Assembly (NCBI GenBank): GCA_947587615.1
Contig: CANPYC010000010.1
Span: 1 to 61,221 of the forward strand
Direction of reading: 5' to 3'
Origin: Candidatus Gastranaerophilales bacterium
GTDB lineage: Bacteria; Cyanobacteriota; Vampirovibrionia; Gastranaerophilales; Gastranaerophilaceae
Length of the DNA: 61,221 nucleotides
Part shown: positions 1-61,221 of the stretch, piece after piece
How positions within the stretch are numbered: position 1 is the stretch's first letter
Layout of the letters: each line of letters opens with the position of its first letter
Position numbers and translations under genes: made by a program
The notes under the pieces: generated by a model
What the model was told of the DNA's origin: nothing
Databases searched by the model: none
The model's input: only the letters and a program-made list of their open reading frames with translations

Positions 1-209
1 GCATATTTAACGGCAGAGCGATTTTGAGCATGGTTTTTAATGCTGCTGACAAAAGTATCAGTAGTATGTTTACTTGCAAGCGAAGAAAGCTCTTGTCTTG
101 AAGGAGCAAAGTAACGTGCCGCACTACCGCCCGCAACACCTATTGCAGCGCCAAGGGCTAAGTGTGAGTTGTTTTTTTGCGGTTGTTCAACTTTCATAAT
201 TTTCATCAT
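1..209 (-). CDS. small hypothetical protein with glycine/alanine-rich hydrophobic segment, cut by window edge
   Basis: The minus-strand frame opens with two consecutive ATG codons (209-204) and stays open to base 1, so the C-terminus is missing. The visible 69 residues begin MMKIMKVEQPQKNN and continue into a hydrophobic Gly/Ala-rich stretch (LALGAAIGVAGGSAARY) that could be a short membrane helix, then a polar Ser/Lys/Asn region. I do not recognise a family. The 139-aa protein at 48833 has a similar plan (short polar start, one small-residue hydrophobic helix, polar tail), but I see no clear sequence identity between them. A purine-rich stretch about 13 nt upstream could be a weak ribosome site. 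Confidence 0.55.
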   Translation of the reverse strand, partial: MMKIMKVEQPQKNNSHLALGAAIGVAGGSAARYFAPSRQELSSLASKHTTDTFVSSIKNHAQNRSAVKY

Positions 210-590
210 AATATTCACGCTTTCTTCACAAGATAATCATGCTCGATACTCATTTTTTTTGAGTTCTGCACTAAATTTTACTCGCCTTGATTTAGACAAA
301 AAAAATTAACTTTTCGATTTAATCTCAGCAAAAAATTTGTAATCTATTTAGTTATTATACCTAACTGCTTTACAAATTTTTTCTATAATACCATGTAAAA
401 ACTATATTGTCAATACCCTACCATGGTTTATCAGATGTTATTTGTTGAAGGGTTTAGCTGCGGGTATGAGAAAAGGCGGCTGTAATCCAAGTTATTACAA
501 GAGAGTTAATAATAAAAGAATTATAATAATAAAACCCTGAGATATACTTCGGCTTATTGATTTTGGTTTACATACATCAAAATTAAAGCG

Positions 591-628
591 CACCGTTTTA
601 CAAAGTTTTAGTCCATGGTAATCTTGCC
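591..628 (+). repeat. dispersed ~38-bp imperfect repeat, copy 1
   Basis: It starts with CACCGTTTTA and contains CCATGGTAATCTTG. It aligns without gaps to 721-758 over 38 bp with roughly three quarters identity by eye, and to 35812-35775 on the minus strand. Confidence 0.55.
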
Positions 629-720
629 AAAGCCAAATATCACAATCTCTCTTTAGGTTATTAGCGAGACGGTTTATTGGCGATTTGGTAAGTAAAAAAA
701 GAGTTGCAGGGTTTCAGACC

Positions 721-758
721 AACCGTTTTATCAAGGTTTAACCCGTGGCAATCGTGTT
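721..758 (+). repeat. dispersed ~38-bp imperfect repeat, copy 2
   Basis: It starts with AACCGTTTTATCAAGG and contains CCCGTGGCAATCGTG. Same family as 591-628. The preceding bases (CAGACCA) resemble the end of the palindromic head attached to the copies at 35.8 and 50.7 kb. Confidence 0.55.
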
Positions 759-904
759 GAGGGTGCGTGTTTTAAGTTCTGATATTGCCATGCTGATATC
801 TGAAATGCCTTTAAAATTTGTTCTTCGTTAAGATAATCCTCTATTTTTTGGGAAACCGAGATAGATATGCAATCAAAATAACACTCTCAATTGTACTTTT
901 ATAA

Positions 905-1181
905 AATGATTTTAGCTTTGTTAATGTGTCTGCTGTATCAGTATTAGAATATTTAACGTTCTTGTCTAATAGTTTTAAAAATATTTTAGAAAAAATATCT
1001 ACAGAATCTAATCAAAAAAAATTTAAGTCCTGTTGAAACAGAGAAGTTATCCATATTATATTCTGAAAATATTTTTAAAAAATTTGAAAAGCAAACAAAG
1101 CCAATTATAGACAAAATCATCAATAACTATAGAGAAAATAAAAACTTCAACAGGAATAATATTATTTTTGTATTGTATTAA
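905..1181 (+). pseudogene. frameshifted coding remnant of unknown function
   Basis: Two overlapping open frames join into one protein-like sequence if one base is removed from the A8 run near 1013-1020. The first reads NDFSFVNVSAVSVLEY and on to TESNQ; the second continues NLSPVETEKLSILYSENIF and ends at TAA 1179-1181. There is no ATG at the left end of the first frame, so the 5' end is also missing. The family is not recognised. It lies just upstream of the Zorya-like operon on the same strand and may be a remnant of an earlier gene in the same accessory slot. Confidence 0.4.
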
Positions 1182-1322
1182 AAAAGTTTTCATTCATAGT
1201 AAACAAAAATTCTTTAAATGACAAAGGAGAAAGGTTTAGGCTTTATTTTATCATAAAATACATTTTTCCGTACAACTTTTTGTAAACTTAAAGATAATGA
1301 ATAATTGTATTTTTATGTAAAG

Positions 1323-1352
1323 TTCACGCACAGCAGCATAAATGTTTATAAT
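1323..1352 (+). promoter_or_regulatory. possible sigma70-type promoter for the Zorya-like operon
   Basis: TTCACG (1323-1328), an 18-bp spacer and a perfect TATAAT (1347-1352) lie about 58 bp before the chosen zorA start. The -35 matches only four of six consensus positions, so this is a plausible but weak call. Confidence 0.4.
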
Positions 1353-1409
1353 ATTTATGATAAAATGTAGATTATTTTAACAAATTCAAAAGAAATGAAA
1401 AAGGTCTGT

Positions 1410-3287
1410 ATGAGCAATCAAAAACATATTGAAAGCAATAGCACTTCAACTCTAAAACCCAATTTATTTTCTATTGATTGGGCTAGCGATAAAGTTTATA
1501 AAACAATAAAAATAATAATTCCCGCAATATTTATAGTCCTTATAGTTTGTATGTCCTATAGCAGATTATCTAATATAAATACATCCGAAACTCCTGATTA
1601 TTGCGGTTTTTGTATTGATTTAGGCATAGTTTCATTAATATTATTAATAATATATTTAGTCTTTATGAGGCATTATGATAAATTATTTTACGGATACAGA
1701 AATATAAATAAACAGTTATCAGATTTTAAGGAAGTATTTATTTCAAATAAAGTGTTTATTAGTGAAGCTGATAAAGAAAATACTTCAAAAGAAAAATTTG
1801 ATAATTTTAAAAATAATTACGACTCTATACTAAATTCAATAAAAGGCAACCTAACCACAGGGGTTAAAGGTATAGAGCATATCGGGAGTCTTTGGTGGGA
1901 ATTTTGTGAAACGTTAATTGTAATAAGAAAAAAGGATAACGATTTAATGTATCCTTGCGAATACCATGAAAATAATCCCGTTGAAACGCTAAAAAATACA
2001 GATCAAATTGAAGTTTATATCAATTCGGAAAATATAATTGATAAACAACTATCAAGAGAAATCTTTGATGTCATCCCGGGAATACTAACAGGCATAGGTT
2101 TGATAGGTACGTTCTTAGCAATAACAATTGCTCTAATAAGCTTTAATATTGATACAATAAATTTAAGTATTCAAAATCTTTTAGGTGGTTTATCAATTAA
2201 ATTTATAAGCTCATTAGCAGGTATTGGAACATCTATCATATTTTTATTTATAAAATGTAAATTATTTTCTGAACTTGAAAAAAATATATCACACATACAA
2301 TTGAAATTAAATAGCATTTTCCCAAGAATAACATCTGAAACTTATCTTTACCATATATTAGATAAAATCAAATATGCAAACGAAAGACTCGAGGACTTAG
2401 AAGATTATGCCGAAAATCAAAAAAATCTTGCTGATGGTTTTATTGCAAATATGTCTGCAAAGATAAAAGAAGTTCTTGAAAATAGCGTGCAAAAAGATAT
2501 TAAAGAAGTTTTAGACAGTTTAAATGAAAGTCTGTCAAAATCAATCAGCAGTAATTTAGAAGCGCCTTTAAAGAAACTGGTTGAAGTTATGGAAGATGTA
2601 AAAAATACAAAAGAAGAGTCTTCTACAAAAGCTATTACAGATGTTCTTGAAAAAATATTCAATAAAGACTCGTTTAAACATGCAAGCTCTTCAATGGCAG
2701 AAGGTATTACAGAAGGCATAGACGCTTCAGTATCAAGAATGAATGAGCAAGGAGAAAAAATTGGAGATTTAGTACAGCAAATTAGCGGTTATGTCACACA
2801 ATTACATAATTACGAAGCCTCTGTTGAAGAACATTATAAAAATTTGTTAGAAAATCTAAGTAAAGCCCTAAGCACTCAAACTGATTTTGTTGATAAAAAC
2901 CATGAATATGTTAATGCACTGGCTGAAGCTTCCAATAAAATCAGCGCTACTTCTTCAAATTTAGATATTGTTTCAGATAGATTTAATGAAGCTACGGAAG
3001 GCTTTTCTCAAGCAGTTGGAAATGTTGCAACAATTGTCGATACTTCAGAAACCATTGTTAATAATACTGCTGATTTGAATAATAATTTAGAGCGTGTTTT
3101 TGAAAAGTTTAAAGAAAAAGCGCAAAACTCTATTGAAGGTGTGTTTAATGAGTTTGGAGCTAATATTTCAGAAATATGCGCTAAAATACAAACTGCTATC
3201 GGCGGACTTGAAGAAGTGGATTTTGATGAGCTAAAAGATAGTATTGAAACACTAAGTGAAGTATTAAAAGAAAAACAAGGATTGTAA
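1410..3287 (+). CDS. zorA: ZorA-like MotA/TolQ/ExbB-family stator protein with long coiled-coil tail (Zorya system)
   Basis: Seen: two N-terminal membrane segments (about residues 33-51 and 65-86), a soluble insert, then a MotA/ExbB-type pair with the signatures IPGILTGIGLIGTFLA (about 222-237) and SLAGIGTSIIFLF (about 267-279). After residue 290 follows a tail of roughly 335 residues rich in Glu, Lys, Ser and Asn with heptad-like patterns. Known: ZorA forms the pentameric proton-channel part of the Zorya anti-phage motor, and its intracellular tail is needed for signalling. Inferred function rests on this architecture plus the next three genes. I chose ATG 1410 over 1395 because AAAAGG sits 5 nt before it. 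zorB starts 4 nt after the stop. An ordinary MotA lacks such a tail; compare the true motA at 41429. Confidence 0.85.
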   Translation: MSNQKHIESNSTSTLKPNLFSIDWASDKVYKTIKIIIPAIFIVLIVCMSYSRLSNINTSETPDYCGFCIDLGIVSLILLIIYLVFMRHYDKLFYGYRNINKQLSDFKEVFISNKVFISEADKENTSKEKFDNFKNNYDSILNSIKGNLTTGVKGIEHIGSLWWEFCETLIVIRKKDNDLMYPCEYHENNPVETLKNTDQIEVYINSENIIDKQLSREIFDVIPGILTGIGLIGTFLAITIALISFNIDTINLSIQNLLGGLSIKFISSLAGIGTSIIFLFIKCKLFSELEKNISHIQLKLNSIFPRITSETYLYHILDKIKYANERLEDLEDYAENQKNLADGFIANMSAKIKEVLENSVQKDIKEVLDSLNESLSKSISSNLEAPLKKLVEVMEDVKNTKEESSTKAITDVLEKIFNKDSFKHASSSMAEGITEGIDASVSRMNEQGEKIGDLVQQISGYVTQLHNYEASVEEHYKNLLENLSKALSTQTDFVDKNHEYVNALAEASNKISATSSNLDIVSDRFNEATEGFSQAVGNVATIVDTSETIVNNTADLNNNLERVFEKFKEKAQNSIEGVFNEFGANISEICAKIQTAIGGLEEVDFDELKDSIETLSEVLKEKQGL

Positions 3288-3290
3288 TAA

Positions 3291-3986
3291 ATGTCAAAAA
3301 AGAACAATAACAATACTTCTTTTGAAACATCTATGACAGATTTAATGATATCATTAGCCTTGATATTTATGTTATTGCTTGCTTCCGTAATGTTAAAAAT
3401 GAATAATCAGGCAAGTGAATTAACAAAAACCAGAAGTGAATTAATAGTTGAGCTGAGCGATATTCTAAACCAAATAAATCGCAGTGATATTGATGTAATG
3501 CCTGATGAAAGCGATCCTCTAACTCTTAAAGTTGTTTTAGGAGAAGGCGAGGACTCTTTAAAATTTGATACGGGAAAATATAACTTAACGCCTAAAAATA
3601 CAGCATTTCTTAATACGCTAATGCCTAAAATTATTTCAACTTTATATGATAAAAAATACAGAGACTCTATTGATACTATAAGAATAGAAGGTTATACGGA
3701 TGATGTTCCCTATATGGTAAACGGTAAAAATTATAATGTCGAATTAAGCCAGCAGCGTGCATTAGAAGTATTGAATTATACAAGAAAAAACATCTTAAAA
3801 AATGAAAATGAAAAAGAATTTTTTATTGAAAAAGCCTCTATTAATGGAAAAGGAGATATTGACAAATACTTGAAAAAGGATAAAAAAGACGGCTCGTGCA
3901 AAAAAGCAGAGTCTCGCCGTGTAGAAATAAAAATAAAAATCAGATCTAAAGACGAAGAAAATTTAAAAAAAGATATAAAACTTTAA
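3291..3986 (+). CDS. zorB: ZorB-like MotB/OmpA-domain stator protein (Zorya system)
   Basis: The 231-aa protein has a short N-terminus, one membrane helix (about residues 18-36) preceded by an aspartate (MTDLMISLALIFM, D17) at the place of the proton-carrying Asp of MotB/ExbD, and an OmpA-like peptidoglycan-binding domain with EGYTDD (133-138), NVELSQQRA and ESRRVEI (207-213). Known ZorB is a MotB-like subunit that pairs with ZorA, crosses the inner membrane and anchors to peptidoglycan. A purine-rich AAGGA in the 3' end of zorA is about 9 nt before the ATG. Translation is probably coupled to zorA. Length is close to the roughly 245 residues recalled for E. coli ZorB. A plain MotB is unlikely because of the neighbours. 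Confidence 0.85.
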   Translation: MSKKNNNNTSFETSMTDLMISLALIFMLLLASVMLKMNNQASELTKTRSELIVELSDILNQINRSDIDVMPDESDPLTLKVVLGEGEDSLKFDTGKYNLTPKNTAFLNTLMPKIISTLYDKKYRDSIDTIRIEGYTDDVPYMVNGKNYNVELSQQRALEVLNYTRKNILKNENEKEFFIEKASINGKGDIDKYLKKDKKDGSCKKAESRRVEIKIKIRSKDEENLKKDIKL

Positions 3987-3989
3987 ACT

Positions 3990-5546
3990 ATGCGCAGTGA
4001 TTATGAAAAAGTTAATAAAATAATTTCGTTTGAAAACATATTGCAAGAATTAGAAGAATTTAAATATGTTTCAAGTGCGGATGTTGATTATTTGATTAAA
4101 AATCCCATAAGTGTATACATAAGTGAAATATTACCTCTAAAAGTAAAAGATAATTTAAAGCAAAAAAAGATTACATCAATTATAAGAGCTTTTAACAATA
4201 GACATAGCGAGGATGACAGTCATTTTGAAAATATTGACAGAAATAGAATTAAAGAAATTCTAGATGAATTTGATATAAAACAAAACTTTTCATTCTTGGA
4301 TTTAAAATCAAGAGAAAGAAGATATTTGCTAAAATATAATGATTTGTGGATAGAGCATAAATACAACAATTATAAAAATCATTTTATTCGATATTTGCAA
4401 TCAAAAGATAAATTCTATAAGCACTTTAAACAAATATTACAATTATATATCAGAAAATACTCAACATTAAAAAATGATAACTCCTTTAAGAAACTGTTTA
4501 AAAGTATATATAAAAGTTATTCCGCAAATAAAAAATACATTCCGGAATTTATACAAAACATATTCAAGGATTGCGATATACCGGGTGAAAATGTTGAGAA
4601 GAAATTAGCAGAAATTTGTTTATTGGAAAAAACAAATACTCGAAAAAATATAGTAGATATAATATCAAACAGGTATAAATTCATAAAACCTCATACGGAT
4701 TTGTATAATGAAATAGTTGTTGTTATTTGTGATTTATGCAAAAAGAACATAAACAACGATTTTTATTTTAATTTATTATTTAATGAAATTTTAAATTCAG
4801 ATATTGAAAGCGACTATTCTGCAAAAATTGTAGGTAATATTATTGCCTTGTTTAGCTCAAAAAAGAATATTTCACAAACTGATTTAGACAGAATAAAGAT
4901 TGCACTGTTAAAAAATGACTACTATGGCGACCCTCGCTTAAACAAAATTACATCAAATTGGCATAAAGTTGATAAAAATGCAAAACACACATTTATAACC
5001 TGGTTGGCACAAGCAGATTTGGAATTTTTCTTTAAAACTGCTTTTAAAGGTGTATATGACCCTCACGGACGTAAAAAATTTTGGCAGCAATATATAAACA
5101 GTCATCAATTAGTTGAATCGCAAGTTATTTGGGGACAAAAATTCTATCAAACGGATGAAATACAACAGGAGCAAAAACGCAGCGGAATTCAATATAAAAG
5201 ATTTGTTTCAGAAGAAGAATGCAGCTGTTTTATATTAAAATTTAATAAAATTTATATTGTAGAATTTTCAGGCTATGGTAATGCTTTATACTTTTATAGC
5301 GATACAGAATTTAACAATAGAATTAACACTAAAAAATCTTATTATTATAAAGCGGATGATTTAAAGCGCAAAGGAAAATATACTAAGCAATTTTCAAAGC
5401 AAGATAACGGTAAAGTACCTGATTTATCATTTTGCGGTTCTTTTAACATATATCATTCGGGAGACCCCGGAACTTGGGAAAAATTAGCAGAAAGCGCACT
5501 GGGTGAATATGGTGTATTTAAAGGAGTAAATGATGGAGTTTATTAA
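3990..5546 (+). CDS. zorC: ZorC-like EH-signature protein (Zorya type I)
   Basis: The protein is 518 aa, Lys/Asn-rich and without membrane segments, so cytosolic. The C-terminal part (about 320-500) shows the pattern of the EH_Signature family: TFITWLAQADLEFFFKTAF, then GRKKFWQQY, then an isolated Glu in IVEFSGYGNALYFY (E425) and an isolated His in IYHSGDPGTWE (H489). Known: ZorC is the type I Zorya subunit that carries this domain and binds DNA, and mutation of its conserved Glu and His abolishes defence. The N-terminal 300 residues are divergent and unrecognisable to me. The gene begins 3 nt after the zorB stop with no clear ribosome site, which suggests translational coupling. The 3' end overlaps zorD. 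Presence of this gene instead of zorE places the system in type I. Confidence 0.75.
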   Translation: MRSDYEKVNKIISFENILQELEEFKYVSSADVDYLIKNPISVYISEILPLKVKDNLKQKKITSIIRAFNNRHSEDDSHFENIDRNRIKEILDEFDIKQNFSFLDLKSRERRYLLKYNDLWIEHKYNNYKNHFIRYLQSKDKFYKHFKQILQLYIRKYSTLKNDNSFKKLFKSIYKSYSANKKYIPEFIQNIFKDCDIPGENVEKKLAEICLLEKTNTRKNIVDIISNRYKFIKPHTDLYNEIVVVICDLCKKNINNDFYFNLLFNEILNSDIESDYSAKIVGNIIALFSSKKNISQTDLDRIKIALLKNDYYGDPRLNKITSNWHKVDKNAKHTFITWLAQADLEFFFKTAFKGVYDPHGRKKFWQQYINSHQLVESQVIWGQKFYQTDEIQQEQKRSGIQYKRFVSEEECSCFILKFNKIYIVEFSGYGNALYFYSDTEFNNRINTKKSYYYKADDLKRKGKYTKQFSKQDNGKVPDLSFCGSFNIYHSGDPGTWEKLAESALGEYGVFKGVNDGVY

Positions 5547-8500
5547 GAATAATTTTGAAATATTTTTTGATGAGGAAAATATAAGATATAAAAGTTTAAT
5601 ATATAACTCGGATTTTGATTATTTACAAAAAGCACCAATAAAAATATTTGAAACAAATTCTAAGATTTATAATTTTTTATTTGAAGCCCAGAACCTTATT
5701 AACAATGGAGATGCAACGGTTGAAAATGGGGAATTAACAGTTCCTGTCAAAAAATTTATAGAAAATATTAACGATGAAGATAGTAATTTTTGCTATAATA
5801 TGACACTTAAAAAACCTGTTTCTTTTAATTTAACAATAAAACATTGGGGTGCTATTGAATTTAATTCTTTTAAATTCAGCTACAAAATTGAAGATAAACA
5901 ATATAAAAATTGTAAGATAGTTGGTTGTTTTGCGCTTGAAGATAATGAATTTTATGTATTAGATAAACACTTATATTTTTTATTTAATGCAATGAAATCT
6001 GTTGAAAATATACCAAATGATGATAATAAAGAATATAATATATGGAAAGCAATTAATGATGTTAAAGAAGAGTCTGTTTTTAGCCACTCTGTTTTAAAAA
6101 GCTTTTTTAATAACGAAAAAATTATAATACCCGCAAATATGTCTGTTGATATTAAACAAACAGGTAATAACTTACAAGTTATTCCAACGCTAACAGGACT
6201 AACGGAAGAAGAACAAACGGCTTTTCAAGCAGAAATTAAATCTCGCTATATAGATGACACTTATTCGTTTAATATAAATGGTGAAACAATTAGAATAATA
6301 ATTTCTCCTAAAATTAAAGAGAATTTTAGCGCAATATTTAATATGCCAAGAGAAATAAGGAATAATGAAGCAAAAAGGACTATTGTAAAAAATCGTATCG
6401 GTTTTTTACCAAATAAAGACGTTGTTTCGCTGGATAATTTATCTGATAGAATTGTTGATTTTGGAATGTATAAAGCAAAAAGCGCCAGATTAGATACAAC
6501 AAGCAATGATTGGTGTTATCCTATAAAAATATCCGTATTTGATATTTCTCAAGAACAAATAATTTTTAAACTCAATGATAAATTAGAAATGGAAAAATTT
6601 AGAGAAATATTAGAGGAAGCAGTTGCAAATGAATATTCCTTTTTTGATTACACAACTGAACTTACTACAATTTCTATACCATTAACACCACAAAACTTTA
6701 AAGTATTAAAACAGTTTTTGACTGTTGATAGGAAAGAAACGGATAAAGAGGATACAAAAGATAAAATAATTGAGGAAGTTAAATTATTAACAAATGAAAA
6801 TAAGTATATTAAAATTAAAATAACAGAAGCATTATTTGAGGATTTAAAGGCGCAAGTTGCACAAATTAAAGAGTTTAATGCTGATAGTGACACAATTTTT
6901 AACTTGAATATATATGAAAATCAAATCCCGCTGAATGATTATAATAAACAGCAGTTAAGAAAAGTTTTTGAAATGCATATAATTTTAGCGCAGGAAGATA
7001 CTTTAAATGAAGATGACAATAGCCAAGTTAATGAATTTTTTTCTAACATAACACTTGAAATACCAAAAAGTTTAAAAAGAGAATTTAAACTTAAAAATTA
7101 TCAAAAGAAAGGGCTTGCTTGGCTGCAAAATTCTTTCAAAATGCGAGAAAGAGCTAAAAACGCTCGAAGCGGTGTACTTCTTGCGGATGATATGGGGCTT
7201 GGAAAAACCCTGCAAATACTTTCGTTTCTTTTTTGGTTATATGATAAGGATAAATATAGAGAAATTTATTTTAATGAAACTCATAAAAAACCTGTTTTGA
7301 TTGTTGCACCGGTTATTTTACTTGACAATTGGAGAAATGAATATAATAAATTCTTTTATGACAGTTTAGGTACTCCTTTAATTCTCCATGGAGACACTTT
7401 AAGAGGCTTAAAAACAAGACCGGGTAATGAATACTATCAATTTCAAATGTCAACTTGTAAGGCAGAATTGCACTTAGATACAAAGGAGATAGTAAAATCA
7501 AATGTTGTTATTACAAACTATGATACATTGGTAAATTATGAATTTTCCTTTGCAAGTATAGATTGGTCTATTGTTGTACTGGATGAAGCTCAAGAAATTA
7601 AAGAACGCTCTTCTCATAAATCAACGGTTGCAAAAGGACTAAAAACAGATTTTAAAATTGCATGCACAGGAACCCCCGTAGAAAATTCTTTAATGGATTT
7701 ATGGAATATTTTTAACTTTTTACAGCCTAATGTATTAGGAACAAGTATGGAATTTCGTTCTTTGTGTAAAAGTATGCAAGGTAGCGAAGATAATAGCAAC
7801 AACAAAGTATATAATGAAATAAGAGAAAAATTATACTATGAAAAACCTTATGCATATATTTTAAGAAGAGAAAAAAAGAATGTTTTAGGAGACTTACCTC
7901 CTAAAACGATTGAACCTAAATATGAAGTTCCTTTATCCGAAGAACAAATTGTTATATATGACAGATTAAAAAATAAAATGATGTTTGCTTCAACAGCAGA
8001 AGAAAAACTAAAAGCATTCTCGGATATGCATAAATTTTCCCAACATCCTAAAATGATAGATAATAAAGATACAGACTCTGTTGAAGAACTTATTTCAACA
8101 TGTCCGAAGTTCCAAAAATTAATCGAGATACTGCGAGGAATTGAGCTAAAAAGAGAAAAAGTTTTAATTTTTTGTAATTATAGAGAAATTCAACGGTATT
8201 TGAAATTGGTTCTTGAACATGAATTTAATATTGATAATATCGATATAATTAACGGAGAAGCTAAAAACAGACAATTTATTATAGATAAATTCCAAGAAGA
8301 TGAAAATACTTTTAAAATTTTAATATTGTCACCAAGAGCAGCAGGTGTCGGGCTTAATATTGTAAAAGCTAATCATGTAATTCATTACGGCAGATGGTGG
8401 AACCCTGCAAAAGAAAACCAGGCAACAGACAGGGCTTATAGAATCGGTCAGGAAAAAGAAGTGCATGTGTATTATTTAATTGATGTATATCCAAATCGCT

Positions 8501-8643
8501 GCGAGCAGACATTTGATGAAAAGCTGCATAATTTAATTATGAGAAAAATTGAAATTGCAAGTAATTTTCTTGTTCCAAATGACGAAAATATAAAAGAAGA
8601 GCTGATAAACTCGTTTGCAGGCCAGATAACATATAAACTCTAA
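5533..8643 (+). CDS. zorD: ZorD-like SNF2-family helicase (Zorya type I)
   Basis: The protein is about 1036 aa. Roughly the first 510 residues are a divergent N-terminal region. The C-terminal half is a SNF2 ATPase: Walker A DDMGLGKT (near residue 557), Walker B VVLDEAQEI (near 684), motif III CTGTPVENSLMDLWNIFNFL, and motifs V-VI with SPRAAGVGLNIVKANHVI and RWWNPAKENQATDRAYRIGQ. Known ZorD is the helicase/nuclease effector of type I Zorya, which degrades invading DNA once ZorAB is triggered. ATG 5533 is preferred to 5530 because AAGGAG ends 6 nt before it. It overlaps the end of zorC by 14 nt, consistent with one transcript. A free-standing SNF2 protein would look alike; the operon decides the call. 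Confidence 0.8.
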   Translation: MEFIKNNFEIFFDEENIRYKSLIYNSDFDYLQKAPIKIFETNSKIYNFLFEAQNLINNGDATVENGELTVPVKKFIENINDEDSNFCYNMTLKKPVSFNLTIKHWGAIEFNSFKFSYKIEDKQYKNCKIVGCFALEDNEFYVLDKHLYFLFNAMKSVENIPNDDNKEYNIWKAINDVKEESVFSHSVLKSFFNNEKIIIPANMSVDIKQTGNNLQVIPTLTGLTEEEQTAFQAEIKSRYIDDTYSFNINGETIRIIISPKIKENFSAIFNMPREIRNNEAKRTIVKNRIGFLPNKDVVSLDNLSDRIVDFGMYKAKSARLDTTSNDWCYPIKISVFDISQEQIIFKLNDKLEMEKFREILEEAVANEYSFFDYTTELTTISIPLTPQNFKVLKQFLTVDRKETDKEDTKDKIIEEVKLLTNENKYIKIKITEALFEDLKAQVAQIKEFNADSDTIFNLNIYENQIPLNDYNKQQLRKVFEMHIILAQEDTLNEDDNSQVNEFFSNITLEIPKSLKREFKLKNYQKKGLAWLQNSFKMRERAKNARSGVLLADDMGLGKTLQILSFLFWLYDKDKYREIYFNETHKKPVLIVAPVILLDNWRNEYNKFFYDSLGTPLILHGDTLRGLKTRPGNEYYQFQMSTCKAELHLDTKEIVKSNVVITNYDTLVNYEFSFASIDWSIVVLDEAQEIKERSSHKSTVAKGLKTDFKIACTGTPVENSLMDLWNIFNFLQPNVLGTSMEFRSLCKSMQGSEDNSNNKVYNEIREKLYYEKPYAYILRREKKNVLGDLPPKTIEPKYEVPLSEEQIVIYDRLKNKMMFASTAEEKLKAFSDMHKFSQHPKMIDNKDTDSVEELISTCPKFQKLIEILRGIELKREKVLIFCNYREIQRYLKLVLEHEFNIDNIDIINGEAKNRQFIIDKFQEDENTFKILILSPRAAGVGLNIVKANHVIHYGRWWNPAKENQATDRAYRIGQEKEVHVYYLIDVYPNRCEQTFDEKLHNLIMRKIEIASNFLVPNDENIKEELINSFAGQITYKL

Positions 8644-8657
8644 TAAATTCCAAAAGT

Positions 8658-9171
8658 TTAGCTTTGGTGTTTGTTCCTGCTGAAGAAAATCTTTATATTG
8701 CTTACAAGCGAATTTTCTTTTAGGGTATTAATAAGAAAATATATCTCAGATAATGAAGTGTCAATATCCATTGAGATTTTATCCATAATTTTTTGTGTGA
8801 AATTTAATAACTTATGATTAAAATTTCTATTCTCGGTTTTTTCAAACCTCTTTTTATTCTAATAATATTCTTTCTTTTAATAAAATAAAGCCCTGTCAAA
8901 AGGTTTAGTTTTTGCAAATCACATTAAGAGGTTGTTTTTTATAAATATATAAATTGCCCTATTTGCTTAAATTTATCTGATTTTGTTCATTTATACTTCA
9001 AAAATTATTTCTGTCTTTTGTAAAATTTGTTTTATCGGATAATCTTTGCATCTGAAAATTATAAGTCCGCTCAGCTGCTCTAAAATTTTGAAAGTATTTA
9101 ATTAAAACTTTATTTTTGAAACCATATTTTTTATCAAAATATTTGCAATTAAAAATTTGATACCATTTTTG
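8658..9171 (-). pseudogene. possible decayed minus-strand gene, two short frames
   Basis: Two minus-strand frames look protein-like although neither is a complete gene. The first (9171 down to TGA at 8998) reads KYFDKKYGFKNK and on to NFRAAERTYNFQMQRL. The second (8786 down to TAA at 8658) reads MDKISMDIDTSLSEIYFLI and could extend upstream without an ATG. Several stops lie between them. I recognise no family. They may be pieces of one mobile-element or defence gene that has decayed, or chance open frames in AT-rich DNA. Confidence 0.25.
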
Positions 9172-9559
9172 TCAAACCGTTTTTGCCTCTGTTACAAGCA
9201 TTATATTATCGAGTATATTAATATTAATGTATTAACGCTAAAAACTAAAACATCAGCTGCAAAAGAGTGCAAAATGCGGGATAAAACGCAAGAATAGTTT
9301 AGTATAGCTAAAAACATATTCAAACTGTCTTGAAAGGTTTATAATTAAGCAGATAACAAAACATAAAAGAATGTTTAGCGGGTGTTGGAGGGTATAACAA
9401 CACGGTTTTATAAAAATTTTTTAGAAGTATTCTTTTAAGCTTTTATATTGTTTGAGTATAGATTTATTTTTATAAAAGTGGGAAAAATTAAAAAATTAAA
9501 TTTTAAAATATGGTGTTTTTAATACGGTGTTTTAAAATTTAATATATTAAAATATTAAA

Positions 9560-9572
9560 ATATGGCGGGAAC
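9560..9572. repeat. 13-bp direct repeat of the tRNA-Asp 3' end (attachment-site-like)
   Basis: ATATGGCGGGAAC here is identical to 10180-10192, which covers the 3' end (CCA end and acceptor stem) of tRNA-Asp. The two copies bracket the recombinase remnant by 620 bp. This is the pattern left by site-specific integration into a tRNA gene, although 13 bp is short. Confidence 0.4.
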
Positions 9573-9609
9573 TATGTTGCTAATTTTGAACCATACTTAA
9601 ATAAATTAA

Positions 9610-10128
9610 AATCAGAATTTGAAACAAAAACGTCACAAAAGGTTATTTTCAGGCTTAAATTCCTGCAACAAAATAAATACACAGAGTAAAAACGACTATC
9701 AAGAACATGCAAGCACTGAAATAATGAAACAAATAAACACACTTCAAAGCAGAATTGAAAAATTATATGAAGATAAGTGTGATGGCAGTGTAAGTGAAGA
9801 TTTTTGGTTGAAAATGAATAAAAAATGGCATGCTGAAAAAACAGAGTTAATTAACCATCTGCAACGAATGAATAGAGCAGATGAAGAATTTTACGCATTA
9901 ACTGAAATGCTATTAAAATTTTGCAAGAATGCCCATGAAATGTATCTTAAAGGAACAGAGGAAGAAAAACGCTTTATTACTTCAACCGTTGTATCGAATA
10001 TTACTTACTATGATAAAAACCTAAATATAGAGCTGTTTCCAGTCTTTTATATATTATCTGATTTAATCAAGGAAGAAGATAAAAATTTGCTACTCTCGAA
10101 CCAGTCGAAACTCAATCAGAGTGCATAA
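9610..10128 (+). pseudogene. C-terminal remnant of a serine site-specific recombinase
   Basis: The frame (open from 9610; first possible start is TTG 9619) gives about 170 residues. It begins with RLFSGLNSCNK, which resembles the start of the recombinase zinc-ribbon domain, then jumps into the coiled region (LQSRIEKLYEDKCDGSVSED, then FWLKMNKKWHAEK) and the tail (GTEEEKRFITSTVVSNI) typical of large serine recombinases. The catalytic resolvase domain with its active serine, the recombinase domain and most of the zinc-ribbon cysteines are absent, so the protein cannot recombine DNA. It is probably a remnant of the element that brought in the neighbouring accessory genes. Confidence 0.65.
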
Positions 10129-10132
10129 AAAA

Positions 10133-10148
10133 AGCACCCGAAGGTGCT
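10133..10148 (+). terminator. hairpin followed by T-rich tract
   Basis: AGCACC and GGTGCT form a 6-bp stem closed by CGAA, followed by T-rich DNA (TAATTTTAATTTTTT). It follows the recombinase remnant and also lies just beyond the tRNA-Asp gene, which points toward it from the other strand. Confidence 0.55.
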
Positions 10149-10179
10149 AATTTTAATTTTTTAATTTTTTAATTTTTAT

Positions 10180-10192
10180 ATATGGCGGGAAC
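10180..10192. repeat. 13-bp direct repeat within the tRNA-Asp 3' end
   Basis: Partner of 9560-9572, identical over 13 bp. It spans the encoded CCA end and part of the acceptor stem of tRNA-Asp. Confidence 0.4.
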
Positions 10193-10260
10193 GACGGGGC
10201 TCGAACCCGCGACCTCTTGCGTGACAGGCAAGCGCTCTAACCAAACTGAGCTACGCTCCC
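10184..10260 (-). tRNA. tRNA-Asp (GUC)
   Basis: Reading the minus strand, the acceptor arm is GGGAGCG paired with CGTTCCC (one G-U pair), followed by G and an encoded CCA. The anticodon stem CTTGC/GCAAG encloses the loop CTGTCAC with anticodon GTC. The T arm has GGTTCGAGCCC. Length is 77 nt. A promoter lies 60 bp upstream. The 3' end is duplicated at 9560-9572. Confidence 0.95.
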
Positions 10261-10319
10261 ATCCATATTAAATTTTCAATTTTCATTTATTCTAACAATT
10301 TTAGAATATTGTATGTATA

Positions 10320-10348
10320 CTTATACTATTTTAATTGTAATTTGTCAA
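10320..10348 (-). promoter_or_regulatory. sigma70-type promoter for tRNA-Asp
   Basis: On the minus strand TTGACA (10348-10343), a 17-bp spacer and TATAAG (10325-10320) point toward the tRNA-Asp gene. Confidence 0.65.
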
Positions 10349-10435
10349 TACTAAGAACTACATTGTTTTTTTTGTTGATTTTTATTTGATGAATTTTTAT
10401 TTCAGACATTTATACTCAGCTTTCAGTAAACAATT

Positions 10436-10696
10436 TTACTGTGCTTGAGCGTAAACGCTTACCTGTTTTCTTGTTCTTCTGTAAGGCTCAAATTTAACTA
10501 CGCCATCCACAAGAGCAAAAAGTGTATTATCTTTACCCATGCCAACGTTGTTTCCTGCATGAATTTTTGTACCTTTTTGTCTAACAATGATGTTGCCTGC
10601 AACAACTTGTTCATTGGCGAATTTTTTAACGCCTAATCTCTTGCTTTCGGAATCTCTACCGTTCTTAGATGAACCTACACCCTTTTTATGTGCCAT
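10436..10696 (-). CDS. rpmA: 50S ribosomal protein L27
   Basis: The protein is 86 aa, starting [20 protein letters not shown] and containing [20 protein letters not shown] and [20 protein letters not shown], the universal L27 blocks. L27 sits by the peptidyl-transferase centre of the large subunit, and its flexible N-terminus reaches the tRNA ends. There is no N-terminal propeptide of the kind processed in Firmicutes. The gene lies 3 nt after the rplU stop, forming the usual rplU-rpmA pair transcribed from the strong promoter at 11129-11157. Confidence 0.97.
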
Positions 10697-10699
10697 TTC

Positions 10700-11056
10700 T
10701 TATTCTCCTGCTTCTTCAGTTTCTTCACTCTTAGCACCTTTTGCTTTTGTGTTGATTTTGTTAATCATAACACGAGTGAATTGTTGTCTGTGACCTTGTT
10801 TAACTCTAGTGCCCTTTTTAGGACGTTGTTTGTAAACAATTACTTTTTTAAGTTTGTCATTTTTAACAACGGTACCGTCAACCGTAGCAGAAGCTACATA
10901 GGGTCTGCCAACTTTTGATTTTTTACCGTTAACAAGCATAACGATTTTATCAAAAGTTACTTTATCATCAGCTTTAACATCCAATAACTCGATATCAACA
11001 TATCTGCCTTCTTCGAGTTTGTATTGTTTTCCGCCTGTTTCAACTATTGCGTACAT
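10700..11056 (-). CDS. rplU: 50S ribosomal protein L21
   Basis: The 118-aa protein has the L21 blocks [45 protein letters not shown] and [20 protein letters not shown]. It binds 23S rRNA in the large subunit. After the conserved core there is a short Lys/Glu-rich C-terminal extension. AAAGGAC lies upstream of the ATG. The roughly 65-nt leader contains a small GCCTCGTTAGGC hairpin that could be regulatory, but no known L21 leader motif is firmly identified. Confidence 0.97.
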
Positions 11057-11128
11057 TGTGTGTCCTTTCTTTTAAGGGATCGTAGCCTAACGAGGCATTT
11101 TGACACGACCAACCTATCTGCATTTATT

Positions 11129-11157
11129 AATATATCTAAGACAAAATTTTATGTCAA
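11129..11157 (-). promoter_or_regulatory. strong sigma70-type promoter for rplU-rpmA
   Basis: A perfect -35 TTGACA (11157-11152), an exact 17-bp spacer and -10 TATATT (11134-11129) lie on the minus strand, about 73 bp before the rplU start. This is the best promoter match seen in the window, as expected for a ribosomal operon. Confidence 0.8.
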
Positions 11158-11174
11158 TACTGTTTTAAAAAAAC

Positions 11175-11882
11175 TTAATTAACAAGTTTTATCATTTCTT
11201 CAACTGCACTGTTAATCCCGATAAACACAGCTTTTGAGATAATGCTGTGACCGATATTTAATTCACAAAGTCCTTTGATTTCTTTCATCAAATAAACATT
11301 TTGATAATTAAGCCCATGACCTGCATTAACTTTTAAACCGAGCCCCTGAGCGAGTTTTGCCCCGTTAGAAAGTTTTTCAAATTCAGCTTTATAGTTGCCT
11401 TTTTCAAAAGCATTTGAAAAACTGCCCGTATGAAGCTCTATATAATCACTTTCAATAAATTTTGAAGCTTGAATTTGTTTTTCATCAGGGTCTATAAAAA
11501 GGCTTACTTTAATTCCTTTATCTTTCAAAGGTTTAATAAACTCTTTTAAATATTCTTTTTGAGAATTAACATCCAGACCGCCTTCCGTGGTAATTTCCTG
11601 TCTGCGCTCGGGTACTAAACAAACGCTATGGGGGATTATATCAAGTGCGATTTGTTGAATTTCTTTTGTAGCCGCCATCTCAAGATTTATATTTGCACCA
11701 AGCGCTTTGATGTCATATAAATCTTTATCTTTAATATGACGTCTGTCCTCTCTTAAGTGCATTGTAAGAGCGGAGACATCATGTTTTAAAATTATTTTTG
11801 CAGCCTCGACAAGATTAGGTTCAATTCCTCCTCTTGCGTTTCTTAAGGTTGCTATATGGTCAATATTTACTCCTAATTTCAT
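11175..11882 (-). CDS. pdxJ: pyridoxine 5'-phosphate synthase
   Basis: This 235-aa TIM-barrel protein starts MKLGVNIDHIATLRNARGG, with the PdxJ motif GVNIDHIATLR holding the catalytic His. ALTMHLREDRRHI and ELHTGSFSNAF are further PdxJ blocks, and NAGHGLNY carries a second catalytic His. PdxJ condenses 1-deoxyxylulose 5-phosphate with 3-amino-1-hydroxyacetone 1-phosphate to give pyridoxine 5'-phosphate, the last ring-forming step of DXP-dependent vitamin B6 synthesis. The length is normal. It is divergently transcribed from the gene at 12020 and lies upstream of rplU on the same strand. Confidence 0.96.
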   Translation of the reverse strand: MKLGVNIDHIATLRNARGGIEPNLVEAAKIILKHDVSALTMHLREDRRHIKDKDLYDIKALGANINLEMAATKEIQQIALDIIPHSVCLVPERRQEITTEGGLDVNSQKEYLKEFIKPLKDKGIKVSLFIDPDEKQIQASKFIESDYIELHTGSFSNAFEKGNYKAEFEKLSNGAKLAQGLGLKVNAGHGLNYQNVYLMKEIKGLCELNIGHSIISKAVFIGINSAVEEMIKLVN

Positions 11883-11948
11883 AATAAAAATATACTACAA
11901 GAAAAAAATTATAATCAAATTAATATAAAAATTTACAAAATTTACAAT

Positions 11949-11977
11949 TTGTTATACTTGCGACATGTTTATAATAT
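11949..11977 (+). promoter_or_regulatory. sigma70-type promoter for the 12020 operon
   Basis: TTGTTA (11949-11954), a 17-bp spacer and TAATAT (11972-11977) are followed by an overlapping TATAAT (11975-11980). The TTG start of the next gene is about 43 bp downstream. Confidence 0.5.
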
Positions 11978-12019
11978 AATTTCTTTTAGTAGTGTATAAC
12001 CCTTTTTAGGATAATTATT

Positions 12020-15000
12020 TTGATCTGTCCGAAATGTAAAACGCATGTGTCAGCAAATGAATCTGTTTGCCCTACTTGTAAATTAAGATTGATTTTCAAA
12101 TGTCCGAGATGTCAATCTCTTACTCGTATTGGTTCTGTGAGCTGCAAAAAATGCGGTTATATTTTTGTAAAATTTTGCCCTAAGTGCAAAAGTGCAAATT
12201 TTGTCAGTGCGGATGTTTGCAGAAAATGTAAAAACGTGTTTGAAAAAAGGGATATAAATGCCCCTATAATCAAGAATACAAACAGGTATGACGAAAAAAA
12301 AGAAATTCAAAAAAATTCACAAAAAAATTTGCCGGCTTCAAATCCTCAAAAACAGGGCTCAAGTGAACAAATAAAACAAAATAAACCGTTTTTGTTTTAC
12401 ATTGATTTTATAAATCTTGTTGAAATTTTTGAAAAGTATAAAAAAGACGAATTTAAGCTCAAAGTTACTCAAAATATTAAAACTACGATAAAAATTGTCT
12501 TTGACACGCAGTGCGAGTTTGTTAACAGCCATTGTATAATTTTTAAATATCATCATGTAAAATCACAAAAATTAATTGATAAAATTAAGCAATTTGAACT
12601 TGAATTTTCAAAGTTTAATGAAATCTTAGAACGTACACTTGATGCGGGTTTAACTTATAAATTTGCAATTTCTACAATCGAAGAAGTTAAAAGAAATAAC
12701 AACATCCCTCCACAGCTTAAATACGGACAAAACAGGGATATCATAATCTCAAGCGGTGTTTATCCGAAACTTAGCAGCGAATTATCAATAATCAAACTTG
12801 CAAATGACGTCTATAAAGTTGTTTATATTGAGCAAAAACCCGAATTTGAGCAAAGCGAAGATGAAAAATATGATAAAGCGCTTGATATAATCCTTAATAA
12901 TTTATCGGATAGTGCTTCAAAAATCAGGGCAATTTCTCTGAATGCCCAAAGGGGTGTCGGTAAAACACACCTTTTAAATGACCTATACTATAAAATTAAC
13001 CGAATTAAAGAGCATAACACTCTTGTTTTGTATGCTCAATGTTCCGCTTTGACACAGGTTAGTCCTTACGGGCTTATACAAAGCTTTTTTGCAAGATTTT
13101 TGGAATGCAGTGTTGTTTTAGAAGAAGAAATTGACGAAAAAGCTTTTGAAACAAAAATATTGGAAAAATTTAAAATAGATTCAATTACGCAAGAAAATCT
13201 CCAAACCCTTATAAATCTTATCTATCCTACTAAAAAAGACTACTTTGAAAATATTTTGATTAACAAAGAAATTACCTATAAATATCTGAAAAATATTTTC
13301 GATTTTCTCAAGGAAAATAAAAATATTGTCTTGATAATTGACGACTTTGATTTAATCGACGAGTCATCCTGGGGCTTTTTGAAACATCTTGTCAACTCCG
13401 ATTACTTTGAAAACGGCGCTAAGATGATTTTAGGCTATAAGAACCAGCATTCAATTTCAATGTATTTTCAGTCAAACAAGCTAAATGATACAAACTGTCT
13501 GAATATTTCTTTAAGAAAGCTCAATACGCTTGACTCTAAAGGCTTTATTAAAAAAATCTTAGGTCAAAAAGCACAAATTCCAAACGAATTAATTTCTCAA
13601 ATTGCCTATAATGCGCAAGGCAATATTGCCTATATAGAGCAAATTATTCAATATTTATTTGAAAGAAAAATATTAATCATTACTGAAAAAATTGTAAAAC
13701 TGAACCCCGAATTTAAAGAAGAAATAAAAATCCCCGATACTTTGGAAAAATGTTTTTTTGAAAGATTGGAATTTTTAAAAGCACATGCAATTAAAGAATA
13801 TATATTCTTAAATACAGCTTCTTTATTGGGAGACAGGCTTGATTATAAACTTCTTGCAAATGTTTTTGAGATGAGCGAAAATGTTTTCTTTGAAACCGTG
13901 TCAAAACTTGAAAAAAAAGGTTATCTGAAGCGCAAGTTTGATGATATTTACGGTTTTAAAAACTCTCTGACCTGGTCATATTGCTATATCAAAGCAAAAG
14001 AAGAGGAAATAATCAAAGAAGACGCTAAAAAACTTTTGCTTGCGCTTAGTGATAAAACAATTACAACTCCTTTAATTTGTCCGATTTTAGCTCAAATAAT
14101 CGGAAACAGTACTCTTGCTTTTAATCTTTGGACTAAAAATCTTCAATATGCAAGCTATATAGGAGATGTGAATATCTATGCAATGGCGCAGAAACAAAGC
14201 TTGATACTTTTGGAAAACGTTAAACTTGACAATTTTAAATATGTAAAAAACAATATCTGCGAAAGGCTCGGAAAACTTGTATATATAAAAAATCCCCAGG
14301 AAGCAAAAGACTATTTGTCTAATGCAATTGTAACAAGTCAGAAAAGTAATAATATAAACAAAGTTATTGATTTATCGGGCTATTTGGTTAAAAGTGCATA
14401 CCTTACACAAGACTACACCGGTGTTATAGAAGTTGTTGACAATGTTTTACAATATTTTACAAAAAACGAAAATTCCACTCAAAAAAAAGCTGTTGTCGAA
14501 TTGCAGAATGTTCTGATAAAAACAAGGAAATTGCCTGCAATGCTTAAATTGGGCTCTTGGGAAGAAATTACAAGCATGGTTAACAGTGAAATTAATCCGA
14601 TATTGCAAAGACAGCTCAATTTCTTCACAAAACACAAATGGGTAAATAATAATGAAATATTTTACTCCTGGATTGAATCCAACATAACGCTTTCTCAAAG
14701 CTATGCTCAACAAGGCTCCGCTCTTGCGTTTGAATTGATTTCCGAAATTGAAAAAGTATTACAAAAAGAAAAAGGTGAAAAAATCGACTTCCTTAAAGTA
14801 AGACTTGCTTATGCGGCTTGTATGGCAAATACTTCAAGGGGCTATTTTGACGAATCGGATAAAATTCTTCAAGAAATCGTAAAAGATTATTCAAACATTT
14901 TTGACAATCCTAATTTAGTTTGTGAGTGGAATACGGTATATTTAATTAATAAAATTTTAAGAGGGGACTTTGCCACAATAAAAGAAGATCTCTTTGAAGC

Positions 15001-15628
15001 AACTGCTTATGCAAATAATTGCGGGGATGAGCTTTCCAAGAATTTATTTAAAACTTTTTTAGCTTATGTATTTTTGGAAGAAAAATCTTATTTAAAAGCA
15101 ATTGAAATTGCAACAAGTCAAATGCAGTTTTTCTCGTCTAAAAAAGTCGCCTTTGGTGCACTTCTGGCATGGTATATCAGCGCCGCTGCAACAGCAAACA
15201 ATAAAGCAGACAGATATTGCATTGAAATTTGTGAGAAGGCTGTTAAGATTTGTGAAAATGCACACAATAATAATTTTTATTTTAAAATATTATTCCAAGA
15301 GCTTTTGGCAAAATCATACTTAAAATTAAACGATAAAGAAAATGCGCAAATGTATTGTGATTTAGCGATGGAAAACGCAAAAAATAATCAATTAATATAT
15401 CTTCAAATAAGGTTAAACGACTTGAAAACAAAGATATTAAGAGAAATGCTCGACGCTGTTGTTGAAGCTCAAAAATATGAGTATGCTCAAAATATTATAA
15501 AGATGTATAATAGAACAATAGATATGGCAAAAAACCTGAATTTGAAAAATTATATAAAAAAGGTTGAAAAAGAGCTTACTTCTTTTAGGGCTCACTGCCA
15601 ATTAAATCGAATCATAGAGGATAAGTAA
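12020..15628 (+). CDS. zinc-ribbon / degenerate cyclase-like / STAND-type ATPase with TPR-like helical C-terminus
   Basis: The 1202-aa protein opens at TTG 12020 with AGGA about 9 nt upstream. Residues 1-75 carry a run of CxxC pairs (CPKC, CPTC, CPRC, CKKC, CPKC, CRKC), that is, three double zinc ribbons. Residues 125-275 look like a worn class III nucleotide-cyclase fold (YIDFINLVEIFEKY at the start, IIISSGVYPKL near the end) without convincing metal-binding aspartates. An ATPase follows with Walker A NAQRGVGKTHLL (about 309-320) and Walker B IVLIIDDFD (about 436-444). The last 500 residues are repetitive helices resembling TPRs. Proteins of this plan (cyclase-AAA-TPR) are signalling regulators; target and signal are unknown. 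It is followed directly by the acyltransferase gene (ATG at 15629 abutting the stop). Confidence 0.7.
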   Translation: MICPKCKTHVSANESVCPTCKLRLIFKCPRCQSLTRIGSVSCKKCGYIFVKFCPKCKSANFVSADVCRKCKNVFEKRDINAPIIKNTNRYDEKKEIQKNSQKNLPASNPQKQGSSEQIKQNKPFLFYIDFINLVEIFEKYKKDEFKLKVTQNIKTTIKIVFDTQCEFVNSHCIIFKYHHVKSQKLIDKIKQFELEFSKFNEILERTLDAGLTYKFAISTIEEVKRNNNIPPQLKYGQNRDIIISSGVYPKLSSELSIIKLANDVYKVVYIEQKPEFEQSEDEKYDKALDIILNNLSDSASKIRAISLNAQRGVGKTHLLNDLYYKINRIKEHNTLVLYAQCSALTQVSPYGLIQSFFARFLECSVVLEEEIDEKAFETKILEKFKIDSITQENLQTLINLIYPTKKDYFENILINKEITYKYLKNIFDFLKENKNIVLIIDDFDLIDESSWGFLKHLVNSDYFENGAKMILGYKNQHSISMYFQSNKLNDTNCLNISLRKLNTLDSKGFIKKILGQKAQIPNELISQIAYNAQGNIAYIEQIIQYLFERKILIITEKIVKLNPEFKEEIKIPDTLEKCFFERLEFLKAHAIKEYIFLNTASLLGDRLDYKLLANVFEMSENVFFETVSKLEKKGYLKRKFDDIYGFKNSLTWSYCYIKAKEEEIIKEDAKKLLLALSDKTITTPLICPILAQIIGNSTLAFNLWTKNLQYASYIGDVNIYAMAQKQSLILLENVKLDNFKYVKNNICERLGKLVYIKNPQEAKDYLSNAIVTSQKSNNINKVIDLSGYLVKSAYLTQDYTGVIEVVDNVLQYFTKNENSTQKKAVVELQNVLIKTRKLPAMLKLGSWEEITSMVNSEINPILQRQLNFFTKHKWVNNNEIFYSWIESNITLSQSYAQQGSALAFELISEIEKVLQKEKGEKIDFLKVRLAYAACMANTSRGYFDESDKILQEIVKDYSNIFDNPNLVCEWNTVYLINKILRGDFATIKEDLFEATAYANNCGDELSKNLFKTFLAYVFLEEKSYLKAIEIATSQMQFFSSKKVAFGALLAWYISAAATANNKADRYCIEICEKAVKICENAHNNNFYFKILFQELLAKSYLKLNDKENAQMYCDLAMENAKNNQLIYLQIRLNDLKTKILREMLDAVVEAQKYEYAQNIIKMYNRTIDMAKNLNLKNYIKKVEKELTSFRAHCQLNRIIEDK

Positions 15629-16459
15629 ATGACAATGGTTGAAACTCCGCAACATTTATACTGCGACACACCACCAACGATATTAAGAAATCGTGAAGAA
15701 AAATTCAGAACTGCAAAAGATGTACCATTTTGGCTTTTTATTGCAGATTTCGTTTTCCCGAGAATGGTTAAAGCAAGGTTTCATTCCATGATGTATAAAG
15801 GTATTGAAAATCTTGAAAACAGGGATAAAACAAAAGCCGTTCTCTTTTACACCAATCACAACAATTGGTGGGACGGGATTGTCGGTTTTAATGTTGCAAG
15901 ATTTATCATGAAAGGTCGTTTGCGCCTTATGATAGAAGAAATGAACAGATTTCCTCTGTTTCAATATATCGGCTGCTTTCCAATTAATAAAAAGACCCCT
16001 CAAGATGCGATTAAGGCTTTAAGATATGCTGTTACAACTCTTGATAAACCCGACATTAACTTCTGGCTTTTTCCGCAAGGAATAATTAGACCTCCACACT
16101 ATCGCCCCGAAGTATTCCAAAGCGGCTTAGCTTATTTAGTTGAAAATGCCGTTAAAAAGTTTGGCGGGGTTAATTTATGTCCGGTTGCAGTTAACTACAC
16201 CTTTTTAAGACAGGATAAACCCGAAGTCGTTCTTGAATTTGGCGCTTGCCAGCCATATTACGATTTTAAATATGACAGAAAAGAATTTTGCCATAAATTA
16301 GAGCGTGAATTTGAACAATTATGCGATAATCAGCAGGCTCAAATATCAAGCGGTAACTTTGAAGGGTATCGATATCTTTATAAGCAAAAACTTAGCTGGT
16401 GGCGAGATATTGAGCGCAGACTCAAAAATATCGGCATGAAAGACTCTAACAAACAATAA
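15629..16459 (+). CDS. PlsC-like 1-acyl-glycerol-phosphate acyltransferase family protein
   Basis: This 276-aa protein has the acyltransferase block I NHNNWWD (NHx4D pattern) near residue 77, a substrate-side block EEMNRFPLFQYIGCFPINK and block III FPQGIIRPP. These are the marks of the PlsC/lysophospholipid acyltransferase superfamily, which moves an acyl chain from acyl-ACP or acyl-CoA to a lipid acceptor at the inner membrane. The third block has FPQG instead of the common FPEG, seen in some lipid A- or carotenoid-type family members, so the acceptor is not certain. The ATG abuts the preceding stop, with GAGGATAA as ribosome site. mfd follows after 2 nt, so the three genes are probably one transcript. 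Confidence 0.8.
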   Translation: MTMVETPQHLYCDTPPTILRNREEKFRTAKDVPFWLFIADFVFPRMVKARFHSMMYKGIENLENRDKTKAVLFYTNHNNWWDGIVGFNVARFIMKGRLRLMIEEMNRFPLFQYIGCFPINKKTPQDAIKALRYAVTTLDKPDINFWLFPQGIIRPPHYRPEVFQSGLAYLVENAVKKFGGVNLCPVAVNYTFLRQDKPEVVLEFGACQPYYDFKYDRKEFCHKLEREFEQLCDNQQAQISSGNFEGYRYLYKQKLSWWRDIERRLKNIGMKDSNKQ

Positions 16460-16461
16460 AA

Positions 16462-19400
16462 ATGGCATTTGAAAACATAACTCTAAAATGTTTGGATAAT
16501 TTTCTAAATTCAAAAGCTAAGTCTAAACTTGTTCTGTCGGGGCTGTTAGCTCCTTTTAATCTGCTTTTAATAAATAAGCTTTTAAAAGATAATAAAAAAG
16601 TTCTTTATATAACTCCTGATGAACAAAGTGCCTTAAAGGCTCAAAAAGATATTGAAAATCTTTTAAATATTAAATCAGAGGTTTTTACTCCTCAAGAAAT
16701 CGGGTTTTACTCGGAACTTGAAAAAAATTATTATATATATCAAGAGCAGATAAATATAATTAATTCTAAACCCGATGTTGTTTTTACCCCTGTAAAATCT
16801 TTATTTGAAAGATATCCCGATATTGATTTTTATAAAAAAAATACAATTAAACTAAAAAAAGGTGAAACAATTGAATATTCTTCAATTGCTCAAAATTTAG
16901 CAAATCTCGGCTATAAAAGAACGGCAAATGTTTCCGATATCGGCGAATTTGCCCTAAGAGGAGATATTTTAGATATCTATACCCTATACAATAACCCTTT
17001 AAGAATAGAGTTTTTCGCCGATGAAATCGTTGATATAAGATTTTTTAATTCGCAAAGTCAAAAAAGTTTTAAGCATGTTGATTGCGCTCAAATTCTTCCT
17101 TTATATAAGTTTATTTTAAATAATGAAAATAAAGATAAGTTTAAAAAATATATATCAAATATTAATTCAAGCGACGATTTTAGAGAAAAAATAAAAAACG
17201 AGCTGATAGAAAAAATTGATGAAATAGGCTACTTTGAAGGAATAGAATACTATCAGAGCAGTTTTGTTAATAAAACAAATTTTTTGTTTGATTTTTTTGA
17301 AGATTATATTTTAATTTTTTTGGAGAGTTCTCAAATATTTTCAAAATTTCAAAATATTGAAGATAATTTTATAAAGAGCTATAATGACGCAATTAAATCA
17401 AATTTGGTTCTTCCGCTTGAAAAATTAAATCACACAAGTTTTGATGAATTTTATAAAAAAACAAAAACTTTTAAACAAATTGCGCTTGATAATTTTTTGG
17501 GTGATGATGATTACGATAAAATAATTGAATTTAACCTTTCTTTAGCGCCGCAATTCTCTTCGAACATTCAAAACGCTTCAAAATTTATAAAAAAATATTT
17601 GAATGATAATTATAAAATTTATATTTGTTCAAATTTTCCAAACAGATTAAAAGAAATTTTTGACGAGCTTGAAATATTTTCAAAAGATATTTTCTATTTC
17701 CCCGATATTTCAACGGGTGGAGCAATTTGTGAAGATGAAAAAATATCAAATGATAAAATTCTTTTCTTGTCGGATAAAGAGCTTTTTAATAAGCATAATA
17801 GAGATATAACAACAAAAAAATATTATTCAAATAAGCAAAGTGCAGACTATATTGATACTATTAACGATATAAAAATTGATGAATATGTAGTCCACGCTAT
17901 CCATGGCATAGGAATTTATAAAGGACTTGTTAAACAAACAATAGACGACACCCAAAAAGATTATCTTGAAATTCAATTTCAAGGTAGCGACAAGCTTTTT
18001 ATGCCCGCAGAGCAGATTAATTTTTTATATCGATACAGAGGCTCGGGTAATGCTAAACCAAAACTCTCTAAAATGGGAGGTACTGCTTGGGAGACAACTA
18101 AAGCAAAAGCTAAAAAAGAAGTTGAGCTAATTGCTTATGACTTATTAGACCTTTATGCAAAAAGAAAAATCTCACAAGGTATTCAATTTGACCCTGACAC
18201 AAACTGGCAGTATGAAATGGAAGAAAATTTTGAATACACCGAAACCCCCGATCAAATGAAGGCAATAATTGAAACCAAAAAGGATATGGAAGATATAAAA
18301 CCTATGGATAGGTTAATTTGCGCCGATGTCGGGTTTGGTAAAACGGAAATTGCACTAAGAGCAATGTTTAAAGCAATTATGAGCGGATACCAAAGCGCTC
18401 TTATTGCTCCTACAACAATACTTACCATGCAGCATTATCAAACTCTAAAAGAACGCTTTGAACCTTTTGATGTTAGAATTGCAGTCTTAAACCGTTTTTG
18501 TACCAAAAAAGAGCAAAAAGAAACGGTTGAAAAAATTAACAACGGCGAAATTGATGCGGTAATTGCAACACACAGGCTTTTGAGCGACGATATTAAATTT
18601 AAAAAATTAGGACTTTTGGTAATTGATGAAGAGCATAAGTTTGGTGTAAGACATAAAGAAAAATTAAAGAAATTTAAAGAAAATATTGACGTACTTTCTC
18701 TCAGTGCTACTCCAATTCCAAGAACCTTAAATATGGCGCTGTCGGGTTTAAAAGATTTATCCGTTATAAATACTCCTCCAAAAAACAGGCTTCCTATTAA
18801 AACTTATGTCGGAGAGTTCTCGCAGACCTATGTAAAAAATGCAATAAATCAAGAAATTCAAAGAGAAGGGCAAGTATATTATCTTTATAATCGAATTGAA
18901 ACGATTTTAAAATTTAAAGAAAAATTATCTCAAATTATTCCAAACGCAAGAATTGCTCTTGCGCATGGGCAAATGCACGAAAAAGAACTTGAAGAAGTTA
19001 TAACAAAATTTGCAAATAAAGAATTTGATGTTTTACTCTCAACAACAATTGTTGAATCAGGGCTTGATATTCCAAACGCAAATACTATGATTATCCATGA
19101 CAGCGACAGGTTTGGTTTAGCGCAGCTCTACCAGCTAAGAGGTAGAGTAGGAAGGTCGGACAGGCAAGCATACTGTTTTTGTTTTTATAAAAAATCAAAA
19201 GAATTAAACGAGCAGGCAAGAAAAAGGCTTGAATCGATTAAAGATTTTGTGAGTCTTGGAAGCGGTTATCAAATTGCGCTTCGTGATATTGAAATCAGAG
19301 GAGTAGGGAATATCTTAGGTACTCACCAGCACGGGCAGATGGTAAATGTGGGCTTTGATACATATTGCAACTTATTAGCCGAATGTATTTCGGATATCAA

Positions 19401-19941
19401 ACAAAAGAGAAATAAAAATCCTTATGAAAAAGAAATAACTACAAAAAAAGAGCCTGCTATTGTTGATATTAACGTTGATGCTTATATTCCGGATGAATGG
19501 GCGCAGACTTATGAACAGAAAATATTAGAATATAAAAGAATATCTGATGTTAATTCCTTAAGTGAATTGGAAGATATGAGAGTAGGTTTAAAAGACAGAT
19601 TTTCAAACATCCCTGAGTGTGTTGAAAATTTAATCAAATTAGTTAAATTAAGAATACTTGCAACAAACGCAAACATAACTTTGGTTCGCTCATGCGGCGG
19701 TCAAATAAGAATAAATACGCCTTACACAATGAAAGAATGGATAATTTTAAAATCAAAGATTGAACCTAAAGTAACAAAATTCTTTACATATTCAACACCC
19801 CCTAAAACGCAAAATAAAACCAAAGGCATACTTCTTATGAACAAAAATGAAGATGATTTTGATGAAATATTTAACAAATTGGCGGATTTGTTTTATTATA
19901 TTTCTGAGGTAATTTTAAATTTTAAAGCTGATAATAACTAA
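16462..19941 (+). CDS. mfd: transcription-repair coupling factor Mfd
   Basis: The 1159-aa protein has the full Mfd plan. The N-terminal part is UvrB-like (blocks such as DIGEFALRGDILDIY). The RNA-polymerase-interacting domain comes around residue 475 (DEYVVHAIHGIGIYKGL). The RecG-like motor has Walker A DVGFGKTEIALRAMFKA (about 620-636), DEEH Walker B and TTIVESGLDIPNANTMI, followed by the translocation motif with LRGRVGRSDRQAYCF. The C-terminal TRCF domain closes the protein. Mfd releases RNA polymerase stalled at DNA lesions and recruits UvrA. It starts 2 nt after the acyltransferase gene. uvrC is also in this window (58411), but far away. Confidence 0.97.
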   Translation: MAFENITLKCLDNFLNSKAKSKLVLSGLLAPFNLLLINKLLKDNKKVLYITPDEQSALKAQKDIENLLNIKSEVFTPQEIGFYSELEKNYYIYQEQINIINSKPDVVFTPVKSLFERYPDIDFYKKNTIKLKKGETIEYSSIAQNLANLGYKRTANVSDIGEFALRGDILDIYTLYNNPLRIEFFADEIVDIRFFNSQSQKSFKHVDCAQILPLYKFILNNENKDKFKKYISNINSSDDFREKIKNELIEKIDEIGYFEGIEYYQSSFVNKTNFLFDFFEDYILIFLESSQIFSKFQNIEDNFIKSYNDAIKSNLVLPLEKLNHTSFDEFYKKTKTFKQIALDNFLGDDDYDKIIEFNLSLAPQFSSNIQNASKFIKKYLNDNYKIYICSNFPNRLKEIFDELEIFSKDIFYFPDISTGGAICEDEKISNDKILFLSDKELFNKHNRDITTKKYYSNKQSADYIDTINDIKIDEYVVHAIHGIGIYKGLVKQTIDDTQKDYLEIQFQGSDKLFMPAEQINFLYRYRGSGNAKPKLSKMGGTAWETTKAKAKKEVELIAYDLLDLYAKRKISQGIQFDPDTNWQYEMEENFEYTETPDQMKAIIETKKDMEDIKPMDRLICADVGFGKTEIALRAMFKAIMSGYQSALIAPTTILTMQHYQTLKERFEPFDVRIAVLNRFCTKKEQKETVEKINNGEIDAVIATHRLLSDDIKFKKLGLLVIDEEHKFGVRHKEKLKKFKENIDVLSLSATPIPRTLNMALSGLKDLSVINTPPKNRLPIKTYVGEFSQTYVKNAINQEIQREGQVYYLYNRIETILKFKEKLSQIIPNARIALAHGQMHEKELEEVITKFANKEFDVLLSTTIVESGLDIPNANTMIIHDSDRFGLAQLYQLRGRVGRSDRQAYCFCFYKKSKELNEQARKRLESIKDFVSLGSGYQIALRDIEIRGVGNILGTHQHGQMVNVGFDTYCNLLAECISDIKQKRNKNPYEKEITTKKEPAIVDINVDAYIPDEWAQTYEQKILEYKRISDVNSLSELEDMRVGLKDRFSNIPECVENLIKLVKLRILATNANITLVRSCGGQIRINTPYTMKEWIILKSKIEPKVTKFFTYSTPPKTQNKTKGILLMNKNEDDFDEIFNKLADLFYYISEVILNFKADNN

Positions 19942-19963
19942 AAAATAATAATAAGGAGGAAAA

Positions 19964-21154
19964 ATGAAGTTTACAAAAGTTGCTCTTACGCTATTATGTT
20001 CAATAACAATTTTTTGCGGGTGTGGAAAATTCAACGATGACAATATTGTTTTAAAAGTTAATGATCAGGCAATTACCAAAAAACAATTTTATGAAGATTT
20101 TAACAAAATTAAAAATATGCAGCTGAAAGACGCACCAAGACAAGCTAAAAAAGATACAAGCTTACAGGTTTTATCTATAAAAGAAAGATATACCAATGAT
20201 TTTATAGTTAGAACTTTACTCTCTCAAGAATTTGAAAAAAGAAAAATAGAAGCAAGTGAAGATGAAATAAACGCAAAAATTGAGCAAATAAAAAAACAAA
20301 TAGGTTCACAAGAGCAGCTTGATAAAATTCTAAAAGAAGGCGATATTTCGAATGAAAAATTCCGCTTTGATATGGCAAATGAAGTAAAAATGGATAAATT
20401 GATGGCTTTAATTTATGATAAACCCGTAACGGACGCTGATGCACAAAAATATTACAATGAAAATAAAGCACAATTCCAAATGCCGGAAACCGTTCTTGTA
20501 TCACATATTTTAATTGATACAAACCCTGAAAGCATTAAAAGAAAAATAACGGATGACGATAAAGAAGCAAAATTGTCTGCTGCTGACATTGATTCAAAAG
20601 TAAAAGCCGAAGTTGAAAGAAAGCAAAAACTTGCTCTGGAAGTTAGAGAAAAAGCAGTAAAAAATCCTGCAAATTTTGCACAACTCGCAAAAGAATATTC
20701 TGAAGATGAAGCTTCTGCTCAAAAAGGCGGAGATTTAGGCTATATTGTTAAAGGTCAAATGGTTCCCGAGTTCAATGACGCTGCATTTAACTTAAAAGTC
20801 GGTACTATAAGCCCGCTTGTTAAAACTCAATACGGTGAACATATTATAATAGTTAAAGATAAAGCGAAAGCAGGCATTCAGCCTTTTGCAAAAATCAAAG
20901 ATGATCTTAGACAATTCCTTGATCAACAGAAAAAAATTAAAGCTGTACAAGTTTTCGTTTCAAATCTGAAAGCGCAAGCTAAAGTTGAATATATTGACGA
21001 AAGCTTAAATCCTAATACGTTAAACAAACAAATTGAAGAAACAATGAAAAAAGAAGAAGCTGCTCATAAAAAATTAGAAGCTGATGAAGAAGTAAAACTT
21101 AAACGTATTGAAGAAACAACCCAAAAAGAAAAAGAAGAAGAAAAAGAAAATTAA
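19964..21154 (+). CDS. SurA/PrsA-like peptidyl-prolyl isomerase, probable lipoprotein
   Basis: The 396-aa protein starts with a signal peptide (MKFTKVALTLLCSITIF) ending at FCGC, a weak lipobox that would leave Cys20 lipidated. A SurA-N-like helical domain follows (VNDQAITKKQFYEDFNKIK), then a parvulin domain with VSHILIDTN, AKEYSEDEASAQKGGDLGY and VPEFNDAAFNLKVG. The last 60 residues are a Lys/Glu-rich coiled tail. Such proteins help fold outer-membrane or secreted proteins in the periplasm. AAGGAGG is an excellent ribosome site 6 nt before the ATG. A strong terminator follows at 21163, so the gene may be its own unit or the end of the mfd operon. Confidence 0.88.
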   Translation: MKFTKVALTLLCSITIFCGCGKFNDDNIVLKVNDQAITKKQFYEDFNKIKNMQLKDAPRQAKKDTSLQVLSIKERYTNDFIVRTLLSQEFEKRKIEASEDEINAKIEQIKKQIGSQEQLDKILKEGDISNEKFRFDMANEVKMDKLMALIYDKPVTDADAQKYYNENKAQFQMPETVLVSHILIDTNPESIKRKITDDDKEAKLSAADIDSKVKAEVERKQKLALEVREKAVKNPANFAQLAKEYSEDEASAQKGGDLGYIVKGQMVPEFNDAAFNLKVGTISPLVKTQYGEHIIIVKDKAKAGIQPFAKIKDDLRQFLDQQKKIKAVQVFVSNLKAQAKVEYIDESLNPNTLNKQIEETMKKEEAAHKKLEADEEVKLKRIEETTQKEKEEEKEN

Positions 21155-21162
21155 TAATTAAC

Positions 21163-21186
21163 AAAAGCCGCCCTAAGGCGGCTTTT
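21163..21186 (+). terminator. intrinsic terminator after the parvulin lipoprotein gene
   Basis: AAAAGCCGCC and GGCGGCTTTT form a perfect 10-bp stem with loop CTAA and a short T run. It lies 8 nt after the stop and only 14 nt before the next ATG. Confidence 0.9.
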
Positions 21187-21200
21187 GGTCTTGAGGAAAA

Positions 21201-21668
21201 ATGAAATTAATTAAAAGAGAAAATTTAGAAGCATTTATCCGTGAGCTGAGAAATCAAAAAAAAACAATAGCCTTTACAAACGGCTGTTTTGATATAATTC
21301 ATACCGGGCATGTAAGATATTTAAAAAAAAGTGCGCAATTTGCCGATATTTTAATTGTGGGTTTAAATTCCGACTCTTCCGTTAAAAAATTAAAAGGGGC
21401 TTCAAGACCGATTAACAATGAATTAGATAGAGCGGAAGTATTAAGCGCATTTGAAGTTGTTGATTATGTTGTAATTTTTGAAGAAGATACTCCTATAAAT
21501 CTTCTTGAGATAATAAAACCCGATGTCTATACAAAAGGTGCGGACTATACTCTTGAAACACTTCCCGAAGCAAAAACGGTATTAAAAAATAACGGCAGGG
21601 TTGAATTTATCAATTTTGTTGAAGGAAAATCAACAACAAATATAATTAACAAAATTGAAAGTAAATAA
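21201..21668 (+). CDS. hldE2/rfaE2: D-glycero-beta-D-manno-heptose 1-phosphate adenylyltransferase
   Basis: The 155-aa nucleotidyltransferase matches the C-terminal half of HldE: FTNGCFDIIHTGHVRYLKK with the HxGH nucleotide motif, VGLNSDSSVKKLKG, the block RPINNELDRAEVL, and DVYTKGADYTLETLPE. It activates heptose 1-phosphate with ATP to ADP-heptose for LPS core synthesis. The kinase half (HldA-like) is not in the same protein or next door, so it should be elsewhere. A glycerol-phosphate cytidylyltransferase-like function is less likely because the RPI..ELDRAEVL and KG.DY blocks are those of the heptose family. It starts just after a strong terminator, so it needs read-through or its own promoter. 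Confidence 0.88.
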   Translation: MKLIKRENLEAFIRELRNQKKTIAFTNGCFDIIHTGHVRYLKKSAQFADILIVGLNSDSSVKKLKGASRPINNELDRAEVLSAFEVVDYVVIFEEDTPINLLEIIKPDVYTKGADYTLETLPEAKTVLKNNGRVEFINFVEGKSTTNIINKIESK

Positions 21669-21692
21669 TGCTTAACTAAAATTAGCAATTAA

Positions 21693-21721
21693 TTGTTAAA
21701 AAAAATTGCTTGTTGTAAAAT
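21693..21721 (+). promoter_or_regulatory. sigma70-type promoter for the lpx operon
   Basis: TTGTTA (21693-21698), a 17-bp spacer and TAAAAT (21716-21721) lie about 36 bp before the lpxD ATG, which has GGGAG as ribosome site. Confidence 0.5.
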
Positions 21722-21756
21722 AAAATATACATATAGTTATAGCAGGGAGTGCCATT

Positions 21757-22866
21757 ATGGGTGAAAAAAAATTTAGTCTTGAGGAATTATCAAATATTGT
21801 GGGAGGTATTTTAACCAAAGCTCAAGATGTTGTTATAGATAAAGTTGCACCGCCAAAATTAGCTGATGAAAATACTTTAGCGCTTGCAATGAACGAAGAT
21901 GAAATTGAAAATATGTCAAGTTCTAAAGCTCGTGCTGTTTTAGTACCTTTAGGGGTTAATTTAGACGGCATTTCAACAATTGAAGTTGAAAGACCCAGAC
22001 TTGCTTTTATGAAATTATTAAACGTATTTTATATTGCACCCGATACACCAAGAGAAATCCATAAAACAGCAGTAATTGACCAAAGCGCAAAACTTGGTAA
22101 AAATGTTTCAATAGGAGCTAACGTCGTAATTTCAAAAGGTGTTGAAATTGGTGATAATACAGCCATTATGGCAAATTGCTATATAGGTAAAAACGCTAAA
22201 ATAGGTTCAGATTGCCTTCTTCATCCCGGGGTTAATATAGGCGACTTTGTAAAAGTAGGCTCCCGCTGCATTTTCCACCATGGGGTAAGTCTTGGAGCGG
22301 ACGGTTTTTCATTTGTAACGGAAAGCCCTAATAATATTGAGCAGGCAAGAGAACAAGGAGCAATTAAAGAAACAAATAAAAATGTTAAAGTGTTTAAAAT
22401 TCCTTCTCTAGGTTCCGTTTCAATAGGTGATGATGTTGAAATCGGCGCTAATACCACAATAGATAGAGGTACAATTGAAGATACAACAGTAGGTTCTCAA
22501 ACAAAAATTGATAACCTTGTCATGATTGGTCATAACTGCAAAATCGGAAATGCTTGTACAATTGTTTCTCAAGTAGGTATTGCGGGAAGCTGTACAATCG
22601 GTGACAGAGTGGTTATAGCAGGTCAAGCAGGCTTAAAAGACCATGTTGATATAGGCTCTGATTCAATTATCTTAGCAAAAGCGGGCGTTACAAAATCATT
22701 CCCCGCAAAATCCGTTATAATGGGCGCTCCTGCGGTACTTAGAAAAGATTTTATCAAGAGATTAAAATATCTTGATGAAGCTGAAGTAATGGTTCAAAAA
22801 TATAAAAAATATCAACATTTATTAGAAGATTATGAGAAATTTTTAAATGAAGACGCTAAAATCTAA
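21757..22866 (+). CDS. lpxD: UDP-3-O-acylglucosamine N-acyltransferase
   Basis: The 369-aa protein has an N-terminal LpxD-type domain followed by a left-handed beta helix built of hexapeptide repeats ([17 protein letters not shown] and similar) from about residue 110 to 320. The [14 protein letters not shown] block holds the catalytic His of LpxD, and the C-terminus is helical. LpxD adds the second 3-hydroxyacyl chain (amide-linked) to UDP-glucosamine in lipid A synthesis, taking it from acyl-ACP. It is first in an lpxD-lpxC-fabZ-lpxA run. The lpxC ATG lies 20 nt inside its 3' end, so the two are translationally coupled. Confidence 0.95.
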
Positions 22867-23668
22867 CTTAAAATTAAACGGTGCGGGGCTAATGTTTGCA
22901 GCCCCCGTTGAACTTGAAATAAAACCATCGGACAAAAAAGGTATTCGCTTTCATATTGCACAAGGTATTGTTGAAGCGAAAATTGAAAACGTTGTTTCAA
23001 CTGAACATTGCGTAATTATAGCTGATGTTGATGAGGGTGCCAAAAGAAAAATCGCCCTTATAGAACATTTTATGGCTGCATGCGCAATCTGTGGTATTGA
23101 AGCGCTGGATGTTTATTTTTCTTCTCAAGGTTTTGAAATGCCGATATTTGACGGCAGTGCCAAAGTTTGGGTTGAAAAATTTAGAGAAGTCGGTTTTTCG
23201 GGTGTTGAAGAAGAAATAAAACCCTTAGATGAAGTAATTACATTTGAAAAAGATAATTCAGCAATAATTCTTGCTCCATCAAAAAATGATACAACAATAA
23301 CTTATGCGGTTAACTTCCGCCACGTTGACTTAGCCAACAGATGGGTAAATTTATCGTTAAATGATAATATAAATGAAATAATAGAAGCAAGAACGTTTGG
23401 TTATTTATCAGACCTTGAAAAATTCCAAAAAGCAGGTTATTCAAAAGGTGTTACCCTTGAAAATACCGTAGGTTTAACAGATGATGGCTATACGGTTGAA
23501 TTAAGGAGTAAGTTTGAGCCTGCAAAGCATAAAATTCTTGATATAATAGGCGACTTATATTTAACAGGCTATAACCCGCTTAAATTAAAAGCAAATATTA
23601 TCGTTAAAGAAGCAGGGCATGCTCTGCATTGCGAAGTTGCTAAATTATTAAAAGCAAAACTAAAGTAA
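22847..23668 (+). CDS. lpxC: UDP-3-O-acyl-N-acetylglucosamine deacetylase
   Basis: The 273-aa zinc hydrolase shows LpxC landmarks: [18 protein letters not shown] (catalytic Glu and zinc His), [26 protein letters not shown], the block [16 protein letters not shown] with the HxxxD zinc pair, and a C-terminal [12 protein letters not shown] with the general-acid His. It is a little shorter than the roughly 300 residues of E. coli LpxC. It removes the acetyl group from UDP-3-O-acyl-GlcNAc, the committed step of lipid A synthesis. It overlaps lpxD by 20 nt and precedes fabZ by 21 nt, as in the cyanobacterial-type lpx cluster. Confidence 0.95.
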
Positions 23669-23689
23669 AAGACAAAAGAGGAGATAAAA

Positions 23690-24136
23690 ATGGATACAAC
23701 AGTAAAACCAATTACGCTTGATTATAGCGAAATATTAGAAATGTTACCGCACAGATATCCGTTTTTATTGGTGGATAGAATAACGGAATGTGTCCCCGGG
23801 TCGTATTCAAAAGGTTATAAGAATGTAAGTTTCAATGAACCTTTCTTTCAAGGGCATTTTCCTAACAATCCGATTATGCCGGGGGTTTTACAAATTGAAG
23901 CATTAGCTCAAACATCCGCTCCAATTCTTATGACAATGGAACAGTATAAAGGTAAATTAACTCTTTTTGCAGGTGTTGAAAGTGCAAAATTTAAAAATAT
24001 AGTTCGCCCGGGCGACAAGCTTGAAATGGAAACAGAGTGTATCAAAGTTAAAGGTCCGATTGCAAAATGCATGGGGCGCTCTTATGTTGATGGCAAGCTA
24101 TGTACGGAAGCAATTTTAACCGTAGCATTAAAATAA
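23690..24136 (+). CDS. fabZ: 3-hydroxyacyl-ACP dehydratase FabZ
   Basis: This 148-aa hot-dog fold protein contains LPHRYPFLLVDRI, the active-site GHFPNNPIMPGVLQIEALAQ with catalytic His and Glu, and AGVESAKFKNIVRPGDKLEM. It dehydrates 3-hydroxyacyl-ACP in fatty acid elongation and so competes with LpxA/LpxD for the same substrate, which explains its place inside the lpx operon. A GAGGAG ribosome site lies before the ATG. Length is normal. Confidence 0.97.
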   Translation: MDTTVKPITLDYSEILEMLPHRYPFLLVDRITECVPGSYSKGYKNVSFNEPFFQGHFPNNPIMPGVLQIEALAQTSAPILMTMEQYKGKLTLFAGVESAKFKNIVRPGDKLEMETECIKVKGPIAKCMGRSYVDGKLCTEAILTVALK

Positions 24137-24170
24137 AAGGAATATTCTATTTTTAAAAAAGGAAGTATAG

Positions 24171-25010
24171 ATGATAACAACAAATAAAATTCATAAAACA
24201 GCGCTTATTGATGAAACTGCAAAAATCGGTGAAAATGTTGAAATAGGAGCATACGCAGTTATTGGAGCGGATGTTGTAATTGAGAACGGCTGTAAAATCG
24301 GCGATAGCGCAAATATCCAATACGCTCATATCGGTAAAAATACGAGAATTTCTCCTTTTGCTTCAATTGGAGGTGAACCGCAAGACCTTGGTTATAAAAA
24401 CGAAAAAACAGGTGTTATAATAGGGCAAAATTGTTGGATTAGAGAATTTGCAACAATAAATAGAGCCTCAGGCGAAGGTACAAATACAATTATAGGAAAC
24501 AATTGCATGATAATGGCTTATGCCCATGTTGCTCATAATTGCGTGCTTGGTGATAACGTTATTATGGCAAACGCTGCAACAATAGGCGGACATTGTCATG
24601 TCGGTAACGGTGCTTTTTTAGGCGGAATGAGCGTATTTCATCAAAACGTTAGAATTGGTGATATGGCTATTATTTCAGGCGCTTCCGCAGCCCGCTTGGA
24701 TATAATTCCTTATTGCAAAGCTGAAGGCATGCCTTGTCTTCCTATCGGTTTAAATGCAATCGGATTAAGAAGAAAAGGGGTAGATAAAGAGTCACGTGAC
24801 GCTATTCATAAAGCAATCAGAATTTTAAGAAACGAAAAATATAACACAACTCAAGCCCTTGAATTAATTGAAGAAGAATTTAAAGGCAACAAATATATTG
24901 ATAATCTTGTTGAATTTGTGAGAACTTCAAAAAGAGGCTGTACTCTAAGAGATAAAGAAGCCTATCACGGTACATTAGATGATGATGAATTCAAAGAAAG
25001 TGATGATTAA
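24171..25010 (+). CDS. lpxA: acyl-ACP--UDP-N-acetylglucosamine O-acyltransferase
   Basis: The 279-aa protein has hexapeptide repeats over the first about 190 residues (IHKTALIDETAKIGENVEIG onward). The LpxA block IGGEPQDLGYKNEKTGVIIG, the catalytic-His region MIMAYAHVAHNCVLGDN and the helical tail GLNAIGLRRKG are all present. It transfers a 3-hydroxyacyl chain to the 3-OH of UDP-GlcNAc, the first step of lipid A synthesis in the cytosol. The C-terminus is slightly longer than in E. coli. Its stop overlaps the ATG of the next gene by one base. lpxB is not adjacent and would have to be elsewhere. Confidence 0.96.
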   Translation: MITTNKIHKTALIDETAKIGENVEIGAYAVIGADVVIENGCKIGDSANIQYAHIGKNTRISPFASIGGEPQDLGYKNEKTGVIIGQNCWIREFATINRASGEGTNTIIGNNCMIMAYAHVAHNCVLGDNVIMANAATIGGHCHVGNGAFLGGMSVFHQNVRIGDMAIISGASAARLDIIPYCKAEGMPCLPIGLNAIGLRRKGVDKESRDAIHKAIRILRNEKYNTTQALELIEEEFKGNKYIDNLVEFVRTSKRGCTLRDKEAYHGTLDDDEFKESDD

Positions 25011-26116
25011 TGTTTAATCCTGTTATAAAAAAATATGCTGATGTTTTGGTTGATTACTCAACAAAAGTTAAAAAAGGCGATTTGGTAATAATTTATGCAA
25101 GAGGTTACAGCGCCCAACCTTTGGTTAAAGAAATCTATAAGTCATGCTTAATTAAAGGCGCTAATCCGATTGTTAGAACTTCGATGGATGAACTGGCTGA
25201 AACTTTTATAAAATATGCGACTGATGAACAGCTTCAATATATTGATGAAATGTCAAAAATTGAAGTTGAGAAGGCTGATGTTATGATATTTATAGGCGCA
25301 CCCGATAACATCAAAAATATGACAAACGCTGATAGCTCAAAAATCGCAAAAAGAGCAAAAGCAACTCATCCGATTTTGGCTAAAAGACTTGAGCGCTCAG
25401 CAAATGGCGACATGCGCTGGGTTATAGCGGATTATCCGACAAACGCACTTGCTCAAGAAGCTTCAATGAGCTTAGAAGAATATAGCGAATTTTTAATTAA
25501 TTCCTGCTACTTAGATTTAGATAATCCGACACAAAAATGGATTGAAATTGATGAAGAGCAAAAAAGAATTGCAAATATTTTAAATGAAACTTCAAAAATA
25601 AGAATTACAGGCGATAAAACGGATATAACTTTTTCAACCCAAGGAAGAAAATGGATACCATGCTCGGGTAATATGAATTTTCCTGATGGAGAAATATTTA
25701 CTTCTCCTGTTGAAAATTCCGCAAACGGCAGGGTTTATTTTGACTTCCCTCAAAATTACCACGGTTCAACCTCAAAAGAAGTTTATTTAACTTTTGTTGA
25801 CGGTAAGGTTGTTGAAGCAAGCGCACAGGTCGGTGAAGAATTTCTTTTAGATATGCTTAATACGGACTTAGGTTCTCGTTTTGTCGGTGAAGTTGCAATC
25901 GGAACAAATGAGAGAATACAAAACGTAACGGGTAATATTCTTTTTGATGAAAAAATAGGCGGCTCAATTCATATAGCGCTTGGCTCAAGCTACCCCGAGG
26001 CAGGAGGTAAAAACCAATCAGGGCTTCATTGGGATATGATTAAAAATATGAAAAACGGCGGAAAAATTTTTGTGGATGATAAATTAATCTATGAAAACGG
26101 AAAATTTATAATTTAA
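25010..26116 (+). CDS. M29-family aminopeptidase (AmpS/PepS-like)
   Basis: The 368-aa protein matches the thermophilic aminopeptidase family M29: an N-terminal domain with KKGDLVIIYARG, then a metal-binding domain with IPCSGNMNFPDGEIFTSPVE, VGEVAIGTNERI, GSIHIALGSSYPEAGGKN and GLHWDMI carrying the Glu, His and Asp metal ligands. Such enzymes remove N-terminal residues from peptides in the cytosol with a two-metal centre. It overlaps lpxA by one base (TAATG), so it is expressed with the lipid A genes, although no functional link is obvious. Confidence 0.9.
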   Translation: MFNPVIKKYADVLVDYSTKVKKGDLVIIYARGYSAQPLVKEIYKSCLIKGANPIVRTSMDELAETFIKYATDEQLQYIDEMSKIEVEKADVMIFIGAPDNIKNMTNADSSKIAKRAKATHPILAKRLERSANGDMRWVIADYPTNALAQEASMSLEEYSEFLINSCYLDLDNPTQKWIEIDEEQKRIANILNETSKIRITGDKTDITFSTQGRKWIPCSGNMNFPDGEIFTSPVENSANGRVYFDFPQNYHGSTSKEVYLTFVDGKVVEASAQVGEEFLLDMLNTDLGSRFVGEVAIGTNERIQNVTGNILFDEKIGGSIHIALGSSYPEAGGKNQSGLHWDMIKNMKNGGKIFVDDKLIYENGKFII

Positions 26117-26125
26117 AAACAGCAT

Positions 26126-27025
26126 TTGAAAATGACGGAGCTAGAAAAATCAGTCCTTCCGATAAGAGAAGAACTTGAAATATTTGAAAATAAACTTAAA
26201 AATTTAATTCAACAAGAAGAAAATTTTTTTAAAAGTGATTTAGAAAATTTTATGTTTTCTAATCCTAAACGTTTGCGCCCGATTTTTGTTTTTCTTTTTT
26301 CTAAAGTTTTAAATATTAAAAATTACGACCCTGTTTTTGATATTGCCCTGTCGCTTGAGTTAATCCATAGCGCCTCTTTAATCCATGATGATATTATAGA
26401 TATGGAAGCTCTAAGGCGCAATAATGCGACGCTATATAAACTCTACGGTTCTAAAATTGCAGTATTAGAGGGAGATTTCATTCTCTCTTTAGCACTTGAA
26501 ATATTAAGCAATACAAATTGCGCAATTTTAAAAATTTTTTCAAAATATATTAAAAAAACTCTGCAAGGTGAAATTGAGCAAAATTCAAATTTGAATAAGG
26601 TTACAAATATTGAAACTTATTTAAATAAAACCTATAACAAAACCTCAAATCTTTTTATGGCGGGTTTAGAGTCGCTTTTTACTTTGGATAAATTTTCGGA
26701 TGATTCAGATTTAGAGGGGGCATTAGTTGAATTCTTAAAAAACTATGCCCTTGCTTTTCAAATTAAAAACGATCTTGATAATTTTAATTCAAAATATCAA
26801 ACCGATATTAAAAATGGCAACTATACTTTGCCTGTGATATACTTTTGTTTAGATAACGGCATTGAAAATTTAAATTCAAAATGTGATTTTGAAAAATACA
26901 TCAACAAAACAAAAGAAATAATAAAAAAATATAAAATCATAGCTTTAGAAAATTTGGAAAAAATCGAAAATTCAAAATATAAACAATCATTAATTGAAAT
27001 TTGCAAATATACGTTAAGGAGTTAA
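26126..27025 (+). CDS. polyprenyl diphosphate synthase-like protein
   Basis: The 299-aa all-helical prenyltransferase has NPKRLRPIFVFLFS near residue 48, the first Asp-rich motif LIHDDIIDMEALRRN and a second motif region AFQIKNDLDNFNSKYQTDIK. The family makes the C40-C50 side chain of quinones or other long prenyl diphosphates from isopentenyl diphosphate. In the second motif the usual DDxxD reads NDLDN, and the RRG after the first motif reads RRN, so metal binding may differ from the standard enzymes or the protein may be a specialised relative. It lies 9 nt after the aminopeptidase gene and 3 nt before lepB, in the same operon. Confidence 0.75.
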   Translation: MKMTELEKSVLPIREELEIFENKLKNLIQQEENFFKSDLENFMFSNPKRLRPIFVFLFSKVLNIKNYDPVFDIALSLELIHSASLIHDDIIDMEALRRNNATLYKLYGSKIAVLEGDFILSLALEILSNTNCAILKIFSKYIKKTLQGEIEQNSNLNKVTNIETYLNKTYNKTSNLFMAGLESLFTLDKFSDDSDLEGALVEFLKNYALAFQIKNDLDNFNSKYQTDIKNGNYTLPVIYFCLDNGIENLNSKCDFEKYINKTKEIIKKYKIIALENLEKIENSKYKQSLIEICKYTLRS

Positions 27026-27028
27026 AAT

Positions 27029-28381
27029 TTGTTGTCAGTTATAAAAGATAATATTAAAGATTATTTCAAAAAAAATTTTAAATTATTAATATTTATTCTT
27101 ATTTTTGCAATTGTATGTTCTATCTATAATCTTAATTTACAAACAATAAATATGTTTTTCAAAAGAGGAATTATTCTTGAATACTCAATTCTTCCTCAAA
27201 ACAAAATTGATAAAGAGCAAATGGAAAACAGACTTGCAAAGCTTGGAGTTAAATATTCCTTTATAGAAACGCCGCAAAATTTGTCTTATTCGGCTTACGA
27301 CCCTGACGGTGATTTAATTCAAAGTACTCTATTGGTAGGGCTTGCAATCTTACCTGATAAGACCAAAATTAACTTAATTAATTCAATATCTGATTATGTT
27401 TTTGATGCTTCACCAAACTCAAAATTAATTGATGTAAGAAAAATGAATGACTATTATTCAAAATCTTACAGTGCTTTTTTAAGATTTTTAGGGCTTGTTT
27501 TGTCAAGCTTTTGCATTTGGATAATATTAATCTATCTTTTGTCGGACGGCAAAAAATTCATGAAAAATTCAAGAGAAACTTTTAAAAATTTCCTTACTCA
27601 AAAAAAGAATGCCTTTTTAAACTTCGTTAAAAATACCAAAGAAAAAGGCTTTGGCTATTTTATCAAGTGTCTTTTGTTTGATGACAATAATAAAGAAGAT
27701 GAAGAAATTAACTTTACCAAAGAAATTATAACGACAATTGTTTTTGTTGTAATTTGCGTAATTCTAATTCGCTATTTTATCGGTGAACTTCGCTGGATAC
27801 CTTCAAGCTCAATGTATCCGACAATTTTAGAGCATGATAGAGTTTTTGTTGAAAAACTTGATTACCCCAAAAAAGAAATAAAAAGAGGGGATATTCTTGT
27901 TTTTTATCCTCCGCAAAGTATTTTATCAAATTCGCCTTTAGCAATATTTTCAAGGTTATCAGGAATATTTTGTAAAGATATTGCATACATTAAAAGAACA
28001 ATAGGGCTTCCGGGCGAGAAATTTGAAATAAAATATGACGAAGCAAAAAATGAATATAGAGTATATATTAACGACGTTGCGCTCAATGAACCTTACATAA
28101 GTTCAAGACAAAATTGGACTTCATGTGATAGTGAAGAAGTAAATTGCGGGCCTTTTATAATACCGAAAAACAATTACTTTATGATGGGTGATAATCGAGG
28201 AAACTCGAAAGACAGCCGTTTTTGGGGCTTTTTAGATAAAGATAGGGTAATAGGCAGAGCAAACTTTATGTTTTTCCCGATTAGAAGAATCAATCTTTTG
28301 AAGGATAAATATTTACTTTTAAATAAGCAAAAATATGGTGCAAGTACAATTCAATACAACTATATCATCAATAGGTATTAA
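27029..28381 (+). CDS. lepB: signal peptidase I with large N-terminal extension
   Basis: The 450-aa protein starts at TTG 27029 with AAGGAG 7 nt upstream. The C-terminal 215 residues are a type I signal peptidase: a membrane segment, then RWIPSSSMYPTILEHDRVFV with the catalytic Ser, RGDILVFYPP, DIAYIKRTIGLPGEKFEIK with the catalytic Lys, and MGDNRGNSKDSRFWGFL. It cuts signal peptides at the periplasmic face of the inner membrane. The first about 235 residues are unusual: a membrane segment (LLIFILIFAIVCSIY), about 110 extracytoplasmic residues that I cannot assign, a second membrane segment (LGLVLSSFCIWIILIYLL) and a Lys-rich cytosolic loop. Usual enzymes have 170-320 residues. Confidence 0.9.
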   Translation: MLSVIKDNIKDYFKKNFKLLIFILIFAIVCSIYNLNLQTINMFFKRGIILEYSILPQNKIDKEQMENRLAKLGVKYSFIETPQNLSYSAYDPDGDLIQSTLLVGLAILPDKTKINLINSISDYVFDASPNSKLIDVRKMNDYYSKSYSAFLRFLGLVLSSFCIWIILIYLLSDGKKFMKNSRETFKNFLTQKKNAFLNFVKNTKEKGFGYFIKCLLFDDNNKEDEEINFTKEIITTIVFVVICVILIRYFIGELRWIPSSSMYPTILEHDRVFVEKLDYPKKEIKRGDILVFYPPQSILSNSPLAIFSRLSGIFCKDIAYIKRTIGLPGEKFEIKYDEAKNEYRVYINDVALNEPYISSRQNWTSCDSEEVNCGPFIIPKNNYFMMGDNRGNSKDSRFWGFLDKDRVIGRANFMFFPIRRINLLKDKYLLLNKQKYGASTIQYNYIINRY

Positions 28382-28395
28382 TTTTTATTTAAAAT

Positions 28396-28425
28396 TTGAC
28401 ACATGAACATTTTTTATAGTCTAAT
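28396..28425 (+). promoter_or_regulatory. sigma70-type promoter for smc-scpAB
   Basis: TTGACA (28396-28401), an 18-bp spacer and TCTAAT (28420-28425, five of six matches) lie 39 bp before the smc ATG. Confidence 0.55.
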
Positions 28426-28463
28426 TATATTGCTAGACTGTTTAGAGTTCATAAAAAATTTAA

Positions 28464-31400
28464 ATGTACATAAAAGAAATTGAAATAGACAATTTTAAAT
28501 CTTTTGCAAATAAAATCACCGTTCCATTCCTTAAAGGCTTTACTGCAATTTCAGGGCCAAACGGCTCAGGAAAAAGTAATATTATAGATAGTGTCTTATT
28601 TGCGCTCGGTTTATCAACCGCAAGAGCTCTGCGCTCGGAACAAGGCGCTGCCGATTTAATTACAAACCATAATAAACGTGGGGAAGCAAGCGTTAAAGTT
28701 ACTTTTGGAATGGATAACGAAGAAGAAATTTCAATAAAAAGATATATTAAAAAAGCAAAAAACGGTATTCAATCAAACTATTATTTTAACGATAGACCTG
28801 CAACCCTGACTCAAATTCATATGGAATTAGAAAAATATAATATTTCTCCAAACAGTTATAATATTATGATGCAAGGCGATGTTACAGAGATTACCAAGTG
28901 TTCTGCGATTGAAAGAAGAAAAATACTTGATGAAATAGCAGGTACTGCCGATTTTGACAGAAAAATTGCTCTTGCAAGCGAGCAAATTCAAAGTGTTGAA
29001 GATAGAGTTAATAATACAAATATTTTAATTAATGAAATCGATTCTCAAATTGAGCAATTAAAGCAAGAAAGAGAAGTTGCCCTAAAATATAATGAATATA
29101 AAAAAGAAAAAACAGAGCTTGAAAATAAAATTCAAGCTGCAAAATATTTTGATACAAAAAGAGCACTGGAGCTTGTTCATCAAAATATCCTAAACGCTTC
29201 AAAAGAAAAAAAAGAGCTAAATGAAAGATTAAAAGAATTTGAGTCAAAAATTCAAGATTTAAAATTAAAATATGATGAAATAAATACTGCCGTAAAAGCG
29301 CAAGGAGAAGAAAAACAGCTTGAAGTTAAAAAAACGGCTGAAGAAAAAAAAGGTGAAATTGAAAGAAAGAAAAGCGCAATAGCTCAAAGCGAAAAAACCG
29401 CTCTTGATAACTTAAAAACAATTGAAAGCTATAAAAACGGTATTGAAGTTCAAAAACAAAAAATCGTTGAATTTGAAAATGCCATTAAAGAAAAAAATAA
29501 ACAGCTTGAAAAACTGGAAGCCGATTTAAAAAATAAAAAAGATGAGCTCGATAAAATCATCTTAGAGATGACGGGGCTTAATAAATCCGCCGATGAACAT
29601 ATCCAAAACAGAAATAAAATAAGAAAAGAGCTTGATGAGCTCAACGACAGTGAAACTCAAATAATAAAAGAACAACTGCCAAAAGAAGCTGACTATAAAA
29701 ATAATGAAGAAAAAATTGCTCAAACAAAAGAACAAATTACAAAGCTTCAAAATGCGCTTAAAAACTTTACTGATGAAAAAGATAAATTAAATCTTCAAAT
29801 TGAAACACTTCAAAAAGAAGTTGAAGAATGTAAAATAATTCAAACAAAAACATTTGAAGAGCTTGATTCAACAAGTGCCAAAAAAGATGATACATATTTT
29901 AAATTAAACCAAGCTCAAAAAAGAATAGCGATTTTAGAAGCAAATAAAAATGCTTATAAATCGGTCGGCATGGGTGCAGGGGTTGAAGCGGTTATGAGAG
30001 CCGGTTTTGAGGGGGTTCATCAACCTTTGGCACAATTAGCCGATGTTGAAGCGGATTACTCCGAAGCCATATCAACGGCAATGGGTTCACGTGCTTTTTC
30101 AATTGTTGTTGATAGTCAAGATGTTGCATATAATGCCATAAGACACCTAAGGTCACTGGGGCGTGATAGAGCCTCATTTATACCTCTTGATATTATAAAT
30201 AAAGCGCCAAAAAAAATGGCACTTCCAAAAGAAAAAGGGGTAATTGATTTTGCAATTAATTTAATAGATTTTGATGACAAATATCTTGACGCTTTTTATT
30301 TTGCGCTTGGTGAAACAGTTGTTGTTGAAGATGAAAACTGTGCTAAAAAACTTGCAAGAAAATATAGAGTTGTAACGCTTGATGGAGATATAACGGAAAA
30401 AAGCGGGCTTATAACGGGCGGAGCTAAAAAAAGAAGTACATCATTTTTTGATAAAACACAGGAGCGTGAACTTGAAAAACATAAAAAACTTTTATCACAA
30501 CTTGAAAAAGAGTTGGCAGAATTATCTCAAAAAGAAAAAGATTTAAAAAGAAGAAATGAAGAAACAAGACAACTCTATAGCACCTCTTTAAGCGCTTTAA
30601 ACGGAGCTAAAATCGAGCTTAAAAATTTAATATCAAATAATGAAAATTCATCTAAAGTAATCGAAGAAAGTGAAATTCAGCTTAAAGAACTTAAAGAAAA
30701 AAATTCAAAACTATCTAAAGAGCTTGATTTAATTGAAGGAAAAAGAATAAAACTTCAGGATAAAATTCTATCTAAACAAGAGGAATTAAAAGAAGTAGAA
30801 AAATTAATTGATGAAGGCGAACTAAAAAAATTAAGGGAAAAAACGCAATCTAAAGAAGATGAAATTAAAAATATCGAAAAAGAAATAATGATAACTCAAA
30901 ATGAGATTGAAAAAGACGAAAACCAAATAAAATTCCAACAAACTCAAATCTCAATTCGAGAAAACGATATTAAAAAGCTGACATCCGATAACATCCTTCT
31001 AAAAGAAGATAAAGAGCGCTTTCAAGATGAAATTAAAGAAGTTGAAAAAGTCTTAGCTGAGCTTGAAATTGAAATAAAAGAGCTTGGAAAAAATCTTGTA
31101 GAACTGCAAGAAAAAAGGGATAAAATTCAAGAAGAATTATTAAGCGAAAAAACCTTAAAAAATAAAGCTCAAGATGACCTAGAGCGCTTAGCAGAACAGG
31201 AAGAAAGCTATAGGGCAAGAAGGCGGGAATTAGAGCCGATTTTAGAAAATATTGTAAAAGAATTTAATGAGGCAAATATAAAAATAGAAAGTCTTGAAAA
31301 ATCGGATATATCGCTTGATGAAATAAATTCTAAAATTGCAAAGCTCCAAAAGAAAATGGAAGCGCTTGAGCCTGTTAATATGAGAGCGCTTACCGCCTAT

Positions 31401-31961
31401 GATGAAACAATGGAGCGCCAGCTTGGCTACAAGGAAAAAGTAGCGACTCTGGAAAATGAAAAAAATGAAATTAAAACAAGGATGAACGGCTATCAAGGGC
31501 TTAAAAAAGAAACGTTTTTAGAAGCATATCATGCGATTAATAAAAACTTTAAAGAAGTTTTTGCTCAAATATCTGAAGGCGAAGGTTCGCTTTTGCTTGA
31601 AAATGAAAAAGACCCGTTTTCAGGAGGGCTTACGTTTGTTGCTAATATTAGAGATAAGAAAAATCAAAAACTTGCCGGCATGTCGGGTGGCGAGAAATCT
31701 TTAACGGCATTAGCTTTTGTATTTGCTATTCAAAAATATATGCCTTCTCCTTTTTATGCTTTTGATGAAGTTGATATGCACTTAGATGGGCCAAACGTTG
31801 AAAGACTTTCAAATATAATAACAAATCAATCAAAAACAGCGCAGTTTATTGTTGTATCTTTAAGAAAACCAATGCTTGATAATGCAGACAGGCTGATTGG
31901 CGTAACTCAAAAAAATAAAGGTGTTACAAAAGTTTTGGGAGTAGCGGGTAAAGATGAATAA
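28464..31961 (+). CDS. smc: chromosome segregation ATPase SMC
   Basis: The 1165-aa protein has the SMC plan: N-terminal Walker A GPNGSGKSNIIDSVLFALGL, a long coiled coil, a hinge around residues 500-640 (GVEAVMRAGFEGVHQPLAQL), a return coiled coil, and a C-terminal head with the signature LAGMSGGEKSLTALAF and Walker B PSPFYAFDEVDMHLDGPN. SMC dimers with ScpA and ScpB extrude DNA loops to organise and separate the chromosome. No good ribosome site is obvious before the ATG. The gene overlaps scpA by 8 nt. Confidence 0.97.
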   Translation: MYIKEIEIDNFKSFANKITVPFLKGFTAISGPNGSGKSNIIDSVLFALGLSTARALRSEQGAADLITNHNKRGEASVKVTFGMDNEEEISIKRYIKKAKNGIQSNYYFNDRPATLTQIHMELEKYNISPNSYNIMMQGDVTEITKCSAIERRKILDEIAGTADFDRKIALASEQIQSVEDRVNNTNILINEIDSQIEQLKQEREVALKYNEYKKEKTELENKIQAAKYFDTKRALELVHQNILNASKEKKELNERLKEFESKIQDLKLKYDEINTAVKAQGEEKQLEVKKTAEEKKGEIERKKSAIAQSEKTALDNLKTIESYKNGIEVQKQKIVEFENAIKEKNKQLEKLEADLKNKKDELDKIILEMTGLNKSADEHIQNRNKIRKELDELNDSETQIIKEQLPKEADYKNNEEKIAQTKEQITKLQNALKNFTDEKDKLNLQIETLQKEVEECKIIQTKTFEELDSTSAKKDDTYFKLNQAQKRIAILEANKNAYKSVGMGAGVEAVMRAGFEGVHQPLAQLADVEADYSEAISTAMGSRAFSIVVDSQDVAYNAIRHLRSLGRDRASFIPLDIINKAPKKMALPKEKGVIDFAINLIDFDDKYLDAFYFALGETVVVEDENCAKKLARKYRVVTLDGDITEKSGLITGGAKKRSTSFFDKTQERELEKHKKLLSQLEKELAELSQKEKDLKRRNEETRQLYSTSLSALNGAKIELKNLISNNENSSKVIEESEIQLKELKEKNSKLSKELDLIEGKRIKLQDKILSKQEELKEVEKLIDEGELKKLREKTQSKEDEIKNIEKEIMITQNEIEKDENQIKFQQTQISIRENDIKKLTSDNILLKEDKERFQDEIKEVEKVLAELEIEIKELGKNLVELQEKRDKIQEELLSEKTLKNKAQDDLERLAEQEESYRARRRELEPILENIVKEFNEANIKIESLEKSDISLDEINSKIAKLQKKMEALEPVNMRALTAYDETMERQLGYKEKVATLENEKNEIKTRMNGYQGLKKETFLEAYHAINKNFKEVFAQISEGEGSLLLENEKDPFSGGLTFVANIRDKKNQKLAGMSGGEKSLTALAFVFAIQKYMPSPFYAFDEVDMHLDGPNVERLSNIITNQSKTAQFIVVSLRKPMLDNADRLIGVTQKNKGVTKVLGVAGKDE

Positions 31962-32841
31962 TACAAACGCTATAAATGATTTTTATACCCACAACCCTAA
32001 AGTTTTGGAAGAAATCCAAGTGTTGGATGCTACCGTTGATTTTAGCGCAAATGTTGAATTTGTATCAAAATCGGGCATGAAAAAAAATGTCCAAACAGAC
32101 GCTATTGAAATTATTTTAGATTTAGTTAAACTTGGAAAAATTGACCCTTGGAATATTGATATTGTTGACTTATACGATAAATATATGGAGCGAATTAAGG
32201 AGCTGAAGCTTGAAAACCTTCGCTCTGTCGGAAAAGCGCTTTTATTTTCTTCAACTTTGTTAAAAATTAAATCAGATATCTTGCAGGGAATATCGATTAA
32301 CGATTTTATGCCTGAACCGTTGGATTATTTTGAAGATGATTATATGTCGGATGATGTTGAACAAATGCAAATACCTTCAAATAACGTCATATCTTTTGAT
32401 GAAGTGTTGCAGAGAAGAACATCTGTTCGCTTAAATCGAAAAAGAACGGTAACCTTGAAAGATTTAATCCGCCATATTCAATTTTATGAAGATTTAGAAA
32501 AAAAATATGCAATTAAAAACGCACTTGATAGAAAAGAAAGACGTGTTCGCAACTATTCAAAATTAAAAACGGAAGAAATTAAAGAACTTGCGCATGAAGA
32601 ATATGTTGAAGAAGTAGTTGAGCGTATGCGCCAGAATTTAGCTCAAATTTTATCAAGAGAAGAAAATATTGAACTGAGAGAGCTTTGTTTATTGGGGTTT
32701 GATAAAAGCTCCGCTTTTATTGCACTTTTGTTTTTAGCAAGAAGCGGCGAATATGATATTTTTCAAAAAGAATTTTATGGGAAACTCTATGCGACAAAAG
32801 CAAATTCTATAAAAGACAGTAAGGAAGACGAGGAAAGCTGA
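31954..32841 (+). CDS. scpA: segregation and condensation protein A (kleisin)
   Basis: The 295-aa protein carries the ScpA N-terminal block AIEIILDLVKLGKIDPWNIDI, followed by YDKYMERIKEL and a helical C-terminal winged-helix domain ending in CLLGFDKSSAFIALLFLARSG. ScpA is the kleisin that bridges the SMC heads and binds ScpB. It overlaps smc at its start and shares its last base with the ATG of scpB, so all three subunits of the condensin complex are made from one coupled transcript. It has a roughly 40-residue N-terminal extension before the conserved domain. Confidence 0.95.
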   Translation: MNNTNAINDFYTHNPKVLEEIQVLDATVDFSANVEFVSKSGMKKNVQTDAIEIILDLVKLGKIDPWNIDIVDLYDKYMERIKELKLENLRSVGKALLFSSTLLKIKSDILQGISINDFMPEPLDYFEDDYMSDDVEQMQIPSNNVISFDEVLQRRTSVRLNRKRTVTLKDLIRHIQFYEDLEKKYAIKNALDRKERRVRNYSKLKTEEIKELAHEEYVEEVVERMRQNLAQILSREENIELRELCLLGFDKSSAFIALLFLARSGEYDIFQKEFYGKLYATKANSIKDSKEDEES

Positions 32842-33353
32842 TGGAAGTTGAAGAGCTAAAATCTAAAATTGAAGCGGTTTTATTTATAACTTCTAAAGCT
32901 ATGCAGCCAAGTGAAATTGCGCAGATTTTAGAAGTTGATGTTGAGGGAGTTGAGCAGGCACTTTTAGACTTGATGTTTGACTATTCATCTCGCAACGGTG
33001 CGCTTGAAATTGATGACGAGGATGGTTATATTATTCAGGTTAAAGCAGAACACATGGATATTGTTGAAAAGCTCTGTCCTGTTGAATTAAAACCGGCAGT
33101 CTTAAAAACACTTACCGTTATTGCTCTTAAAGAACCTATAAGGCAATCATATCTAAAAGAAATTCGCCCGAGTGCCTATGAACATATTGCGGAATTATTG
33201 GAGCAAGGGCTGATTTCAAAAACCAAAGATAAAAACGGAAGAAGTTTTAATTTAAGGACAACAAAAAAGTTTCAGGAGTATTTTAAACTCAAGGGCGATA
33301 TTAAAGCTCTTGTTCAAAGGCTTGATACTACTGAGGATTTAAAAAATCTGTAG
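32841..33353 (+). CDS. scpB: segregation and condensation protein B
   Basis: The 170-aa protein has two winged-helix units: LKSKIEAVLFITSKAMQPSEIAQIL at the start and PAVLKTLTVIALKEPIRQSYLKEIRPSAYEHI in the middle, followed by LLEQGLISKT, all typical of ScpB. Dimers bind the ScpA linker in the SMC complex. The C-terminus is short. It overlaps scpA by one base (TGATG), and its TAG stop directly abuts the ATG of the ribonucleotide-reductase-like gene. Confidence 0.95.
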   Translation: MEVEELKSKIEAVLFITSKAMQPSEIAQILEVDVEGVEQALLDLMFDYSSRNGALEIDDEDGYIIQVKAEHMDIVEKLCPVELKPAVLKTLTVIALKEPIRQSYLKEIRPSAYEHIAELLEQGLISKTKDKNGRSFNLRTTKKFQEYFKLKGDIKALVQRLDTTEDLKNL

Positions 33354-34637
33354 ATGATAATTAATTCAATTAACAATATTTCTAAAATTCAACAAGGCTA
33401 TATACAAAAACCGGTATATGCTATGCCTTATGATAGTTATAGCGTTGAAAATCCAAATATTGATAAGAAAGTTTTAATTGAAAAAGATATAATTGATAAA
33501 AATACAAATATAAATGAATTTTTTAGCAAAATTTCAAAAAGTATTTTTGGCGCTTCAAATATGACTCATCCTTTTGAAAAACTGCTTCAATTGGGTTATG
33601 TCAGCCTTTCAAGTTCAATGTATTCAAATTTATCTAATCCGAAAAGCGCAATCGGGCTTGAATTAGACCCTAAAAAAACTCCGATACAAAATTGTGCAAA
33701 ATTAGAAGAATACATAAAAGACGGAATTGGTATAGGTGTTAACTTTAGCAAGTTTCAAAACCCGATATCTCAAATAAAACAAATAAATTCTTATTTTTGT
33801 TTCAGGCAAAATACAACTAAAAGACCCCCCGCAGGAATTGCCCTATTAAACATAAATCACCCGAAAATCCTTGATTTTATTGCTCTAAAAGATAATAGGG
33901 ATTATAAAAATTGGTGTTTTGATTTATCCGTTGTTGTTGATGACGAGTTTTTTTCAAAACTTCAAAATAACGATGATATAGAGCTTTCTGACGGGTCAAA
34001 ACTTAATTCAAGAGTAATTTATAATAAACTTTTGTTTTCAATGTTAAAATCAGGCGAACCGGGAATAATTTTTTCAAATAAAAAAGACTACACTTGCGAT
34101 TGCTGTGCTGCAAGCGAGCTAAAACCAAACGAAGGATTAACCTTAGCGCATATAAATCTTTCTAAATTCTATAACCCCAAAACAAATTCGCTTGATTATT
34201 CTTTTTTGGATAACGCTTCAAATACCTTGTCTTGTGCGCTAAAGCTTGTTGAAAAAGACGGTTTTATTGGTGTTGTCGGCTATCAGGAGCTTTTAGACAA
34301 GCTAAATCTTAAATACGGATCTGATGAAGCAATTAAAACTCTTGAAAATTGTCTTAAAATAATTCAAAAACAAGCAAAAAACAAAGATTTAAAACTTGCA
34401 ATCTCTCCGACAGGGACAATTTCAAGACTTCTTAAAACAACACCTTCAATTGAACCTAAAACCAATCAGGATATAACATATTATCAGGAACTTGATACAA
34501 TGGCTGCCGCTCAAAAGTATCTTGATGGCGGAATATCCAAAACAATTAAATTAAAAGACGGCTATACAACAAATGATATTGATAAAATTGTAAGATATGC
34601 CAAACAAAAAGGCATAAAAGGGCTAAGCGTTTTTTAA
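33354..34637 (+). CDS. small, divergent ribonucleotide reductase large-subunit-like protein, probably not a normal RNR
   Basis: The 427-aa protein aligns by eye with class II (NrdJ-type) RNR blocks: RPPAGIALLNINHPKILDFI matches the usual RRGA..hL...HPDI..FI, GEPGIIFSNK matches GEPGI.F.., LAHINLSKF matches LG.INLSKF and SPTGTISRLLKTTPSIEP matches APTGTIS....TS.GIEP. It is much shorter than a full NrdJ (700 or more) and lacks an ATP cone. In the finger-loop region, where RNRs have NPCGE, I read DCCAA: the Cys could remain, but the catalytic Asn and Glu are replaced, so normal reduction of ribonucleotides is doubtful. The ATG abuts the scpB stop, so it is probably made with the condensin genes. 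Role unknown. Confidence 0.6.
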   Translation: MIINSINNISKIQQGYIQKPVYAMPYDSYSVENPNIDKKVLIEKDIIDKNTNINEFFSKISKSIFGASNMTHPFEKLLQLGYVSLSSSMYSNLSNPKSAIGLELDPKKTPIQNCAKLEEYIKDGIGIGVNFSKFQNPISQIKQINSYFCFRQNTTKRPPAGIALLNINHPKILDFIALKDNRDYKNWCFDLSVVVDDEFFSKLQNNDDIELSDGSKLNSRVIYNKLLFSMLKSGEPGIIFSNKKDYTCDCCAASELKPNEGLTLAHINLSKFYNPKTNSLDYSFLDNASNTLSCALKLVEKDGFIGVVGYQELLDKLNLKYGSDEAIKTLENCLKIIQKQAKNKDLKLAISPTGTISRLLKTTPSIEPKTNQDITYYQELDTMAAAQKYLDGGISKTIKLKDGYTTNDIDKIVRYAKQKGIKGLSVF

Positions 34638-34697
34638 AGCCTATATTTTAATTTAGAAACGTTGTTTTAATTTTTATTTTGCCAATCAGTTTTTTGG

Positions 34698-35573
34698 TTA
34701 ATTTTCTCGAGTTAATTTCCCGTTTTTCATTACGTAGTATTCTTCTTCGCTTGAAGAAAATCTGACATTCTTTTTATAGTCATACAGCGTGTTATCCATG
34801 AAATAATATTCTTCTTGGGTTTGGGTTGTTATTTTATCATTGCTGGTGTTTTTATAAAAACTCAAAAGCTTATCATCCGAGAATTCATACTGCTCTTCAA
34901 CAAAATTTGTTTCGTCAGGTTTTTCAACTATATTTCTGCTGTAACCATAGCTGCCTTTATCATATTGAGAATAAGAATCGGAAACAAGTTTTGTACCGTC
35001 TATAAGACGTTTCTCCCGTCTGAAATTAACTCCCGCTGTCGGATTATATCGGGTAATAACATCAAAAGTATCACCACCCTTAGCTTCTTCGGTTTTAATA
35101 TAACCGTCTTCAAATAATTCAGTTTTTCTTATAACATTTTTACCTGTTGAATCGTATTCTTTCATTATAATTTTTTCAGAACCGTCTTTTACTTGTTCTT
35201 TTTCAAAGCTTCTTGCTAAAACGCCGTTTTGAATAACATCCAAGTAGTTATTATTCTTTCCTTCTTCAAGTAATTTATTCACGGTGTCAAGCGTATTTAG
35301 GGAGTTTTGATTTAAAGTATCGATATTTTGTTTAATTTTTATAGAATTTTCAAGAATTTGTTTTGCATTATTTTCAATCACTGCTGTTTTTTGAGCTTCA
35401 ATTGAACCCAAAGCCAAAGCGCCGATTGCTTGACTGTATTGAGGCGATAGTGTCGATAAATTGTTTTGAAGTTCATAAGCATTATTTTGCATGTTTTGTA
35501 AATTGTTTTGATTATAGTTGATTTGAAAATTGTTCGAGGGATTTAAATTTTGAGCAGCTATGTTTGAAACCAT
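34698..35573 (-). CDS. hypothetical protein, Asn/Gln-rich N-terminus and YD/MORN-like C-terminal strands
   Basis: The 291-aa protein has no signal peptide or membrane segment. Residues 1-60 are very rich in Asn and Gln (NYNQNNLQNMQNNAYELQNN). Residues 60-120 look helical (coiled). The C-terminal 170 residues contain short repeated beta-like units with a Lys/Glu/Tyr pattern (IMKEYDSTGKNVIRKTELFEDGY, QEEYYFMDNTLYDYKKNV, EEEYYVMKNGKL), like MORN or YD-type repeats. I do not recognise the family. It converges on the RNR-like gene. Codon use looks like the neighbours. Confidence 0.6.
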   Translation of the reverse strand: MVSNIAAQNLNPSNNFQINYNQNNLQNMQNNAYELQNNLSTLSPQYSQAIGALALGSIEAQKTAVIENNAKQILENSIKIKQNIDTLNQNSLNTLDTVNKLLEEGKNNNYLDVIQNGVLARSFEKEQVKDGSEKIIMKEYDSTGKNVIRKTELFEDGYIKTEEAKGGDTFDVITRYNPTAGVNFRREKRLIDGTKLVSDSYSQYDKGSYGYSRNIVEKPDETNFVEEQYEFSDDKLLSFYKNTSNDKITTQTQEEYYFMDNTLYDYKKNVRFSSSEEEYYVMKNGKLTREN

Positions 35574-36038
35574 GTTAATTATTCCTTATTATTCTTTTTA
35601 GCATATACAAAACAGATGAAGATAAAAAATTGCTATGTTTTTTAGAATGTTGCAATGTTTTTTGAACTGTTAGAGATGATGGTAAATTAAGCTTTGGCTT
35701 TAAAACATTATGTCTCCGCTTGTTATTATAAGCGCCAAAGCGGCAATCTTTAATTTTGCAGCAAGCATAAATTCAACAAAATTACTATGAGTTAACCCTT
35801 TATAAAACGGTGGACTAAAGACCACCCCCTACGGCTTTTTGTTTTTTATCTTTTTTAGCTACTTTTGCTTCACATATACTCGCTTCATAAACAATCTTTA
35901 TACATGAAAATAATATTTTTCAATCCTCAAAAGACAATTTTAAAACTGTCAAAACAGATAGAAATTAATTGAATTAAACTTAGTACAAATTTATTTTATT
36001 ACTCTTCATAAGAATTTTTACTAAAAGAGTTTCAAAAA
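35574..36038. other. gene-free stretch with a composite repeat and a 22-codon minus-strand frame
   Basis: It holds the composite palindrome-plus-tail repeat at 35775-35835. A very short minus-strand frame (35768-35700) would encode the hydrophobic MLAAKLKIAALALIITSGD and three more residues, but it partly follows the repeat and has no clear ribosome site, so I do not call it a gene. No other feature is seen. Confidence 0.5.
35775..35835 (-). repeat. composite dispersed repeat: palindromic head plus ~38-bp tail
   Basis: On the minus strand the head starts GCCGTAGGGGGTGG and contains the near-palindrome 35826-35809 (GGTGGTCT, TT, AGTCCACC). The tail 35812-35775 starts CACCGTTTTATAAAGG and matches the copies at 591 and 721. 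The copy at 50653-50704 has the same head-tail order. Confidence 0.6.
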
Positions 36039-36722
36039 GTGCCCTTAAGATATCTTTTTATTATAATTATTCTGTTTTTCTTAAATAACACGGTTTTTGC
36101 CGCTGAAACCGTTAATAATTTTGACGATTTTAATAAAGCCCTAACTGAAGAGGGTACAAATGCCGAAGTTAGTATTGAAAGCGACTTAAAGGCAAGCTGC
36201 GATTTAGGATGTCAGGGAAAAGACGACCTAAAAATCTACGGGAATAATCATACGCTTGATGGCGCTAATCAACAAGGGATAATTGTTGAACAAAATAAAA
36301 ATTTAACCGTTGAAAATCTTGAAATTGAAAACTTTAAATCTTCAAGTGGCGGAGCTCTTATGAGCGAGGAGAGTTCTTCTGTTGATATTAAAGATGTGAC
36401 TTTTAAAAATAATGAAGCAACTGAAGGTGATGGCGGGGCTTTTTGTAATCATTGTCAGGTTAAAGATTTAACGGGGGAATTTAGCGAAAACTCCGCCTAT
36501 CATAACGGAGGAGCTATTTGTAATCAACAGGAAGGTAATATCGAAAATCTGGAAGGCACTTTTGAAAATAATACAGCTAAAGAAGGTTTTGGAGGGGCGG
36601 TTTTTAACTTTGGCTCAATTGGTAATATTAAAGCGGATTTTTTAAATAATAGCGTAGAAGAATATTATGGCGGTGCAATAGCTAATATGAAAGTAATAGG
36701 AAGTATTCAGGGGAATTTTTAA
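36039..36722 (+). CDS. N-terminal part of a POMP-repeat autotransporter, frame broken at 3' end
   Basis: It starts at GTG 36039 with AAAAGAG upstream. The N-terminus PLRYLFIIIILFFLNNTVFA is a signal peptide. The rest is a beta-helix passenger with repeated units of the polymorphic outer-membrane protein type: GGALMS, NNEATEGDGGAF, EFSENSAYHNGGAICN, FENNTAKEGFGGAVFN, FLNNSVEEYYGGAI. The frame ends at TAA 36720-36722 inside one such unit (GNF). Shifting by -1 there reads on as FLNNSAYLMGGAIYNEG into the next frame, so this and 36740-38590 are one gene separated by a one-base change. See that entry for the barrel. Confidence 0.75.
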   Translation: MPLRYLFIIIILFFLNNTVFAAETVNNFDDFNKALTEEGTNAEVSIESDLKASCDLGCQGKDDLKIYGNNHTLDGANQQGIIVEQNKNLTVENLEIENFKSSSGGALMSEESSSVDIKDVTFKNNEATEGDGGAFCNHCQVKDLTGEFSENSAYHNGGAICNQQEGNIENLEGTFENNTAKEGFGGAVFNFGSIGNIKADFLNNSVEEYYGGAIANMKVIGSIQGNF

Positions 36723-36739
36723 ATAACAGTGCATATTTA

Positions 36740-38590
36740 ATGGGAGGAGCTATTTATAATGAAGGTGTGATAAGCTCAATTGCGGGCAATTTTGAAAACA
36801 ACACCTCTGTTTTAGGCGGAGGTGCAATTATGAATTACGGGGAAGTTCGCTCTCTTGAAGGGAGTTTTTTAAATAATTCGACACAAGTAAGAGGAGGTGC
36901 TATTTATAACGGTTTTAACGGTGTTATTAATATTAAAGCAAATAATGATGATGTAATCTTTAGAGGTAACAGCGATTCAACAGGCTCTAACGCTATTTAT
37001 AATGAAGCTGTTGTTAATATGAACCCGATAAACCATAATATTATTTTTGATGATAAAATAGATGGTTACAGTACTCAAAGCTCAACAATAAATATTAATT
37101 CAGACTCTCAAGACTCCAAGGTTGTTTTTAATAATGAAGTTTCAAATAATACGGTTAATTTAAGACACGGGGTTTTGGAATTTGGTAAAAGCGAGTTTGA
37201 TGGAGTAGAGAACTTCGGTAATTTTTCAAACAGCGTTAATTTTAATTATTACGATGGTACAATAAGCCTTCAAAACGGAAATATTCAAAACACAAATTTA
37301 GGTAATTTGGAACTTTTTTCAGATATGGATTTAAAGCTTGAAGGCGATTTTGAAAATTTAAAACTTGATACTTTTACGCTTGACTCTTTTAAAAGTAACG
37401 ATCACAAAATTAATATTTCAAACATACTTTTACTCTCTCCCACAACTCTAAAAAGTTTTTCTCTAAGTCCTATCGGTAGTATTTCAGATAGCGAGCTTTT
37501 TAACTCTTTAAAAAATTCAATTGAATATAGTGGAGGGGATGTTGTCTATTCTCCGATTTTTAAATATATTACAACTTATGACCCGAATACGGGCATGTTG
37601 AATTTTATACAGCCCGAATATGATAATTTTAACCCTGCAATTTTATTAAGTCCGATTGCAGCTCAAATTGGAGGATATTTACATCTTAGCCGCTCTTATC
37701 AGGAGGCATTTAGGAATATGGATATGTATTATCTTTTAGAAAAAAATCAAAGATTAAATTTAAAATATCCTTCCCGTTATGCTTCTGAAGTCTTAACAGG
37801 AGGGGTTAAGGGGTATTATAATAAAAGACATGTTTGGTTTAGACCTTATTCGATATTTGAAAATGTGCCTTTAAAAAATGCCTTTAGAGTTAACAACAAG
37901 GCTTATGGAGCGTTTTTTGGAGCGGAATTTGAACCCGTTAAATTAAGACGCAAATTTAACTTTATTTTTGCGCCCTATTTTTCTTATAACGGTTCTCATC
38001 AAACTTTTAAACAAACAAACGGAATTTATCAAAACGGAGGTTTAGCAGGGATTGTCGGCTACATCTATAAAAACAATTTTTTTATGGGGTTAACGGCGTT
38101 ATCGGGTGCTAACGGTTGTCAGGGTAATACAATGTATGGCAGTGAAGATTTTTCAATGTTTTTAGCGGGAGCTGCCATGAAAGCCGGATATAATTTTGAT
38201 ATTAAAGAAAAAGCCATAATTCAGCCTAATTTTTTAATTTCTTATTCATTTGTTCAGACATTTGATTATAAAACAGCAAGCAATGTTGATATTAAAACTC
38301 ATCCCTTAAATGCTGTTCAAATAGCTCCGGGGGTAAAATTTATCGGGAATTTTAAAAATAATTTTCAGCCTTATATATGTGTAAATATGTTTTGGAATAT
38401 TTTGGATAAAACAAAATTTAGAGCTAATGATGTTGCGCTTCCATATTTAAGCATAAAACCCTTTGTCTTATACGGAGCAGGTTTTAGAAAAATTATTAAA
38501 GAAAGGTTTGAATATTATTTTCAAGCACTTGTTGCAAACGGAGGAATAAACGGTGTCGGGCTATATGCAGGGCTTAGGTATGAGCTTTAA
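36740..38590 (+). CDS. C-terminal part of the POMP-repeat autotransporter with beta-barrel domain
   Basis: The 616-aa frame has no signal peptide and begins mid-passenger (GGAIYNEGVISSIAGNFENN), continuing the repeats of 36039-36722. Residues 100-310 are a further beta-rich passenger. The last about 280 residues form an autotransporter barrel (VWFRPYSIFENVPLKN, AYGAFFGAEF, an alternating-residue pattern and a final aromatic/charged strand ending GLYAGLRYEL). The whole protein would be about 848 aa: surface passenger plus barrel. The break sits at a T5 run (GGGAATTTTTAAAT); with six Ts the frame is continuous. It could be a sequencing slip, a pseudogene, phase variation or -1 slippage. The internal ATG 36740 alone would make a protein without export signal. 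Confidence 0.75.
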   Translation: MGGAIYNEGVISSIAGNFENNTSVLGGGAIMNYGEVRSLEGSFLNNSTQVRGGAIYNGFNGVINIKANNDDVIFRGNSDSTGSNAIYNEAVVNMNPINHNIIFDDKIDGYSTQSSTININSDSQDSKVVFNNEVSNNTVNLRHGVLEFGKSEFDGVENFGNFSNSVNFNYYDGTISLQNGNIQNTNLGNLELFSDMDLKLEGDFENLKLDTFTLDSFKSNDHKINISNILLLSPTTLKSFSLSPIGSISDSELFNSLKNSIEYSGGDVVYSPIFKYITTYDPNTGMLNFIQPEYDNFNPAILLSPIAAQIGGYLHLSRSYQEAFRNMDMYYLLEKNQRLNLKYPSRYASEVLTGGVKGYYNKRHVWFRPYSIFENVPLKNAFRVNNKAYGAFFGAEFEPVKLRRKFNFIFAPYFSYNGSHQTFKQTNGIYQNGGLAGIVGYIYKNNFFMGLTALSGANGCQGNTMYGSEDFSMFLAGAAMKAGYNFDIKEKAIIQPNFLISYSFVQTFDYKTASNVDIKTHPLNAVQIAPGVKFIGNFKNNFQPYICVNMFWNILDKTKFRANDVALPYLSIKPFVLYGAGFRKIIKERFEYYFQALVANGGINGVGLYAGLRYEL

Positions 38591-38607
38591 AATTTTAAAC
38601 TTAACAG

Positions 38608-39252
38608 TTAATAGCCCAATTCTTCATTAACAAGAATTACGTTTATTCTTCCTTTAGGGAAGCATAGTCTTGTTATTAAAATATTTGAGCAGATACTGTC
38701 TTCACACTTGCAATCAGCACAAGCACCCGTTTTTAAACAGGGTGTGTTCATTTTATAAATTGTTGAAATTCTCTGCGCATTAATGGGAGCGGCTGTGTTT
38801 CTTGCTCTTAAAAGTGCGCTGTCAAGATTTTTCGATACTTTATTCATCCCTATTATCATTATAACCTTCTTTGGCCCATAGCATAAAGCGGCAATTCTGT
38901 TTGAATGTCCGTCAATATTAACTATTTCACCGTCATAAGAAATAGCATTTGCGCTCATTAAAAATACATCAGCTTGAAGTCCTTTAAGTATAAGTTCTTT
39001 TTTCTCCTGAGGGGTTTTGGCTTTATCTCTATTGATTACTTTATAATTATTTTTTTCGAGATATTCTTTAATTTTTATCTCATCTAAGCTGACAGATCCG
39101 CCCCAAGAAACCGTTTCATCTTTATTAATTAAAGATAGCGCCATTTTAAGAGCTTCATCTTTATCGGGAGCATAAAAAGCATTGAAATTTCTTTTTTCAA
39201 GATTTTTTATAATTGTACTTGCTAAAAGCTCGTTTCTTTTGAATTTGAACAT
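38608..39252 (-). CDS. LUD-domain (LutC/DUF162-like) protein
   Basis: The 214-aa protein has LUD landmarks: VSWGGSVSLDEIKIKEYL, LKGLQADVFLMSANAISYDG, IVNIDGHSNRIAALCYGPKK and VSKNLDSALLRARNTAAPINA. The C-terminal quarter carries a cluster of Cys (CLKTGACADCKCEDSIC), which could hold a metal or iron-sulfur site. The LUD family includes lactate-oxidation subunit LutC and many single proteins of unclear role, so the substrate is unknown. It converges on the autotransporter. Upstream on the same strand lies the Xer recombinase, 22 nt apart. Confidence 0.82.
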   Translation of the reverse strand: MFKFKRNELLASTIIKNLEKRNFNAFYAPDKDEALKMALSLINKDETVSWGGSVSLDEIKIKEYLEKNNYKVINRDKAKTPQEKKELILKGLQADVFLMSANAISYDGEIVNIDGHSNRIAALCYGPKKVIMIIGMNKVSKNLDSALLRARNTAAPINAQRISTIYKMNTPCLKTGACADCKCEDSICSNILITRLCFPKGRINVILVNEELGY

Positions 39253-39274
39253 GATTTTTTCCTTATGATATTAA

Positions 39275-40192
39275 TTATTTCTTTGCCAAAGGGTGGGCTG
39301 CTTCATAAACATCTTTTAATCTTTGAATTGAAACATGAGTATAAATTTGAGTGTTTTTTATGCTTGAGTGTCCTAAAAGTTCCTGAACAATTCTTAAATC
39401 GGCGCCATGCTCTAAAAGTTTTGTTGCAAAACTGTGGCGAAAAACATGCGGAGTAACGTGTTTTGTAAAATGTATACTCTCAAGACAATTTTTAAGAGCC
39501 TTTCTAATGCTCTGGTTTTGAAGCCTAAAACCTCTATAGTTAATAAAAAGAGGGGAGGTTTGATTTTTTGATGTTTTGCAGATTAAATCAGAAACATTTT
39601 CAATATAGTTTATAAGCCCTTGTTTAGTTTTATCGGGAATTAAAACAATTCTTTCTTTTGCGCCTTTTCCAAAAACCCTTATTTCATTTTGTTCAAGGTT
39701 TAAATTTTCATAATTTAAACTTGAAAGCTCGCTTATTCGCATGCCTGAAACCCACAAAAGCTCAAGAATAATCCTGTTTCTATAGCCCGCAGGAGTTTCA
39801 ATTTTTATTCCTCTTAAAATATTTTCAACTTCATCTTCGGATAAAAAATTAGGCAGAGTCTTATTTTGCTTTGGAATAGGGATATTATCAACGGGGTTAA
39901 ATTCAATTAATTCCTCCTGATATAAAAAGCGGTAAAATGCTCTTATTGAAGCGATTTTTCTTGCTATTGTCGTTTTTGTATAGTTAATTTGATTGATGAA
40001 ATATAAGTATTCGCTAAATTTTTCGGGTTCAATTTCTAAAGGGTTCAAAGTATCAATCCATAATAAAAATGTATAGACATCGGCACAATAGGCTCTAATT
40101 GTGTGAGAGGAAAAGTTTTTCTCGCTTTTAAGATAAATTTTAAAATCTTCAAGAAACTGTTGCTTATTATCCATATTATAATTATTATACAC
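39275..40192 (-). CDS. xerC/xerD: tyrosine recombinase XerC/XerD
   Basis: The 305-aa protein has a SAM-like N-terminal DNA-binding domain (FLEDFKIYLKSEKNFSSHTI) and a catalytic domain with Arg in LLWVSGMRISELSSL, then HVFRHSFATKLLEHGADL (HxxR), LLGHSSIKNTQIYTHV (His and nucleophile Tyr). This is the full RHRHY active site and a normal length of about 300 residues. Xer proteins resolve chromosome dimers at dif near the terminus. No mobile-element genes adjoin it, so a housekeeping role is likely. Sequence alone does not separate XerC from XerD. Confidence 0.9.
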   Translation of the reverse strand: MYNNYNMDNKQQFLEDFKIYLKSEKNFSSHTIRAYCADVYTFLLWIDTLNPLEIEPEKFSEYLYFINQINYTKTTIARKIASIRAFYRFLYQEELIEFNPVDNIPIPKQNKTLPNFLSEDEVENILRGIKIETPAGYRNRIILELLWVSGMRISELSSLNYENLNLEQNEIRVFGKGAKERIVLIPDKTKQGLINYIENVSDLICKTSKNQTSPLFINYRGFRLQNQSIRKALKNCLESIHFTKHVTPHVFRHSFATKLLEHGADLRIVQELLGHSSIKNTQIYTHVSIQRLKDVYEAAHPLAKK

Positions 40193-40330
40193 ATATTAAG
40201 CTAAAAAAATAAATATAAATTTGTATGTAAAAATGTAAAGAAAAATTGTAATATTATATAAAATATTTCCCTTTTATTATATTATTTTGTTGGATATCCC
40301 CAAAAGCGATAAATAAGGATTAGTTTAAAA

Positions 40331-40978
40331 TTGCAAAACAATTATGACAGCCTTGATAATTTAGAAGTAAGAGTTCAAAAATCTTCCGTGGTTCAGCAAA
40401 GAGCCGGACTTGTTGCTGTCTATATGTATAAGCAATTTATTGAGTTTCATCAGGCAACACTCAATACTAACGACATGTTTTTAAAAATTCTTGAGAATTT
40501 GGCAACGGTTTTGGAATATTTGAAGCAATCGCTTGATATAAGAAATGTTCCGACTCAAAACGTCGCATGTACGATAGATTCTGCTAAAACACTTGCAATA
40601 GTTAATATATTATGGCATAAAATCAGCTTTACATGCAGATTTAATATTTCTCCAAAAGCACTCCCGAGAGCAAGTGATAATCCTATGTTCTGCGGAAGAA
40701 TTTTTGCAATAAACGGCGATTTTACAAAACTAATCAAAGAAGAAGATGATTATGATAAGCAAATTGAAACATTACTTGCAAATGAAATTGCTTCTTTGTA
40801 TGTTCCCGCAGAAAAAAATCAAGGTGCAATTATGACAATACGTCATAAAGATAATCAGGAAATTTATATCGGTCATCTTGATGCACCGAGAGAATTTTTG
40901 CTTAAGGTTATTGAAATTGTGTGCGCAGGCGGTGAATTTCATAAGCAGAATACTAAAAAAACAGGATTTATATTTTAA
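40331..40978 (+). CDS. conserved-looking hypothetical protein
   Basis: The 215-aa protein starts at TTG 40331 with AAGGAT about 11 nt upstream. Residues 1-70 look helical (VVQQRAGLVAVYMYKQFIEF, LNTNDMFLKILENLATVLEY). The rest mixes strands and helices (GAIMTIRHKDNQEIYIGHLD, EFLLKVIEIVCAGGEFHKQN). There is no signal peptide, membrane helix or known motif. Codon use and the sensible hydrophobic pattern support a real gene. It is isolated between xer and motA, with gene-free DNA on both sides, so context does not help. Confidence 0.7.
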   Translation: MQNNYDSLDNLEVRVQKSSVVQQRAGLVAVYMYKQFIEFHQATLNTNDMFLKILENLATVLEYLKQSLDIRNVPTQNVACTIDSAKTLAIVNILWHKISFTCRFNISPKALPRASDNPMFCGRIFAINGDFTKLIKEEDDYDKQIETLLANEIASLYVPAEKNQGAIMTIRHKDNQEIYIGHLDAPREFLLKVIEIVCAGGEFHKQNTKKTGFIF

Positions 40979-41428
40979 TAAAAAAGAAAGATATGCTTGT
41001 TAATGCAAGTGATGATACGGTATCGGGACTTGGAATACCACGTCCCTGCTTGTTATTGCAAGAGTGCAGCGTATTGGGATTAAATAAAGCTGCCATGGGT
41101 ATATATACCTTTGGCAATTTTAGAACTTGGAACATTTGTCCTCATTGTCATTACGAGCGTCAGTGTGGTAATCTTATATCTTGGATTGAATATACATTCA
41201 GCAAGATTATTTATATTTCTCATTCCTTAAAAAGACATAAGTTTAAAAAATACTATAATAATAAAACAATGTTTAAATCTTGAAATTATCACAGATTAAA
41301 CAATCTATAATAAATTCATATACATAAAAAGTAAAATAAGCTCAAAGAACATATTTCGTTTAATTAAATGATAACAAATTGCTTCGTTTTTATGATAATA
41401 AAGCAATAATTAGGAGTTTTATCAAAAA
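40979..41428. other. gene-free stretch upstream of motA with a dispersed repeat
   Basis: It contains a copy (41147-41173) of a repeat seen inverted at 51241-51267. A 96-codon open frame at 40993-41283 runs across this repeat and is not accepted as a gene. AGGAG at 41411-41417 is the ribosome site of motA. No sigma28-type flagellar promoter was found. Confidence 0.5.
41147..41173 (+). repeat. dispersed 27-bp repeat (GTCATTACGAGCGTCAG type)
   Basis: The 27 bp match 51267-51241 on the minus strand at 23 of 27 positions. The family begins GTCATTRCGAGCGTCAG and ends GTAATC. Confidence 0.6.
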
Positions 41429-42199
41429 ATGGATTTTGCTGCAGTAATAGGTACATTTCTCGGTATTGCGTTTATATTAACGGGACAAGCTTTAGAAGGC
41501 GGTAACATCGGGCAACTTTTACAAATAACGGCTGCTTTTATTGTTGTAGGCGGTACGGCGGGCGCTGTTTTTTTAAGTTTCCCTTTGGAAGATTTCAAAA
41601 CCGCAGCTCATTGTATTGGTGTTGTTTACTTCGGTAAGCCCCCCGTTTTTGAAGATTTAATTCAGGAAATTATCGGATATGCTCAAAAAGCAAGAAAAGA
41701 AGGGGTAATTGTTCTTGAAAAAGAAGCAAAAAAGGCTTCTCATCCTCTTTTAACACTTGGTCTTGAAGCCGTTGCGGACGGTGCTGATCCGACTTTGGTT
41801 AAGGATATGATGGAAACGCAGCTTACGCAAATTGAAGAAAAAATTACGGCAGGCGCAAAGGTTCTTGAATCGGCAGGCGGTTATTCTCCAACACTCGGTA
41901 TTATCGGTGCCGTATTGGGGCTAATTCAGGTTATGCAGAACTTATCCGACCCTTCAAAACTCGGAGCGGGGATTGCGGTTGCATTCGTTGCAACTATTTA
42001 CGGTCTTGTCGTTGCCAACCTTGTTACAATTCCTTATTCAACAAGGGCTAAAAGAAAATATGCAAAAATATTTACTTCAATGGAGCTTATGATTGAAGGA
42101 ATTTTATCAATCCAGGCAGGCGAATCCCCCGCTTTAATTGAGCGTAAATTAGAATGCTATATTGTTGATAAAAAAGAGAAAAAAGAGGCTAAAGCTTAA
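41429..42199 (+). CDS. motA: flagellar motor stator protein MotA
   Basis: The 256-aa protein starts MDFAAVIGTFLGIAFIL and has the four MotA membrane segments, with FIVVGGTAGAVFLSFP, a cytosolic loop containing ARKEGVIVLEKEA, and the proton-channel helices GGYSPTLGIIGAVLGLIQVMQNL and GAGIAVAFVATIYGLVVANL. It forms the pentameric ring of the stator that drives flagellar rotation by ion flow. It overlaps motB by one base (TAATG). No other flagellar gene lies in the window. It has normal MotA length, unlike the tailed ZorA at 1410. Confidence 0.93.
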   Translation: MDFAAVIGTFLGIAFILTGQALEGGNIGQLLQITAAFIVVGGTAGAVFLSFPLEDFKTAAHCIGVVYFGKPPVFEDLIQEIIGYAQKARKEGVIVLEKEAKKASHPLLTLGLEAVADGADPTLVKDMMETQLTQIEEKITAGAKVLESAGGYSPTLGIIGAVLGLIQVMQNLSDPSKLGAGIAVAFVATIYGLVVANLVTIPYSTRAKRKYAKIFTSMELMIEGILSIQAGESPALIERKLECYIVDKKEKKEAKA

Positions 42200-43167
42200 T
42201 GGCAAAAAAGAAAAAGCATGAAGAACATGAAAACTTAGAGCGTTGGCTTGTTTCTTATTCCGATTTTATGACGTTGTTATTTGCAACGTTTGTTGTTTTG
42301 TATGCTTTATCTCAATCGGACGTTAATTCTTTTAAAAGTATTGAAGAAGCCCTGAGGCGGGCATTTTCTCAAAATGTCTTTGACGCTCAACAAAGCATAT
42401 TAACGGGTCAGGATTCAATTTTGGAAGGGCAATCGGGCGCTAATAATCCTTTAATGCTTGAATATATGAGCCAAAAATACGAACAGAGTTCTTATGATGA
42501 AGTTAAATCGGAAATTGAAAAATTAAACAAAGAAGGTGTTAACGCTATAATTGAAGAGCGAGGGCTTGTTATTCGCTTGAATGATAAAGCTGTTCAATTT
42601 ACAAGAGGTACGGCAGAACTTTCAAAAAATTCTCTAAAAGTACTTGACGCTGTTGCAGCTATTATTAAACAAAAATTTGCAATTCATTACATTCAGGTTG
42701 AAGGGCATACGGATTCAGATAAAATACACACGCTCAGATATCCTTCAAATTGGGAGCTTTCATCTGCAAGGGCAAGCAGTGTAATAAGATATCTTATTCA
42801 AGCACACAACTTTACTCCTAAAATTTTCATTGCCGAGGGGCTTAGTGATACCGTTCCGATTGTTGAGAATACAACACCCGAGAATAAAGCAAAAAACAGA
42901 CGTGTTGAAATTGTTGTTTTGAGAAACAAAAACAGAAATTTATCTCAAAAAGATATTCAGGAAATTTTAAAAGAAGCAAGAAAGTCTCATAAAAAAACAA
43001 CCTATAATACAAGTAAACAAATTGAAGGATTAGTCGGTAAAGATAAAGAGTTACTCGAAAATGTAATTGATATGACTAACCGATATGAAAAAGAAAATGA
43101 TAGGTTGAAATCTTTAGATGAGTTTGATTACATACATGATGGTACTAAACCGGACTTTATGGAGTAA
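42199..43167 (+). CDS. motB: flagellar motor stator protein MotB
   Basis: The 322-aa protein has a short basic N-terminus, one membrane helix with the ion-carrying aspartate (WLVSYSDFMTLLFATFVVLY, D22), a plug/linker region, and an OmpA-like peptidoglycan-binding domain (IQVEGHTDSDKIHTLRYPSN, WELSSARASSVIRYL, ENKAKNRRVEIVVL). The C-terminal 70 residues extend beyond the domain and are charged. It anchors the stator to the wall. Overlap with motA implies coupled translation. The patatin gene follows after 3 nt, so it is probably cotranscribed. Confidence 0.93.
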   Translation: MAKKKKHEEHENLERWLVSYSDFMTLLFATFVVLYALSQSDVNSFKSIEEALRRAFSQNVFDAQQSILTGQDSILEGQSGANNPLMLEYMSQKYEQSSYDEVKSEIEKLNKEGVNAIIEERGLVIRLNDKAVQFTRGTAELSKNSLKVLDAVAAIIKQKFAIHYIQVEGHTDSDKIHTLRYPSNWELSSARASSVIRYLIQAHNFTPKIFIAEGLSDTVPIVENTTPENKAKNRRVEIVVLRNKNRNLSQKDIQEILKEARKSHKKTTYNTSKQIEGLVGKDKELLENVIDMTNRYEKENDRLKSLDEFDYIHDGTKPDFME

Positions 43168-43170
43168 ACT

Positions 43171-44370
43171 ATGTTAGATGGTATTAACGACAAATATTTT
43201 GCAATATTTGGCGGGGGCGGCATTCGTGGGCTTTGCTATTGCGGTGCTTATAAAGCTTTATTAGAGCATGATATAAAATTATCAGGTTGTGCGGGAAGCT
43301 CTATTGGCGCTGTGTTTGCTTCGTTGTTATCAATCGGCTATGATTATCGGGAAATTTATAAAATTCTCTCTGATACAGGTTTTGAGATGTTTATTGATTT
43401 TAACATAGACTTTAAAAAAGAACTTGCAATTTCAAGAGGAAAAATTTTTCTTGATTGGATTAGAGAAAATATTGAGCGTAAATTCTATAAAGAAAACTAT
43501 AAAAAGGGAGAAATGCCTCCTGTTTGCTTTGGTGATATCAAACAAAAACTTATTATCTACTCGGTTGATTTAACAAATTTAAAATTTCGAGAATTTTCAA
43601 GCCTCAAAACTCCCGATTTTGAAATTGCCCAAGCGGTTAGAGCGAGTGTTTCAATGCCCGGACTTTTTGTACCTTTAGAGATTGATGACAGCCTAATTGT
43701 GGATGGTGATTTGTTAAAATCAACTCCTTTGTGGCGGGTTACAAATTCGATTAAAGATTTAAGCGAAAGAATAATAGAATTTCGTCTTGAGGATAATGAA
43801 ACACCGAAAAAGATAACAAATTCTCTTGAATATTTAAATCGGGTGTATAATGCAATTTCGGGTTTTGCAACAGATTATATTGTTGATTTATATAAAGAAA
43901 AAGATAAGTTTGATTATATAAAAATTAATACTCCGGATGTTTGTGTTGTTGATTTTCTAATTCCGAAAGAAAAAAAACAAGAACTTTTTGATATCGGCTA
44001 TAATACAACAAATCAATATTTTAGCGAAGTTTTTCCTCATAAAAAAGCAAAGTTATTGAAAAAATATGAAAAAATATTATCCTACTTTATGAAATTTCAA
44101 AAAGAATTTAATAAATCAAACTATATAAATTCATATTTAAGACTTTGTGAAGTTTTTGTATATTTATGCGAAGAAAAGCAATATCTTGATTCAAAGATTT
44201 ATGAATTAATAATTGAATTTAAAAATGTATTTAAGAAAAATTATAAAACATTCAGTTTTTTAGGACTAAAAACAGCAACACTAACCGATTGCGAAAAAGA
44301 AACAATATCAAGATATTTACTGAATATAATAAAAGCGCTGACACTTAAAACAAAAGAATTGGAAGATTAA
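43171..44370 (+). CDS. patatin-like phospholipase
   Basis: The 399-aa protein shows the patatin active-site blocks near the N-terminus: FGGGGIRGLCYCGAYKALL (oxyanion loop), CAGSSIGAVFASLLSIG (GxSxG nucleophile) and LIVDGDLLKSTPLW (catalytic Asp, here DGD instead of the common DGG). These hydrolases cut acyl chains from phospholipids. There is no signal peptide, so a cytosolic or injected enzyme is possible. The C-terminal 150 residues are helical and unassigned. It follows motB closely, and its stop codon overlaps the stop of the convergent carboxypeptidase gene by 4 nt. Confidence 0.88.
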   Translation: MLDGINDKYFAIFGGGGIRGLCYCGAYKALLEHDIKLSGCAGSSIGAVFASLLSIGYDYREIYKILSDTGFEMFIDFNIDFKKELAISRGKIFLDWIRENIERKFYKENYKKGEMPPVCFGDIKQKLIIYSVDLTNLKFREFSSLKTPDFEIAQAVRASVSMPGLFVPLEIDDSLIVDGDLLKSTPLWRVTNSIKDLSERIIEFRLEDNETPKKITNSLEYLNRVYNAISGFATDYIVDLYKEKDKFDYIKINTPDVCVVDFLIPKEKKQELFDIGYNTTNQYFSEVFPHKKAKLLKKYEKILSYFMKFQKEFNKSNYINSYLRLCEVFVYLCEEKQYLDSKIYELIIEFKNVFKKNYKTFSFLGLKTATLTDCEKETISRYLLNIIKALTLKTKELED

Positions 44371-45713
44371 TATTTTCGATAAATTAATCCTATAAGAGTA
44401 TTTTCAAAGTTTTTTAAAACAGCTTTTCTTTTTGGCGAGTTTTGAATGATAATTGCAAATATTGCGTTTTTACCTTTTTTTGTTGTAAAGGTGCCCGCAA
44501 TTGAGGACATGTTAGACAGTGTTCCTGTTTTTGCTCTTATGTTATTTTCCAAAAACAAAAGTCTGTCTTTTAAAGTGCCTTGATTTGCCGTTGCTAAAAG
44601 ATTTTTATAATTTTCATCTTTGAACAATTCTTTTAAAAGTTTTACGTAAATTTCCGTATTTATAAGATTGTATCTGGAAACCCCGCTTCCATCGGCGATT
44701 TTTACATCACTTGTTATTAAATCTTTATATGTATCATAAAACATATTTATAGCATCATCAAGACTTGCACTTTTTGAATAGTTAATATATTTTGCACCTG
44801 CAACCTTGAATACAACTTCGGCGCTGAAGTTGTCGGAGTTGTGGAGAATATTTCTTGATATATCCGCTATGTTATGAGAAACAGAAGCAATTTTTTGAGC
44901 ATTTGAAGGTATTTTTTTAACCCCAAAAGGTTTATTATAAATTATACTATTCTTCTCGAGTGCTTTTTGCATTTTAACCCTGAAAGCAATTTCGGGTGTT
45001 AAAACAGGCAGGGTTATTAGTTCGTCCTGTGCCACCGTCCCCGAAAAAACTATAATCGGAATTTTTCCATTATTATTTTTTGTAATTTTAATTTGTTGAC
45101 TATTGCCGAGCTTTAGTTCGTTAATTACGGGGATTTTATAGACACCGTCTTGAATAATTTCAACTCTTGTTGATAAACTTGAGCGTTTGATTAATATTTG
45201 AGAAAAGTTGTTATCAATAATATAAGGTGTTATTGGTCTTGAATTTGGCCAGATGTCATCTTCCATCCAACCGGAAGGATAGGGAGCTTTATCAATTATT
45301 GTATCGTCAATAAAGATATTTTTAATGTTTTGAGCTTTAATTTTTGATAAAGCTAAGGTGAATAATTTGTTTAAATCGCTTTGAGTGAGCAGCGTATCAG
45401 CCGATAATTTTAAATAAAGATTGTTGTTGTTATCTTTGAATAATGCCGTTTCAAATTCGTAATCCTTACCAAGCGTTTTATACGAGCTTCCAAAAGTTAA
45501 AACTTTCAGAATACTTGCAGGGTTTAGAAGCTTTTTTTCATCTCTTTTATAGATAACTTCGTCATTGTTAAAATTTTCAATATCGATACTAACTGTTGAT
45601 TTTGTTTCAAAGTCTGAGTCTTTAATATATTTTGTTATACTGTTAGCGTTTACCTGAGGAGTTATTAGAAAAAGTAAAAAAATTATCCGCAATATTAAAA
45701 AATATTTTTTCAT
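44367..45713 (-). CDS. dacB: D-alanyl-D-alanine carboxypeptidase/endopeptidase, PBP4 type (S13)
   Basis: The 448-aa protein has a signal peptide (FLILRIIFLLFLITPQVNA), the nucleophile motif NPASILKVLTFGS (SxxK), the second motif HNSDNFSAEVVFKVAG (SxN) and the third motif RAKTGTLSNMSSIAGTF (KTG). Together these mark the S13/PBP4 family, which trims peptidoglycan pentapeptides and cross-links in the periplasm. Length is normal. It follows leuC by 22 nt on the same strand, so it may be read from the same transcript. Its end overlaps the patatin stop. Confidence 0.92.
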   Translation of the reverse strand: MKKYFLILRIIFLLFLITPQVNANSITKYIKDSDFETKSTVSIDIENFNNDEVIYKRDEKKLLNPASILKVLTFGSSYKTLGKDYEFETALFKDNNNNLYLKLSADTLLTQSDLNKLFTLALSKIKAQNIKNIFIDDTIIDKAPYPSGWMEDDIWPNSRPITPYIIDNNFSQILIKRSSLSTRVEIIQDGVYKIPVINELKLGNSQQIKITKNNNGKIPIIVFSGTVAQDELITLPVLTPEIAFRVKMQKALEKNSIIYNKPFGVKKIPSNAQKIASVSHNIADISRNILHNSDNFSAEVVFKVAGAKYINYSKSASLDDAINMFYDTYKDLITSDVKIADGSGVSRYNLINTEIYVKLLKELFKDENYKNLLATANQGTLKDRLLFLENNIRAKTGTLSNMSSIAGTFTTKKGKNAIFAIIIQNSPKRKAVLKNFENTLIGLIYRKY

Positions 45714-45735
45714 TTTTGTTTAAAACTCCTTTGGC

Positions 45736-47010
45736 TTATAATTCCTCAGGGCTTGCTATTCTTCCTTTTATGGCGCTTGCTGCTGCAATATAGGGACTTG
45801 CAAGGTAAATTTTTGAGTCTGTATGACCCATTCTACCGACAAAGTTTCTGTTTGTAGTTGAAATACAGACTTCTTCGGGTGCTAAAATTCCGCAATGACC
45901 GCCAAGACAAGGCCCGCAAGTCGGGGTTGATATTGCAACATTAGCTTCAAGTAATGTTTGATAATAACCAAGCTCGATTGATTTTAAAATTATATCTTGA
46001 GTGGCAGGAAAAACAATTGCTCTTACATCGGGATGGACTTTTCTTCCTTTAAAGATTTCTGCTGCAGCTTTGATATCTTCTAATCTTCCGTTTGTACAGC
46101 TTCCTATTACAACCTGATTGATTTTTATATTGTCTTGAATTGCCTTGCTTATAGGGTGTGTATTTTCAGGCAGGTGCGGATAAGCAACCATGGGTTCAAT
46201 TTTTGATACATCATAGCTGATAACTTTTTCAAAAACTGCGTCCTCGTCACTTTTTAAAAACAGCGGCTTTCTAAGGGAGCGGTTTTTCAGATATTCTTTT
46301 GTTGTTTCGTCAGGCTCTATTATTCCGTTTTTAGCTCCCGCTTCAATTGCCATATTGCAGATTGTAAATCTTCCATCCATATTCATTGATTTAATGGCAC
46401 TGCCCGAGAACTCTAAAGTCTTATACAAAGCGCCGTCAACCCCAATATCACCTATGAGATAAAGAATTAAATCTTTTGCACTTACATATTTGTTTAATTC
46501 TCCGTCAAATATTACTTTTATTGTTGAAGGCACTTTAAACCAAGTAGAGCCTGAAGCCATAGCGCAGCCTAAATCGGTTGAACCAACCCCTGTTGAAAAA
46601 GCCCCGAGTGCCCCATAAGTACAGGTATGAGAGTCTGCACCTATTATTAAATCGCCTGCGGTTACTATTCCTTTTTCAGGAAGAAGTGCATGTTCTATTC
46701 CCATTGTTCCGACGTCAAATTTGTGCGTCAAGTCCTGCTCTTTTGTAAAATCTCTTAAAGCTTTTGCCTGAATAGCAGATTTGATATCTTTATTCGGTAC
46801 AAAGTGATCAGGTACAAGTACGACACGTGATTTATCAAATACGTTTTTTGCACCTGTTTTTTTAAATTCTTCAATTGCGATAGGACCTGTAATATCGTTT
46901 GCCAATGCAATATCGATATTTGCTTCAATTAAATCTCCTGCTTGAGTGTAAACTCTGTCAGAGTGAAGGGCGAAGATTTTTTCCGTTATTGTCATCGGCT
47001 TTTTAGACAT
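45736..47010 (-). CDS. leuC: 3-isopropylmalate dehydratase large subunit
   Basis: The 424-aa aconitase-family protein contains GADSHTCTYGALGAFSTGVG, the Cys of VIGSCTNGRLEDIKAA and STPTCGPCLGGHCGILAPEE, giving the three cysteines of the [4Fe-4S] cluster, and the tail TTNRNFVGRMGHTDSKIYLA. The short, archaeal-like form of about 420 residues is used by LeuC or homoaconitase relatives. It isomerises 2-isopropylmalate to 3-isopropylmalate in leucine synthesis together with a small subunit (LeuD), which is not next to it here. The 63-aa Cys protein lies 3 nt upstream. Confidence 0.9.
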   Translation of the reverse strand: MSKKPMTITEKIFALHSDRVYTQAGDLIEANIDIALANDITGPIAIEEFKKTGAKNVFDKSRVVLVPDHFVPNKDIKSAIQAKALRDFTKEQDLTHKFDVGTMGIEHALLPEKGIVTAGDLIIGADSHTCTYGALGAFSTGVGSTDLGCAMASGSTWFKVPSTIKVIFDGELNKYVSAKDLILYLIGDIGVDGALYKTLEFSGSAIKSMNMDGRFTICNMAIEAGAKNGIIEPDETTKEYLKNRSLRKPLFLKSDEDAVFEKVISYDVSKIEPMVAYPHLPENTHPISKAIQDNIKINQVVIGSCTNGRLEDIKAAAEIFKGRKVHPDVRAIVFPATQDIILKSIELGYYQTLLEANVAISTPTCGPCLGGHCGILAPEEVCISTTNRNFVGRMGHTDSKIYLASPYIAAASAIKGRIASPEEL

Positions 47011-47013
47011 GTT

Positions 47014-47205
47014 TTATTTTCCTTGTTTTGCTTTAATTTCCAATACGTTGTTGTGAGCTATAACATAAGCTGCACAAGTTTTTGTGCTTGAAACATACCA
47101 TGCGCAGTTTTCCTGCAAACAAATTCGATAATCATTTGTACCCGCAGACAGTAAGGGACAGTAGGGAATTTTTTTCTTGCTTGTAGCTTGAGGTGTGTCG
47201 GTCAT
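47014..47205 (-). CDS. small cysteine-containing hypothetical protein
   Basis: The 63-aa protein reads KKKIPYCPLLSAGTNDYRIC, then LQENCAWYVSSTKTCAAYVI, with four cysteines placed as if to bind a metal or an iron-sulfur cluster. No known family is certain. GAGAGAG precedes the ATG. It is placed between an NfnA-like iron-sulfur flavoprotein gene (10 nt upstream) and leuC, which encodes another iron-sulfur protein, 3 nt downstream, so a role with one of them or as a small zinc protein is possible. This is inference from context only. Confidence 0.65.
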   Translation of the reverse strand: MTDTPQATSKKKIPYCPLLSAGTNDYRICLQENCAWYVSSTKTCAAYVIAHNNVLEIKAKQGK

Positions 47206-47215
47206 TTCTCTCTCC

Positions 47216-48076
47216 TTATACAGTTGTATTTTCTAATTCTATACCTTTTTTAATAAGGTTGCACTTTGTTTCGTCGCATTTTTTTTCTTCGGATTTATAT
47301 ATTTTTGTTCTGTTTATTACTTCATCAAAGTCAATTAAATGAGCGTCAAAATCGGGACCATCAACGCAGGCAAATTTAACTTTCCCGCCTACCGTTAAAC
47401 GGCATGCTCCGCACATTCCCGTGCCATCAACCATTATCGGGTTCATTGAAGCTTCGGTTCTAATTTTATAGGGTCTTGTAAGCTCTGCAACCGCTCTCAT
47501 CATAGGCATTGGACCTACGGCTATGACATAGTCTACTTTTTCATTTTTGATTATTTCTTTTGCAACGTTTGTTGTAAAGCCTTTAATACCGTAACTTCCG
47601 TCATCCGTTGTAATATGAAGGGCTGAGCATGCGTTTTTCATTTTATCTTCCCAGAAGATTAAGTCTTTTGTTCTTGCACCCATAACCATGTGAACTTTGT
47701 TTCCGGCTTCTTTGAATGCTTTTGCTATTAAATAGCAGGGTGCAGCGCCATAACCGCCCGCAACACAAATTACGGTTCCGTATTTTTCAACATGTGTCGG
47801 AACTCCTAAGGGCCCTACGATATCTTCAATATAGTCGCCGACATCAAGCGTGGCTAATTTTTTTGTAGTATAGCCTACAGCCATATAAACAATTGTTAAA
47901 ATTTCGTTTTGTCTATCGTAATCAGCAATTGTGAGGGGTATTCTTTCGGAATTTTTATCCGTTCTAAGAATTATAAATTGACCTGCTTTAGCGTTTCTTG
48001 TTATGAAAGGAGCTTTCACTCTGATTTCAAATTGATTTTGGCACAGTTCCTTTTTATATAGAATTTCATAACCCAT
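47216..48076 (-). CDS. NfnA/SudB-like FAD/NAD-binding flavoprotein with [2Fe-2S] site
   Basis: I chose ATG 48076 (MGYEILYKKELCQN) because GGAGG lies 8 nt before it; a longer frame to 48139 adds an unlikely 21 residues. The protein of about 286 aa has a ferredoxin-reductase FAD domain (AGQFIILRTDKNSERIPLTI), an NAD domain (GTVICVAGGYGAAPCYLIAK) and a C-terminal iron-sulfur block DGTGMCGACRLTVGGKVKFA followed by CVDGPDFDAHLID, the Asp/Cys set known from NfnA. NfnA moves electrons between NADH, ferredoxin and NADPH with partner NfnB, which is not adjacent. A PyrK (dihydroorotate dehydrogenase) role is less likely without pyrD nearby. Confidence 0.85.
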   Translation of the reverse strand: MGYEILYKKELCQNQFEIRVKAPFITRNAKAGQFIILRTDKNSERIPLTIADYDRQNEILTIVYMAVGYTTKKLATLDVGDYIEDIVGPLGVPTHVEKYGTVICVAGGYGAAPCYLIAKAFKEAGNKVHMVMGARTKDLIFWEDKMKNACSALHITTDDGSYGIKGFTTNVAKEIIKNEKVDYVIAVGPMPMMRAVAELTRPYKIRTEASMNPIMVDGTGMCGACRLTVGGKVKFACVDGPDFDAHLIDFDEVINRTKIYKSEEKKCDETKCNLIKKGIELENTTV

Positions 48077-48160
48077 TAAAACTTCCTCCAATAAGTTTTT
48101 AATAAAATAATAATATATTAAAAATATTTCTTTGTACAATCTGATAAGTAATGTTAATTT

Positions 48161-48649
48161 TTAAATAATGTATTTTTGTAAAATTAATTTTTTTAAAGCT
48201 TTCGCATGAAGTGCATTCGGTTCAATTGTCAGTAATTTTTCTAAGCTTTCTAAGGCGCCGTGGTAATCTTTTAATTTCTTTTTTGCTGCCGCAAGAGCAA
48301 ATAGTGCGTCAATAAATTTTTCATCAAGACTCAAGGCGCAATTTAAGTCATCAACCGCTTTTAGAATTTCTTTTTCGCTTGAATTGTTTTTTTCCAAAAT
48401 TATTTTAGCCCTGTTGTAGTAAGCGTCCGTCATTTTAGGATTTAGTTTAATTGACTTTGTATAATCAAGCATGGCTTCATCAAGTTTATTGAGTGCATGA
48501 TGGCAAGCGGCTCTATAAAAATAGGATATTTCAAAATCGTTTTTAAGTTGTATTGATTGATTTATAAGCTCTATTGCTTTATTGTATTCGGCGTTTTGAA
48601 AACAAAATATGCCTTCATCCAGATATTCTTTATATGTTTGTGTTTCCAT
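48161..48649 (-). CDS. tetratricopeptide-repeat protein
   Basis: The start ATG 48649 (METQTYKEYLDEG) is preferred over 48679 because AAGGAAA lies 8 nt before it. About 162 residues contain four TPR units: YLDEGIFCFQNAEYNKAIEL, ISYFYRAACHHALNKLDEAM, DAYYNRAKIILEKN and DALFALAAAKKKLKDYHGAL. There is no signal peptide or extra domain, so it is a cytosolic scaffold with unknown partners. It lies 84 nt upstream of the NfnA-like gene on the same strand. Confidence 0.85.
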   Translation of the reverse strand: METQTYKEYLDEGIFCFQNAEYNKAIELINQSIQLKNDFEISYFYRAACHHALNKLDEAMLDYTKSIKLNPKMTDAYYNRAKIILEKNNSSEKEILKAVDDLNCALSLDEKFIDALFALAAAKKKLKDYHGALESLEKLLTIEPNALHAKALKKLILQKYII

Positions 48650-48832
48650 TATTAATATTTCCTTAGCATATTTTAACATATAAATATTTAATAGTTGAAT
48701 TTAATTTATGTTTGAGTTATATTTTGTGTGTAAATAATTGTAAAGGTGTTGTTAATAAAAAGGCAAAAAATAATCTTCACCGGTTTTATAAAATTGTAAA
48801 TTTGTAATATTTAACATAGAAAGGTTAATTAT

Positions 48833-49252
48833 ATGGAATTTCATCCTATTCAAGCATTCAAAGAAATGCCAGCTAAGAAAAAAGCTGCCGTTGTTGCAGG
48901 TACTGCTGTTGCCGTTGGTACGGTTGCTCTAACTGCCGCTGCTTACTCTAAAGGTAAAACAGGTAAACTTAATCTTGACGAAGTAACTTTATCTAATTAC
49001 AAAAAAGCAGGCAAAGTAAAAGAAAATGGAGAACTTAAATTCTTCACAAGATTAAAAGAAGGTTTCAAATCTATCGGCAAATCAATTACAAGTTTAGGTA
49101 AGAAGACTAATAAAGAAACTCCTGAAAAAACTCCAGCTGAAACTCCTGCAAAACCTGCAACTCCTGCAACTCCAGAAGTAAAACCTGAAACTGTTGAAGT
49201 AAAACCTGAAACTGTTGAAGTAAAACCTGAAGCTGTTGAAGTTGAAGCTTAA
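48833..49252 (+). CDS. small hypothetical protein with one hydrophobic helix and Pro/Glu tandem repeats
   Basis: The 139-aa protein starts MEFHPIQAFKEMPAKKKA and has one hydrophobic Ala/Val segment (VVAGTAVAVGTVALTAAAY), a charged middle part and a C-terminal tail of Pro, Glu and Thr with three near-identical heptad units EVKPETV encoded by 21-bp DNA repeats (49175-49237). AGAAAGG lies about 8 nt before the ATG and a strong terminator follows. The codon pattern is richer in highly used codons (GCT, AAA, GTT) than most neighbours, which may point to high expression. The family is not recognised. It could be a small membrane-anchored or surface protein. Confidence 0.7.
   Translation: MEFHPIQAFKEMPAKKKAAVVAGTAVAVGTVALTAAAYSKGKTGKLNLDEVTLSNYKKAGKVKENGELKFFTRLKEGFKSIGKSITSLGKKTNKETPEKTPAETPAKPATPATPEVKPETVEVKPETVEVKPEAVEVEA
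49175..49237 (+). repeat. three tandem 21-bp coding repeats
   Basis: Three consecutive 21-bp units start GAAGTAAAACCTGAA; the third differs by one base (GCT for ACT). They encode EVKPETV, EVKPETV and EVKPEAV in the tail of the 48833 gene. Copy number could change by slippage. Confidence 0.85.
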
Positions 49253-49280
49253 GCTAAGAAATATAACTTATAATAATTTT

Positions 49281-49309
49281 AAAAGCACACTCATTAAAAG
49301 TGTGCTTTT
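49281..49309 (+). terminator. intrinsic terminator, works in both directions
   Basis: AAAAGCACAC and GTGTGCTTTT form a perfect 10-bp stem with a 9-nt loop, with A and T runs on the two sides. It lies between the 139-aa gene and the convergent DJ-1/PfpI gene. Confidence 0.88.
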
Positions 49310-49395
49310 AATTTTGCTTTATTACCCCATTATCCAATTACTTTATTACTCAATTGAATATTTTTTGATATTTTTAGCCCTAAATTTATTTTTTA

Positions 49396-50058
49396 TCACT
49401 CGCCTAATTTTTCTATAATTTTTTCAGCAATTAAAGTTGCACTGTTTTGATTTTGCCCTGTAATAATATTTTTATCAACTTCAACATGCTCCATCCAAGG
49501 TTTTGCTTCAATAAATTCTGCACCAAGACTTCTGATTTTATCCTCAAGCAAAAACGGTAAAAATTCTCCCAATTTTACAATATGTTCTTCTTTATTTGTA
49601 AAAGAAGTTACTTTTTTGTTTTTTAAAATCGAGCTGCCTTCTGCATCTTTTGCACTTACAAGAGCAACAACTCCATGACAGATTGCAGATATTATTTTAT
49701 TTTTATTATAGAAATATTCAACAATATTTTTAACATTTTCATCAAAAGCAAGGTCAAACATCGGACCATGACCTCCGGGGAAATAAACTGCATCAAATTT
49801 ATCAATATCAACTTCATCTAATTTAACTGTTTGGCGCAATATTTGAATACATGTATCCCATTCAATCGGGTTTGAACAAGACATTGAATTTTCATCAACG
49901 GGAGATACGCCGCCAAGAGGGCTTGCAACTAAAATTTCATAACCTGTTTTGTCAAAAATTAAATAGGGAATTGCAAATTCTTCTAAGTATACCCCTGTAT
50001 CTTTAATTTTATCATTGCCTTTTGAATTTGTTGTGATAATTAAAATTTTTTTATTCAT
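49396..50058 (-). CDS. DJ-1/PfpI (type 1 glutamine amidotransferase-like) family protein
   Basis: The 220-aa protein resembles Hsp31-like members: an N-terminal GVYLEEFAIPYLIFDKTGYE with the conserved Glu, the oxyanion block DAVYFPGGHGPMFDLAFDEN, and the nucleophile elbow ISAICHGVVALVSA with Cys followed by His. Such proteins act as glyoxalase III, deglycase or chaperone; the exact substrate is open. It stands alone on the minus strand with terminators or empty DNA on both sides, suggesting its own promoter. Confidence 0.88.
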   Translation of the reverse strand: MNKKILIITTNSKGNDKIKDTGVYLEEFAIPYLIFDKTGYEILVASPLGGVSPVDENSMSCSNPIEWDTCIQILRQTVKLDEVDIDKFDAVYFPGGHGPMFDLAFDENVKNIVEYFYNKNKIISAICHGVVALVSAKDAEGSSILKNKKVTSFTNKEEHIVKLGEFLPFLLEDKIRSLGAEFIEAKPWMEHVEVDKNIITGQNQNSATLIAEKIIEKLGE

Positions 50059-50411
50059 AATTTTTTCCTTTTAAAAAATTATATAAATAAATTTAATGGT
50101 TTTAATTATTCACCAGGGCATTTTTAAGACTAAATTTTTTGGATGTGAAATTTAAATTTTAAAATTTATGCGGGTAATTTAAGCTAATGTTTGAATTATT
50201 TAGAAGTATCACCCCTCAAACATTAACTTTTGTAAAAATTTAATGAAATTTTTTATTAATTTTCTGTTGTCCATGCTCTAAATAAGCGAACTTTTGAAAA
50301 ATCATTTTAGGCTCTATGATAGGGTTTTAGTTTTTTATGGAGTAAAAACATGAAAACCAGTAATCCATCACTTAATTTTTTTATGTGGTATGATTAAATA
50401 ATGAATTAAAT
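50059..50411. other. gene-free stretch with a 10-bp inverted repeat and a 15-codon frame
   Basis: TAATGTTTGA (50185-50194) and TCAAACATTA (50216-50225) form a 10-bp inverted repeat with a 21-nt spacer, a possible operator or weak hairpin. A frame of 15 codons (50350-50397, MKTSNPSLNFFMWYD) has GGAG 7 nt before its ATG and ends just before the 69-aa gene; it could be a leader peptide, but this is weak. Nothing else is seen. Confidence 0.35.
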
Positions 50412-50429
50412 ATGTTAGGAATAGATATA

Positions 50430-50621
50430 ATGAACAAAAAAGAAAATTATTTAATCTTTAAAGCAGGTGAAAAAGAATTTAGAGTTGATAGAGATAGATT
50501 ATTCTTTATTGCTTCAAGACTTGTTAATCATGATATAACAAATGAAGAAGAATTGCATGATGTTATGGAAAGATTTAAGTTATATGATGAATATTTTTTA
50601 AGCAATGTTAATAGAATATAG
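50430..50621 (+). CDS. small hypothetical protein
   Basis: ATG 50430 is preferred to 50412 because AGGA lies 9 nt before it. The 63 residues read MNKKENYLIFKAGEKEFRVD, then a helix-forming RDRLFFIASRLVNHDITNEE, then a charged LHDVMERFKLYDEYF. No family is recognised. It has good amphipathic patterning and a ribosome site, so it is likely real. It lies at the edge of a large gene-free, repeat-rich stretch, which may mean it belongs to a formerly mobile or degraded region. Confidence 0.55.
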   Translation: MNKKENYLIFKAGEKEFRVDRDRLFFIASRLVNHDITNEEELHDVMERFKLYDEYFLSNVNRI

Positions 50622-50652
50622 AAATTAGGCGAACTTTAGAAGATAGCTCTAA

Positions 50653-50704
50653 GCCGTAGGGTGGATTTCCACCATTTATCAAAGTCTGTCCGTGGTAATT
50701 ATTC
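50653..50704 (+). repeat. composite dispersed repeat: palindromic head plus tail
   Basis: It starts GCCGTAGGGTGGATTTCC, then CACCATTTATCAAAG and CCGTGGTAATTATTC. Same head-tail order as 35835-35775 on the minus strand, with a shortened palindrome. Confidence 0.6.
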
Positions 50705-50727
50705 ACCCTAACATACAGTTTTAGGGT

Positions 50728-50745
50728 GGTAGACTAAAGTCTACC
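50728..50745. repeat. palindromic repeat GGTAGACT-AA-AGTCTACC
   Basis: Perfect 8-bp arms around AA, flanked by AGGGT and CCT. Related to the head of the composite repeat. Confidence 0.7.
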
Positions 50746-50779
50746 CTGCAATTATCATTCTGCATCGTAGTATCCGTAG

Positions 50780-50797
50780 GGTGGACTTTAGTCCACC
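50780..50797. repeat. palindromic repeat GGTGGACT-TT-AGTCCACC
   Basis: Perfect 8-bp arms around TT, preceded by CCGTA. A lone head of the composite repeat family without the tail. Confidence 0.7.
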
Positions 50798-50866
50798 AAG
50801 CTTAGAGCCAAAACATACAAACATTGTGCAATAAATCGCCCGCCAAGGAGAGCGGAAGCACAAACT

Positions 50867-50982
50867 ATGAGCTTTCGTTGAACCCGTTAAATGCGAGGAG
50901 CAAGAAGCGCACCGCAGCTGAGGGTGGAAACGTAAAGCGATGAGCTTTCGTTGAACCCGTTAAATGCGAGGAGCAAGAAGCG
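50867..50982 (+). repeat. 43-bp direct repeat, two copies with 73-bp period
   Basis: Copies at 50867-50909 and 50940-50982 are identical over 43 bp, starting ATGAGCTTTCGTTGAACC and ending GCAAGAAGCG. The bases before each copy (50847-50866 and 50919-50939) are also alike (GAGAGCGGAAGC against GAGGGTGGAAAC), so the true unit is about 73 bp. Confidence 0.85.
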
Positions 50983-51240
50983 ATAAGCTTAGATTTTCAA
51001 ACAAGTAAACATAGCTAGAGACATAACGTCAATAAACCTGTATATTCAAGGAGGCTTGCGAAGCAACTAAAACCAACAGGTTTTAAAAAAGAGTGCTAAG
51101 CCTGCGAGGTGCGCTCTAGTCCAAGAGAGTGCAAAATGAAAAATGAATAAATACACCCGTGACAATCTTACTTAATGTGTACTCGCTTCAAGTGTAACGG
51201 CAGACTGAAGGCTGCAATACTTCCTTGTTTCAAGGTTAAA

Positions 51241-51267
51241 GATTACTGCGCTGACGCTCGCAATGAC
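51241..51267 (-). repeat. dispersed 27-bp repeat (GTCATTGCGAGCGTCAG type)
   Basis: On the minus strand it reads GTCATTGCGAGCGTCAGCGC and then AGTAATC. It matches 41147-41173 at 23 of 27 positions. Intergenic repeats beginning GTCATTGCGAG are common in several bacterial groups. Confidence 0.6.
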
Positions 51268-51704
51268 GGTGGAGGGGGTAAGTGTTATAAGCTCTAAGAT
51301 TACCAAGGGTTTATTTGGTTTATCGTAAATTTAAGTCGGATATTAATACTACACTAATGCAACGATGCGGAGTTATATATTCCAAGTTTAAATATTGCCA
51401 GGGGTTTAGTTATGGTTTTATTTGTTGGTTTTATTAAATTTGTTATACATGAGTTAATTTTAAATCAGTATGTATTTATACATATTTGATAATTTGCACT
51501 TTTGTTGATTGTTCATCTATACTTACTATTTTTTAATACTAAAGCAATTTAAATTACATTAAAATAAAAATTCTGTTTTATTATGGATAAATAAAGCAAA
51601 GATACTTAGAGAGAATCCCAAAGAGAAAAAAAGATGAATTATAATAATTATAACCATCAAAAAACTATCAAAATTTTTGTGTTTTTAAGGTTTATTTCAG
51701 CTTA

Positions 51705-53153
51705 TTACGGTTTATAGTTTCTTATTATCTTTTCTTTATCAATTGTGCCTGTATAAAAAAGCAATTCCGCCTGAGATATGTTATATTTTATAATTGCGCT
51801 TACATATTCAACTCTAGCCTGAGTCATCTGGCTTTGTGCCTGAATAACGTCAAGCAAAATCCCCTTACCGTTATTAAATCTAAGCATTGCAAGTTTTATG
51901 CTTTCATTTGAATAATCCACCCTTTGTTTTGTTATAACCATCTCCTTTTTATTAAATGTTGTTGTAGAATATGCGTTAACTATATCTTGTTCAATATCTC
52001 TTAATTTATTTTGAAACTCCAGTATTCTTGTTTTTATTTTTTCCTTTTGAGCTTTAATTTTTGTCCATGTACCAATACCGATATTCTCCCCGGGTTGCCA
52101 TGTCACATATCCCGCTACAATATAGTTAGGGTCAATTGAATTATTAATTGTTCCTTGAAATTGCTGTTGAAAATTTATAAGCGGTTTTGGAATAAATTCC
52201 GTTATATAAACATTTTTTATTGCTTTTTCATATCCTATCATATCCTTATAGGCTTTAAGGTCAGGCCTGTTGTTTAGCGCCATATTAAAAAAATCTTCAA
52301 TTTTAATATTTTCATCAATTAAATGCAGAGGTTCAATATCGCTCTCAAAAGGCATAAGCGCTCTATCCACTTCTATACCCATCATATTTGCAAGGCGTGT
52401 TTGAGATAATCTGAAATTATTTAAGGCATTTAACAATTCAACTTTAGCTTTAGCACTTTCATTCAAAGAACGAATAACATCAAAACGAGTACCGAAGCCC
52501 GAATTTTCCAAGTTTTTAGCGAGTGCAAGCTGAGCATTTCTTTCAATTAAATTTCTTAAATATATTTCAATATTCAACTTGGCTAAAAGCATTTCATAAT
52601 AATATCTTGTTGTTAAATAGACAGTTTGTTCTTTTGTATATTGAAAATTATGTCTTGAAGCTTTTTCAAAATATTTCTTTGCTTTTGCTTCAAAAATTTG
52701 TTTACCTCCTTCGGTTAAGAGGTGTTCAGCCGTTAAATTTACACTCACCGCCGTTTCATGGAATACATCCCTTAAAACACCGCCAACAAGAATTTGTCCG
52801 CTATAATTTGCAATATAAGAAGTTGTGTTAAATAACGGTAAAAATTTTGACAGTGCGTTTTGATATTCATATTTTGAGCTTTTATAATTATGAAAGCTTA
52901 TATCAATATCAAAATTATTTTTTAGTGCAACATCAAGACATTCATCAAGGCTGACAACGACATAATCGTTTTCAATTTCCTGTTTTATGAATTTTTCAAT
53001 ATCAATATCATCAATATATTTTTCGCAAAATTCGCTAAATTTACATCCTGTTTGAATTTTAAATTCAATCGGATTATCAAATAATTCTTCATCAGCTAAT
53101 GAAGAGCTAAAGCATAGTATTATTATTAATATAAAAATATATACTAATCGCAT
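51705..53153 (-). CDS. TolC-family outer-membrane protein
   Basis: The 482-aa protein has a signal peptide (LVYIFILIIILCFSSSLA) and then two similar helical-hairpin halves of the outer-membrane efflux family: EYQNALSKFLPLFNTTSYIA in the first, KNLENSGFGTRFDVIRSLNE, and AMLRFNNGKGILLDVIQAQS and QMTQARVEYVSAIIKYNISQ in the second. TolC trimers form an outer-membrane tunnel for efflux pumps or type I secretion. No membrane-fusion or pump gene is adjacent, so its partner is elsewhere. It is divergently transcribed from valS across a 96-bp gap. Confidence 0.9.
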   Translation of the reverse strand: MRLVYIFILIIILCFSSSLADEELFDNPIEFKIQTGCKFSEFCEKYIDDIDIEKFIKQEIENDYVVVSLDECLDVALKNNFDIDISFHNYKSSKYEYQNALSKFLPLFNTTSYIANYSGQILVGGVLRDVFHETAVSVNLTAEHLLTEGGKQIFEAKAKKYFEKASRHNFQYTKEQTVYLTTRYYYEMLLAKLNIEIYLRNLIERNAQLALAKNLENSGFGTRFDVIRSLNESAKAKVELLNALNNFRLSQTRLANMMGIEVDRALMPFESDIEPLHLIDENIKIEDFFNMALNNRPDLKAYKDMIGYEKAIKNVYITEFIPKPLINFQQQFQGTINNSIDPNYIVAGYVTWQPGENIGIGTWTKIKAQKEKIKTRILEFQNKLRDIEQDIVNAYSTTTFNKKEMVITKQRVDYSNESIKLAMLRFNNGKGILLDVIQAQSQMTQARVEYVSAIIKYNISQAELLFYTGTIDKEKIIRNYKP

Positions 53154-53249
53154 TAAATAATTTTATATAATCATAAAACTGATAATAATATCTTTATCGG
53201 CTAATACTTTTGTGATAAATTTTTATTATAAACAAAAAAGGATATAATT

Positions 53250-55868
53250 ATGAGCGAAAACCAAGCACAAGAAAGCGAACAACTCTCAACCACCTATGAC
53301 GCAAGAAAAACGGAACTTGAAACATATAAATTTTGGGAAGATAATAGCTGTTTTAAGGCTGACTCCAATTCAAAAAAAGAACCTTATTCAATTGTTATTC
53401 CGCCTCCTAATGTTACGGGTGTTTTGCACATGGGGCATGCGCTTGATAGTACTTTGCAGGATATTTTAATTCGCTATAACAGAATGCTAGGTAAAGAAGT
53501 GCTTTGGATGCCGGGATGCGACCATGCAGGTATTGCAACTCAAAACGTGATTGAAAAAAACTTAGCTCGTGAGGGTAAAACCCGCCATGACTTAGGCAGA
53601 GAAAAATTTGTTGAAAAAACTTGGGTTTGGGCTAACGAACATAAAAACAGAATTTTAGAACAATTTAAACTCTTAGGAGCAAGTTTTGATTTATCAAGAA
53701 AACGCTTTACGCTTGATGAAGGCTGCAATAATGCGGTTAAAAAAGTATTTGTCGATTTATATAACAAGGGTTTAATTTATAAAGGAAATTATATTGTAAA
53801 CTGGTGCCCGAGATGTCAAAGCGCAATATCTGATGTTGAAACAAACTATGAAACAGAACCCGGACATCTGTGGGAGATATCTTACGCTCTTAAAGACGAA
53901 CCGGGTGCAATAGTTATCGCAACAACAAGACCTGAAACAATGTTTGGTGATGTTGCCGTTGCGGTTAACCCTAAGGATTATAAATATAAAGATTTAATAG
54001 GTAAAAATTGTGTAATGCCTCTAACAGGGAGAGTTATTCCGATTATCGGGGATGATTACGTTGATAAAAGTTTTGGAACGGGTGCTTTAAAAATTACACC
54101 CGCACATGACCCTAACGATTTTGAAGTAGGATTGCGCCATAACCTCCCTCAAATTAAAGTAATTGATGAAAAAGGTTATATGGCTCAAAACGAGTATGTT
54201 CCACCTCAAATTCAAGGTTTAACAAGAGAAGACGCCCGCAAAAAAACCGTTGAAATGCTTGAACAACATCAAGTATTGGTTAGAGTGGTTGAACATGTTC
54301 ATAATGTCGGCAAATGCCAAAGATGTAACACAACAATTGAGCCGTTATTATCAACTCAATGGTTTGTAAAAATGAAACCTCTGGCAGAACCCGCCATAAA
54401 AGCCGTTAAAGACGGTTCTATTAAATTTATCCCTCAAAGATGGGAAAAGAATTATTTAATGTGGATGGAAAACATTCGTGATTGGTGCATATCCCGTCAA
54501 TTGTGGTGGGGTCATCAAATACCCGCTTATTATCATAATAAAACAGGTGAAATGGTTGTAGCTTTAGAAAATCCCGACCCTGATAATTATACACAAGATA
54601 AAGATGTATTGGATACTTGGTTTTCATCGGGTTTATGGCCTTTTGAAACAATGGGCTGGCCTGATACAAGCTCTGCCGATTATAAAAAATTCTATCCTAC
54701 AACAACTCTTGTTACGGGGTTTGATATAATCTTCTTTTGGGTTGCAAGAATGATTACCATGGGGCTTGAATTTACGGGAGTTGCGCCTTTTTCAACCGTA
54801 TATATCCATGGGCTTATAAGAGATGAGCATGGTCAAAAAATGTCTAAATCAAAAGGTAATACAATTGACCCTGTTGATTTAATTGAAAAATACGGTACAG
54901 ACGCTCTAAGATTCACTTTAACATATCTTTGCACTTATGGCGGACAGGATATTAAAATAAGCGATGAAAAGTTTGAATTTGGAAGAAATTTTACAAATAA
55001 AATCTGGAACGCTTCAAGATTTGTTTTAATGAATTTAACAAAAACAAAAGATGAATTGAAGCTTGATTTGAATAAGTTAACAATTGCTGATAAATGGATT
55101 TTAAACGAACTCAACGAAACAACAAAACTGATAAATGAAAATATTGAAAATTATAGAATTGGTGAAGTTGCTTCAATATTATACGAATTTTTCTGGAATA
55201 AATACTGTGATTGGTATGTTGAATTATCAAAAATAGAAAAAAATGAAGCGGTTTTAGTTTATGTCTTAGAAAATTTCTTAAAACTTCTTCATCCTATTAT
55301 GCCGCATATAACTGAAGCAATTTATCAAAAAATGCCGATTAATAAAGAAACAATCGGTATCATAAATTCATCTTATCCAAAGTATGATAATAAGCTTAGT
55401 TTTTATGATGACGCTAAAAAAATGCAAACCGTTTTTGAAACAATAAAAGCTCTAAGAAATATTAGAGCAGAGTTTAATATTCCGTTAGGTTCCAAAATTA
55501 ACATTGTAATTGATAAAAATGAACAATTATATTCTCAAATTATTCCATACTTGGAAAGATTGGCAAAAGTAGCCAAAGTTGAATTTAAGCAAAATGTTCA
55601 AATACCAAAAAGCGCTTATTGCGTTGTTGATGATACAAAAATTACAATTCCTCTTGAGGATTTAATTGATATCAACCAAGAAATTAAGCGCCAGCAAAAG
55701 AAAATTGAAAAACTGGAGCCTGAGCTTAATTCAATTGTTAAAAGATTGCAAAATGAAAAATTCACAACTTCTGCTCCAGCTGATGTTGTTGAAAAAACAA
55801 AAGCAAGAAAAGAAGAGCTCATCTCTCAAATTAATTTAATTAAAGAAACAATAAATAAATTATCATAA
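53250..55868 (+). CDS. valS: valine--tRNA ligase
   Basis: The 872-aa class Ia synthetase has the HIGH motif in PPPNVTGVLHMGHALDSTLQ, the KMSKS motif in GQKMSKSKGNTIDPVDLIEK, an editing domain (ATTRPETMFGDVAVAV), the zinc-like CPRC and CQRC pairs, and the C-terminal ValRS coiled coil (EIKRQQKKIEKLEPELNSIV). It charges tRNA-Val with valine and edits threonine. AAAGGAT precedes the ATG. A clean terminator follows. Confidence 0.97.
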   Translation: MSENQAQESEQLSTTYDARKTELETYKFWEDNSCFKADSNSKKEPYSIVIPPPNVTGVLHMGHALDSTLQDILIRYNRMLGKEVLWMPGCDHAGIATQNVIEKNLAREGKTRHDLGREKFVEKTWVWANEHKNRILEQFKLLGASFDLSRKRFTLDEGCNNAVKKVFVDLYNKGLIYKGNYIVNWCPRCQSAISDVETNYETEPGHLWEISYALKDEPGAIVIATTRPETMFGDVAVAVNPKDYKYKDLIGKNCVMPLTGRVIPIIGDDYVDKSFGTGALKITPAHDPNDFEVGLRHNLPQIKVIDEKGYMAQNEYVPPQIQGLTREDARKKTVEMLEQHQVLVRVVEHVHNVGKCQRCNTTIEPLLSTQWFVKMKPLAEPAIKAVKDGSIKFIPQRWEKNYLMWMENIRDWCISRQLWWGHQIPAYYHNKTGEMVVALENPDPDNYTQDKDVLDTWFSSGLWPFETMGWPDTSSADYKKFYPTTTLVTGFDIIFFWVARMITMGLEFTGVAPFSTVYIHGLIRDEHGQKMSKSKGNTIDPVDLIEKYGTDALRFTLTYLCTYGGQDIKISDEKFEFGRNFTNKIWNASRFVLMNLTKTKDELKLDLNKLTIADKWILNELNETTKLINENIENYRIGEVASILYEFFWNKYCDWYVELSKIEKNEAVLVYVLENFLKLLHPIMPHITEAIYQKMPINKETIGIINSSYPKYDNKLSFYDDAKKMQTVFETIKALRNIRAEFNIPLGSKINIVIDKNEQLYSQIIPYLERLAKVAKVEFKQNVQIPKSAYCVVDDTKITIPLEDLIDINQEIKRQQKKIEKLEPELNSIVKRLQNEKFTTSAPADVVEKTKARKEELISQINLIKETINKLS

Positions 55869-55900
55869 TTATAAATTATTGTTGAAGTTATTTAAATATT

Positions 55901-55924
55901 AAAACCCCTTTTGAAAGGGGTTTT
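55901..55924 (+). terminator. intrinsic terminator after valS
   Basis: AAAACCCCTT and AAGGGGTTTT form a perfect 10-bp stem with loop TTGA and flanking A and T runs. It may also serve the convergent glycosyltransferase gene. Confidence 0.9.
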
Positions 55925-55984
55925 AATTAATTTTATTTTTATGACATTTTTGATTTATAACTTATAAATTAATTTTATGTATAC

Positions 55985-56683
55985 TTACTTCACAAGTTTA
56001 ATCTTAAAAACATTTAATAGAGCCTCAAAAAATATGCCTTTACACATTTTTGATTTGCCAAATTTCCTATCTTCAAATATAATCGGGAACTCTTTAATTT
56101 TTGCATTATTTTTATAAGCTTTATACTTCATCTCGATTTGAAAGCAATAGCCTTTAGATATTATGTTATCAAGGTTTATTTTATCTAAAATTTCTTTTCT
56201 CCAGCCGTTAAAACCGCCCGTCAAGTCGTTAATCGGACAATTGAGTACAATTTTTGAATACAGAGAACCGCCTTTTGAGATAAAATTTCTAAAAAAGCTC
56301 CAGCCTAAGACACCTCCATTTTTAATATTTCTTGAGCCGATTACAACATCATATTCATTAAGTAATTCAAACATTGTTTTTAAGTATTTAGGATTATGTG
56401 AAAAATCTGCATCCATTTCAATAAAGCAATCAAAACCAAGCTCAATACCTCGTTTAATCCCGTCAATATATGCGCTTGCAAGTCCTAATTTAGCAGCTCT
56501 TTGAAGCAAAAAGAGATTTTTATTGTTCAGTTTTTTAACTTCTTCAACCGTTCCGTCATTTGAAGAATCGTCAACAATAAGAACAGAAAAATCATCCTCA
56601 AGCTTGAGATTAAAAATCTCGTTAAGTAATTTTACTATGTTTTGAACTTCGTTGTAGGTTGGAATTATAATTAATTTTTTCAT
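55985..56683 (-). CDS. family 2 glycosyltransferase, polyprenol-phosphate mannose/glucose synthase-like
   Basis: The 232-aa protein starts MKKLIIIPTYNEVQNIVKLL and has VDDSSNDGTVEEVK, the catalytic metal block DCFIEMDADFSHNPKYLK, VVIGSRNIKNGGVLGWSF, then NDLTGGFNGWRKEIL and the end block EFPIIFEDRKFGKSKM. These are the marks of the DPM1 type of GT2 enzymes, which move a sugar from a nucleotide onto a polyprenol phosphate. It lacks C-terminal membrane helices, so it is the soluble form attached to the membrane surface. It could feed cell-envelope glycan synthesis. It is divergent from sdaAB. Confidence 0.88.
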   Translation of the reverse strand: MKKLIIIPTYNEVQNIVKLLNEIFNLKLEDDFSVLIVDDSSNDGTVEEVKKLNNKNLFLLQRAAKLGLASAYIDGIKRGIELGFDCFIEMDADFSHNPKYLKTMFELLNEYDVVIGSRNIKNGGVLGWSFFRNFISKGGSLYSKIVLNCPINDLTGGFNGWRKEILDKINLDNIISKGYCFQIEMKYKAYKNNAKIKEFPIIFEDRKFGKSKMCKGIFFEALLNVFKIKLVK

Positions 56684-56790
56684 GTTTTTTCCTTGAATAA
56701 TATTCTATAATATTTTTAAAAAATAAAAAAGTTATTAAAATTAAATTAAGAAATAGGTTTTTTAAAAAATTATGTAATAAAATAAAATTT

Positions 56791-57462
56791 ATGCAAGAAA
56801 AATCAATTTTAGATATAATTTCACCGATAATGGCAGGGCCTTCAAGCTCGCATACGGCGGGGGCAGTTAGAATAGGTTTGCTTATAAGAAATATATTTGC
56901 GCAAGAAATCAAAAGAGTTAAAATAATTCTTTACAATTCATACGCTCAAACAGGCACAGGTCACGGTACCGACAAAGGAATAATAGCGGGATTGTTAGGT
57001 TTTAGCGTAGATAGCACCAAAATAAAAGATATTTTTAACAGCATTGAAGCAACAAAAATTAAATACACATTTGAATATCAAGACAGTTTTACACGTCACC
57101 CCAACGCAGTTGATTTTATAATTGAAGGAACATCTCAAACTATGGAAATTTCAGCCCAAAGTGTCGGAGGGGGCGAAGTTCAAGTAACAAAAATTAATGA
57201 TATTGATGTTAATATTAATGCAAAATCAGATACGATTATTATAACTTTGTGCGATAAACCCGGAGCAATTTCTCAAATTACCGATATAATTCAAAAAAAT
57301 AATATAAATATTGCTTCTCTTAACTGCAACAGAAAAACAAAAGGGCAAAATGCAACCTGCTTAATAAGCGTGGATGGGGTAATAAATCAAGCGGTTATAG
57401 AAGAAATTAAGCAAAAGACAAACCCTGCTTTTATAAGATACGTTAAAAAACTGTTTCAATAA
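56791..57462 (+). CDS. sdaAB: L-serine dehydratase, beta subunit
   Basis: The 223-aa protein starts with the SdaAB block SILDIISPIMAGPSSSHTAG, has TGHGTDKGIIAGLLGF and SVGGGEVQVTKIND, and ends in an ACT domain (IIITLCDKPGAISQITDIIQ, NINIASLNCNRKTKG). The two-subunit iron-sulfur L-serine dehydratase turns serine into pyruvate and ammonia; the ACT domain may bind serine as an effector. The alpha-subunit gene follows after 11 nt, so both are made together. Confidence 0.94.
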   Translation: MQEKSILDIISPIMAGPSSSHTAGAVRIGLLIRNIFAQEIKRVKIILYNSYAQTGTGHGTDKGIIAGLLGFSVDSTKIKDIFNSIEATKIKYTFEYQDSFTRHPNAVDFIIEGTSQTMEISAQSVGGGEVQVTKINDIDVNINAKSDTIIITLCDKPGAISQITDIIQKNNINIASLNCNRKTKGQNATCLISVDGVINQAVIEEIKQKTNPAFIRYVKKLFQ

Positions 57463-57473
57463 AAAGGACAAAA

Positions 57474-58373
57474 ATGACGATTAAAACTTTTGAAGAACTG
57501 AAAAAATCATGCACCAAAAACAATCTTAAAATATATGAAATTGCTCAAATCGAAGAATCGGAAGTGTTTGATATTACCGTTGAAGAATTTAGATTTAAAG
57601 TTGAAAAAACAATTCAGGCAATGAAAGAAGCAATTAAAAACGGTCTTAATTCAACCGCTCTAACAAACGGCAAAATGGGCGGTTTTGATTGCGCAAAACA
57701 GCTTGAATACTATAAACATCACCATTCAATTTTTAATAAACTTTTTGAAAAAATAATCTGCTATGCTCTTGCAACATCAGAAGAAAACGCAAGAATGGGA
57801 AGAATTGCCGCTTGTCCCACGGCAGGAGCATGCGGCATTGTTCCTTCATGTTTAATTTCAATATTTGAAGAGTATGATATTGATAAAGAAAAACAAATAA
57901 ATTCTTTAATAACAGCAGGCATGATAGGAAAAATTATTGCTTCAAAAGTTGCAACGGCAGGTGCAATTGGAGGTTGTCAGGCGGAATGCGGAACTGCAAG
58001 CGCAATGGCAGCAAGTGCTGCTGCATATTTATTTGATTCAGATATTGATACAATAATTAATGCTGCGGCTTTAAGCTTAAAAAACATTCTCGGTTTAACC
58101 TGTGACCCTGTAAGAGGGTTTGTTGAAGTACCTTGTATAAAAAGAAATCCTTTTTTAGCGGTTCATGCGCTTGTTGCTTTTGAAATGGCTCAAGCGGGGA
58201 TAATTTCAATAATACCCGCAGATGAGGTAGTTGACGCTATGGAGCAGACGGGAGCTTTAATGTCGAGTGCTTTAAAAGAAAGCTCTCAAGCGGGTTTAGC
58301 CAAAACAAAAACCGCTATTATTATGGAAAAAGCATGCTTTACAAAAAAATACTACTCGGAGTTTAAAGATTAA
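57474..58373 (+). CDS. sdaAA: L-serine dehydratase, iron-sulfur-dependent, alpha subunit
   Basis: The 299-aa protein contains ARMGRIAACPTAGACGIVPS, GAIGGCQAECGTASAMAASA and GLTCDPVRGFVEVPCIKRN, giving the cysteines that hold the catalytic [4Fe-4S] cluster in the SdaAA family. It forms the active enzyme with SdaAB, just upstream. GGACAAAA is a weak ribosome site. The serine breakdown pair suggests amino acids as a carbon or nitrogen source, in line with a fermenting gut-type life (inference). uvrC follows after a 37-bp gap with its own AT-rich leader. Confidence 0.95.
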   Translation: MTIKTFEELKKSCTKNNLKIYEIAQIEESEVFDITVEEFRFKVEKTIQAMKEAIKNGLNSTALTNGKMGGFDCAKQLEYYKHHHSIFNKLFEKIICYALATSEENARMGRIAACPTAGACGIVPSCLISIFEEYDIDKEKQINSLITAGMIGKIIASKVATAGAIGGCQAECGTASAMAASAAAYLFDSDIDTIINAAALSLKNILGLTCDPVRGFVEVPCIKRNPFLAVHALVAFEMAQAGIISIIPADEVVDAMEQTGALMSSALKESSQAGLAKTKTAIIMEKACFTKKYYSEFKD

Positions 58374-58410
58374 TCTGAATTTGTTTTTAAAAATATGCTA
58401 ATATATTTTT

Positions 58411-60084
58411 ATGAGCTTTAAAAACGATAAAATCAAACAACAAGTTAAGTTAATGCCTAAATTGCCCGGGTGTTATCAATATTTTGATAAAGATAACGAG
58501 CTTATTTATATCGGAAAAGCAAAAAACCTTTACAACAGAGTTAACAGCTACTTTATGGGGGATAAAAAAGACTCTCCCAAGCTTCAGGTTATGGTGCCTC
58601 AAATAGAGCGAATTGAATGTATTGTTGTTAACTCGGAAATTGAAGCACTAATTCTTGAAAACGAGCTTATTAAAAAGCATAAACCAAAGTATAACATTCT
58701 TTTAAAGGACGATAAAAAATTTCCATATTTTTTAATTACAAAAGAGGACTACCCGAGAATTTTAGTCGTCAGAAAAGCAAATAAAAATACTCTTAAAGGT
58801 AAATATTACGGACCTTATACAGACTCCAGAGCAATGTATGCTACTCTCGAAGTAATTAATAAGTTATTTCCCTTAAAAAAATGTAAAACACCAAAGTATA
58901 AGTCCCGCCCTTGCTTATATTATGATATCGGGCAATGCAGTGCACCCTGTCAAAATAAAATCACGCCCTTGGAATATCAAAAAATAATAAAAAATGTTGA
59001 ACTGTTTTTATCGGGGAAAAATTCAGAGCTTTTAAAGGCTTTGAATTTGGAAATGAAAAAAGCAAGCGACAAGTCAGAGTTTGAAAAGGCACTTTTATAC
59101 AGAAATTCCATTCGTGATATTGAAAAAACTTTTGAGCGCCAAAGCGTTGTATTTGAGTCAACAAGGGCAAATTATGACTATATTGGTGTTGTTAATGACA
59201 GTAATTTAATTTGTATAAGTATTCTTCAAATCAGGCAGGGAAGATTAATTAATAAAAAAGATTTTTCATTTTCTCAAATTTTATCCGATAGTTCTGACTT
59301 GGATGAAATTTTGCAAAGCACAATAAGAGAATATTATATTATGTTGAATGATGAAGAATTGCCTTCAAAAATCATTCTTCAAGATACATTTGATGAAATT
59401 GAGGTGTATAAAAAATGGCTTTCTTCACGGTTGAATAAAGAAGTTAATATCATAAAAGCTTCATCAAAAACGGATAAAGAGCTGTTGGCGCTTGCTCAAA
59501 AAAACGCTAATTATAATTTAGAACAGGCAAAATTAAAAGAATTAGCAAATATTCAAAATGATTATAATGAAGTAGGGTGCTATATTCAGGAAAAATTAAA
59601 ATTATCAAAATTTCCTCATACAATTGAATGCTATGATATATCACATATTCAAGGTACAAATACCGTTGCAAGCGGTGTTTATTTTGAAAACGGCCAGCCA
59701 AAAAAATCACAATATCGAAAATATAAGCTAAAAACAATACAAAAAGGTGAAGTGGATGATTTTAAATCCATGAGAGAAATTTTATCGAGAAGATTTAAAA
59801 GAATTAAAGAAGGTTTAATTGAACCTCCCGATTTAATTATAATTGACGGCGGTAAAGGGCAATTATCTTCCGTTGTTGAGATTATGAAAGAATTTAATCT
59901 CAAGCTTGATATTGTTTCATTAGCAAAAAGAGAAGAGGAAGTATTTTTGCCCAATCAAAAGCAATCAATAATTTTAGCTCAAAACTCTGGCGCACTACAT
60001 CTTTTTCAGAGAATAAGAGATGAAGCTCACAGGTTTGCAATTACTTTCCATAGGCAGCAAAGAAGTAAATCAATGTTAGAGTAA
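58411..60084 (+). CDS. uvrC: UvrABC system protein C lacking the C-terminal HhH domain
   Basis: The 557-aa protein has the GIY-YIG nuclease domain (LPGCYQYFDKDNELIYIGKA), a Cys cluster (KCKTPKYKSRPCLYYDIGQC followed by SAPC) that may hold an iron-sulfur cluster, the UVR motif (KSEFEKALLYRNSIRDIEKT) and the RNase H-like nuclease (CYDISHIQGTNTVASGVYFE, PDLIIIDGGKGQL). It makes the two cuts beside a DNA lesion in nucleotide excision repair. It ends at ITFHRQQRSKSMLE, where E. coli-type UvrC continues with about 60-70 residues forming two helix-hairpin-helix motifs. The DNA after the stop does not carry them in another frame, so the short end is probably real. Confidence 0.93.
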   Translation: MSFKNDKIKQQVKLMPKLPGCYQYFDKDNELIYIGKAKNLYNRVNSYFMGDKKDSPKLQVMVPQIERIECIVVNSEIEALILENELIKKHKPKYNILLKDDKKFPYFLITKEDYPRILVVRKANKNTLKGKYYGPYTDSRAMYATLEVINKLFPLKKCKTPKYKSRPCLYYDIGQCSAPCQNKITPLEYQKIIKNVELFLSGKNSELLKALNLEMKKASDKSEFEKALLYRNSIRDIEKTFERQSVVFESTRANYDYIGVVNDSNLICISILQIRQGRLINKKDFSFSQILSDSSDLDEILQSTIREYYIMLNDEELPSKIILQDTFDEIEVYKKWLSSRLNKEVNIIKASSKTDKELLALAQKNANYNLEQAKLKELANIQNDYNEVGCYIQEKLKLSKFPHTIECYDISHIQGTNTVASGVYFENGQPKKSQYRKYKLKTIQKGEVDDFKSMREILSRRFKRIKEGLIEPPDLIIIDGGKGQLSSVVEIMKEFNLKLDIVSLAKREEEVFLPNQKQSIILAQNSGALHLFQRIRDEAHRFAITFHRQQRSKSMLE

Positions 60085-60099
60085 TATTCAATTGTTTAC

Positions 60100-60127
60100 T
60101 TGACAATATTTCTTTATTTAATACCAT
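60100..60127 (+). promoter_or_regulatory. sigma70-type promoter for tRNA-Cys
   Basis: A perfect TTGACA (60100-60105), a 16-bp spacer and TACCAT (60122-60127, four of six) lie 12 bp before the tRNA-Cys gene. Confidence 0.55.
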
Positions 60128-60139
60128 GGAATTATTCAA

Positions 60140-60210
60140 GGCGACATGGCCAAGCGGTAAGGCAGGAGCCTGCAAAGCTCTTACCCCCGGTTCGAATCCG
60201 GGTGTCGCCT
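60140..60210 (+). tRNA. tRNA-Cys (GCA)
   Basis: The acceptor arm GGCGACA pairs with TGTCGCC, with T as discriminator base, as expected for tRNA-Cys. The anticodon arm GAGC/GCTC encloses a loop with anticodon GCA, and the T arm has CCGGTTCGAATCCGG. Length is 71 nt. CCA is not encoded, unlike in the tRNA-Asp gene of this window. Confidence 0.95.
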
Positions 60211-60348
60211 TTTGTTTTTTTAAATATATTAATTAACTTCTGATATTACAAGTTTCATTTTAGAGTCAAAGTTATTATTTTACATTATTTTGATAAAATT
60301 TTATTTTATTTATTTTTATGATACTTTTATAAAAAAGGGAGTATGAAA

Positions 60349-61221
60349 ATGGCAATACCTGACTTTTAAACTTTAATGTTACCGTTATTAGAGTTATTAA
60401 AAGACGGAAACTCTGTAAATTATCTAAAATGGTAGAAATTATGTCAGATAAGTATAATTTATCCGAAGAAGAAAGAAATGAGTGGTTGCCAAGTAAATTG
60501 CAAAAAACCATGTACAATAGAGTTGCATGGGCAAAACAATATCTTAAAAATTCTGAATTAATCGAGTCTATTGAAAAAGGTTCATTTAAAATTACTCAAA
60601 AAGGTATTGATGTTTTAAAAGAAAATCCACAAAAAATAGATTTAAGATTTCTAAAAAATCTTGATAACAAAAATCAGCCAAACACTCAAACAGAAATTTG
60701 TGATAATCATATTGAAGAAAACAAAACCCCCGAAGAATTAATTGAAAATGCTCAATCGCTCTATACTGATAGTTTAAAAAAAGAACTTTTAGCAAAATTA
60801 AAATCAGTTGATCCGATTAGATTTGAGCAAATAGTTCTTGAACTTATGGAAAAAATGAATTATGGTGTTGGTTCTATGACAAAAATGAGCCACGATGGCG
60901 GTATTGACGGAATTATTGATGAAGACGAATTGGGACTTGAGAAAATTTATCTTCAAGTAAAAAGATATTCAGACAATAAAGTTAATGAAAAAGAAATGCA
61001 AAATTTTGCAGGAGCTTTAGGATGTTCTCCGGTTAGAAAAGGTGTGTTTATAACGACGAGCTATTTTGATGAAAGAGCAAAAAGAAAAGCACAATCAATC
61101 CAAGGTAAAGTTATAAGGCTGGTTGATGGCGAAGAGTTAACAAGATTGATGATTAAACATAATATTGGTGTACAAACCAAAACAAAAATAGAAATTAAAA
61201 AACTGGATGAAGATTTCTTCA
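60349..61221 (+). pseudogene. mrr: Mrr-type restriction endonuclease gene, broken near 5' end and cut by window edge
   Basis: The frame starts ATG GCA ATA CCT GAC TTT (MAIPDF, the usual Mrr start) with AGGGAG upstream, but codon 7 is TAA (60367-60369), where Mrr proteins have CAA (Gln). Past the stop the match continues (TLMLPLLELLKDG) and then changes frame near 60406-60410, consistent with loss of one A. From there one frame runs open to base 61221: a winged-helix N-terminal domain (KMVEIMSDKYNLSEEERNEW) and a PD-(D/E)XK nuclease domain with LELMEKMNYG, SHDGGIDGIIDEDE and LQVKRY. Mrr enzymes cut methylated DNA. Internal ATGs at 60429 and 60441 could make a shortened protein with an intact nuclease domain. 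Confidence 0.75.

Follow-up and report, generated by a model that had tools for sequence, protein, structure and literature searches.

A candidate pseudoenzyme derived from class II ribonucleotide reductase is encoded behind scpB in a genus of Gastranaerophilales

The smc-scpAB locus and its last gene

The window, a 61,221-nucleotide stretch of a Candidatus Gastranaerophilales contig (CANPYC010000010.1), carries smc (28464–31961), scpA (31954–32841) and scpB (32841–33353) in this order on the forward strand, followed on the same strand by a last gene (33354–34637) encoding a 427-aa protein that is recognised from ORF, domain, profile and model evidence as NrdJ-like and is here considered a putative pseudoenzyme. 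Its ATG lies on the base right after the scpB stop at 33353, and the ORF coordinates bear out a reading made earlier from the sequence only that had placed the two genes in immediate succession. Scans for promoters and terminators around the NrdJ-like gene returned matches at or below shuffled expectation. About the first 35 residues of the protein (33354–33458, +) form a tail that is variable in alignments of the genus proteins. Unrelated proteins elsewhere (L157:3548–4255; L141:676–1026 and 6767–7720) have an MKI...F(K/N)G-like leader resembling this variable N-terminus, and the leader was set aside as a family-wide signal, since 4 of 283 ORFs are too few to judge.

Other parts of the window hold further genes of interest. 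Upstream of smc (22847–25007, +), ORFs resemble the lipid A genes lpxC, fabZ and lpxA. At 36039–38590 (+), ORFs of 227 and 616 aa share a continuing GGAI repeat of a surface or autotransporter-like protein, with a frame shift near a T run at about 36715–36720 that could be due to phase variation, to a genuine break or to an error in the assembly. Four adjacent genes at 1395–8640 (+) match the ZorA, ZorB, ZorC and ZorD models and together look like a complete Zorya anti-phage system of type I. The NrdJ-like protein itself gave no match in PADLOC, and a role as a defence gene was set aside. An origin from phage was likewise rejected, as the best phage matches share about 20–25% identity, are to ordinary RNRs and form no closer group.

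Relationship to class II ribonucleotide reductases

The 427-aa protein is a relative of class II RNR (NrdJ), with homology far beyond chance. For example, the Pfam barrel domain PF02867 matches at 1.8e-25, and profile–profile comparison with NrdJ from related genomes aligned 395 columns at an E value of 1e-32. The NrdJ_Z model also matches (E 5.5e-34), but at 117.7 bits this falls below its curated cut-off of 399.95. An AlphaFold2 model built from the 26 genus sequences is confident (pLDDT 88.8, pTM 0.85), with residues 1–30 alone disordered (pLDDT under 50), and the overlay on NrdJ that the sequence-only reading had proposed gave a Z score of 34.6 and an rmsd of 2.2 over 391 residues to the Thermotoga maritima enzyme (3O0O). 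The structural match to class Id subunits is similar. Pfam, the model and the structure comparison agree on the barrel domain and fold of a class II RNR, and the features shared with NrdJ (TIGR02504; T. maritima 1XJE/3O0O) comprise the 10-stranded barrel, the radical cysteine, the phosphate loop and the loop 2 arginine. The last but one of these corresponds to the SPTGTIS loop (residues 351–357; 34404–34424, +), which we take to be the substrate phosphate loop of RNRs and which is mostly retained. The blocks HPKILDFI, GEPGIIF, INLSKF and SPTGTIS, singled out from the sequence beforehand, were all found in the translation, and the Pfam domain search confirmed that an ATP cone is absent. The glycyl radical domains PF13597 and PF01228 had no match in the protein, setting it apart from class III (NrdD). 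Its shortness had also been remarked upon; the length stands but is not diagnostic by itself, as the mean length of class O RNR subunits is 412 aa (PMC9531940).

Catalytic positions were mapped by aligning the 26 genus proteins with NrdJ from relatives, including L037, and from T. maritima. For the latter, we take the catalytic residues to be C134 (the first reducing cysteine), N320, C322, E324 and C333, of which the last four agree with the alignment obtained here. The finger loop of the window protein (residues 248–253; 34095–34112, +) reads CDCCAA, versus TNPCGE in NrdJ. The catalytic Asn is replaced by Asp (D249) in all 26 genus proteins, the Glu at position 253 by Ala in 23 (A253 in the window) and by Thr in three, and the loop follows the consensus DXC(A/G)(A/T) throughout, where NrdJ has NPCXE. 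Only the radical cysteine (C251) is retained, both in the 26 proteins and in L098 and L099, two relatives from outside the genus described below. The proposed change from NPCGE to DCCAA was thus right about the loss of Asn and Glu, but the radical cysteine survives within the loop and both reducing cysteines are additionally lost. At the first of these (L037 C97), all 26 proteins have Ala99 (33648–33650, +), and at the second (L037 C291; T. maritima C333), residue 262 (34137–34139, +) is Leu in 23, including the window protein, and Phe in three. A conserved metal site formed by CDCC is unsupported, as C248 and C250 vary among the genus proteins. Cys188 (33915–33917, +), within WCFDLSV, is invariant across the genus and has no counterpart residue in NrdJ.

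The protein is further reduced relative to NrdJ by the loss of loop 1, insertions and the C-terminal thiols. Specifically, 14 residues are missing at specificity loop 1 (L037 135–148) and 62 at the C-terminal end, which in NrdJ forms the redox-active tail with its cysteines, while other deletions remove 11 residues near the N-terminus, 11 before the finger loop, and then 17, 56 and 61. Surveys of the RNR family describe NXCXE as common to classes O, I and II, and place the cysteine pair used by classes I and II on strands A and F of the barrel (PMC9669993); neither is found in the genus protein. Because the Asn, the Glu, the reducing cysteines, loop 1 and the thiol tail have been replaced or deleted, canonical ribonucleotide reduction appears very unlikely, judging from these residues.

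Distribution, selection and deoxynucleotide supply

Homologues were found in 26 of the 28 sampled genomes of the genus and are missing from two species (G015 and G027). In all 26 carriers, scpB lies directly upstream, its stop and the start codon of the NrdJ-like gene being −4 to +6 nt apart, so the pairing anticipated from the window alone recurs throughout. Further upstream, scpA precedes scpB at the carrier loci (truncated by the contig end at L015). A convergent ATP-grasp gene follows in 18 of the 25 loci with longer flanks, while the downstream neighbour in the window has no Pfam match. Because the downstream gene is also kept at these 18 loci, local gene order is conserved generally in the genus. 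G015 and G027 keep scpAB, with no remnants of the NrdJ-like gene found behind scpB in either, and in G015 scpB faces the ATP-grasp gene at 12 nt. The ScpAB tree groups G015 with G000 and G022 (support 90/97, not a starred branch), suggesting loss in the G015 lineage, while G027 was not firmly placed. At least one loss of the gene is probable.

Outside the genus, the scan of the family and order recovered only L098 (348 aa, from G166) and L099 (562 aa, from G290), and the close relatives found by genome scanning were all from Gastranaerophilales, Cyanobacteria-labelled or uncultured MAGs. Both proteins form one clade with the genus family (support 100/99), though the tree, with its long branches, gave no firm position of this clade among the NrdJ of the order. 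As in the genus family, the catalytic Asn and the reducing cysteines are missing; in contrast, both have Ser where the genus has D249, and the Glu is kept in L099 or replaced by Asp in L098. Neither gene has scpB nearby. G166 carries an adenosyltransferase and G290 a further normal-looking NrdJ match. The G290 protein (L099:1435–3120), which reads STCAEMGL at the finger loop and occurs beside further NrdJ matches, is possibly an intermediate.

Within the genus, dN/dS of the NrdJ-like gene in close pairs is 0.11–0.23 (NG86), values that are estimates since dS approaches saturation in several of the pairs. On this basis, the gene appears to be under purifying selection and not a decaying relic, and a pseudogene is ruled out. 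The ORF is open in all 26 genomes, ruling out a frame error or chimera, and the protein has 43 invariant columns, with C251, D249 and C188 unchanged in 26 of 26 although overall identity to the window protein is about 44–60%. Fixation within the genus is more frequent at columns that NrdJ keeps invariant, whether or not the residue itself has changed (61 of 203, versus 21 of 195 other columns; Fisher p 2e-6, treating columns as independent and partly mirroring conservation of the fold core).

The gene had been taken for a paralogue, but this is wrong for the window's genome, where neither a second PF02867 protein nor a normal NrdJ was found. The search for a full-length RNR elsewhere in that genome instead recovered an intact NrdD, with ATP cone, MGCR finger loop and RMNGY glycyl site, followed by NrdG. 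NrdD was detected in 27 of the 28 genus genomes, and deoxynucleotides presumably come from class III NrdD/NrdG. Corrinoid adenosyltransferases were found in none of the genus genomes searched (PF02572, 0 of 27; PF01923, 0 of 26), the window's host included, whereas PF02572 is present in 16 of the 17 relatives from the order and in 92 of the 126 family genomes. NrdJ and PF02572 mostly co-occur in the family, with exceptions that include G039 (NrdJ only) and G049, G065, G081, G087 and G155 (PF02572 only), some of these assemblies being incomplete. By gene content, the adenosylcobalamin supply that NrdJ depends on appears to be missing from the genus genomes searched, though import of the ready-made cofactor is possible.

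Possible functions of a non-reducing NrdJ derivative

The genus protein probably descends from NrdJ but has ceased to reduce ribonucleotides, making it a pseudoenzyme specific to this genus. Loss of RNR chemistry followed by repurposing appears well supported by the catalytic replacements in 26 of 26 proteins, the failure to find an adenosyltransferase and the purifying selection. A NrdJ copy may have lost its reductive chemistry, perhaps once NrdD alone supplied deoxynucleotides, and been retained for binding. Because elements of the pocket are retained, a nucleotide or similar ligand may still occupy it, and such a ligand is probably bound without being reduced. The protein would then act by binding, as a sensor, buffer or partner, at a dose set by read-through from smc-scpAB. 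Counting against this reading, the pocket retains invariant, potentially reactive residues (C251, D249, C188, N268, R157 and S357) for which a mere scaffold would have no need. The closest functional precedent is the betaherpesvirus R1 homologues (HCMV UL45 and MCMV M45), which have lost catalysis and taken on a role in signalling (PMC5469499) and show that such a fate is possible. Like the genus protein, these are homologues of an RNR large subunit that have been kept and repurposed with most catalytic residues gone, and the same combination of lost catalytic residues and persisting selection is found here. In contrast, they are viral, derive from class I and target host RIP1 signalling; the comparison is by analogy and not by descent.

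The main rival to a binding pseudoenzyme is an enzyme with new chemistry, in which C251 would act together with the newly acquired acid D249, and possibly C188, on a substrate resembling a nucleotide and without cobalamin. That these residues are invariant despite the divergence of the proteins, and that the fixed new residues occupy former catalytic positions, is consistent with such an enzyme. However, no cofactor or reductant partner was recognised nearby, C248 and C250 vary, and the relatives in G166 and G290 have Ser at D249, making a new reaction rather unlikely.

A role with SMC-ScpAB is possible on the basis of gene order. The sequence-only reading had envisaged that the protein might sense nucleotides or play a structural part in condensing the chromosome. 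Of this, the link to scpB in every carrier and the repurposing stand, and a component or regulator of the complex that senses nucleotide supply would fit a gene placed right behind scpB. However, in the same pairs the NrdJ-like gene evolves about five times faster than scpA and scpB (dN/dS 0.11–0.18 versus 0.01–0.03), two species have intact scpAB and no NrdJ-like gene, L098 and L099 are not beside scpB, and the downstream gene is syntenic as well, so such a partner is improbable. Still a little less probable is the fuller proposal that a former RNR became, in one bacterial genus, a nucleotide-sensing condensin partner coupling deoxynucleotide/ribonucleotide supply to chromosome compaction.

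A decaying relic without function might account for the two genus members lacking the gene and for its faster evolution relative to its neighbours, but is very improbable given the open frames, the dN/dS values and the invariant columns. Least credible is the idea that the protein remains a working minimal RNR, drawing on a different radical source and reductant. The retained radical cysteine, phosphate loop and barrel could speak for it, as could the equally short class O enzymes, likewise without an ATP cone, but against it stand the altered finger loop, the missing reducing cysteines and thiol tail, the adenosyltransferase that was not found and the presence of NrdD. Class O RNRs also differ in having NVCLE at the finger loop (DCCAA in the window protein), a C-terminal double Cys, loop 1 and an adjacent ferritin-like gene (PMC9531940). 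The genus protein has none of the first three, and no ferritin-like partner was recognised in the downstream gene, which has no Pfam match in the window and mostly encodes an ATP-grasp protein at other loci.

The NrdJ-like gene is real, conserved and unusual. Literature searches turned up no report of an inactive NrdJ spread across a whole bacterial genus and nothing relevant on the RNRs of Gastranaerophilales or Melainabacteria. Few chemistries in biology are as conserved as that of RNRs, and a non-reducing NrdJ derivative, if real, would offer a traceable path from essential enzyme to pseudoenzyme, via the loss of NrdJ and of adenosylcobalamin synthesis, with G166 and G290 perhaps holding intermediates, as well as a test case for the RNR fold as a nucleotide sensor.
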